Positions 1-33,573 of a stretch of DNA of 33,573 nt are shown in pieces. Within the stretch, counting starts at the first letter, position 1, and each line of letters starts with the position of its first letter. The notes under the pieces are model-generated. The model saw nothing but the letters and a program-made list of their open reading frames with translations. It searched no databases and was not told where the DNA came from. Source of the DNA: a virus; IMG/VR virus record IMGVR_UViG_3300045933_000173, positions 1-33,573 of that record. One strand, written 5' to 3'. The translations under genes and the position numbers were made by a program.

Positions 1-127
1 AGCGCCTACGTGCCAAAGAATACCCCGCCCTAGAGTGAACTTCGACCAGGAAGAGTACCGGATGCAGATCGCTCGCTTTGCCAAGATAAGCGGCAAGGAC
101 GTGGGCGTGGTCCTCAAGGACGAGACG
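1..127. repeat. Terminal direct repeat, left copy (circular-assembly overlap)
   Basis: Bases 1-127 are identical to bases 33447-33573. The repeat begins inside the gene that ends at 33479 and runs into the gene that starts at base 35, so joining the ends restores both genes without a break. A length of exactly 127 equals a common maximum k-mer in short-read assemblers. It is therefore best read as an assembly overlap of a circular or concatemeric molecule, not as a biological terminal repeat. The non-redundant genome would be about 33,446 bp. Confidence 0.93.
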
Positions 128-808
128 CGTCTCCTAGTCAAAGCCTTCGTCGCCAGGACCCCTCCCTATTCGGGCAAAGAGCTTGCGACCATGGGTGCAC
201 CTGGTTGGGAAGGGACGGCATTTAGGATCGGGGCCGACCGGGTCGCGCGCGACATCCGGCGTGTCTACAAAACGTCCGAGGACCTGGGCATGTTCAACCA
301 GCCAGAGCTCCAGAAGCTTTTGAGAAAGGGAAACGTCGAAGGCCTCGAGAAGGTTTTCAAGGAGAAGGAGCTCAATTTCCTAAAGGTCACCGAAGGCGTC
401 GACCCCTGGGACCACAAAAGCCAGCGCATCTCCCGCGGCCGCGTGAAGAGCAAGCCTCTTCGGACCTTCGTGATCCGAAAAGCGGCCCTCAATCGCTACA
501 TTTCCGAGCGCCAGAAACGGGTCGGTATGGCCAAGGCCGGATGGATGAAAGCGGCCGCAACCTTCGGCGTGCCTCTGCCGACATGGGTCACCGACATTCC
601 GCAACCAGGCATTGCCGAAGATAAGACCGCCAACACCGAAGACCCGTCGGTCGTGGCGGCCAACCTGGTGCCGTGGGCCCAACGCTTCGGCGACGACTTG
701 GACACCGTTTCCGAGCCCGTCCGATTCCGGTCGCGCGCGATTCAAACCAAGATCGAGGCCGCTATCTCGAAGGCTTGGGAGAAGGTCAAACCGTCAACAC
801 CATCCTGA
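35..808 (+). CDS. Neck/tail-completion protein, HK97 gp10-like role (putative)
   Basis: A 257-residue protein starting at GTG one base after the TAG of the preceding gene (33479, equivalent to base 33). It is rich in charged residues, with no signal peptide or membrane segment. The middle carries a run, ISERQKRVGMAKAGWMKAA (about residues 156-174), of the type seen in minor neck/tail proteins of siphoviruses. The N-terminal part (about 10-130) is basic and helical. It lies between the capsid/connector genes and the tail tube gene, the usual place for a head-tail joining or tail-completion protein. Glu codons are mostly GAG, unlike the capsid genes upstream. The role rests on position plus this weak motif; no fold was confirmed. 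Confidence 0.6.
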   Translation: MNFDQEEYRMQIARFAKISGKDVGVVLKDETRLLVKAFVARTPPYSGKELATMGAPGWEGTAFRIGADRVARDIRRVYKTSEDLGMFNQPELQKLLRKGNVEGLEKVFKEKELNFLKVTEGVDPWDHKSQRISRGRVKSKPLRTFVIRKAALNRYISERQKRVGMAKAGWMKAAATFGVPLPTWVTDIPQPGIAEDKTANTEDPSVVAANLVPWAQRFGDDLDTVSEPVRFRSRAIQTKIEAAISKAWEKVKPSTPS

Positions 809-823
809 AACCCCCTCTAGTTT

Positions 824-1321
824 ATGCCCGGAACTGCAAACGGCTATGCCACCATCAAAGGCATCTCCAAAGACGACGCGTGCACGGTCACGATTGAAGG
901 CTATGCGAACGTCCTGATTGATACCGTCCCGATTCAACTCATGACTGATTTGACGGAGCACATGGGCGCTCACGGTCATGGGCCTTGCGCGATGGAATGG
1001 CGCAATCAACGGGTCATGCTCGAGATCACTTTCCGGCCAGCGTCATCCACCTCCCAAGAGGACGCCAACGAAAAAGCGATCCTGATTCCACAAGGAACGG
1101 TTGTGACCTTAAGCGGTTTCCTGCCAGTCACGATCCTAAACGCCGTGGCCGCGTCCAGGGAGGAGGACTTGCTCAATGGCGACTGGCTCCACGTCGGACC
1201 GACGACGACGTTGACACTCAACGCAAGCGCCCCTGGTGGCGAAGTGCAACTCACTCTCGGCTACTACTTCGATCGCCAGACGAATCTCACCACCGAGGTC
1301 CCGGCGACTTCCGCGCCATGA
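824..1321 (+). CDS. Probable major tail tube protein
   Basis: A 165-residue protein with alternating hydrophobic and polar residues and many Thr, Val and Gly, suggesting a mostly beta fold. It has no signal peptide and no transmembrane stretch. It lies directly upstream of a chaperone-like gene and the tape measure gene, where siphoviruses encode the tail tube subunit, and its size fits that family. The start ATG lacks a clear Shine-Dalgarno sequence. Its upstream bases (ccctctagttt before ATGCCC) resemble those before the capsid gene (ccctagaattt before ATGCCG). The stop overlaps the next start as ATGA. The assignment is by order, size and composition only. Confidence 0.55.
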   Translation: MPGTANGYATIKGISKDDACTVTIEGYANVLIDTVPIQLMTDLTEHMGAHGHGPCAMEWRNQRVMLEITFRPASSTSQEDANEKAILIPQGTVVTLSGFLPVTILNAVAASREEDLLNGDWLHVGPTTTLTLNASAPGGEVQLTLGYYFDRQTNLTTEVPATSAP

Positions 1322-1923
1322 CGCGAGACCAGGATACGACCGCTCGTTACATGGCCGCTTGCCTGCCCGTGGCGCACCAGGTGGCCGGCATCGCGCTTTA
1401 TCCTTGCACCCTCGGGCACGCCCACCTTCTGGCCGCGGCAACGCCTTGGCGGCCCCTCGAGGCCCCCTTGCCGGCCTCTCATCTCTCGGTTGCGCTCTTT
1501 ATTTCTTCGAGGTCCTGGCAAAGGGCGCTTCGAGGAATGGCCTCTACTCAAGGCCTTTTCACCCTGCGTCTCGCATGGCGCCTGCGGTCCGCGCGGGCCT
1601 TGTCCAAAGCTTTCGCCCAAATGTCGACCTGGCTCGGGCATGCGACTTTTTGCCCGGAACTACGCAGCCGGAAGACCTCTGGGAATGGTGGGCCACCGCG
1701 GAGGCCTGCGGGTGCGCCCCTCCTGTTACGCCTGCGCCTCTTTGCGACGCGCGAGCTTTCCGCGGCCGACCCGTTTGACCTTCTCCTGGCGGAGCTCCTC
1801 TGGCTTTGGGTGGCGCACTTTGAAAGTGAAGGGACCCTGAGCCTGGTCGGCGACTCTGACTTTGGCTTTCGCGCCTGGTGTGACGAGCAGGACAAGAAAC
1901 GCGCCGGCGCCGTCCGCAACTGA
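1318..1923 (+). CDS. Probable tail-assembly chaperone
   Basis: A 201-residue protein whose ATG overlaps the tail tube stop (ATGA), which fixes the start; the open frame extends upstream but that part shadows the tube gene. Near the N-terminus it has ALYPCTLGHAHLLAAATPW (about residues 27-45). Similar 'PxxLGHxLLL' segments occur in tail-assembly chaperones of other phages with this gene order. It lies between tube and tape measure, the standard chaperone position. The C-terminus is charged. No second overlapping frame or slippery heptamer was seen near its end, so there is no evidence for the gpG/gpGT-type frameshift product. Expected role: holding the tape measure protein soluble during tail assembly. 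Confidence 0.55.
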   Translation: MTRDQDTTARYMAACLPVAHQVAGIALYPCTLGHAHLLAAATPWRPLEAPLPASHLSVALFISSRSWQRALRGMASTQGLFTLRLAWRLRSARALSKAFAQMSTWLGHATFCPELRSRKTSGNGGPPRRPAGAPLLLRLRLFATRELSAADPFDLLLAELLWLWVAHFESEGTLSLVGDSDFGFRAWCDEQDKKRAGAVRN

Positions 1924-1938
1924 CTCACTCGAAGGCTT

Positions 1939-2814
1939 ATGCCGATTTCTCTCTGGTTTCAAAGTCGGGTCAAAAACGACAAGGCCAAGAGCGACCTCCA
2001 GGGCTTTGGCAATTACGCCGAGAAGTTCGGCAAGGACCTGACGCAGCGATTTATCGGCACGGGTGCCCTGATCGCTTCGGGCATCAAGGCGGCCATGGGT
2101 GCCGTCCAACTTCTCCAGGCGGCCAGCAAGGACGCGATTGAAGCAAGCAAGCTAGGGGTCACCGTCGAGCAATTTCAAAACCTGCAGTTTGCGGCCGAAA
2201 TGACCGGCGCCTCGGTGAGCGACATGGTGGCAAAGCTCAAGGAAGGCGGGCCGGCGGCCGAGGCCCTCAATTCAGCTTTCGCTCAACTCAACGTCTCGAG
2301 TGGCGCAATCGACGAGAATATGCGCCGGCAAATGCTTTTCCTAGAGACCAAGAAGACCGGCTTCTTGAATTGGGCCAAGGGTGCGGTTGCGACGGGAGCC
2401 TCAAATACGCTCCTGGCCCACGACCTTTTTACCGAGTGGTTTTCGAACCTCCTGGTGGGAGAGGGCCCGCTCGACACGGACGTCATCTTGGCGCAACTGC
2501 GCGCCGAGCTCGACGACCAGGTCAAAGGCGTCGACGACGCCCTGAAGATCATCAAGGACGCCATGGGAAAAGAGACCAAGCCAAACAAGGGCGCCAAGAC
2601 CACCAAGGAGAAGGTCGATAAATTTAGCGGCGTGCGGCCCACCATGGCGGCCGACCAATTGGCGGCCATCGGTGGCGCAACCCTTCTTTCTGGAGTGGTC
2701 GTTCAAAACTTTCAAAGGGATCTCCTGGCGTACTCCAAGGAGAGCGCCGACTACACGAAGGAGATTGCCCGAAACACTCAACCGCTAGCTGGTGGTTTCA
2801 CGGCGCCTGTATGA
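1939..2814 (+). CDS. Tape measure protein, unusually short
   Basis: A 291-residue protein preceded by a good ribosome site (GAAGG, 4 bases before ATG). It has a small-residue hydrophobic stretch (about 35-62, FIGTGALIASGIKAAMGAV), then KLGVTVEQFQNLQFAAEMTG (about 74-93). The latter closely matches the 'lGvs.e.fq.Lq.aA..tG' segment common in tape measure proteins. The central part (about 190-225) is Lys-rich and probably helical. Near the C-terminus 'YTKEIARNT' recalls the 'T..iA.nT' end of many tape measures. Most siphovirus tape measures are 600 to over 1500 residues. At roughly 1.5 angstrom per residue this one would set a tail of only about 40 nm. Its stop overlaps the next start (ATGA). 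Confidence 0.75.
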   Translation: MPISLWFQSRVKNDKAKSDLQGFGNYAEKFGKDLTQRFIGTGALIASGIKAAMGAVQLLQAASKDAIEASKLGVTVEQFQNLQFAAEMTGASVSDMVAKLKEGGPAAEALNSAFAQLNVSSGAIDENMRRQMLFLETKKTGFLNWAKGAVATGASNTLLAHDLFTEWFSNLLVGEGPLDTDVILAQLRAELDDQVKGVDDALKIIKDAMGKETKPNKGAKTTKEKVDKFSGVRPTMAADQLAAIGGATLLSGVVVQNFQRDLLAYSKESADYTKEIARNTQPLAGGFTAPV

Positions 2815-3713
2815 GCCTCAATGGCTCCAGTCTCTGCCTGGTGCGCGACGAGGTTTCCTCGGTGGGCGGCCGTGGCGAACGCCGTTCGCAGGCGTGGGAA
2901 GGGACCGAGGCTGAATTGCTTGCCAAGGCGAGCGAATTGCAGCTTTCAGGATGGGCGGTCCGATTGGGTTTCGACTCTGGGCAGGGAAGGCTAGAGGCCG
3001 AGTCGCCAGAAGTTTCCGAGGACGGCGAAACGATTCAGGGAGCAACGGACGAGTGGGATTTTACGACCGAGTTTATTGACGTCGATTACTGGGCGAGCCC
3101 GCTCCTCTATGAAATCGCCAAGGGCATTCTGCCTCCTGGCGCCCCTCACGCCATCATTCGCGATTATCTCTCGGTCATTCGGCGCACGATTAACCAGCAA
3201 TTGCAGTTTGCCTACGATGCCACCGGCAATGTCCTCCTCGAGGCCGACGGGAGCAAATCGATGGGCCCAACCGCTTACGAGAATTTCAAGGCCAAGGGCA
3301 AGGACGGTTCGATCATCACTGACGCGGCGACCCAATTGTTCGCGAAGGACGCCTACGAATGGGCGCAGGCGGGTGTGAAGACTGTTCAGACTTCGCTTGT
3401 GGCCATCAATCGGCGTCGGTCGGTCCCGGCCGAGTCCACGCTCCGATTCCATGCCGACAAGTTCCAACGCGTTTGGACGCGGGCAAAATTCATCGTCGAT
3501 TTCAGCGTCCCTGCGCATATTCAAACTCTACTTCCGACCGATCCGACGGAGCTTCCCTTTGTGGCGAGCAAGTGGGGTTACAAGCTACGCCTCCACGAAG
3601 CGCGCGCCGAGGCCGCGACCGTCGTCGTCAACGAAACGACGGGCTTTATTTACGGAGCGTGGAACACGCAAACGCATTTGATTGTCGATGTCCCCACCCC
3701 CCCCACTCCCTGA
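2811..3713 (+). CDS. Unknown distal tail protein
   Basis: A 300-residue protein of unrecognised family, translationally coupled (ATGA) to the tape measure gene. It has no signal peptide or membrane segment. Residues 70-110 are acidic, with aromatic residues around WDFTTEFIDVDYW. The middle (about 110-215) looks helical, and residues about 215-300 look beta-rich and end in a Pro/Thr tail. Position right after the tape measure suggests a distal tail or baseplate component, as siphoviruses encode these here. This is inference from position. The 3' end overlaps the start of the next small gene. Confidence 0.6.
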   Translation: MSLNGSSLCLVRDEVSSVGGRGERRSQAWEGTEAELLAKASELQLSGWAVRLGFDSGQGRLEAESPEVSEDGETIQGATDEWDFTTEFIDVDYWASPLLYEIAKGILPPGAPHAIIRDYLSVIRRTINQQLQFAYDATGNVLLEADGSKSMGPTAYENFKAKGKDGSIITDAATQLFAKDAYEWAQAGVKTVQTSLVAINRRRSVPAESTLRFHADKFQRVWTRAKFIVDFSVPAHIQTLLPTDPTELPFVASKWGYKLRLHEARAEAATVVVNETTGFIYGAWNTQTHLIVDVPTPPTP

Positions 3714-3903
3714 GACGGGCGTCTTACGCCATTTGCACCGGTGGCTCAACCGGCTCCTGGCCTTCGTAAAGTCGATTGAGGTCAAACCATCGGCTACCAT
3801 CGCCGTTGCGCGCACGCAAGTGGGGACGGTCCTCACCGCGCCCGAGCAAGGGGACGTCACGAGTGTCGGAGGAACGGCGCCCGCGGTCGTGCGCTGGGGA
3901 TGA
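3688..3903 (+). CDS. Small unknown protein
   Basis: A protein of about 71 residues that overlaps the end of the upstream gene by 26 bases in another frame. The start is taken as ATG at 3688; a TTG two codons upstream is possible. The N-terminus is Pro-rich (MSPPPPLPETG). A helical segment follows (about 13-30, HLHRWLNRLLAFVKSIE), then a Val/Thr-rich C-terminal half. The stop is 6 bases before the next ATG. It is probably a tail-region accessory protein, supported by tight packing between its neighbours. No family was recognised. Confidence 0.5.
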   Translation: MSPPPPLPETGVLRHLHRWLNRLLAFVKSIEVKPSATIAVARTQVGTVLTAPEQGDVTSVGGTAPAVVRWG

Positions 3904-3909
3904 AAGCTT

Positions 3910-6900
3910 ATGGCCGTAAGCTTCACTCGCGCACTTCCCGTTGCACCTGGTGAGGTCATCGCCTCGCGCCAGCTCGCGAACCTCGCGGCGGCGTTCAACG
4001 ACCGGCTGCGCTCAGGCCTGGGCGATCCCACCTGGCGGATCCACTTCCTCCTGCTCAGTCTCTTTCGCGGAATGCGGGGGAAGGCGGACGAGTCGACGTT
4101 CCCGAGCGAGTTGGAATTCTTCTGGTACTACCAGAACAACGATCCGATTCACGACTGGCCGTTGGCGCCGGCCGGCGACCCCGAAGGGATCAACGTCGCC
4201 AATCCCCTCGGCGCCTTCGTCTTTGGAAATGAAACGATCGATCTCTGGAGCGAGCCCACCAAGGTCAACGAAGTGCCGACGGGCACGGTGGGGATGTCCC
4301 CGTTGAACGGCTGGGACATTGCGAAGGAACAGCGCGGCGCGGTCGAGCCGTTCCAAGGGAAGTTCTCTTCGCCGCTCTACGAAGTGGCCAAGCGCGCTGG
4401 AGGCATTGGGATCATCCCTCCCTACGCCAAGGCCGGGATGTCCTTCGGCTCCTGGCTCAAGATGCCTGACGACTTCCTGCCCCACCTGGCCAAGGCGGAA
4501 TCCAAGATGCTGCTGCGTATGCTCAACTCCTTCGCGCGTGAATTCCGCGGGAGCGACGGGCAGCGCGCCTCCGACGACTACCACCTCCAGGAAGCCTTCG
4601 ACTGCCAGCTATTTTTCACCCAGCAATTCCACCTGGCGCCCAACTTCGGAATCGAGTCAGAGCCCGATTTAATCGAGCCGATTTATCCCAAGTTCACGAG
4701 CGCCGGCGCGAGCGTGGTGGGAGATCGCTTCACCGACCAGGACGGGCACATCACGCGAACCTGGCACGCGGGATTCTGCCTCGACTCGTGGCGCGTTCGA
4801 GTCACGGGCGCCACCGCCCCGGTCGCGTTCGCGATCGAGATCGATGGCGTGGACATGGTCGAGATCCACCTGACGCCCGACGCCCAAGGCTTCGCGTTTG
4901 ACGTCGCGCTCTTGCCGGTCGCCTTCCTGTCGACGCAGGAGATCCCGCTCATGATCTCGTGCCGGCTCACCCAGCCTTTGCCGACCGGTTCAATAGAGAT
5001 CGAATTCACCGAGTTGAAGGCGCGAGTGCCCGACATCTCAGATCTTTATTCGGTCTTGCGTTGTGCGGCGGCGGATCAGGCGAACCTTCCCGATGGCGTC
5101 GGCACGCTCGAGGACCAGGCGCGGGTGATCTCTGACGAGTATTTCCGCGCCGGCTGCATCGTGAGCCCAAGGGCGACCGCGGGCCTCGAGGACGAGCGAA
5201 CCGCGATCAACAAGAATGCCGTTTATGACGCGGTGAGACGACTCTCGCTCGAGTGCGCGGCGGTCTCGCGCCACAACGAGTTTGTCGACTACGCCCTGGA
5301 GAACGGGAAAAGCGTCCTGTGGTTTCGTCGCGAGTTTGGAATCGGCGAAGGCGTCAAGGTGAAGCCGCTCGAGCAGCTCGTGGACATTCGGCACGCCGCG
5401 AGTGTGCGCGGTCTCACGAACGAATGGCTCCTCGATGTCGAGCTTCGCCCCTACGGAGTTGGGATCGGTTCGAGTTTCAAGCCCGAGGCCTACACGGATA
5501 TTTTTGCGATGATCGGGCGATGTCACTTCGACTCGTTCGACATTCGAAGCGAGCCGGCGCTTTTGCAGCACGTCGCGTATGGGCAGGCGCCCGTCTACGT
5601 CCCGGAAGCGCCGCCTGGCTGGAATTACACGATCTTGGAAGGCGTGCCTGGGACCCTCAACGCGAACACGATCACCTGCGACGAAGAGGACGAAGCGTGC
5701 AAAGAGAGTCGACGTAGCTTTTACCGGAGTTGCCGCATCTATGAGCCGCCGCTCGAGGTCGAGTCGATCGTGATCGAAGGGACCGCACCGGATGAATTAC
5801 TCAAGGTCACCCTTACAGGGCGATTGCATCACTGCCCCGATGCGCCCAGCTCGATCGCGAGGGATCGCGGCACCTGGGACGTGAGCGCGCTGCGCGCCGA
5901 ACCGTTCCGGTCCGCGGAGAATGGCCTTCGCGAGTACCTCTTGCACTTTCGCGACGGCAACGGGCAATGCACGCGGACCCAGGTCGGAAACTATTCGGCC
6001 ACGAAAGAGGTCAGCGACAGTTCGCTCTTTGGCTCGTGTTATCCGTGCTTCCGCTGGACGCATCTCATTCCTTTCGCGCACGAGGACGACAATGACACCC
6101 AAGATCCAGTCGACACCCACTTCCGTCATGATCCCTTTCCCCAAATGGAGCTCTACCTCCGAGCGATGTGCGAAGGCTACGTCGACGATCGCGCCTCAGC
6201 CGAGGACGCCTGCAAGAGCGGCATTGCGACGCTCTACGACTTCCGCTTCGAGGATCTTTGTCAGCAAGCCTTCAAACACCCGCGCATTGCGGTTTTGCCT
6301 GGGCATCCCGGGAACAGTTACGGCCCTTTGCCGAACACCGAGGCCCTCGCCGCTGTTTACAACCAATTTGTGGAGGCCGTGAACCTGTTGACCCGCGTGC
6401 GGGTCATGCTGCCCTCGATCCTCGAGTGCAACTCGCCCTTCGAGGAAACGCGCCGGGGCGTCCCTTTGCTCGACGGTGCCGGCGAGGTCACGGTCTGCGG
6501 CGATCTCAACAATGCGTGGGGGCCGGTCACGCCGGCGGGTCCTGGCAGCCCGACCCTTGACCCGCAAGCCTGGTCCCCTTGTGAGGGTTCAGGCTTCGCC
6601 TCCTATGACGTCAAGCTGACGGGTTCATGCGTCGATCAGGAGTGGGAGTTGTCCGAGCGCACGAGCCATTTCCGCGTGCGCTTTGCCCTCAGTGACTCTG
6701 ACGCGCTCGAAGCTTTGCCGGAAGCCTGGCGCAATATGTTCAACTCGCACCAGGAGGTCCTCGCGCAGCGCCACACGGTTCACTTCACGGGCACGCACAC
6801 GATCACGAGCGATCCGGCGCAAGCCAGCCGCTGCGTGATCCCTGAAGACCCGGACTTCCCGCCCGCATTCCCGACAGGGGACGGAAGCTATCTGAAGTTC

Positions 6901-7110
6901 GACGAGGTCACGCATCTCGACTCGACCTCCTGCGGCTTCGAGCCGGGCGACGTCACGCTCCAACCTGAGGACACCGGCCCAACGGATTTGTCGATCATGC
7001 GCGACAACGCGGGTGGGGACTGCGGCGGCGTGAGCGCCTCCTACTCGATTGAATTCGGCATTTTTGCCGGCCAGGTGCCGGTGCTGGCCATTCCCCTTGT
7101 CGACCGATGA
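3910..7110 (+). CDS. Large (1066-residue) putative tail tip / receptor-interaction protein, unknown family
   Basis: The second largest protein of the genome. The start ATG follows GAAAG at suitable spacing. It has no signal peptide and no membrane helix. The first about 60 residues contain an amphipathic region (SRQLANLAAAFNDRLRSG) followed by DPTWRIHFLLLSLFRGMRG. The rest alternates beta-type and loop segments. About 24 cysteines are scattered through it, including paired patterns such as CDEEDEAC, GSCYPC and SCGFE in the second half. This is unusual for a cytoplasmically assembled phage protein and hints at metal binding or disulfides formed after release. It sits between the tape-measure-proximal genes and the fibre genes, which suggests tail tip or baseplate hub. 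No enzymatic motif was found. A peptidase or lysin role is not excluded. Confidence 0.6.
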   Translation: MAVSFTRALPVAPGEVIASRQLANLAAAFNDRLRSGLGDPTWRIHFLLLSLFRGMRGKADESTFPSELEFFWYYQNNDPIHDWPLAPAGDPEGINVANPLGAFVFGNETIDLWSEPTKVNEVPTGTVGMSPLNGWDIAKEQRGAVEPFQGKFSSPLYEVAKRAGGIGIIPPYAKAGMSFGSWLKMPDDFLPHLAKAESKMLLRMLNSFAREFRGSDGQRASDDYHLQEAFDCQLFFTQQFHLAPNFGIESEPDLIEPIYPKFTSAGASVVGDRFTDQDGHITRTWHAGFCLDSWRVRVTGATAPVAFAIEIDGVDMVEIHLTPDAQGFAFDVALLPVAFLSTQEIPLMISCRLTQPLPTGSIEIEFTELKARVPDISDLYSVLRCAAADQANLPDGVGTLEDQARVISDEYFRAGCIVSPRATAGLEDERTAINKNAVYDAVRRLSLECAAVSRHNEFVDYALENGKSVLWFRREFGIGEGVKVKPLEQLVDIRHAASVRGLTNEWLLDVELRPYGVGIGSSFKPEAYTDIFAMIGRCHFDSFDIRSEPALLQHVAYGQAPVYVPEAPPGWNYTILEGVPGTLNANTITCDEEDEACKESRRSFYRSCRIYEPPLEVESIVIEGTAPDELLKVTLTGRLHHCPDAPSSIARDRGTWDVSALRAEPFRSAENGLREYLLHFRDGNGQCTRTQVGNYSATKEVSDSSLFGSCYPCFRWTHLIPFAHEDDNDTQDPVDTHFRHDPFPQMELYLRAMCEGYVDDRASAEDACKSGIATLYDFRFEDLCQQAFKHPRIAVLPGHPGNSYGPLPNTEALAAVYNQFVEAVNLLTRVRVMLPSILECNSPFEETRRGVPLLDGAGEVTVCGDLNNAWGPVTPAGPGSPTLDPQAWSPCEGSGFASYDVKLTGSCVDQEWELSERTSHFRVRFALSDSDALEALPEAWRNMFNSHQEVLAQRHTVHFTGTHTITSDPAQASRCVIPEDPDFPPAFPTGDGSYLKFDEVTHLDSTSCGFEPGDVTLQPEDTGPTDLSIMRDNAGGDCGGVSASYSIEFGIFAGQVPVLAIPLVDR

Positions 7111-7307
7111 GATTCGCTGTCACCCATTACGGGCCGCCCTCGAACGAAGTGCGCGCTGGCAGGGAAACGATCTGCCGCGCGTGTGAGTGGTGGATGTCGA
7201 CGAGCGAGCTTGAGCGTTGCATGCATCCCAGGCTGGGCTGCCCCCGGTCGATCGCAAGACGCCAACCCTGGCGAGTCGTGCGAGCCTGCCCGCAAAAGAA
7301 ATGGTGA
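7107..7307 (+). CDS. Small Cys-rich (zinc-ribbon-like) protein
   Basis: A 66-residue basic protein coupled to the upstream gene by ATGA. Five cysteines lie at about residues 24, 27, 38, 45 and 61, within CRAC (24-27), ERCMHPRLGCP (36-46) and the C-terminal ACPQKKW. The arrangement fits a small zinc-binding fold. Short phage proteins with a 'C..C...C..C' core ending in 'CP..KW' are frequently encoded between tail genes, but their function is unknown. The stop overlaps the start region of the next gene. Confidence 0.65.
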   Translation: MRFAVTHYGPPSNEVRAGRETICRACEWWMSTSELERCMHPRLGCPRSIARRQPWRVVRACPQKKW

Positions 7308-7807
7308 GAGACTACCAACCCTTGCCGAAAGGCTCGCCAGAGGCCCTCCCTGGCGTCGCCACGGTCCTAGCGCAATTGCCGGTGGATCATCGGCCGCCAG
7401 GGCCGGCACCGGTGAACAGTGGCGGCGTCATCCTCCTGGACGCCCGCACCCTTCCCGCGCCCATGGTGCCTTGCGGAAAGGACGACCGGACGGGGGCGCG
7501 CATCATCGAACTGCCGCGCGACGATTCCCCGGAGCTCACCGACCTCATCGCGATTGATTCGGCCGAGGACGGCACGCGTGGGACGACGCTCGAAGAAATC
7601 GCGCTCCTGATCAGCCCGCGGCGTCTCGTGTTTCGCCAGGATACGCCCGTCCTCGAGGCCACTTTTTTTCACCGCCTGGGAATCGTCCCGCAAGTCATGC
7701 TGCTAGATTCGGCTGACCGCGCGTTCCGGGCCGAATGCATCGTGGACGCGGAGAAAGTGCGGATCCGCCTAGGCTTAAACATGACGTTCGTCGTTCACCT
7801 ACTCTAG
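7301..7807 (+). CDS. Unknown tail-region protein
   Basis: A protein of about 168 residues starting at ATG 7301 or GTG 7304, both overlapping the end of the upstream gene (tgg tga). The first about 60 residues are Pro-rich and probably unstructured. Residues about 65-168 look beta-rich (ARIIELPRD, LEEIALLISPRRLVF, RAECIVDAEKVRIRLGLNMTFVVHLL). No signal peptide is present. It lies directly upstream of the main fibre gene, so a fibre-attachment or fibre-assembly role is possible but unproven. Glu codon use is mixed; the GAA-rich style begins with the next gene. Confidence 0.55.
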   Translation: MVRDYQPLPKGSPEALPGVATVLAQLPVDHRPPGPAPVNSGGVILLDARTLPAPMVPCGKDDRTGARIIELPRDDSPELTDLIAIDSAEDGTRGTTLEEIALLISPRRLVFRQDTPVLEATFFHRLGIVPQVMLLDSADRAFRAECIVDAEKVRIRLGLNMTFVVHLL

Positions 7808-7822
7808 AGAAGAGGAATCGCT

Positions 7823-10800
7823 ATGGCACTTTTCGGCGGCGCCAACCAAACGGCCTTTGACCTTTCGGGCGCTTCGCTCTACGGGCGCCAGAACGAACTG
7901 ATCGCCTTCAAGCCGGAATGGCTCACGGACGATCCGCAAGACTGGTGGTTGGGCGCTTCGTCGCCCGACGCCTTCGACGCCACGCGCTCGCCCGGCCTTC
8001 TATTTTTCGACCGGCGCGCCGGACTCAATTCGCGCGGACTTCTCGCGTGGATCGCCGATAGCCCGAGCGGCAAAACGGATTTGACCTATGCGGCGCCGGC
8101 CAATCGCGCTGTGAACATTGTCGGGCTTTGGAAGTTCAACCCGCTTGCCGGATCGGTTCCGTTCGAAGTGGACGCCAGCAAGTCGGGACTTGTGACCAAC
8201 TTGAACGCCGACCAGGTCGACGGTTTCGACGCCGTTCAATCGCCGGGCACGGCGGCGCCCCCGGCTAATTCGATTCAAGTGTCCCGCACAAGCGGCCGTC
8301 TCACGGTGGGCGACGCGGTCGACCCTTACGACGCGGTCAACTTCAAGACGTTGCAGGCATTCAGCGCCGGCATTTCCACGAAGCTCGCTTGCCAGTGGGC
8401 CACCGTATCGACCCTGAGCGTCACGGCGAGCGGCGGCAATACGCTCACCTCCACCGTCAACGGCGAATTCAATCCCGACCCCGACACGCGGCCGGGCATC
8501 GGCAAGCCAAAGGTCAACGACCGCGTCCTGGTCAAAAACCAATGGGTCACGGGCAACGTCGATTCGATCGCGATCCCCAACGGCATTTATTATCTCTTCA
8601 ACACGGGCTCTCCGACCACGCCCTACGTTCTCAAGCGAACGACCGACGCCGATCAGGACGGCGAGCTTTCAAGGGGCAACATGGTCTTCGTCGAGAACGG
8701 CACACAGAACGCCGGTTCCCAGTGGCAGTTGATCGACACGAGTCCCGACGGCGGCGGCACGACCTATGGGCCCGCCATCAATCCGGGCGTCGAGCCCAAT
8801 TGGTGGGCACTCTTTTTCAAGGGATCTGCCTACCAAGGCGGCAACGGGATCGTTGTTCAAGGTCTGACGATTCATTTTGCGCAAGCCGAACCCTACACGA
8901 TCGGATCCTTGTTCAGCGCGAAGACGACTACCGAAGTCGACGAAGTCTTGCCACCGTCGGCCAAGCGGTTTCTTTCGCATTCCGGCGTTACGGACACACA
9001 GCCGTTCTGGGACACGGTCGATTGGGCGGACATTCCCGACAAGCCGCCGACGTTCACACCGACAGCGCATCAACACCTTGTTTCCGATGTGATCGGCGGC
9101 AACGCGTGGTCGATCGCGCGCTTCGGCGCAAGCGGAACGTTGGACACCGGGAGCGCGAATTTCAAATTTGACCCGGCCAAGGGCGTTGTGATCGGCGGAG
9201 CTACGGTCACGCCGGGCACACAATTCTTTTTTACGTCCGCGCCGGCGTGGACGACTGGCGCTTCGGTTTTGGCGTGGAGCGAAACGACGGGCGAAGTCAC
9301 GGCGCGCCCGGTCTCAAGCCTATTGGAAGGCACCTGGCCGACGCAGTCGGGAACCCTGCACCGCCATGTGCGCTGGGGATCAAGCGTTGACCGACTGACG
9401 GACGCACTCCTGATCGATGACGAAAGCGGAACGCCGAAGATCACGCGCCCGATTGTCAGTGGTCAAAACCTTGGAACGGCCGCGATTGAATTTGGAACTT
9501 TCTATACGTCGATCGCCAACGTCGGGACATTGATCGCCGGCGTGTCGACGGGCACGACGCCGGCCGTTGTTCTAGGCGTTGATTCGACGAGCGGGCGCAA
9601 TGAAGTCAAAGGCTATACGTCGGTCCTTTCCGCCTGGGTTGGCCTGACGCAAAACGCGGTCGGGTACGGGAACTCAAGCGGCCGGCTCACGGGCGATCCG
9701 ACTAAGCTCTACTTCGACGGAGCTCAACTTCGGATCCTGGCCGGGACGGCCGCGGCGCCGGCGTTGTCATTCATCGCGGACGCGGACACGGGCTTCTATA
9801 GCTCCGGGGCCAACGAGATTTCAGTTGCTACGCAGGGATCGCAGGTCGCGTTGTTTGGCACCGCGTTCTTCCGGCTCGTGGCGGGCACGGCGGCACTCCC
9901 GGCGTACTCGTTCATAGGCGACCCAAACACCGGGTTTTACGCTACCGGGACCCCCGATGAAATCGGCATAGCGTCGAACGGGACACAGGTTGCTGGGTTC
10001 GTTCCGGGCGCCTTCAGGACCGTGGCAGGAACCGCTGCGATTCCGTCGCATTCGTTCCTCAACGATCCCGACACAGGTCTTTATAACTCCGGGGCCAACG
10101 AACTCAGCGTCGCCGTGAACGCTGGCCAAGTTGCCGCGTTCGCGACGAGCGGCATTCGACTGATCGCAGGAACGCAAGCTGCACCGGCCCTGTCCTTCCT
10201 TGCCGACACGGACACGGGCATTTACCAAACCGCCCCCGGCCAAATGGACGTCGGCGTCAACGGCGCCCGCGTCGGGACGTTCGCGCCTGGTCAATTGCAG
10301 CTCCTCAACGGGACGGTCGCATTGCCCGCGCTGACGTTCGTCGACACGGACACGGGCTTTTACGCGGCCGGCTCTGGGCAAATCGACGTGACGGCCAACG
10401 CCGTTCGCGTCGCAACGTTTTCACCGGTCGGCCTTAGCGTCGGCATGTTCTCGCCCACGGCGCTTTTGGAAGTCGGCGCCGGAACCGCGAGCAAGGCCCC
10501 GATGCGCTTTGCGGCGTCGGGCAATGTCCTTGTGTCGTCGCCGATCGCCGGTGCCGTCGAATCGGACAACAATCGGTTGCATTTCACGAACACGATCGCC
10601 GGCGCCGCCGCCCGGCATCCGATCGCCCATTACGACGACCTGAACTTTACGAACGACGCGACCGCCATCATGGCCGGCGCCGTTCGCTTTTCGGCGCCAG
10701 CGGCCGGCAAACATTGGGCGGAATCCACGATCACGGGCGGCGCTATTGGAACGGGCGACTATAGCGTTTTCATTCGGCTTCGATGGAACCTAGCTCCATC

Positions 10801-12091
10801 GGGGATCAATTGGGGGATTTACTGTTTTACGATAAGCGCGGGCGATAGTTCGGCGCCATACGATTTTTCGGCCTATAACGGCCAGGGAAATCTTGTCATA
10901 ACTCAACGTGACGCCGCAGGAGTTGCGTCCACCAGCGCCGCAATCGTCATGACCCGATGGGCGGGTCGGGTCATTGACCTTGTCGTCACGCGCACCGCCG
11001 GCGTCGAGGCTGTTTACATCAACGGCGAAAAACAAACGCACACGCCCGGCGCCTTGGCCGCGCAAACCTTCGTGGGCGGCGCCACGACGTTCAAGGTGCG
11101 GGTCGGGAACTTGCACAACGGCATCATTCCGACGCCCGATCCGATCTACCGATTCGTCTTTTTCAATAGAGCCCTTTCTCAAGCCGATGTTTCGGATCTT
11201 TCCCGCTTCCAAATCCACGTCGCCGATATGTGGGGAAGCTTGACCCCTTCTTATGTGTCCGACTTCAGCGCCGGGACGCATGGATGGGCGCGCGGCAACA
11301 GTGTCGGAACCTTGAGCGCCGCCGACGGGATCGGCGGCAAGGACGATGTGTTATCCTACGTTGCGCCGTCGGGCGCGGCGGGAAGTTATTGGATCACCCA
11401 GGGCACCTTGACTCGCGGGAAAACGTCACGCCTTTCGCTCAATTATTACCTTCCGGCGACCAACGCCGTCGTTAACCAGGTTACACTCCAGCTCTACAAC
11501 ACGGGGACCTTAGCGGCGAGCGGTGTCGCTGGCACCTTCGGCGTCTGGACGCCGCTCACGGTCGAAGGCCGTGATATTTTCGGGCCCGGTGCGAACACCA
11601 CTTTCGGCGTCTACGCGGCGCGCAATGGTTCCCTTACCATCACGCCAAACGGAACGGATCCCTTCTACATTCGCGACGTTCTGATGACCCAGGTGGGCGC
11701 GATCGTCGATCTGGACTTCGGCGAAATCATTGCCGGCCAAGTTCGCGACTGGTCGACGCGCTACAACGCCACGCTTTTTGGATCCTTCGAAGTCATCCGG
11801 CCACGGTATACGCCAGTCAGTGTCACGGATCCGGGCGGCGGTATCACAACGATCGGTCTTCGACGCTACGTCAAAGGGGTCACGGCCAGCGACGATTCAA
11901 CGCACACGATCACGCATAATTTCAACCTAGCCGGCTTCGGTCTCATGGTCGCGGCCTGGGAGGATGCAAGCGGACTTGGGATCGTGACCGGCAAAAAGCG
12001 GATCGACGCGAACACGGTTCAAATCACGTTGAACAAGATCGGCGCACCGTCGCCTGCGACCAAGGCGTTGACCGTCGTCATTACTGGATAG
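7823..12091 (+). CDS. Large tail fibre / side-tail protein with five tandem repeats and LamG-like domain
   Basis: A 1422-residue protein with ribosome site GAGGAA before ATG. About residues 160-330 contain a motif seen in many phage fibres: PKVNDRVLVKNQW, PNGIYYLFNTG, LKRTTDAD, GNMVFVENGT. From codon 641 there are five tandem repeats of 47-48 residues (starts at nt 9743, 9884, 10028, 10169, 10310), each with a 'GTxAxPxxSFxxDxDTGxY' core, typical of trimeric fibre shafts. About 950-1130 resembles a concanavalin/LamG-type carbohydrate-binding fold (GDYSVFIRLRWNL ... VYINGEKQTH ... YRFVFFNRALSQADV). A second carbohydrate-binding-like region follows (about 1140-1290), then a short C-terminal domain. 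Likely role: recognising a host surface glycan. Glu codons are mostly GAA, unlike upstream genes. Confidence 0.85.
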   Translation: MALFGGANQTAFDLSGASLYGRQNELIAFKPEWLTDDPQDWWLGASSPDAFDATRSPGLLFFDRRAGLNSRGLLAWIADSPSGKTDLTYAAPANRAVNIVGLWKFNPLAGSVPFEVDASKSGLVTNLNADQVDGFDAVQSPGTAAPPANSIQVSRTSGRLTVGDAVDPYDAVNFKTLQAFSAGISTKLACQWATVSTLSVTASGGNTLTSTVNGEFNPDPDTRPGIGKPKVNDRVLVKNQWVTGNVDSIAIPNGIYYLFNTGSPTTPYVLKRTTDADQDGELSRGNMVFVENGTQNAGSQWQLIDTSPDGGGTTYGPAINPGVEPNWWALFFKGSAYQGGNGIVVQGLTIHFAQAEPYTIGSLFSAKTTTEVDEVLPPSAKRFLSHSGVTDTQPFWDTVDWADIPDKPPTFTPTAHQHLVSDVIGGNAWSIARFGASGTLDTGSANFKFDPAKGVVIGGATVTPGTQFFFTSAPAWTTGASVLAWSETTGEVTARPVSSLLEGTWPTQSGTLHRHVRWGSSVDRLTDALLIDDESGTPKITRPIVSGQNLGTAAIEFGTFYTSIANVGTLIAGVSTGTTPAVVLGVDSTSGRNEVKGYTSVLSAWVGLTQNAVGYGNSSGRLTGDPTKLYFDGAQLRILAGTAAAPALSFIADADTGFYSSGANEISVATQGSQVALFGTAFFRLVAGTAALPAYSFIGDPNTGFYATGTPDEIGIASNGTQVAGFVPGAFRTVAGTAAIPSHSFLNDPDTGLYNSGANELSVAVNAGQVAAFATSGIRLIAGTQAAPALSFLADTDTGIYQTAPGQMDVGVNGARVGTFAPGQLQLLNGTVALPALTFVDTDTGFYAAGSGQIDVTANAVRVATFSPVGLSVGMFSPTALLEVGAGTASKAPMRFAASGNVLVSSPIAGAVESDNNRLHFTNTIAGAAARHPIAHYDDLNFTNDATAIMAGAVRFSAPAAGKHWAESTITGGAIGTGDYSVFIRLRWNLAPSGINWGIYCFTISAGDSSAPYDFSAYNGQGNLVITQRDAAGVASTSAAIVMTRWAGRVIDLVVTRTAGVEAVYINGEKQTHTPGALAAQTFVGGATTFKVRVGNLHNGIIPTPDPIYRFVFFNRALSQADVSDLSRFQIHVADMWGSLTPSYVSDFSAGTHGWARGNSVGTLSAADGIGGKDDVLSYVAPSGAAGSYWITQGTLTRGKTSRLSLNYYLPATNAVVNQVTLQLYNTGTLAASGVAGTFGVWTPLTVEGRDIFGPGANTTFGVYAARNGSLTITPNGTDPFYIRDVLMTQVGAIVDLDFGEIIAGQVRDWSTRYNATLFGSFEVIRPRYTPVSVTDPGGGITTIGLRRYVKGVTASDDSTHTITHNFNLAGFGLMVAAWEDASGLGIVTGKKRIDANTVQITLNKIGAPSPATKALTVVITG

Positions 12092-13378
12092 ATGAGCGTT
12101 CCGGTATTCTCGCAATTGACCCTTGGCTCCGACAGCACGCTGGCCAAGCCGGCCCTTTGCATCGCCGACTGGGCCAAACGAGATGAAGGCTACGCGTCAG
12201 CGACGGGGATTTCGGGGACGCCGACCTTGATTGCGATCGGGATCGCCGGCGTCGCCAAGGCTTGGTTTGACGGAAGCGGCACGTCCGTTTCGACCCTCGG
12301 AATTGCTTCCCCATACGCGCCCGAAGCCAGCGCAATGCGGGTCCTGGCGTGGAACACAAGCGGCCGCGTCGCGGCCTTGGCGCCGCCGGCAAGCGACGGC
12401 TTGGCCCTGATCGGCAACACGTCGGGCGCGCTCGCTTGGGGCGCCGTCACGCCGGGCTATCACGTCCACAGAATCAGCGACACCCCGCAAACGCTTTTCT
12501 TCGACGGCCACCTGATCGCGACACAGGCGGGCTTCGACCTGGGATCAACTGGGATCCCTTGGCGCACGCTTTACACGGGCGGGATCGTCATGGGGGGCGC
12601 GTCGACGGCCGGCGTGACGAACGCGGATTTGGTCTTGCGGGATCGAACGCTTAACAGCTTCAAGGCGATTCAAAGCCCGACCGCGGGCGGCGATCAGGTT
12701 TTGAAATGGGTCAACGGCGTCGTCAATTGGTCGACCGAAACCGTCGGGCCGCAAGGGCCGGTTGGCCCACAAGGACCGCCAGGGCCGCAAGGCGTCAAAG
12801 GGGACACGGGCGCACAAGGACCCCAAGGCATCAAGGGCGATACCGGCGCGACGGGAACACAAGGGCCCCCAGGCATCCAAGGGCCGGCTGGACCCAAGGG
12901 TGACACGGGCGCCACAGGCTCCCAGGGTCCGAAAGGCGATCCAGGCGCGCAAGGACCCCAAGGCATTCAAGGGCCTCAAGGACCACAGGGCCCGCAAGGG
13001 ATCCAAGGCCCTGCCGGTCCGGCTGGCGCGTCGAACGTCATCGGATGGATCCATTGCCGCGTCGTGGGCGGCGCGCCTCAAACGGTTTCCCCGATTTCGT
13101 CGGGCGGCGTCGCGATCGCGATCGGGCAATTCTCGGGCCTTTCGCACCAATTCACCGCGACCTTTTCCGCGACCGCCGCCGGCGATTATTCGATTCGAGC
13201 GGCGTTTCGACCGGCCTTCGCCGGCGGCAACGCCGCCGTTGTCCCGGTCTTGAACCGGCAAGCCAACGCGAGCGGAAATCACGTTTGGCACTTTTGGGCA
13301 AACGACATGCGCGGGATCGGCGGGCCTGGGATCGAAGTCGGTTCAGTCGAAACCGTTTTCGTTGAGCTCTTGAGGTAA
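12092..13378 (+). CDS. Collagen-like tail fibre protein
   Basis: A 428-residue protein starting immediately after the stop of the large fibre gene (TAG then ATG). Residues about 1-218 are Gly/Ala/Ser/Thr-rich and fibre-like. Residues 219-314 (nt 12746-13033) form 32 uninterrupted Gly-X-Y triplets, many GPQ, GPA, GDT and GIQ, which should form a collagen triple helix and so imply a trimer. The C-terminal about 114 residues look like a beta-rich globular head of the C1q/TNF type or a receptor-binding tip ([11 protein letters not shown] ... [20 protein letters not shown] ... [10 protein letters not shown]). It is probably a distal fibre joined to or accompanying the 1422-residue fibre. Confidence 0.85.
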
Positions 13379-13383
13379 CACCT

Positions 13384-13746
13384 ATGAACATAATCGAACT
13401 GCCAGAATCCTTCCTTCAAATTCATCCCCGGCTTCGGGACGCGCGCGTTAAGCCGCCTGATGAATCGTTTCCTGGGACAACGACGGTCCTCCTTGAGGTC
13501 GCATCCGTCATGATGAATTGGCCGCAAACGGGTGAAATGACCGGCTTTGGTCAAATCGCCGAATCCGTCGTGGGCGTCCCGACCAATCCCAACGACGAAC
13601 CGGCACTTTCCGGGGAACGCATTGTCGGCGGCGTTCAATTGTCGGCCGCCGACTTCATGAGCATTCCGGGCGCCGCCCAATTCTTCTCCAAACTCCAAGA
13701 CATGATCTTCAATCGCTACGAGGCACAACAACCGCCGGCCGCATGA
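13384..13746 (+). CDS. Unknown protein, late operon
   Basis: A 120-residue protein preceded by TTGAGGT about 10 bases before ATG. It has no signal peptide, membrane segment or recognised motif. The sequence is mixed alpha/beta with a Pro-rich N-terminal third (RLRDARVKPPDESFPG) and ends in a helical region (FFSKLQDMIFNRYEAQ). It lies between the collagen-like fibre and a DUF1617-like gene and is coupled to the latter by ATGA. A fibre-assembly or tail accessory role is plausible. No family was recognised. Confidence 0.6.
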   Translation: MNIIELPESFLQIHPRLRDARVKPPDESFPGTTTVLLEVASVMMNWPQTGEMTGFGQIAESVVGVPTNPNDEPALSGERIVGGVQLSAADFMSIPGAAQFFSKLQDMIFNRYEAQQPPAA

Positions 13747-14147
13747 AGCACAAATTGACCCTAAACGAGGCGATCCGAATCACGAACGCGATCCAAAAAC
13801 TGGACGCGCCCGACATTGCCGCCGCTCTCAAGCCGTCGAACCGGGCGGTGTTTCGTCTGGCCAAAAACAAGGCGCGCCTTGAGGCGATCTTGACGGTCGC
13901 CCGCGAAACGTACCGGGCCGCCGAATTGAAACAATTGGACAAAGCCAAGGCCGAAGGCCGGGAGACGTTATCGGCCGACGAAGCGGCCGGTCTTCAACGG
14001 TTGAATTTGGACCTCGGGAACGATTCGGAAGAGGTCGACCTGATCGAAATCCCGTTATCCGAATTCACCGGGCCGGGCGGCGCCGGTGGTTTGATCGGCG
14101 CCCTTGCCGATCTCGAAAAGGTGATCGTCGATGCCGAGGCAGCGTAA
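13743..14147 (+). CDS. Helical phage protein, DUF1617-like
   Basis: A 134-residue protein coupled to the upstream gene by ATGA. The N-terminal half (about 1-75) is strongly helical, with LTLNEAIRITNAIQKL and FRLAKNKARLEAILTVARET. This recalls DUF1617-type phage proteins, small helical proteins often encoded after fibre genes. The C-terminal part is acidic, then Gly-rich (EFTGPGGAGGLIGAL). Function of the family is unknown. Its last 17 bases overlap the next start. Confidence 0.55.
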   Translation: MKHKLTLNEAIRITNAIQKLDAPDIAAALKPSNRAVFRLAKNKARLEAILTVARETYRAAELKQLDKAKAEGRETLSADEAAGLQRLNLDLGNDSEEVDLIEIPLSEFTGPGGAGGLIGALADLEKVIVDAEAA

Positions 14148-14349
14148 GCAACAGAGGATGCCTGTGTTTCTTAACGACATCGAAGCCGCCGCTTACATCG
14201 GCGTTTCGGTTCGCACCTTCAAGACTTGGCGCAGGACGAAGGGGATTCCGTTTGTCGTTCTGGGCTCAAAGACTGTTCGCGTGTCTCGTCGCGACCTCGA
14301 GGAATGGATTGCGCAGCGTCAGCACAGGATCGAACCCCTGCCTACCTAA
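14131..14349 (+). CDS. Excisionase-like helix-turn-helix protein
   Basis: A 72-residue basic protein. Residues about 10-60 match the MerR/excisionase-type winged HTH found in Xis proteins: an opening helix (FLNDIEAAAYIGVS), recognition helix (VRTFKTWRRTKGIPFV) and wing (VRVSRRDLEEWIAQRQ). The start at 14131 is favoured by AAAGGTGAT 8 bases upstream; ATG at 14158 is the alternative. It overlaps the upstream gene by 17 bases. It is the last clear regulatory-type gene of the late strand, about 1 kb from attP, so a role in excision or late control is possible. It is one of three such small HTH proteins in the genome. Confidence 0.7.
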   Translation: MPRQRKQQRMPVFLNDIEAAAYIGVSVRTFKTWRRTKGIPFVVLGSKTVRVSRRDLEEWIAQRQHRIEPLPT

Positions 14350-14367
14350 GAAAGTGATCGTCGACGC

Positions 14368-14532
14368 GTGAGACCTCGCAATCGAACGCTTTGGGCTCTT
14401 GCCGCGATCCTGATCGCCGCCGGCGTAATCGGCTGCACGCTCGTCTACCGCAGCCAGGACGTGGATCTGAGTCAGGACCGCGCGATCGTCGGGACCAACC
14501 GGGTCATCGATGTTCACCTGGCGCCGCGATAG
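14368..14532 (+). CDS. Small putative lipoprotein (possible lysis accessory)
   Basis: A 54-residue protein starting at GTG 14368. The N-terminus is RPRNRT followed by a hydrophobic stretch LWALAAILIAAGVIGC (about 8-23), which ends in a lipobox-like VIGC, and then a short polar tail to LAPR. This fits a type II signal peptide and membrane-anchored lipoprotein. It is the last rightward gene before the leftward block and its end overlaps the convergent secreted-protein gene by 29 bases. Short lipoproteins at the end of late operons can be spanin-like (Rz1), but this one lacks the Pro-rich body of Rz1 and no Rz partner was found. The ribosome site is weak. Confidence 0.45.
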   Translation: MRPRNRTLWALAAILIAAGVIGCTLVYRSQDVDLSQDRAIVGTNRVIDVHLAPR

Positions 14533-15040
14533 TGACCTCGGGAGTCTCGTCACTATGGAGAACCGCCCTGAAATAGATGCCATTGAAGACGTTGGAAGTG
14601 AGAAGCGGATAGGTGACCAACAGGACTTCCTGGTAGGTCCAGAATGGAAACGGCCTGGCGTATAGGCCAGGTTCAGGCGCAATGCCGTAAAACTCATAAT
14701 CCTCCGGATCTATCCAAGTGAAGGCATTCTTTCGAATGCGATCCCATCTCTCCCACCAACCAAAAAGGCGGGTGCTGGTTTGCTCATGCCAGGTCTTTAG
14801 ATCGGTGGACCAAAGGATCCGCACATCGGAATCCCGGGTTGCGCCGCTGATTCGAAAGTAAGGCTCCCCGCCAAACAACATGGGATAGCGACTGGGCGAC
14901 GGAAACGGGGATGGAGGAATGGGCAAAACCGAAAGGCGGTCGATCTTCAACTCCTCGGCAGCACCAGCCTGCAACCAAAGGGCCAAGATGGCAGCAAGCC
15001 AAATCAAGCATTGCGGACAGGTGGAACGAATCGGGTTCAT
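14504..15040 (-). CDS. Secreted cargo (moron) protein with Verrucomicrobiota-like pattern
   Basis: A 178-residue leftward protein; ATG at 15040, with a TTG one codon upstream less likely. The N-terminus is a signal peptide: a positive start (MNPIRS), hydrophobic core (CLIWLAAILALWL), then AGAA before EELK, probably the cleavage site. The mature part has RISGATRDSDVRILWSTDLK followed by TWH, an aromatic-rich middle (WERWDRIRKNAFTWIDPEDYEFY) and GIYFRAVL near the end. The order 'W.sTDL..W ... D..... ..FYRA' is widespread in secreted proteins of Verrucomicrobiota. It is transcribed opposite to the late genes and lies beside attP, so it would sit at a prophage end. That is the classic place for a lysogenic-conversion gene. 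Function unknown. Confidence 0.7.
   Translation of the reverse strand: MNPIRSTCPQCLIWLAAILALWLQAGAAEELKIDRLSVLPIPPSPFPSPSRYPMLFGGEPYFRISGATRDSDVRILWSTDLKTWHEQTSTRLFGWWERWDRIRKNAFTWIDPEDYEFYGIAPEPGLYARPFPFWTYQEVLLVTYPLLTSNVFNGIYFRAVLHSDETPEVTIAAPGEHR
14529..14556. terminator. Hairpin at the convergence of late and leftward genes
   Basis: A perfect 8-bp inverted repeat ATAGTGAC / GTCACTAT with a 12-base loop. It begins at the stop of the rightward lipoprotein gene and lies inside the last codons of the convergent secreted-protein gene. It could act as a bidirectional end signal, but neither side has the U-run of an intrinsic terminator. Confidence 0.35.
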
Positions 15041-15093
15041 CAAGGTACAACTTAGTTATCGGTTTTGTTTGGGAAGAACGTGAGGAGAAGACG

Positions 15094-15114
15094 AGTGGTA
15101 TATGGAGTGGACTA
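15094..15114 (+). repeat. Probable integrase arm-type site, copy 1
   Basis: A 21-base sequence (agtggtatatgg..gtggacta) that recurs once, in the same orientation, at 15313-15333 with one mismatch. The two copies flank the tRNA-derived core about equally near, as arm-type integrase binding sites do in phage attP regions. Binding is inferred. Confidence 0.6.
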
Positions 15115-15163
15115 AATGCTTTTCCGTTTGTTCTAGGTTCGAGTTGTAAGTCGTTGATTTCGT

Positions 15164-15212
15164 TGGTGGGTTGGCCGGGACTCGAACCCGGGACCAACGG
15201 CTTAAAAGGCCT
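15164..15212 (-). other. attP: attP core: 3' half of a tRNA-Lys(UUU)-type gene
   Basis: Read leftward from 15212, the sequence gives an anticodon loop CUUUUAA with anticodon UUU and the 3' anticodon stem (GCCGT). A five-base variable loop (TGGTC) follows, then a perfect T-arm CCGGG-TTCGAGT-CCCGG, the 3' acceptor strand CCAACCC, discriminator A and CCA. The 5' half is not tRNA-like: upstream sequence gives only a partial acceptor match (GGTTGG) and no D-arm. A tRNA 3' end next to an integrase gene and between two direct repeats is the hallmark of an attP that recombines into the 3' end of a host tRNA gene and restores it. A degenerate complete tRNA is the less likely alternative. Confidence 0.75.
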
Positions 15213-15312
15213 CTCCGTTCTTCCACCATTCCCAACCACCCGCATCCAACCCTTGCAAATACGCTTGTTGCGTAATCGCTGGTAGCGGGCGTTTGAACAT
15301 TTCCATGAATGC

Positions 15313-15333
15313 AGTGGTATATGGGGTGGACTA
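15313..15333 (+). repeat. Probable integrase arm-type site, copy 2
   Basis: Second copy of the 21-base direct repeat found at 15094-15114 (one mismatch, g for a, in the middle). Its last three bases are the integrase stop codon (TAG on the other strand). Between the copies lie the tRNA-derived core and no gene. Confidence 0.6.
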
Positions 15334-16611
15334 TTCTGGAGCGGATCCTGCATTTTCGATGTGACTAAAAGCCTTCCAAAAAGGAGCCGCTTCTATGGGT
15401 CGCCACGACAGTTGCGGGCCTCCCCTCCACCCGGGCGGAATCTGTCCGTAAGTGGTGCTGATCAGGGACGCGGTTTTATCTCCAATCTCAGCAGCGACCT
15501 GCCCATCGCTGATTCCTGCGGCGCGCCGAACGGTGACATAAAAAGCTCGCAATCCGTGTCCTGTCCGATCCCCCAATCCCAACACTTTGCTGACGCGCTT
15601 TAATGCTTTGACGAGACTCGTTGCCTCGACCGGCCCTTTTACACGCGGACTGGGAAACCACCAGGGAGAACCGGGATGCTTCTTCTGGTGCCATGCGCGG
15701 TGAGCGTCCATGCACGCCCGCAAGTCGGGATGCAGGACGACAAAGGGATTAACCCCTCCCTTGGCTCGTTCGATCCACAGCCAATCACTCTCCACGAATC
15801 CGGGCTTGCGAAGAGCGGCGTCAAAGCGCAGGCGTAGGATCTCGCTCGTGCGGCAGCCTGTAAGGGCCGAAAAGAGGCATTGCCATGCCAGCACCTCGCC
15901 GCGCGGATCGTCCGCCAATGCATGAGCCAGTCGGTGCAATTCGTCGCCGGACGCCGGCATGCAATCGCGAGAGTGCCGAGCCTTGGACGCCTGGTCGTAA
16001 CGAGGTCGGTCATGGCGAATCGGATTGCTCTGCGCCACACCAGTGCGCACGGCATAGCTGAAAGCCATCGAGAGGCTTTGGAGTTCCTTGTCCACGGTGC
16101 GGTTTCCCAAGCGGCCTGAATCGCGAATCTCCGCCCGTCGCATGTCTGCAAACATGTCGCACGTCTTGGGAGACACAGCGGAGGCCAACATTGAACCCAA
16201 GAGCCGATCGAGATTTTTTGTATTACGCTCCTCCTCGCTGCGTGCTTTACCGCTGCGAGACTGCCGATGCCGGTCGGGAAATCCGGCCTTGGCGTAGATG
16301 AGCAAAATCTCGCCCACGGTTCGGCCGCTGGCGTATGGATTGGTTGCCAATCCGATCTTGCTTCGAACCTGGTCGGCTCGGCGTGCCGTCAGGACTTCGC
16401 GCGCTTCTTTTTGAGTGCGGGCTTCAAGCTTTCGCCAGGTGCGCTTTCCGTTGATCCACGGACGTTCGTACCAGGAGGCGGTTGCGGTGTTTCGGTAGAG
16501 GCCCCCTCCAGCAGAGGTGAAAGTCTTAACGGAATCTTCAACTCGCCGGATTTCAGGCCCTCCTTGAGTCCGTTTTCGACGTACCGATTTATGATCCTGG
16601 CCATCGGCCAT
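15331..16611 (-). CDS. int: Tyrosine recombinase (phage integrase)
   Basis: Site-specific integrase of the tyrosine recombinase family, about 426 residues from ATG 16611 (GAGG 11 bases upstream). A GTG at 16728 in the same frame would add 39 residues but lies wholly inside the RHH gene. An N-terminal arm-binding-like region (SWYERPWINGKRTWRKLEA) precedes a core-binding helical domain. The catalytic domain shows ALTGCRTSEILRLRF (first Arg), ERAKGGVN (Lys), TGHGLRAFYV (His-x-x-Arg), IGDKTASLISTTYGQ (GDK in place of the usual Gly-His, then the nucleophilic Tyr). Its 3' end abuts attP. Its 5' end overlaps the RHH gene by 223 bases in another frame, so the two are probably co-transcribed from the 16.72-16.77 kb control region. 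Confidence 0.9.
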   Translation of the reverse strand: MADGQDHKSVRRKRTQGGPEIRRVEDSVKTFTSAGGGLYRNTATASWYERPWINGKRTWRKLEARTQKEAREVLTARRADQVRSKIGLATNPYASGRTVGEILLIYAKAGFPDRHRQSRSGKARSEEERNTKNLDRLLGSMLASAVSPKTCDMFADMRRAEIRDSGRLGNRTVDKELQSLSMAFSYAVRTGVAQSNPIRHDRPRYDQASKARHSRDCMPASGDELHRLAHALADDPRGEVLAWQCLFSALTGCRTSEILRLRFDAALRKPGFVESDWLWIERAKGGVNPFVVLHPDLRACMDAHRAWHQKKHPGSPWWFPSPRVKGPVEATSLVKALKRVSKVLGLGDRTGHGLRAFYVTVRRAAGISDGQVAAEIGDKTASLISTTYGQIPPGWRGGPQLSWRPIEAAPFWKAFSHIENAGSAPE

Positions 16612-16718
16612 CCCGTCTGCGCCTCGAATTCGCGGAGCTGAGGATAGAGCCGTTCGTCGATTAGAACTTTTATGACCGGTCGTTTCGTCAACCGGGCATT
16701 CTTTGTTTTTCTCCTCAC
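16389..16718 (-). CDS. Ribbon-helix-helix repressor-like protein overlapping the integrase gene
   Basis: A 109-residue basic protein starting at GTG 16718. Residues about 14-60 fit the RHH (Arc/MetJ/CopG) fold: a beta strand RPVIKVLIDERL, helix YPQLREFEAQT, turn GWP, and helix MARIINRYVENGLKEGL. The rest is Pro/Ser/Thr-rich and ends in a Lys-rich tail (ALKKKRAKS); this low-complexity part coincides with the stretch shared out of frame with the integrase N-terminus. It is the first gene of the leftward transcript and faces a second RHH gene across a short gap. The likely role is repressor or integration regulator; an antitoxin-type RHH is less likely because no toxin gene is adjacent. Start codon uncertain. 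Confidence 0.7.
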   Translation of the reverse strand: MRRKTKNARLTKRPVIKVLIDERLYPQLREFEAQTGWPMARIINRYVENGLKEGLKSGELKIPLRLSPLLEGASTETPQPPPGTNVRGSTESAPGESLKPALKKKRAKS

Positions 16719-16775
16719 AACTTCTCACGACTTTTTTGTTGCCCCATTTTGGAGTAAAAGACTACTAAAAACTCC
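16719..16775. promoter_or_regulatory. Divergent control region between two RHH genes
   Basis: A 57-bp AT-rich gap between leftward RHH/integrase and rightward early genes. Rightward, TTGCCC (16739-16744) and TACTAA (16763-16768) with an 18-base spacer would start transcription at or just before the ATG at 16776, which has no ribosome site. That suggests a leaderless message. The segment 16751-16775 holds ggagt...actcc and the nested half-sites agtaaaagact and actaaaaact, candidate RHH operator elements covering the putative -10. All promoter calls are by eye. Confidence 0.45.
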
Positions 16776-17045
16776 ATGAAGGCCAGGGAAGGACGTGGAG
16801 GCGTTCCATGTGTCAATGACAAGCGTGAGGACAGGTGGCTCAACATCAGGGTCAGCGAGGACCTCAAAGCCCGATTCGAGGAAATCGCCGATCAAGCCGA
16901 TGTGTCAGTCTCCGATCTAGGTCGGAGTGCCTGCGAAGGCTTCTTGGAAAAGGGAGAGGCCGACGGCGTCTTGGAGGTCAAAATGGGGACCGCTCTTCTG
17001 ACAATTCGTCTTCGTGAAAAGCGCCAAGTTGCGAAAGTCGCATGA
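16776..17045 (+). CDS. Ribbon-helix-helix regulator (early operon leader)
   Basis: An 89-residue protein, first gene of the rightward early operon. Residues about 17-62 fit the RHH fold: strand DRWLNIRVSEDL, helix KARFEEIADQA, turn DVSV, helix SDLGRSACEGFLEKGE. A C-terminal beta-rich tail follows (VKMGTALLTIRLREKRQVAKVA). It is divergent from another RHH gene, and the layout recalls a CI/Cro or Arc/Mnt type switch with both proteins of RHH type. The ATG lacks a ribosome site, and the putative operator lies immediately upstream, so autoregulation is likely. It is coupled by ATGA to the next gene. Confidence 0.75.
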   Translation: MKAREGRGGVPCVNDKREDRWLNIRVSEDLKARFEEIADQADVSVSDLGRSACEGFLEKGEADGVLEVKMGTALLTIRLREKRQVAKVA

Positions 17046-17281
17046 ACAATTGTGCTCCCTCCCCATGGATGACCGTCCGTGAGGCTGCCGAGTATCTGCG
17101 TTGCTCGGTAACGGAGGTTCATCGCCGCTTTGCCGATGGTCGATTCAAGCGCCACTACGACGGGACGCGGCTCTTGGTCCTGCGGTCGGAGGTTGTGACC
17201 TGCGTGCAGGAGGCAATCGCCCCCAAGCGAAAACGCGGTCGGCCGATCACGCGCCGCGAGCCCATCGTCATGGGCGCATGA
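17042..17281 (+). CDS. Excisionase/MerR-like helix-turn-helix protein
   Basis: A 79-residue basic protein coupled to the RHH gene (ATGA). Residues about 9-58 fit the small winged HTH of excisionases: WMTVREAAEYLRCSVTEVHRRF, then a wing FKRHYDGTRLLVLRSEV. The C-terminus is a basic stretch (APKRKRGRPITRRE), including an AT-hook-like RGRP. As the second early gene, opposite the integrase, it is the best candidate for the phage Xis or a second transcription regulator. Confidence 0.7.
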   Translation: MNNCAPSPWMTVREAAEYLRCSVTEVHRRFADGRFKRHYDGTRLLVLRSEVVTCVQEAIAPKRKRGRPITRREPIVMGA

Positions 17282-17379
17282 CGCTTGGGGTCGCTTTCTG
17301 CCTGGGAGAAACGCATCGGCCTTTGGGAAGCGCGACGGCGCGCACGCTTGAGAGTCCGCCATCATCATCACGATCGTCT

Positions 17380-17784
17380 ATGCCTGACCCAAACATCCAA
17401 GAAGCCATTGCCGAGATTAACGAAATCCTCCGCGCTCGTGAATTGGCGGCGATCGTCCTCGTGGCCTCGCCGACGCATACGCAATTCGATCTGAAGTTGG
17501 ACGCGCCCTGGAACGTGATTCGTTTTGAGCGCGGACCCCAGGGCGAGATCGGCATTCGCATTCGACTCAAGACCGCAGACTACCCGACGAAAGAGGAGGC
17601 CAAGCGCGTTGCCGAATTAACCCTCGGAACGTTAATGGGCCTGGTCCGAGTAATGGATGCCGTGCGCCCGCAGTTACAGGCCGTCGTGGATCACCTTGCG
17701 CGCGAGGTGGGATTAGAACGTCACGTCGATTTGAACGAGGGGCCGGACATCGAGGGAATCAAAAGACAGCACTTCGAGCCATGA
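17380..17784 (+). CDS. Unknown early protein
   Basis: About 134 residues from ATG 17380. An in-frame ATG at 17278 would overlap the previous stop but adds a low-complexity Ser/Arg-rich leader. The body begins with a helix (IQEAIAEINEILRARELAAIVLVA), then a beta section (THTQFDLKLDAPWNVIRFERGPQ and IRIRLK) and a long helix (EEAKRVAELTLGTLMGLVRVMDAV). Nothing marks it as an enzyme. It is coupled downstream by ATGA. No family recognised. Confidence 0.6.
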   Translation: MPDPNIQEAIAEINEILRARELAAIVLVASPTHTQFDLKLDAPWNVIRFERGPQGEIGIRIRLKTADYPTKEEAKRVAELTLGTLMGLVRVMDAVRPQLQAVVDHLAREVGLERHVDLNEGPDIEGIKRQHFEP

Positions 17785-18011
17785 CCATCACCATCAAACC
17801 CAGCCACCAAATCACGACCGTTGACGGCGTAAGAGCGCGCGTTTGGCACGGGCGCGACGACCAGGGCCGCGCGTGCATACTCTTCGTCTCGCGCCTTGCC
17901 TACCCCGAGGGCGAAGGGGAAGTGAAGGAGCTCATCGAGATTCCGCCCCCTGTTGAGCTCGTGGATGTTGATTCAGCCCTGCGGGCGCATTCACTACGGC
18001 AAATCATTTGA
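17781..18011 (+). CDS. Small unknown early protein
   Basis: A 76-residue protein coupled upstream by ATGA. It is predicted beta-rich: ITIKPSHQITTVDG, RARVWHGRDDQGRACILFVSRLAY, then acidic VKELIEIPPPVELVDVDSAL. No motif or membrane segment. Its place in a tight early operon supports it being real. Confidence 0.5.
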   Translation: MTITIKPSHQITTVDGVRARVWHGRDDQGRACILFVSRLAYPEGEGEVKELIEIPPPVELVDVDSALRAHSLRQII

Positions 18012-18021
18012 GCCCTCGCGC

Positions 18022-18303
18022 ATGCCTCTCTCTCAATACTCGGCCACACGCATAGCGGGCGTTCTCTGCCTCTGTGACGAGCACGGGCCGAGGTCAGTGA
18101 CAAACGACATCGATTCGATCGTGCGCGAATTGATCGAGAACGGGTCCGATCTCGGGCTCGGTTTTGTCTATCGAGACAGCGACGGCAACTGGGACGGCGT
18201 CTTGGTAGCGGACGGAAGGTTTCATGACTTCGTTCCTTTGCTCACGCGCGACGCGACGACTGCCGCGAGAAACTTCAAGCGACTTTTTGTCGATCCCCAT
18301 TGA
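18022..18303 (+). CDS. Small unknown early protein
   Basis: A 93-residue protein from ATG 18022, 10 bases after the upstream stop; the frame is open further upstream but that part shadows the previous gene. It contains SQYSATRIAGVLCLC, an acidic helix (VTNDIDSIVRELIENGSDLGLGFVYRDSDG) and a C-terminal helix (DATTAARNFKRLF). No family recognised. An anti-host or recombination accessory role is possible from position only. Confidence 0.55.
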   Translation: MPLSQYSATRIAGVLCLCDEHGPRSVTNDIDSIVRELIENGSDLGLGFVYRDSDGNWDGVLVADGRFHDFVPLLTRDATTAARNFKRLFVDPH

Positions 18304-18307
18304 GCCA

Positions 18308-18526
18308 ATGAATGATCAAGGCCATTCGAAAAGGCCGTCAAAAGCGCGACGCCCTTCGATTCGGTTTGCCATCTCTCGTTCTAGGTTCACCGGATTTCGC
18401 GCCTGGCTGAATCAGGGAAAGGAAAAGCTTTCTAAGGCCGGCGAATCTTCTGCCCCTCAACCCGAAAAACCTAACTCCGACCCTACTCATGGCCAACAAA
18501 GTCAAATCCAAGCGCGGCAAGGATGA
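18308..18526 (+). CDS. Small basic early protein (weak)
   Basis: A 72-residue, strongly basic N-terminal half (HSKRPSKARRPSIRFAISRSRF) and polar C-terminal half, starting 4 bases after the previous stop. It overlaps the next gene by 38 bases. There is no ribosome site and no motif. It fills an otherwise empty gap in the operon, which is the main support. Confidence 0.4.
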   Translation: MNDQGHSKRPSKARRPSIRFAISRSRFTGFRAWLNQGKEKLSKAGESSAPQPEKPNSDPTHGQQSQIQARQG

Positions 18527-18854
18527 CGAACTTCAGATGCCCGAAGTCCAGAGGGCGATTGCCGAGGACGTCCAGGATCTCTACGCCGTGCACGAGACTC
18601 ACATTCTCAAGGTCCTAAATGAGAGTGAGGACCGGAAAGTGACCGTGAACTTCGCGGTCGAATTCGACGACTCCGAGTCCGAAGGGGTCGTAGAAACCAA
18701 GATGCGGTTTTCGCAGGCCGTCACCGATAAGCGTACTCGCAAACTAGATCCGCCTGGGGCGACCACGCTTTTCACCCAGGAGGAATTGGCAGCGACTCGC
18801 AAGCGGTCGTCGCCTCGGCGTGCTGAATCCAACAACAGCGACGTCGAGCCATGA
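18489..18854 (+). CDS. Unknown early protein
   Basis: A 121-residue protein with an acidic helical N-terminal half (MPEVQRAIAEDVQDLYAVHE). A beta section, KVTVNFAVEFDDSESEG then VETKMRFSQAVTDKR, follows, and the tail is Ser/Arg-rich and polar. Sequences with this 'V.v.f.v..d.se....v.t.mrFs....dkr' look occur near ParB-like genes in phages and integrated elements, but I cannot name a family. It is coupled downstream by ATGA. Confidence 0.6.
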   Translation: MANKVKSKRGKDDELQMPEVQRAIAEDVQDLYAVHETHILKVLNESEDRKVTVNFAVEFDDSESEGVVETKMRFSQAVTDKRTRKLDPPGATTLFTQEELAATRKRSSPRRAESNNSDVEP

Positions 18855-19078
18855 GGATCATCGCGATCAATCCATTCCGCCCGCCGATGCCGAGGACTCG
18901 GCCCGAACTTCAGGCGGCCAGCGACGTTGCAAATCTGCTCCTGCTCCTCGACTTGGGCCGCACGTGGGACCTGGTCGATGGGAAGGGCCGGATCAACAAG
19001 GAGCGGTGCGAGGCAATTCTCGCCCGCGCAAAACAAGTAGCGATCGCACCAAGAACCCCAGGGCCGGCGCAGCAATAA
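18851..19078 (+). CDS. Small unknown early protein
   Basis: A 75-residue protein coupled upstream by ATGA. The N-terminus is Pro/Arg-rich (INPFRPPMPRTRP). A central Leu-rich helix (ASDVANLLLLLDLGRTWDLV) could be amphipathic and is too short and charged at its ends for a sure membrane segment. The C-terminus is basic. AAGGAA, the ribosome site of the following ParB-like gene, overlaps its stop. Confidence 0.5.
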   Translation: MRIIAINPFRPPMPRTRPELQAASDVANLLLLLDLGRTWDLVDGKGRINKERCEAILARAKQVAIAPRTPGPAQQ

Positions 19079-19091
19079 GGAACCCTTCCCA

Positions 19092-19982
19092 ATGGACCCG
19101 GTCTTCCGCATCGACGAAGAGTTCAAGCGGCTCCATCGCAATCTCACCGAGGAAGAGCGCTCGCAGCTTTGGGCCGATCTCAACGCGCACGGCATTCTCT
19201 CGCCGCTAATCGTGTGGAGGGAAAAGAGAATCCTGCTCGATGGACACAACCGCGATGCCTGGGCGCAATCCAAAAAGGTCGCTAGCGGGCCGGTTAAACT
19301 TCTCTCCTTCCCCGATCGCACCGCGGCGATGCAGTGGGCGATCGGGCTTCAACTCGGGCGCCGTAATCTCACGCCAGACGAGGCAAGCCTACTTCGAGGC
19401 AAGGCTTACAACCTGCAGAAGAAACCGGAAGGTCGCCCAGGGAAACGGAATCAAAGTGATCTAGTTAATGGGCAGACGGCAAAAAGGCTTGCGAAGGACT
19501 ACGGCGTTGGCGAGGCGACCATTAAGCGCGACGGGAAATTCGCCGCGGCGGTGGAAACCATCGCAGAGCACGTCCCCGAGATTGAAGTCCTGGTCAACAA
19601 TGGGCGTTGTCCGATTCCTCGAGGCACCCTCGTTGAAGCGGCCGAGCGCATCAGTTGCGATCCGCAGTTTGCGATCGAACTGCGTGAACAGTTGCAACCC
19701 GCGGCGGCCAGCAAGGAACACAAAACCAAGCCCAGAGTAGAAAAGGAAACCGACGAGGAGGCGGACAGGCAGGCCCGGTTCAATAGGGTTCGCTATCTCG
19801 CCAGCGACCTCTTTCGGTGCTCCATCGGGCTAGATGAACTTGGGAGCAAGGCTCGCCGTGAGTATTGGCTATCGAGCCCAACGGTGACGGACATCACACG
19901 CAAGGCGCTCGTGAACCTGCAAAGCGACGTCAACTCCTGGCTGGGGGAAATCAATGAACTCGCACGAACTGAAACAGCATAA
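19092..19982 (+). CDS. ParB-like nuclease/DNA-binding protein
   Basis: A 296-residue protein with AAGGAA 8 bases before ATG. Residues about 1-75 form a ParB/sulfiredoxin-type domain: FKRLHRNLTEEERSQLWADL, ILSPLIVWREKRILLDGHNR, where GHNR is the ParB signature loop. A helical DNA-binding part follows (RRNLTPDEASLLRGKAYNL, then an HTH around TAKRLAKDYGVGEATIKRDG). The C-terminal third is charged and coiled. No ParA partner is encoded, so partition is unlikely. Such single ParB-like genes in phages are usually regarded as regulators or nucleases. The last 29 bases overlap the next gene. Confidence 0.8.
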   Translation: MDPVFRIDEEFKRLHRNLTEEERSQLWADLNAHGILSPLIVWREKRILLDGHNRDAWAQSKKVASGPVKLLSFPDRTAAMQWAIGLQLGRRNLTPDEASLLRGKAYNLQKKPEGRPGKRNQSDLVNGQTAKRLAKDYGVGEATIKRDGKFAAAVETIAEHVPEIEVLVNNGRCPIPRGTLVEAAERISCDPQFAIELREQLQPAAASKEHKTKPRVEKETDEEADRQARFNRVRYLASDLFRCSIGLDELGSKARREYWLSSPTVTDITRKALVNLQSDVNSWLGEINELARTETA

Positions 19983-20436
19983 ATCGGACGTCCTCGCTGC
20001 CTTCCTTGAGGCGATCAAAGTCAAAGTCACTGACCCTCGTGACTTCCTGGTCACTTACGCCGATCTACATCCCAAGAGGGTTAGTCCATTCGGTCGCCAT
20101 TTCTATTTCGAAGCAATGGAGGTCTTTCTTCGCGGTCACATGCGGACAAAGGCGGGCGACTATCACTGCGATCAAATGAGCCTCTGGCCGGATCTCTTCG
20201 AAGACGGTCCAGTAGGAATCCCCGTAAAAGAGGGCGGCTACATCGGTGCAGGCAAGGCGACTGTCGCCCATTGGGAATACGTCAAGAATGACCATCTCTC
20301 TCAAGCCGATGGACATCTGAAATCGGCTGCGTGGATCGACAACCACATTGCACGGCGGCGCGCGCTGGGGATGCCCGATGATGTCGCATTCTACGATTGG
20401 AGGAAGGGACAACCGAAAGATGGAGAAGGAACATGA
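19954..20436 (+). CDS. Unknown early protein
   Basis: A 160-residue protein starting inside the end of the ParB-like gene, with GGGGGAAA upstream of its ATG. It contains many aromatic and His residues (FGRHFYFEAMEVFLRGHM, DYHCDQMSLWPDLF, AHWEYVKNDHLSQADGHL), consistent with a compact globular fold and possible metal binding. No standard catalytic signature was found. It ends in GQPKDGEGT and overlaps the next start as ATGA. Confidence 0.6.
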   Translation: MNSHELKQHKSDVLAAFLEAIKVKVTDPRDFLVTYADLHPKRVSPFGRHFYFEAMEVFLRGHMRTKAGDYHCDQMSLWPDLFEDGPVGIPVKEGGYIGAGKATVAHWEYVKNDHLSQADGHLKSAAWIDNHIARRRALGMPDDVAFYDWRKGQPKDGEGT

Positions 20437-21605
20437 CTATGGAACACTCCGAATTTTCCGACTCGAGACAAGACCTAGTGGCCGTCGGCAAAGACCTGGC
20501 GGCGTCGGCGTCGGCCGCTTTGGCCAAGGCCACGATTGAAGCCAAGTTCGTCGTGGCGATGCGTAATCGCCGCTCGGTGCTCGGGGCTCGCGCCGCAATC
20601 CTCGATGCCTGCCGCCGGCCGCGCTTTGCCGAGGCCGCGCTCTTCTCGAAGCCGATCGGCGACGGTCGCGTGGAAGGCTTCTCGATCCGCTTCGCCGAGG
20701 CCGCGCTCAACAGTTGGGGCAACGTCGACACGACGGCGGTCACGGCCTGGGAGGATGAGGAGCAACGCCTTGTGCGCATCGGCGTGGTCGATCTCGAAAC
20801 CAACGTTTCCTATTCCGACGAAGTTCTACTTCAAAAGACCGTCGAGCGATCGACGGTGAAAAACGGGCAGGAAGTCCTAGGCGAACGGATTAACAGCAAG
20901 GGCAAGCGAGTTTTCGTCGTTCGCGCCACTGAGGATGAGCTTCAAATCAAGCTCGGCGCTGCCAAGTCGAAGGTAATTCGAAACAACGGACTGCGACTCA
21001 TCCCGGCCGACATCAAAGAGGAGGCGATGGAATTGATAAGGAGCACGTCGGCGACGGGCGGCGGCGATCGCGCGGCCGACGGCAAACGCCTGGCCGATGC
21101 CTTCGCGAATATCGGCATCTCGGTCGAGCAGCTCGAGGCCTACGTCGGACATTCGTTGTCCAACCTGACGCCGGCCGAGTTAGTCGACCTACGCAAGGTC
21201 TATGCGTCGGTTCGCGACGGCGAAGCGACCTGGTCGGAGTTCACGAAACAAGCCGACGATGTCCCAATGGATTCCAAGGCGCCCGCGAAGGATGCTGGAC
21301 CTGCCGCGCCGGCGCCGGACAAGCCGAAGGAGGAGAAGGCGCCCGAGGGCGAACCGTCTGGCGGCCCTATCTTAACAGCCGCCCAGAATCGGATGGACGC
21401 TTGGTTGTCAGTTGAAGGCATAGCTTGGGATGACTTCACCGCCTGGCTCGCGTCCACCAATCGCGCCAAGGATGCCAAGGATTGGGTATCCGTGGCGGAA
21501 ATGCCGGACGAGCTCATCGAACGCCTTTGGGAGGCGTCGCACGATGACGCCGGCTATAAGAAAAACCTCGGGCGTTGCGCCCAGCTCTACGGGAAGAAGC
21601 GATGA
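20433..21605 (+). CDS. Putative single-strand annealing protein (recombinase)
   Basis: A 390-residue protein coupled by ATGA, with GAAGGA before the start. Residues about 70-210 carry the pattern of a phage annealing-protein family: IGDGRVEGFSIRFAEAALNSWGN, a beta strand RIGVVDLETNVSYSDE, then VRATEDELQIKLGAAKSKVIRNNGLRLIPADI. A region about 225-270 (RLADAFANIGISVEQLEAYVG ... ELVDLRKVYASVRDGEATW) resembles the helical extension often attached to RecT-like proteins. A Pro/Lys/Glu-rich linker (about 285-320) leads to a C-terminal domain (AWLSVEGIAWDDFTAWLAS ... YKKNLGRCAQLYGKKR). Downstream genes include a coiled-coil partner and RusA, which fits a phage recombination module. The family call is from memory of patterns. 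Confidence 0.6.
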   Translation: MTMEHSEFSDSRQDLVAVGKDLAASASAALAKATIEAKFVVAMRNRRSVLGARAAILDACRRPRFAEAALFSKPIGDGRVEGFSIRFAEAALNSWGNVDTTAVTAWEDEEQRLVRIGVVDLETNVSYSDEVLLQKTVERSTVKNGQEVLGERINSKGKRVFVVRATEDELQIKLGAAKSKVIRNNGLRLIPADIKEEAMELIRSTSATGGGDRAADGKRLADAFANIGISVEQLEAYVGHSLSNLTPAELVDLRKVYASVRDGEATWSEFTKQADDVPMDSKAPAKDAGPAAPAPDKPKEEKAPEGEPSGGPILTAAQNRMDAWLSVEGIAWDDFTAWLASTNRAKDAKDWVSVAEMPDELIERLWEASHDDAGYKKNLGRCAQLYGKKR

Positions 21606-21778
21606 TTGTTTGGAAGGAACTTATGACTATTGAAATCACCGACGAGGACCGTTCCTTTATGCTGATGGCGCTTGGATTCGTGATTGGAGCAACCATCGAA
21701 CGAAAAGACGAGGAACTCATCGCCTATTTTTTGAAGCAGTCGGAATCCTTACGCCAGAAACTGGCGAAACCACAATGA
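21602..21778 (+). CDS. Small unknown protein in recombination module
   Basis: A 58-residue protein coupled on both sides by ATGA overlaps. After MIVWKELMTIEITDEDR comes a hydrophobic helix FMLMALGFVIGATIE, then an amphipathic helix (ELIAYFLKQSESLRQKL). The hydrophobic part is short for a membrane segment. No family recognised; operon coupling is the main support. Confidence 0.5.
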   Translation: MIVWKELMTIEITDEDRSFMLMALGFVIGATIERKDEELIAYFLKQSESLRQKLAKPQ

Positions 21779-22608
21779 ACGCCCTCGCCCTCTCCGGGCT
21801 CGCGCAGGCCTCCGTTGCGCTGGTGCCCGAGGCGCTTCAGGAACGGGGGCGAATCATCGATCGCCTAGAGGCAGTCGAGGTCGTGCGTGACTCAGCTTCC
21901 AACGAGGTCGCCGTGAAGATCACGCGCGAGGCCGCCGCCATGCTGCAGGAGGTCGAGAAGACAAGGATGTTCCTCAACGGGCCCGTGCTCGCGTTGCAGC
22001 GTTCGCTCAACGCTACGGCCAAAGACTTCTGCCTGCCCCTCGAGGCCGCGATGCGTCGGGTCAATGAGATGTTGTCCGAATTCGCTTCTGAACAACGGCG
22101 CATCGCGCAAGAGGCCGAGGCAAAGAAACGCGAAGAGCTACGCAAGGCGGAAGTCGAACGGCAGAAACTCATGGACGCCGAGGCCGAGCGCCAACGCAAG
22201 GAGCGGCGTTTGATCGAGCAAAAGAGGGTCGAGGAAATCCAAGCCGCCAAGACCAAGGCCGACAAACTCGCCGCGGAAAACAAGGCGCGAGAGGAATTAG
22301 AAGCCGCCCAGACTCGCGCGCGCTTCGAGACTTCGATGATCGAGTCGGAGGCCTCGGCCAAGCGTGTCGAAGTGCTGGCGCAAGTGCCCGCGGTCGTGCC
22401 GGTCCGCGCTGAGGGCCAGGTCACTCGCGCGCCTTGGGTTTTCGACGTGGTCGACGTCCAGGCCCTACTCAAGGCGCGGCCCGACCTGGTCACGGTCGAG
22501 GCCTCCAAGTCGGCGATCAACGCGGCAATCCGGCTTGGCATGAGAGAGTGCCCAGGCCTGGTCATTCGCCAAGAGGTCAAAGCCGGCGTGCGCATCATCA
22601 CGCGATGA
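21775..22608 (+). CDS. Coiled-coil protein of the recombination module
   Basis: A 277-residue protein. Residues about 20-105 are helical (LEAVEVVRDSASNEVAVKI, MLQEVEKTRMFLNGPVLALQ). About 105-205 is a long uninterrupted charged coiled coil (EAKKREELRKAEVERQKL and similar). About 215-277 forms a compact domain, RAPWVFDVVDVQALLKARPD ... INAAIRLGMRECPGLVI. That arrangement recurs in phage proteins encoded next to annealing recombinases, where the C-terminal 'aI..G.r..PGl.i' motif is typical. Probable role: partner of the annealing protein. Coupled upstream and downstream by ATGA. Confidence 0.65.
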   Translation: MNALALSGLAQASVALVPEALQERGRIIDRLEAVEVVRDSASNEVAVKITREAAAMLQEVEKTRMFLNGPVLALQRSLNATAKDFCLPLEAAMRRVNEMLSEFASEQRRIAQEAEAKKREELRKAEVERQKLMDAEAERQRKERRLIEQKRVEEIQAAKTKADKLAAENKAREELEAAQTRARFETSMIESEASAKRVEVLAQVPAVVPVRAEGQVTRAPWVFDVVDVQALLKARPDLVTVEASKSAINAAIRLGMRECPGLVIRQEVKAGVRIITR

Positions 22609-22832
22609 GGGCAGATCGGAAAACGCCGGGGAGGAATGTCTGCAAGCGAATCATCGCCCCAGGCATTTGGGAAGACGCCGATGAAAATATGCACATCTCG
22701 ATTCCCGATCTCCTCCAAGCCTTCGACCTCGAAGACACTCCGACGAACCGAGCACTCGCAGAGCAACTCATTCGCGACGAACTAGCGAAGCAATTCCCAA
22801 CTTCGAAGGTCGTCTTTCGAGCGCGTCCCTGA
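22605..22832 (+). CDS. Small unknown protein
   Basis: A 75-residue protein starting at the ATGA overlap with the coiled-coil gene. Content: a basic N-terminus (RADRKTPGRNVCKR), acidic centre (IWEDADENMHISIPDLLQAFDLED) and a helical C-terminal part (ALAEQLIRDELAKQF). It may interact with DNA or the recombination proteins; this is inferred from position only. Confidence 0.5.
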   Translation: MRADRKTPGRNVCKRIIAPGIWEDADENMHISIPDLLQAFDLEDTPTNRALAEQLIRDELAKQFPTSKVVFRARP

Positions 22833-22843
22833 GAAAGGAGAAA

Positions 22844-23092
22844 TTGAAAGCCTCCGAATTCACCCTGACCGCTCAAATCGCTTGCGTGAATAGGGAAATA
22901 AGATGGCGGCGCTACGTTTATCCCAAGCGCGTCGCGTCATCAAAAATGACCCTGGCCGAGGCCGAGAAGGAAATCGCGGGCATGGAAGCAATCCTAGTCA
23001 CTCTGACCAACCTCCTGATTGAGGAGAACAAGCGCGGCGAAACGCCGTCCCTGTTCGATCGCGCCGCCATCGCACGAGCGAAGGGGGCATGA
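22844..23092 (+). CDS. Small helical protein
   Basis: An 82-residue protein with a strong ribosome site (AAAGGAG 4 bases before a TTG start), which fixes the start. It is largely helical: FTLTAQIACVNREIRWRRYV, then MTLAEAEKEIAGMEAILVTL, ending SLFDRAAIARAKGA. It resembles the small helical proteins placed beside RusA in many phages. Function unknown. Confidence 0.6.
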   Translation: MKASEFTLTAQIACVNREIRWRRYVYPKRVASSKMTLAEAEKEIAGMEAILVTLTNLLIEENKRGETPSLFDRAAIARAKGA

Positions 23093-23107
23093 CTCGAGGG
23101 CTATCCC

Positions 23108-23617
23108 TTGCCCGCGCCTCTCGTCAGCTTCTTTGTTCACGGTCGGCCTCGACCGCAGGGAAGTAAAAGAGCGTTCCCGATTCGCAATCGTGCCGGGCAA
23201 GTCATCAAGACGGCCATCGTCGATTCGTCCGGGGAAGAGGGTCGCGCTTGGCGCTCTCAAATTCGAGACGCCGCGATTGTTGCCTGGGGCGATTTCAAGC
23301 CGGCCCTGACCGGGCCCGTCTCGATCGCTTTCAACTTTACGGCCGTCCGACCCAAGGGGCATTTCGGCACCGGACGCAACGCCGATCGACTCAAACTTGA
23401 TGCCCCTTCTCATCCGACGATCGCGCCCGACCTGCTGAAACTCGCCAGGGCGGTTGAAGACTCGCTGACCTCGATCATCTACCGCGATGACTCGCAGATC
23501 GTCACCGAGGTCCTTTCAAAGCGTTATGGCCCGATCGAAGGCGTCGAGGTCGCCGTCTTCGCCGAGCCCGACGCCGCCAGGGAATTGCCAATCGCTCGAC
23601 AAATCGCGCTCTTGTGA
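23108..23617 (+). CDS. rusA: RusA-family Holliday junction resolvase
   Basis: A 169-residue endonuclease starting at TTG 23108, GAGGG upstream. The N-terminal motif VSFFVHGRPRPQGSKRA matches the RusA 'F.v.G.P.pkgr.R' opening. The active-site region APDLLKLARAVEDSLTSII, then YRDDSQIV and a following Lys (LSKRYG), matches 'D..Nl.K...Dal...i..DD.qI....~K'. The conserved acidic residues Asp (PDL), Glu/Asp (VED) and DD are present. It resolves branched DNA during phage recombination or before packaging. It lies at the end of the recombination module and is coupled (GTGA) to the next gene. Confidence 0.85.
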   Translation: MPAPLVSFFVHGRPRPQGSKRAFPIRNRAGQVIKTAIVDSSGEEGRAWRSQIRDAAIVAWGDFKPALTGPVSIAFNFTAVRPKGHFGTGRNADRLKLDAPSHPTIAPDLLKLARAVEDSLTSIIYRDDSQIVTEVLSKRYGPIEGVEVAVFAEPDAARELPIARQIALL

Positions 23618-23886
23618 GCAAACCGGCGAACTGCCGCAGGTTCCAAATCCCGGATAAGAGAGTCCGGTATTTCACGACGCCCTCTTCGGAGGTCCTCGCA
23701 GGTTTCCTCGATCGCAAGTTTCCGGCTATGCCATCCGAGGTTCGATTGCGGGTAATTATGGGTTGGAGGAAGGCAATGGATCGGACCGGTGGACGCGACC
23801 GACAGGGACGAGCGATTCTCGATTGGCAACCGTCATTCAATGCCTACGCCAACGGCACCTGGCGAAGCATGCGAATGCAAGAATGA
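23614..23886 (+). CDS. Small unknown protein between rusA and the replication gene
   Basis: A 90-residue basic protein with GTG start in a GTGA overlap with rusA. It contains RYFTTPSSEVLAGFLDRKF, VRLRVIMGWRKAMDRTGGRDRQGR and a C-terminal SFNAYANGTWRSMRMQE. It is rich in Arg and aromatics, suggesting nucleic-acid contact. No family recognised. Coupled by ATGA to the replication initiator. Confidence 0.55.
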   Translation: MSKPANCRRFQIPDKRVRYFTTPSSEVLAGFLDRKFPAMPSEVRLRVIMGWRKAMDRTGGRDRQGRAILDWQPSFNAYANGTWRSMRMQE

Positions 23887-24725
23887 GCCAGCCGCTGACA
23901 GGCCAAGTGGCATTATTCATCAAGAAGGGCCGATCTGCATTGAGTCCGACCGCGCGGCTTCTTCTGTTCACGCTTGCCGACCTGATCCCCAAGGGCCGTC
24001 GTGAATGGCGCACGACTTGGGCGGAACTGACGAAGGAATGTCGCCTTAATCAAAACTCGCTTGAAAGGACCGGGCGAATGCTCGCCAAAAAAAGGGTCAT
24101 CGGCCTTCACCGGAATAAGTATGGAATCACTATCGAACTCCTTTTTGCCGACATTCCAGATAGATCCAAAAAGGATCTCTCTCGAACAAATCTAGGGATT
24201 TCAGATAGATCCAAATTGTGTCCTTCAGATAGATCCAAAAAGGATCCATTGACAACCCCCTTACAATCCCCCAAAGGCCACGCCCCAAGCCAAGCCTCCG
24301 CCGAAGGTAAGGTCTCTGAGGAACTTTACCTCAAAGAGGGGGTTAAGAGCGCATCGGCCCCCATTCCATCGGCAAAAGAACCCAAAAAAAGTGGCGTTCC
24401 AGCCGCCAGCAACGGCGCTCCAGGGAAGTTCAAGGAGTCGGGGAAGGTCAGTTTGGAGCAGGAACTGCGCGAGACGAAAAGGACGCTTGCCCGGCTGCGC
24501 GGCAGATTCGCAGATCCGCCGACCAAGGTGGAGGAACGAACAGCTAAGCCCTACCGCGAGAGAATACGCCAGCTCGAAGAAAAACTCGGGTGGCTTCCGA
24601 GCGAACCCGTCATCCCCGCTGAACCCGCTCCCCCACCTCCACCCCAGCGAACCGCCGCGGAGGTTTTGCAGCGTAAAGCGAACGTCGAGGCTGAAATCGC
24701 CAGGATGCGACAGGCCGCCAGATGA
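23883..24725 (+). CDS. Replication initiator-like protein with winged-helix domain and embedded iterons
   Basis: A 280-residue protein starting at the ATGA overlap. Residues about 15-85 form a winged-helix domain (KKGRSALSPTARLLLFTLAD ... WRTTWAELTKECRLNQNSLE ... MLAKKRVIGLHRNK), as in phage replication initiators of the lambda O or RepL type. The middle (about 92-125) is the polar segment encoded by three iteron repeats, each giving DRSK. The C-terminal half has a Ser/Lys-rich linker and a coiled coil (EQELRETKRTLARLRGRFAD ... IRQLEEKLGWLPS), a possible contact for host helicase or loader. No helicase, primase or polymerase gene is present, so host replisome recruitment is inferred. Confidence 0.7.
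   Translation: MSQPLTGQVALFIKKGRSALSPTARLLLFTLADLIPKGRREWRTTWAELTKECRLNQNSLERTGRMLAKKRVIGLHRNKYGITIELLFADIPDRSKKDLSRTNLGISDRSKLCPSDRSKKDPLTTPLQSPKGHAPSQASAEGKVSEELYLKEGVKSASAPIPSAKEPKKSGVPAASNGAPGKFKESGKVSLEQELRETKRTLARLRGRFADPPTKVEERTAKPYRERIRQLEEKLGWLPSEPVIPAEPAPPPPPQRTAAEVLQRKANVEAEIARMRQAAR
24158..24246 (+). repeat. Iterons, candidate replication origin inside the initiator gene
   Basis: Three direct repeats of cagatagatccaaa start at 24158, 24201 and 24225 (spacings 43 and 24). In copies 1 and 3 they continue as aaggatc, giving the inverted pair GATCC-AAAAA-GGATC; copy 2 diverges after the shared part. Repeats of this kind within an initiator gene, as in lambda O, mark the origin. The nearby sequence lacks a long AT-rich melting stretch. 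Confidence 0.65.
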
Positions 24726-24827
24726 CGCTCGTGACAGTCAAAGCTGCGGCACGCGCACCGATCGCAAGTCAGCCAACAGGCCGAAGGCTTTGCATTAGGA
24801 GAGCAAAGCGGGGATGCTCCCTATCCC

Positions 24828-24986
24828 ATGAGCACCTATTTGCTCGCGGCGTTCCTCCTGCTCTACGGCGCAACCATCATCTTCGGCGCCGCCATCCCTC
24901 CCTGGGTCTCGGGCGTGTTGGCCCTTGCGGCTGGTATCCTGCTGCTGATCGAGCCCCATTTCCCGTGGCGCAAGACGTCGACCTAG
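24828..24986 (+). CDS. Small two-helix membrane protein
   Basis: A 52-residue protein starting at ATG 24828. Two hydrophobic helices, TYLLAAFLLLYGATIIFGAA (about 3-22) and WVSGVLALAAGILLLIE (about 26-42), are separated by IPP and followed by a short basic tail (PHFPWRKTST). It lies at the end of the early operon, before the intergenic gap upstream of terS. Small proteins with this PxWVxGxLALxAGxLLL second helix are seen in other phage genomes at similar positions. A holin-like role is possible but the family's function is not known to me. Confidence 0.6.
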   Translation: MSTYLLAAFLLLYGATIIFGAAIPPWVSGVLALAAGILLLIEPHFPWRKTST

Positions 24987-25181
24987 GCGCCTCTAGGGGA
25001 GATCAGCCGCCCACTCGTATCCCGCCCCACCCAGGGGAAAAAGACGCGGCTGCGAGGCACCCAGGGGCCTTGCCGGGCCGTATAAGGAATCTCTTGGACG
25101 TCGTCACCGGACGCGGGGGTCAGGGCACCGGCGCAAATCTGGCGAGTGTCATCTCATGGTAGATGCTAACATGTTTGGCCA
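24987..25181. other. Intergenic gap upstream of terS: candidate cos/packaging region
   Basis: 195 bp without a convincing gene. It contains two exact copies of cacccagggg (25028-25037 and 25058-25067, 30 bp apart) and a weaker relative (cctctagggg at 24990). Lambda-type phages carry cosN and terS-binding repeats just upstream of the small terminase gene, so this is the most likely packaging site. No clear promoter was found for terS. Confidence 0.4.
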
Positions 25182-25838
25182 ATGACTCTCAAGGCCCTTA
25201 GCGTGGCCTTTAACGTGTCGGCTGCGCACGCCGGACGGTGGAAACGCCAGGGAATGCCGACCGGTTCAGTGGACGAGGCCCGCGCCTGGTTGAAACAACA
25301 CCGGCGCCGACCTGGTCGGCGTCCTGGCTGGAACAAAGCCAAGGCCAAGATTGCCGCGGCGCTTGGAAAGGGTCCGGCGCCGGTCAATGGGTCGGCCAAG
25401 CCCTCGCCTACGCCCCAGGCCGCGGCCGCCGTCAACGGGCACGCCTTGCCGATCGACACGCCGGCCGTGCTTTTGGGGAGGCTTGCTCATGTGGAACGGG
25501 TCGCCTTCGCCATGATCGAGGATGCCCGCGCCAAGGGTGAGCCGATCCTCGAGCGCGAGTGTGTGCGGGTGCACCGGGACGCCGCCGTGAACCTGGCCAA
25601 CGCACGCTCGGATTGGACCCATGCCATGGAGAAAGAAGGCAAACTGGTCTCGGCTGACTGGGTGCGGCGCGCCTTTGCTCAACACGACGGGGTCTTGGTG
25701 TCCCTCCTTCGCAATATGCCCCGCACGCTGGCCGCCCGCATCCTCCCCTCGGACGTCGAGTTTGCCGAGGGTGAGCTAGGTCGGTGGGTCGACGGCTTCT
25801 TGGCAACCATGTACGCAACACAACCCTTGCCGTCATGA
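25182..25838 (+). CDS. terS: Terminase small subunit (putative)
   Basis: A 218-residue protein immediately upstream of terL and coupled to it by ATGA. The N-terminus has a winged/HTH-like DNA-binding section: KALSVAFNVSAAHAGRWKRQG, then VDEARAWLKQHRRRPGRRPG, similar in layout to lambda gpNu1 (HTH that binds cos). A Lys/Ala/Pro-rich linker (about 50-90) leads to a helical C-terminal domain (about 95-215), expected for oligomerisation and contact with the large subunit. The role is to recognise phage DNA for packaging. The start ATG lacks a clear ribosome site. Confidence 0.75.
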   Translation: MTLKALSVAFNVSAAHAGRWKRQGMPTGSVDEARAWLKQHRRRPGRRPGWNKAKAKIAAALGKGPAPVNGSAKPSPTPQAAAAVNGHALPIDTPAVLLGRLAHVERVAFAMIEDARAKGEPILERECVRVHRDAAVNLANARSDWTHAMEKEGKLVSADWVRRAFAQHDGVLVSLLRNMPRTLAARILPSDVEFAEGELGRWVDGFLATMYATQPLPS

Positions 25839-27694
25839 CCGTCCGCGACGACGAGAAGCTTTGCGCCGAGCTGCTCGAGTTTCGTCGGGAGTTTTACCAA
25901 CCCTTGCCGCAGACGACGGTGGCGGAATGGGCCGAGGCCAACCTCGTTTTAAGCGAGCGCCAAACCGAGTCGCCTGGGCCGTTGTCGTTTGCGTCGCGGC
26001 CCTACGCCCGCGAAGTGTTGGAGAGCTTCAGAGACCGATCGATTGAGGGCGTCACCCTGGTCTTTGGGAGCCAGTCCGGCAAAAGCCTGGTCCTCATGGT
26101 GGGCGCCGCCTGGACGATGACGCATGAACCACGGCCGATCCTCTGGGTCCTGCCCAACCAGGAACTTGCGCGGTCTTTCTCGAAGACCCGGTGGCAACCC
26201 CTGGTCGACGAATCCAAAGAGCTCAGGCGCCAACGGCCGGCGAGTGGACACGATTACACGAACCTCGAGCAGCACTTCGCCAAGTGCACCCTGAACTTTG
26301 TGGGCTCCAATTCGCCGGCGTCCATTTCATCGCGGCCGGTCGGGCTACTCGTGGCCGACGAGGTCGACAAGTTTGCGCCGGCCTCGAGCAAGGAGGCCTC
26401 CGCGCTCGAGCTCGCCGAGCAACGGGTCAAGGCCTTCACCAATTCGAAGGTTGTGCGCGCGTCGACGCCGACGACGGTCGACGGCGAAATCTGGCAACGC
26501 TATCTGCTCGGCGACCAGCGCCGATTCTTCGTGCCGTGCATTGCCTGCGGTCAGGCCCAGGTCCTCGAGTGGAAGGGCGTCGTTTGGGATGACCAGGCCA
26601 AGGACGAAGCCGGCCAATGGATCATGCCGAAGGTCAAGGCAAGTGCCCGTTATCGGTGCGCCCATTGCAAGACGCTCCTCACCGACCCGCAAAAGTTCGC
26701 CATGATTCGCAAGGGAGAGTGGCGGCCGACCAATCCCAACGCGGCGCCAGGAGAGAGGAGTTTTCAGCTTTCGAGCCTCTACAGCCCGGACCGCAAGTGC
26801 ACGCTCGGAGCCCTGGCGGTGAAGTTCCTGCAAGGCACCAAGTCCATCCTGGGCCTCCAGTCCTTTGTCTCCGGCGACCTGGCCGAGCCTTGGGAGAATC
26901 AAACGCTGACCAAGATCGAACGCACGGAACTGATCAGCGAACGTATGGAAGTGAAGGGCGAATGGCGCAAGCTGATGACGGTCGATTGCCAAGCGCGCGC
27001 GCCGTATTTCTGGGCGATTGTGCGCGCGTGGACGGAAGGGAAATCCGAAGCGGTCTTTGCCGGCTCGTTTAACAGTTGGGAAGAAGTCGAACGGATCCAG
27101 GCGCAACACGCCGTCCCCGACGTCGGCGTTCTAGTCGATTCGGGCTTTGGAAGCCGAAGCGACGTCGACGTGTATTCGTCGTGCGTGAAGCATTGCGAAA
27201 TCGTGACGCGCACCTTCGGGCAATTGCCTAGCGCGATCGGCTGGCAACCGTGCAAAGGATTCCCAAGCCGGCGCCGTTGGCGCGACGACGCGACCGGCCT
27301 TTGGCTTCCCTACTTCCTAAGGCCCACGGATCCCTTTCTTGGAACGGCAAACGCCGGCCAGGTTGAAATCCTTCTCTTCGAATTCAGCGCCGACTTCTTC
27401 AAGGACTTGTTAGAATTGTTGCGCCGCCAGCAAGGGCCCCATCGATGGACGGTCGGCCGGCAAATCGCGACCGACGTTTATTGGCAACACCTGGACGGGG
27501 AAACCAAGGAAGCCGTTCGCAATCCGCGCACGGGCAAGACGTCCTACGTCTGGAAGAAGCGATCGTCGCATTGGCCGAATCACCTCTTCGATTGCGAAGT
27601 GATGCAGCTTGCCGGCGCGTCGTTCTACGGCTTGCTTGATCTTGGCGAACCGGAACCCGAACCGGCTGGCGAGCCTATGCTTGCGGTTGCATGA
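25835..27694 (+). CDS. terL: Terminase large subunit, lambda gpA family
   Basis: A 619-residue DNA-packaging ATPase/nuclease; ATG 25835 overlaps the terS stop. ATPase domain: Q-motif region TVAEWAEANLVLSERQTESPG, Walker A-like FGSQSGKS, Walker B LLVADEVDKF, coupling ASTPT. An inserted zinc-binding pair follows (CIACGQ ... CAHCKT), typical of gpA-type terminases. The C-terminal nuclease part includes MTVDCQAR, DVGVLVDSGFGS and HLFDCEVMQLA, supplying acidic residues. gpA-type enzymes normally cut at cos sites. Glu codons switch abruptly from 20 GAG/7 GAA (to 26896) to 1 GAG/20 GAA (from 26918), pointing to recombination within the gene. Confidence 0.92.
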   Translation: MTVRDDEKLCAELLEFRREFYQPLPQTTVAEWAEANLVLSERQTESPGPLSFASRPYAREVLESFRDRSIEGVTLVFGSQSGKSLVLMVGAAWTMTHEPRPILWVLPNQELARSFSKTRWQPLVDESKELRRQRPASGHDYTNLEQHFAKCTLNFVGSNSPASISSRPVGLLVADEVDKFAPASSKEASALELAEQRVKAFTNSKVVRASTPTTVDGEIWQRYLLGDQRRFFVPCIACGQAQVLEWKGVVWDDQAKDEAGQWIMPKVKASARYRCAHCKTLLTDPQKFAMIRKGEWRPTNPNAAPGERSFQLSSLYSPDRKCTLGALAVKFLQGTKSILGLQSFVSGDLAEPWENQTLTKIERTELISERMEVKGEWRKLMTVDCQARAPYFWAIVRAWTEGKSEAVFAGSFNSWEEVERIQAQHAVPDVGVLVDSGFGSRSDVDVYSSCVKHCEIVTRTFGQLPSAIGWQPCKGFPSRRRWRDDATGLWLPYFLRPTDPFLGTANAGQVEILLFEFSADFFKDLLELLRRQQGPHRWTVGRQIATDVYWQHLDGETKEAVRNPRTGKTSYVWKKRSSHWPNHLFDCEVMQLAGASFYGLLDLGEPEPEPAGEPMLAVA

Positions 27695-27909
27695 AGGGAA
27701 ACGGCCAAGCCGACGTGCCCGAATTCTATTCGGCAAAACAACTTGCCGCGATTTTCAAGCGTCATAAGTCATGGATTTACAGCGCAAAGGCCAAGGGATT
27801 CCCGATGCCCGGCGGCCGGTCGACGATCGAGGCTCTTGTCTTCTGGCTCAGTGAGAATCCGCGACCGCGCGCAAAAGTGCGTCCGAACGCGAGCAAAAGC
27901 GCACTCTAG
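27691..27909 (+). CDS. Small helix-turn-helix protein after terL
   Basis: A 72-residue basic protein coupled to terL by ATGA. Residues about 12-56 fit the excisionase-type HTH: FYSAKQLAAIFKRHKSWIYS, then KAKGFPMPGGRSTIEALVFWLS. The C-terminus is Arg/Pro-rich (PRPRAKVRP). Phages often encode a small HTH or head-completion gene here (lambda gpW position), but this sequence looks DNA-binding. It could be a packaging or late-gene regulator. Confidence 0.6.
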   Translation: MKGNGQADVPEFYSAKQLAAIFKRHKSWIYSAKAKGFPMPGGRSTIEALVFWLSENPRPRAKVRPNASKSAL

Positions 27910-27937
27910 TTTTTTGCAATCCGCCGGTTGCCCGTGG

Positions 27938-27955
27938 CTCACAATCTCTTGTGAG
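27938..27955 (+). promoter_or_regulatory. Perfect short hairpin after the HTH gene
   Basis: CTCACAA-TCTC-TTGTGAG, a 7-bp perfect stem with a 4-base loop, 29 bases after the HTH gene stop. There is no U-run after it, so it is not a standard terminator. It may be an RNA processing or stability element, or a small operator. Confidence 0.4.
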
Positions 27956-28002
27956 TATTGGTGCGCGCCGCCGGCAAGCCATTCGATCATGGTGTAAGGC
28001 TT

Positions 28003-28042
28003 CCAAGAGTAAGGGTCAAACCCTCCAAAATTACCTTGGAGG
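28003..28042 (+). promoter_or_regulatory. Mutually exclusive RNA stems upstream of the pre-portal gene
   Basis: One fold pairs CCAAG (28003-28007) with CTTGG (28035-28039) around an inner hairpin AGGGT-CAA-ACCCT (28012-28024). The competing fold pairs CCTCCAA (28022-28028) with TTGGAGG (28036-28042) and buries the GGAGG. The two share bases and cannot coexist. GGAGG is a strong ribosome-site core, so a translational switch is conceivable. No gene start at ideal spacing was found. Confidence 0.35.
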
Positions 28043-28058
28043 AATTGAAGATTCTTCT

Positions 28059-28358
28059 GTGACCGGGCGGCCGGCGATCCAGTCCGCGTCTCGCGCCGGC
28101 GAATCAGCTTCCTACTTCGCGCCCGGTCAATCCGGGGAGATGACCGGCGACGAATTCACGGAATTGATCGACGCGGTCTTGATGTTTCTTCCGTGTCTCG
28201 AAGCCGAGCTGCAAAACGAACTGGACCAGATCGAAGCGGATCGGGAACCGACACACGACGAGATTTGCGCGGCCCTGATCCTGTCCGTTCAAGAAGGCGC
28301 GACGATCGTCTGCCGCGACTACAGCCAGCTTTTCAGGGGATGCGGTTGCCCCTGCTAG
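28059..28358 (+). CDS. Unknown protein immediately upstream of the portal gene
   Basis: The frame is open from GTG 27951, but the start is uncertain: GTG 27951, GTG 28059 (used here, 99 residues, downstream of the RNA stems) or ATG 28140 (72 residues). The C-terminal 72 residues are the convincing part: a helix DEFTELIDAVLMFLPCLEAEL, an acidic stretch, a helix EICAALILSVQEGATIVC and a Cys-rich end (LFRGCGCPC). It sits where lambda-like phages place the head-completion gene (gpW), though no similarity to gpW was seen. The stop is 3 bases before the portal start. Confidence 0.5.
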   Translation: MTGRPAIQSASRAGESASYFAPGQSGEMTGDEFTELIDAVLMFLPCLEAELQNELDQIEADREPTHDEICAALILSVQEGATIVCRDYSQLFRGCGCPC

Positions 28359-28361
28359 CGT

Positions 28362-29870
28362 ATGTTGGACGCCTTACGCTACCGGATCGCCGGCTGGCTT
28401 CTCAAATACGACGCCACGCGTTACACGCCGGAACGGGCATGGATCCCCGGCGTTCCGCAGGCGGCGCGTCTGGATCTTACGCCGGCCGGACGCCTTCGCA
28501 TGGTCAACCGTGCGCGCGACGCCGAACACAACGTCCCCTTGATTGGGCGGATTCTGGATCTGTTCGAACTGTACGCGGTTGGGCCGGGCCTGGTCATGCA
28601 ACCCGATTCGTCGTCGGAGGAATGGAACGAACGCGCGGCGGAATGGTGGTCGGGTTGGGAGAAGCGTTGCGACCTGGGAAGCTTGCTTCCCTTCACCTTT
28701 TCGCAAGGCGTGTTGACCCGGCGCTTTGTCGTCGACGGCGAAGACTTCATCGTCAAGACCTATGACCCGCTTACGAAGGAACCGGCGATTCAATTTGTCG
28801 AATCGCCACGCGTCGCAACGCCGCCCGAACAGAAAGACGGCAACCTTTTATATGACGGCGTGACGATGACCGAATTCGGCCGCCCGACGGGTTACTGGAT
28901 CGGAACGGAAAAGTTTGACGAATCGGGCGCGGTCAAAACGACCTATGATCTAAAGCCGGCGTCGTCTGTTATCCACGTTTGGGAGCCGATGCGCTTTGGC
29001 GACGTGCGCGGCGCGACCATGTTCCACGCGGTTTTGGATTTGCTCCAAGACCTAAGGGAAATTTCAAAGCTTGAACTTCAGGCGGCCAAGTCGGCGGCGG
29101 CGACAACCGAAATCATCACGACGCCGACCGGGGAATTGGACCCGGCGCAAATGCTCAAGGCGCGTTTCGGCATGGCCAAGACTGGTGGCGCGACGCCGCC
29201 GCCAGGCGTGTGCGCGTCAACCGATCCGGGCACCTACTACGAAGCTGTTCTAGGCGCCCGACCGAAGGTCATTAAACAGGGCGACAAGTATGAACAATTC
29301 AGAAGCGAACGTCCTTCGGTTGTCACGCAAGCCTACTTACGCACACTCATGGAGTTGGTGTGCGTTGGGATCGGCCTTCCGCTTCAAGTTGTCCTGTTTG
29401 AATCCACGCAAGGGACAACGCTTCGGGCGCTCATGGATGTTTTCAGCGGATTCAGCCGGGCGCGATCCCTAGTGATCCAGGCCGCGTGCGTCGAAGTCTA
29501 CCGTTACGCGATGAATTGGGCGCGGGTCAACGTGCCGACGTTGCGCGACGCGCCGGGCGATTGGGATCAAGTCGCCGTCTATCCGCCCAAATCCCCGAAC
29601 ACGGACATTGGTCGCAACAGCCAGGCCGAACTTGCGGAGCTTGCCGCCGGCATGACGACGCAACGGGAAATCTACGCGCGGCGCGGTTTGGTTTCCTCAC
29701 GCGAACGGCGCCGGTGGTTTGAGGAACAAGCGGCCGATCGCCGCCTTGCAACCGAATTTGGTGTCGCGCCTCCGGCAATGGACGGCAAGCCGGTAGCCGC
29801 GCCGCTGGCGGCGCCGGCGCTTTCCCCCAACCCGGACGCAGACGAAGAAATCGCGAAGGGCGGCGCATGA
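28362..29870 (+). CDS. Portal protein, lambda gpB family
   Basis: A 502-residue portal subunit. The N-terminal region has RYTPERAWIPG, then MVNRARDAEHNVPLIGRILD and FELYAVGPGLVMQP, the order typical of lambda-type portals ('R..aRdL.rNn.~a.~~i...~~nvVG.Gi..q'). The central part includes DGEDFIVKTYDP and HVWEPMRFGDVRGATMFHAV. Residues about 315-380 (SERPSVVTQAYLRTLMELVC, GLPLQVVLFESTQGTTLRAL) form the stem/wing region. The dodecameric ring would be the channel for DNA and the tail attachment point. Length fits the family (lambda 533). It is coupled to the protease gene by ATGA. Glu codons are 29 GAA to 6 GAG. Confidence 0.9.
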   Translation: MLDALRYRIAGWLLKYDATRYTPERAWIPGVPQAARLDLTPAGRLRMVNRARDAEHNVPLIGRILDLFELYAVGPGLVMQPDSSSEEWNERAAEWWSGWEKRCDLGSLLPFTFSQGVLTRRFVVDGEDFIVKTYDPLTKEPAIQFVESPRVATPPEQKDGNLLYDGVTMTEFGRPTGYWIGTEKFDESGAVKTTYDLKPASSVIHVWEPMRFGDVRGATMFHAVLDLLQDLREISKLELQAAKSAAATTEIITTPTGELDPAQMLKARFGMAKTGGATPPPGVCASTDPGTYYEAVLGARPKVIKQGDKYEQFRSERPSVVTQAYLRTLMELVCVGIGLPLQVVLFESTQGTTLRALMDVFSGFSRARSLVIQAACVEVYRYAMNWARVNVPTLRDAPGDWDQVAVYPPKSPNTDIGRNSQAELAELAAGMTTQREIYARRGLVSSRERRRWFEEQAADRRLATEFGVAPPAMDGKPVAAPLAAPALSPNPDADEEIAKGGA

Positions 29871-30952
29871 ATGAAATCAGTTTCTACGGCGACATAGGAT
29901 CGCCCGACGGCGTCGACATAAAAAGGGTCGACGAAAAATTGGCGTCCCTCAAAGGCAAGGGCCCGATCCTGATTCGCCTTCATTCGGGCGGCGGCGATTA
30001 CTACACGGGCTTGGGAATTTACGACCGGCTAAAGTCAATTCCCGAATCGACCGTGATCATCGACGGCGTTTCGGCTTCGGCCGCTTCGGTCGCGATGCTT
30101 GGCGCCGGCCGCGTGATCATGCCTTCGAACGCCTGGGTCATGGTGCATCCGGTCAACGCCAAGGTCGAAGGCGACGCCGCACGATTACGGCAAGGCGCCG
30201 ACCGCGCGGAAGACGCGACCGAAAAACTTCGGGCGATCTACCTCAAGGAAACCGGCCAACCCGAAGCCGTCGTGGATCAATGGCTTGCCGGCGGTGAAAC
30301 ATGGTTTGACGCACCGGCCGCACTTAAAGCGGGACTAGTCGACGAAATCGTTGACCCGATCCCCCTTCAAAACTTCGTCAATCTCGCCCGCTTCGTAAAC
30401 GCGCCCGACGCGGCGAAGGTTCAATTGACCGCAAAGGCGTGTGATCAGAACCAATTCAAAATGAAATCCCTATTACAGGCACTCGTAGACAACCGGCTCT
30501 TGAATTGCGGTTGTATGACAGCCGGCGCCGACAAGGAACCGGACATTGTAAACGAACTCAAGGCGAGTCTTGCCGGCCTTACTTCGGAACGCGATTCGCT
30601 GAAAACGCGTCTTGAAGCCTTGGAAAAGGAACTGGCCGGGCTCAATGCGAAGTCGGCCACAACCTTGCAGGCGCGCGCGACGGCCGCCGTCGAAGCCGCC
30701 GTAACGGATGGGCGACTGGCGCCGGCGCTTCGCGCGACACTCGTCAACGCCTACATCGGCGACGAACCGGGAACCTTGAAGAATCTTTCTGAACTTCCCC
30801 GCCCGACCGCCGGCGGAACGGCGCCCGTAGGGCGTGGATCGGGCAACGACAACAAGTCGCTAGAGGAAAAGATCGCGGCCGAAAAGGATCCCAAGGAACG
30901 GATCCGACTTCGCAATCAAAGCTGGTCGACCCTTTGCCCGGAACTCCGCTAG
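29867..30952 (+). CDS. Head maturation protease, ClpP-like, with scaffold-like C-terminus
   Basis: A 361-residue protein. Residues 1-165 form a ClpP/S14-type serine protease: FYGDIGSPDG, LIRLHSGGGDYYTGLGIYD, IIDGVSASAASVAMLGA with probable nucleophile Ser71, WVMVHP with His94, and WFDAPAALKAGLVDEIVDPI. Residues about 235-270 form a coiled coil (LTSERDSLKTRLEALEKEL) and the rest is Ala-rich and polar. A protease fused to a coiled-coil tail matches phages in which the same polypeptide supplies protease and scaffold; an internal start for a separate scaffold is possible (ATG at the codon for MKSLLQALVDN or MTAGADKEP). It acts on capsid and portal during procapsid maturation. Confidence 0.88.
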   Translation: MNEISFYGDIGSPDGVDIKRVDEKLASLKGKGPILIRLHSGGGDYYTGLGIYDRLKSIPESTVIIDGVSASAASVAMLGAGRVIMPSNAWVMVHPVNAKVEGDAARLRQGADRAEDATEKLRAIYLKETGQPEAVVDQWLAGGETWFDAPAALKAGLVDEIVDPIPLQNFVNLARFVNAPDAAKVQLTAKACDQNQFKMKSLLQALVDNRLLNCGCMTAGADKEPDIVNELKASLAGLTSERDSLKTRLEALEKELAGLNAKSATTLQARATAAVEAAVTDGRLAPALRATLVNAYIGDEPGTLKNLSELPRPTAGGTAPVGRGSGNDNKSLEEKIAAEKDPKERIRLRNQSWSTLCPELR

Positions 30953-31001
30953 AGGCCAAGGGCCCACACACACTGGAGAAAATCCCAACTCCCTAGAATT
31001 T

Positions 31002-31883
31002 ATGCCGAACACTTTCAACGCAGAAACCCTTTGCAATCAGTGTTGCGACGTTGCATTGACGCAACTTTGCCAACTGCTGGGGCCCCTGGACAAATTCGCC
31101 AACGATTGTTCGCCCGATCCCATGTCGCCCTCGCGACCGATCGTCATTCCGGTTGTGACAAGCGCAAGCGCCGTCCAGACGAACCCGACGAACTTCACGA
31201 CGGGCGCCGGGTCGGTTGTGCGCGGGATCACGATCACGCCGAAACATTTGTCGATTCCGTACATGATTTCGTCGGCGGAGTACAACAAAGGCTACCGGAT
31301 CGAACAGCTTGTCAGTATCCACGCGCAAAAGCTGGCGTCGGCGATTTGGGCGGAAGTGACGCCGATCATGGTCAACGACGCGACCACGCCGGCCAACCCG
31401 CCCAACGCGTTCCCAAGCGGCAACAAGGTGGTCAAAGCGATCGCGAGCTTCGACCCGACAACGGTGGGCGAGATTTACGCGAAGCTTCTTTGCTCGCCGA
31501 AGCATTTGCTTCTGGATCCGGCCGCCGCAGCCAAACTCATGTTTCAACCTGGCGGTTGCTGCCAGCCATTGGGCAAGGGCGCAGGCGGCCTTGGCTTCGA
31601 AACGATCAGCGAACATTCGCAATGGACGGGCGGTCAACCGAACCTTTACGGCTTCGGCTTCTGCCGCGAAGCGATCGCGATCGCGTCGGGCGTTCCGGCG
31701 ACGTCGCCGGCATGCGCCGGGATCCTTGATCAACGAACAATTACGTTGCCCGGCATCGGCCTAAGCGTGCAGGTCAATTCATGGTGCGATCCGTCGGCGC
31801 GCGGAATGTACCAGTCACTCGACATTATCTTTGGCGCGGCGCTTGGCGTGCCTTGCCAGGGCGTGACGGTCCTTTCGGCGTAG
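31002..31883 (+). CDS. Major capsid protein (putative, Cys-rich)
   Basis: A 293-residue protein directly after the protease, the usual capsid gene position. It shows features of a HK97-fold coat protein: an N-terminal helical arm, GSVVRGITITPKHLSIPYMI (extended-loop-like), a central helix YRIEQLVSIHAQKLASAIW, then ASFDPTTVGEIYAKLL and a C-terminal beta-rich region ending GVTVLSA. It has 12 Cys, five of them in the first 36 residues (11, 14, 15, 23, 36) and a CC pair in PGGCCQP, which is unusual. The start has no ribosome site but a short upstream box like that of the tail tube gene. A strong hairpin follows 45 bases after the stop. Confidence 0.82.
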   Translation: MPNTFNAETLCNQCCDVALTQLCQLLGPLDKFANDCSPDPMSPSRPIVIPVVTSASAVQTNPTNFTTGAGSVVRGITITPKHLSIPYMISSAEYNKGYRIEQLVSIHAQKLASAIWAEVTPIMVNDATTPANPPNAFPSGNKVVKAIASFDPTTVGEIYAKLLCSPKHLLLDPAAAAKLMFQPGGCCQPLGKGAGGLGFETISEHSQWTGGQPNLYGFGFCREAIAIASGVPATSPACAGILDQRTITLPGIGLSVQVNSWCDPSARGMYQSLDIIFGAALGVPCQGVTVLSA

Positions 31884-31927
31884 TGGGATCGGTTGGCTTC
31901 CCTTCCCCCTAGCGCAATCCTGAACGG

Positions 31928-31971
31928 AACCGGCGCGCCGCTTTATAGGTTGGGTGGGCGGCGCGCCGGTT
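31928..31971 (+). promoter_or_regulatory. 14-bp perfect hairpin downstream of the capsid gene
   Basis: Perfect inverted repeat AACCGGCGCGCCGC (31928-31941) and its complement (31958-31971) with a 16-base loop. It is almost all G and C in the stem and has no U-run after it. It lies between capsid and connector genes. Likely roles are protecting the capsid mRNA 3' end or partial attenuation, making capsid mRNA more abundant than downstream mRNA. Confidence 0.6.
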
Positions 31972-31989
31972 GAAATTCGCAAGGAAGCA

Positions 31990-32406
31990 ATGGGCGGCGC
32001 CCGCGAACTTCTGAACGACGGCCGGCGAACGCTCGTCGGCGAATACAACGTGACCTTCAGTGTCGACGGTTTCCCCGGCGTCGCATTTACCGGGCTTTGT
32101 GACGAAGTCTTTTTCGAGAACGAACTTGGCGCCGGCGGTTTCCTGCCGGGCGCCGAAGGATCGTTGCTTGTGCCAGCCGAGGAATTCCAAAAGGTCAACT
32201 GGCGGCCGTTCCCCGGCGCGCGCCTTACCGTCTACGATCACCCGTGGATCGTTTCGCGGATCGGCATGAACGAACAACGCTGGGTTCTGACGCTTGTGCT
32301 GGGTCACCCGAAGACAACCGATTTGCCGATGACCGTTCGGGTCATGGCCGACCAAAACAAGAGGCCCATCGCCACAAGCGCGGGCACAATCCAGGTGAAA
32401 CCATGA
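31990..32406 (+). CDS. Head-tail connector/stopper-type protein (putative)
   Basis: 138 residues from ATG 31990, with AAGGAAG just upstream. A GTG at 31954 in the same frame lies in the loop of the hairpin and is less likely. After a helix (ARELLNDGRRTLV), the protein is beta-rich: YNVTFSVDGFPGVAFTG, VPAEEFQKVNWRPFPGARL, VYDHPWIVSRIGMNEQRWV. A beta fold of this size following the capsid gene fits the lambda FII or head-tail stopper group, in which the 'G......p..d..~~~v~~v.......~~l' plan is common. Role by position and composition. Coupled by ATGA to the next gene. Confidence 0.55.
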   Translation: MGGARELLNDGRRTLVGEYNVTFSVDGFPGVAFTGLCDEVFFENELGAGGFLPGAEGSLLVPAEEFQKVNWRPFPGARLTVYDHPWIVSRIGMNEQRWVLTLVLGHPKTTDLPMTVRVMADQNKRPIATSAGTIQVKP

Positions 32407-32930
32407 ACGAAGCAGAGAACGAAGAATCCTTTATGCCCTGGCCGATCCCTATTGGCGACTTGCCTGAGGCGACAGCCATCGAGACCGACGACGTCCTTCT
32501 CCTGGAGAGCCCGACCAAGGGCACGCGGCGTATGCTCGCAGCCAATATGCTGCCGCGCCCGTTCGTGACGGAACAAACGGCCGACGTCGCGATTGATTCG
32601 GACAACGATACGGAAGTCCTGTCCATTCTCCTGCCGCCGGCGCCGTTGCCCGCGTTCCTTGCGATCGGCGTCACGCTTCACAATATCACCGGAAGCGGGA
32701 ACAAAACGCTTTCGGTAAAGCTTAAAGCCGACGGCGTGGACAAGGACATGCGAAGCGTTTCCTTTGTGGGCGCATTAGACACGTTTGCCTTTCGCGTCAT
32801 TCAGCCTGGCGATGCCGGCGGCGAATCAACGTGGACGGTCACGCTTCGCACGGATTCGGGCGGCGTCACACTGGAAGGTAGTGAGCGGTCTTCCTCGATG
32901 GAAATCGTCAGCTTCCCAGCTTCTGTCTAA
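32403..32930 (+). CDS. Unknown structural protein (decoration or neck)
   Basis: A 175-residue protein starting in an ATGA overlap; the upstream open frame is shadow. The opening IGDLPEATAIETDDVLLLES, then TKGTRRMLAANML, resembles the 'dLP.at.l..tD.l.ve....tkri...nl' phrase found at the start of several phage structural proteins. The remainder is beta-rich (AIGVTLHNITGSGNKTLSVKL ... STWTVTLRTDSGGVTL), suggesting a jelly-roll or Ig-like decoration domain. No enzyme motif. It lies among neck genes. Glu codons are mainly GAA. Confidence 0.55.
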   Translation: MNEAENEESFMPWPIPIGDLPEATAIETDDVLLLESPTKGTRRMLAANMLPRPFVTEQTADVAIDSDNDTEVLSILLPPAPLPAFLAIGVTLHNITGSGNKTLSVKLKADGVDKDMRSVSFVGALDTFAFRVIQPGDAGGESTWTVTLRTDSGGVTLEGSERSSSMEIVSFPASV

Positions 32931-32942
32931 GGCCGCCTAGCG

Positions 32943-33479
32943 ATGGTCCTTTTGCAGCTAGAACAACACGCGCAACGCTGGCTCCTGGGCGTCGCTCCCT
33001 TTTTGATCGCGGAAACGGGCTCCTATATCCTCACCGACAAGGGCCTTAAAATTAAACTGGCGTCGGGCTACCAATTCAATTTGCCGGTCCTGACTGGCCA
33101 GGGCGCTTGTGAAGTCAGTGGGCCTTGCCTCGTGGCGGTCGGCGTCGAGGCCGTTCAAATCGGTTGCACGCTCAATCACGACGCCACCCTGGGCGTCGAG
33201 CTTCGCTGGCCGGCTGACGCGAAGCTCGGGATAGGCACGCGCGAAGAACTCCTCGCGTGCTTCATTTACGCGGCCGGTCAATTGCAAACGGCCCTGTACC
33301 GAACCGACCTTTCCGACCTTCTCACTGAGAGCATCACGGGCGATGCCTTTACCTGTTTCCGCGTTGCGCAAGGCGGCCGGGTGCAAACCTCGGCCTGGGA
33401 CAAGCGCAACCGCATTTACCGGATCGAGGTCAAATGCGAAGTAGCAAGCGCCTACGTGCCAAAGAATACCCCGCCCTAG
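32943..33479 (+). CDS. Neck/tail-terminator-type protein (putative)
   Basis: A 178-residue protein that would be followed, across the circle junction, by the gene at base 35 (one base apart). Beta segments (AETGSYILTDKGLKIKLASGYQ, SGPCLVAVGVEAVQIGCTL) flank a helical region (REELLACFIYAAGQLQTALY). Size and position match a tail terminator or connector, but no family was recognised. Glu codon use is mixed (6 GAA/4 GAG), at the transition between the GAA-rich capsid block and the GAG-rich tail block. Confidence 0.5.
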   Translation: MVLLQLEQHAQRWLLGVAPFLIAETGSYILTDKGLKIKLASGYQFNLPVLTGQGACEVSGPCLVAVGVEAVQIGCTLNHDATLGVELRWPADAKLGIGTREELLACFIYAAGQLQTALYRTDLSDLLTESITGDAFTCFRVAQGGRVQTSAWDKRNRIYRIEVKCEVASAYVPKNTPP

Positions 33480-33573
33480 AGTGAACTTCGACCAGGAAGA
33501 GTACCGGATGCAGATCGCTCGCTTTGCCAAGATAAGCGGCAAGGACGTGGGCGTGGTCCTCAAGGACGAGACG
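33447..33573. repeat. Terminal direct repeat, right copy
   Basis: Identical to bases 1-127. It holds the last 33 bases of the neck gene ending at 33479 and a second copy of the first 93 bases of the gene that starts at base 35 (GTG at 33481). Those 93 bases are a duplicate of one gene start and do not represent a separate partial gene. Confidence 0.93.

Follow-up and report, generated by a model that had tools for sequence, protein, structure and literature searches.

Does the large terminase gene (terL) of the virus recorded in IMG/VR as IMGVR_UViG_3300045933_000173, whose glutamate codons change abruptly between the ATPase and the nuclease domains, descend from one phage lineage or from two? 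An initial annotation of the locus took the switch to mean that two lineages had been fused in frame at or near this junction, with the nuclease half having travelled together with the capsid genes. We have followed up this reading over the whole record of 33,573 bases (the window), the ends of which are identical over 127 bases (1–127 and 33447–33573, an exact match), so that the genome, though presented as linear, is a closed circle of 33,446 bp. In our assessment terL arose naturally, with a probability of roughly 0.87, from two phage lineages by in-frame recombination at the ATPase-nuclease linker, with the small terminase (TerS) and the ATPase related to a widespread set of contigs (L023–L102, groups A and B), and the nuclease, portal, protease and capsid related to two other contigs of a rare lineage, L002 and L003.

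Domain organization of terL and genomic setting

The terL reading frame (25784/25835–27694) is an intact large terminase of the gpA type (lambda-like), matched by the Pfam families PF05876, over residues 46–296, and PF20454. The ATPase carries the Walker motifs GSQSGKS (residues 78–84) and D175/E176, with Q80, D175 and E176 invariant in a comparison of 22 sequences, and in the same comparison the acidic residues D384 and D435 of the nuclease are invariant and D586 is nearly so. Judged by its sequence, the product thus has both the ATPase and the endonuclease domains of a gpA-type terminase and is the predicted packaging and cos-cleavage enzyme. The AlphaFold (AF2) model of the protein has a mean pLDDT of 85.9, and its sole internal stretch below 50 comprises residues 356–361, between the two domains; the best Foldseek matches to this model are solved terminases, with both domains being matched.

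The coordinates of terL and of the other features discussed are collected in Table 1. Elsewhere in the genome, a tRNA-Lys gene (anticodon ttt, 15164–15238, minus strand) adjoins the integrase gene (15331–16728, minus strand) and is possibly the attachment site. The tail region includes a protein of 1066 amino acids (3910–7110) that resembles nothing in PHROGs, in annotated phages or among the related contigs searched, and a fibre gene (12092–13378) with GXY collagen-like repeats at 12780–13002, repeated in a 9-nt register. The putative capsid protein has no match in Pfam, PHROGs or annotated phages.

Table 1. Features of the terL locus and of the compositional blocks, with their coordinates in the window.
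Feature	Coordinates	Strand	Evidence and closest relatives
GAG/CTC-poor block 2, tail-fibre region	7668–14258		96/357 GAR/YTC sites are GAG/CTC (0.27); k-mer signature like block 1
RusA-like resolvase gene	23108–23617	+	PF05866; L003 69%, group A 34%
terS, small terminase	25182–25838	+	best matches in group A, at about 37% across about 217 residues; L002/L003 give short matches only
terL part 1, ATPase domain, residues 1–356	25835–26902	+	PF05876, E 1.8e-58; A/B lineage; GAG-normal DNA
Probable recombination junction, interdomain linker, residues about 355–362	26894–26918	+	maximum chi-square breakpoint; composition change point; AF2 pLDDT
GAG/CTC-poor block 1, from the nuclease through the head genes	26896–32961		69/365 GAR/YTC sites are GAG/CTC (0.19); circular segmentation
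terL part 2, nuclease domain	26903–27694	+	PF20454, E 2.8e-15; L002/L003 lineage; GAG-poor DNA
Small gene adjoining nuclease (g27691)	27691–27909	+	L003-like, 67%
Small gene (g27951), 135 residues	27951–28358	+	homologs solely in L002/L003 among the loci compared
Portal protein	28362–29870	+	PF05136; L003 41%, L002 40%; GAG-poor DNA
Head maturation protease, ClpP-like	29867–30952	+	PF00574; L002 48%, L003 46%, group A about 34%; GAG-poor DNA
Putative major capsid protein (by position)	31002–31883	+	L002 71%, L003 53%; GAG-poor DNA

The compositional switch

Recounting the glutamate codons of terL reproduced the annotated numbers exactly, with 20 GAG and 7 GAA up to position 26896 and 20 GAA and 1 GAG from 26918 onwards. 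The best change point falls between 26894 and 26918 and was equalled in none of 20,000 permutations. The nuclease half had also been said to share its style with the portal, protease and capsid genes, and indeed the portal (29 GAA, 6 GAG) and the protease (23 GAA, 1 GAG) have the same bias. Among 90 other homologous terL genes, which include many close relatives and therefore amount to fewer than 90 independent controls, the largest glutamate switch has a Fisher p of 0.07, against 1e-6 in the present gene. When GAG and CTC are counted in all reading frames the values are 7e-11 here and 0.006 for the next strongest gene, and a switch of this size is absent from the 88 homologs analyzed in this way.

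Although the abrupt switch is real, its attribution to glutamate codon usage did not hold. The frequency of GAG per 1000 codons in the three frames is 8.8, 0.6 and 2.9 in the block from nuclease to capsid and 50.6, 7.0 and 14.0 in TerS and the ATPase, and CTC, the reverse complement, is likewise depleted in the former. Outside the coding frame, the ratio of GAG plus CTC to GAA plus TTC is 24:25 in TerS and the ATPase, 1:16 in the nuclease and 11:98 in the other head genes, whereas synonymous shuffling, which preserves both the protein and its codon usage, leads one to expect 23.4, 8.7 and 44.3 out-of-frame GAG and CTC, respectively. The deviation from the shuffles corresponds to z=−3.3 and −6.4 for the GAG-poor DNA and about 0 for TerS and the ATPase. 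The depletion thus extends to every frame and to both strands, codon preference is ruled out as its cause by the out-of-frame counts and the shuffles, and the depleted unit is the trinucleotide GAG/CTC itself: the loss is not explained by longer motifs (for instance CTCGAG or GAGCTC), as all flanking contexts are reduced by about 3–5 fold. With glutamate codons excluded, the remaining in-frame codons still differ across terL (p=0.0015 or 0.12, according to the training set); they do not serve as an independent locator of the joint, since their change point shifts to 27230 or 26678.

Composition, a profile of which across 25–33 kb had been proposed with the initial annotation, was followed over the entire genome by a two-state circular segmentation on all 2326 GAR/YTC sites. 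The fraction of GAG/CTC is 0.54 from 32982 to 7655, 0.27 from 7668 to 14258, about 0.52 from 14265 to 26894 and 0.19 from 26896 to 32961. The boundary within terL thus falls at 26894/26896 (2-nat range 26885–26939), and the signature of the blocks is distinct in tetranucleotides as well, with a correlation of 0.87–0.89 between the two GAG-poor blocks and of 0.60–0.73 between the blocks and the rest of the genome. Both blocks are enriched in CCGG (about 2-fold) and GATCC (about 2.6-fold) relative to the rest, and AGG is about 0.6-fold as frequent. The shift involves numerous words, so that the GAG-poor blocks are most simply read as carrying a foreign genomic signature, active avoidance of one trinucleotide being possible. 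The signature common to the head and the fibre blocks points to a common source. Block 2 encodes a fibre protein of 1422 residues and a collagen-like one of 428 residues.

Different relatives of the two halves

A search with the whole TerL protein returns two relatives, L002 and L003, to which the identity is about 0.42–0.45 up to residue 350 and 0.67–0.69 from residue 362, whereas L002 and L003 compared with each other are flat across the gene (0.71 and 0.78). When the ATPase half alone is the query, the widespread lineage of groups A and B is retrieved with 54–58% identity, as compared with 42% to L002/L003. The nuclease half behaves in the opposite way, with 67–69% identity to L002/L003, 45% to group A and 28–33% to group B, and its relatives in viral contigs are four only: L003 (69%), L002 (67%), L021 (48%) and L022 (42%). 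Against genome contigs the nuclease half gave one weak match of 26%, in a Desulfuromonadaceae MAG (L107). The present ATPase is without a 13-residue insertion common to these four viral contigs, and it has in common with groups A and B the segments SSLYSPDRKCT and LAEPWENQ, directly upstream of the join.

A maximum chi-square scan places the breakpoint between residues 355 and 362 (26897–26918; 0 of 5000 permutations), which coincides with the disordered stretch of the model and hence lies between the domains. Nucleotide matches swap partner at the same place, those to a group A genome ending at 26902 and those to L003 starting at 26948. Searches for a near-identical donor returned none, the nearest kin being those at 54–58% for the ATPase and 67–69% for the nuclease, none with the GAG-poor signature, and donor searches by portal, capsid and exact junction DNA found nothing.

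The loci from the nuclease through g27691, g27951, portal, protease and capsid to g31954 are all nearest to L002/L003 and in the same gene order. The claimed linkage of the nuclease half to portal, protease and capsid is therefore upheld; that it was this half which travelled is less clear, since the RusA gene upstream is also L003-like, and its upstream neighbours are likewise nearest to L003 (42–57%). In view of this, the A/B-like piece is possibly as short as TerS and the ATPase. The identity of the portal to group A is 38%, hardly below its 40% to L002/L003 and far below that of the nuclease, and on this comparison the head block may itself be mosaic.

Trees of the ATPase and nuclease domains

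In the ATPase tree, L002, L003, L021 and L022 group together, apart from the present phage and groups A/B (support 100/100), and the ATPase data reject a clade of the present phage with L002 and L003 (delta lnL 50, AU p=0.0002). In the nuclease tree the present phage is placed with L002/L003 with a support of 85/84, or 92/96 in a larger set, but the relatives are few and distant, the tree is weakly resolved, and the grouping of the ATPase type is not rejected by the nuclease data (AU p=0.145). The kinship of the nuclease is therefore drawn from branch lengths and identities: the path from the present phage to L003 is 0.59 in the nuclease tree and about 2.3 in the ATPase tree. Trees were rebuilt without the very distant L004, L005, L017 and L107 on account of long-branch distortion. 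The separate trees recommended with the initial annotation thus conflict from one side only. Agreement of the two trees and the same switch in related phages would speak for simple descent, and neither was observed, as the ATPase tree conflicts and 90 homologs are without the switch.

It is the combination of ATPase phylogeny, breakpoint scan and crossing identities that supports a derivation of terL from two lineages, and the partner change in nucleotide matches and the modelled linker agree with the in-frame fusion originally annotated.

The same linker in groups A and B

Within the L023–L102 contigs one ATPase type is paired with two very different nuclease types, and the portals differ. 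Groups A and B are about 61% identical in TerS and 79% in the ATPase, as compared with 34% in the nuclease, about 35% in the next gene, 46% in the portal and 41% in the protease, and the identity changes directly after LAEPWE(N/Q)Q, in the same linker. As both halves evolve at similar rates within each group, the difference between A and B results from a swap and not from a fast nuclease. From these comparisons, the linker junction seems to be used repeatedly, with TerS and the ATPase on one side and nuclease, portal and head genes on the other.

Origin of the join and alternative explanations

The downstream block was probably imported from a phage with another signature, containing very few GAG/CTC, and would not yet have ameliorated; a source of this kind is probable for the tail-fibre block, too. 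L002, L003 and group A are GAG-normal, with a DNA signature resembling the rest of the genome, and since the GAG-poor blocks are unlike all of these, we infer that they are the newcomers. The opposite direction, in which an L003-like phage, with resident nuclease and head genes, exchanged its own TerS and ATPase for an A/B-like cassette (about 25.2–26.9 kb), is a possibility of some weight, if the lesser one: L003-like genes lie upstream as well as downstream, with TerS and the ATPase alone being A/B-like, but the cassette has the signature of the integrase, early and tail regions, and it is the head block that deviates, even from L002/L003. More doubtful is the conjecture that the GAG-poor blocks are the fossil of an earlier host which counter-selected or mutated away GAG/CTC, as a short restriction, modification or PAM-like target, and that the head-plus-nuclease and fibre modules came from that host, with the motor halves meeting at a site of repeated exchange; a literature search on trinucleotide avoidance in phages gave nothing relevant.

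The remaining alternatives dispense with recombination between lineages. Vertical descent with a faster ATPase in the present phage, the nuclease reflecting true kinship to L002/L003, would be compatible with the long end branch of this ATPase (0.7–0.8), but is very improbable, as the ATPase is positively nearer to A/B, both in identity and in the two segments mentioned, lacks the 13-residue insertion, and TerS changes kinship along with it. An assembler that joined two phages inside terL is also very improbable. The sequence is an IMG/VR virus contig, no further independent contig bearing this junction was detected, and LAEPWENQ is conserved and could conceivably be the shared word; the exact 127-nt repeat nevertheless closes the contig, the four composition changes on the circle would require four false joins, and the frame of terL is kept with all its motifs intact. 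Hardly credible is a change of glutamate codons within a non-recombinant terL by translational selection or a position effect. The homologs do lean slightly the same way (the all-frame GAG fraction differing by 0.05 on average), yet none of the 88 has an effect of this size, the depletion has the same strength outside the coding frame and on the complementary strand and spans the neighbouring genes, and protein kinship switches at the same place.

The preferred reading, a natural join of two lineages, may also have a functional reason for its position. In lambda, TerS binds TerL through the C-terminal part of TerS, and TerL docks on the portal through its C-terminal domain (PMC9026076). By analogy, a join in the linker would spare both contact surfaces, the one between TerS and the motor half as well as the one between the C-terminal half and the portal, thereby keeping TerS with its ATPase and the nuclease half with its own portal.

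Relation to known systems and implications

A survey of domain mosaicism (Nat Commun 2023, PMC10684548) located hot spots in receptor-binding proteins, endolysins, neck proteins and replication genes. Neither TerL nor packaging turned up when its main text was searched for these words. The present case resembles those mosaics in that parts of one gene were exchanged in frame at the boundary of two domains, leaving halves of different kin, but unlike the hot spots it lies in the packaging motor and ties its halves to different gene modules. For the terminase of Xanthomonas phage PBR31 (PMC10975493), in which the ATPase domain has Lederbergvirus homologs and the nuclease has none, the authors proposed either transfer of gene parts or faster evolution of the nuclease and left the matter open. 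Here, by comparison, both kin lineages are named, the breakpoint is placed to about 25 nt, the composition shift coincides with it, and groups A/B provide a second case. In the lambda-21 and lambda-N15 hybrid terminases (PMC9026076, PMC4669245), likewise of the gpA type with specificity domains at opposite ends, the swapped segments are cosB and the 5' portion of the TerS gene, whereas the natural join described here separates the ATPase domain of TerL from its nuclease domain. Events of this kind are already known; the new elements are the resolution, the trinucleotide signature and the repeated use of one linker.

Phage trees and predictions of packaging type commonly rely on TerL as their only marker gene. 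If its halves are exchanged at the linker, of which one group here offers two examples, a tree of the whole gene blends two histories. A frame-independent trinucleotide signature locates such joints in single genomes more sharply than codon counts, and the pattern of TerS with ATPase on one side and nuclease with portal and head on the other amounts to a testable rule on which contacts of the motor must co-evolve.
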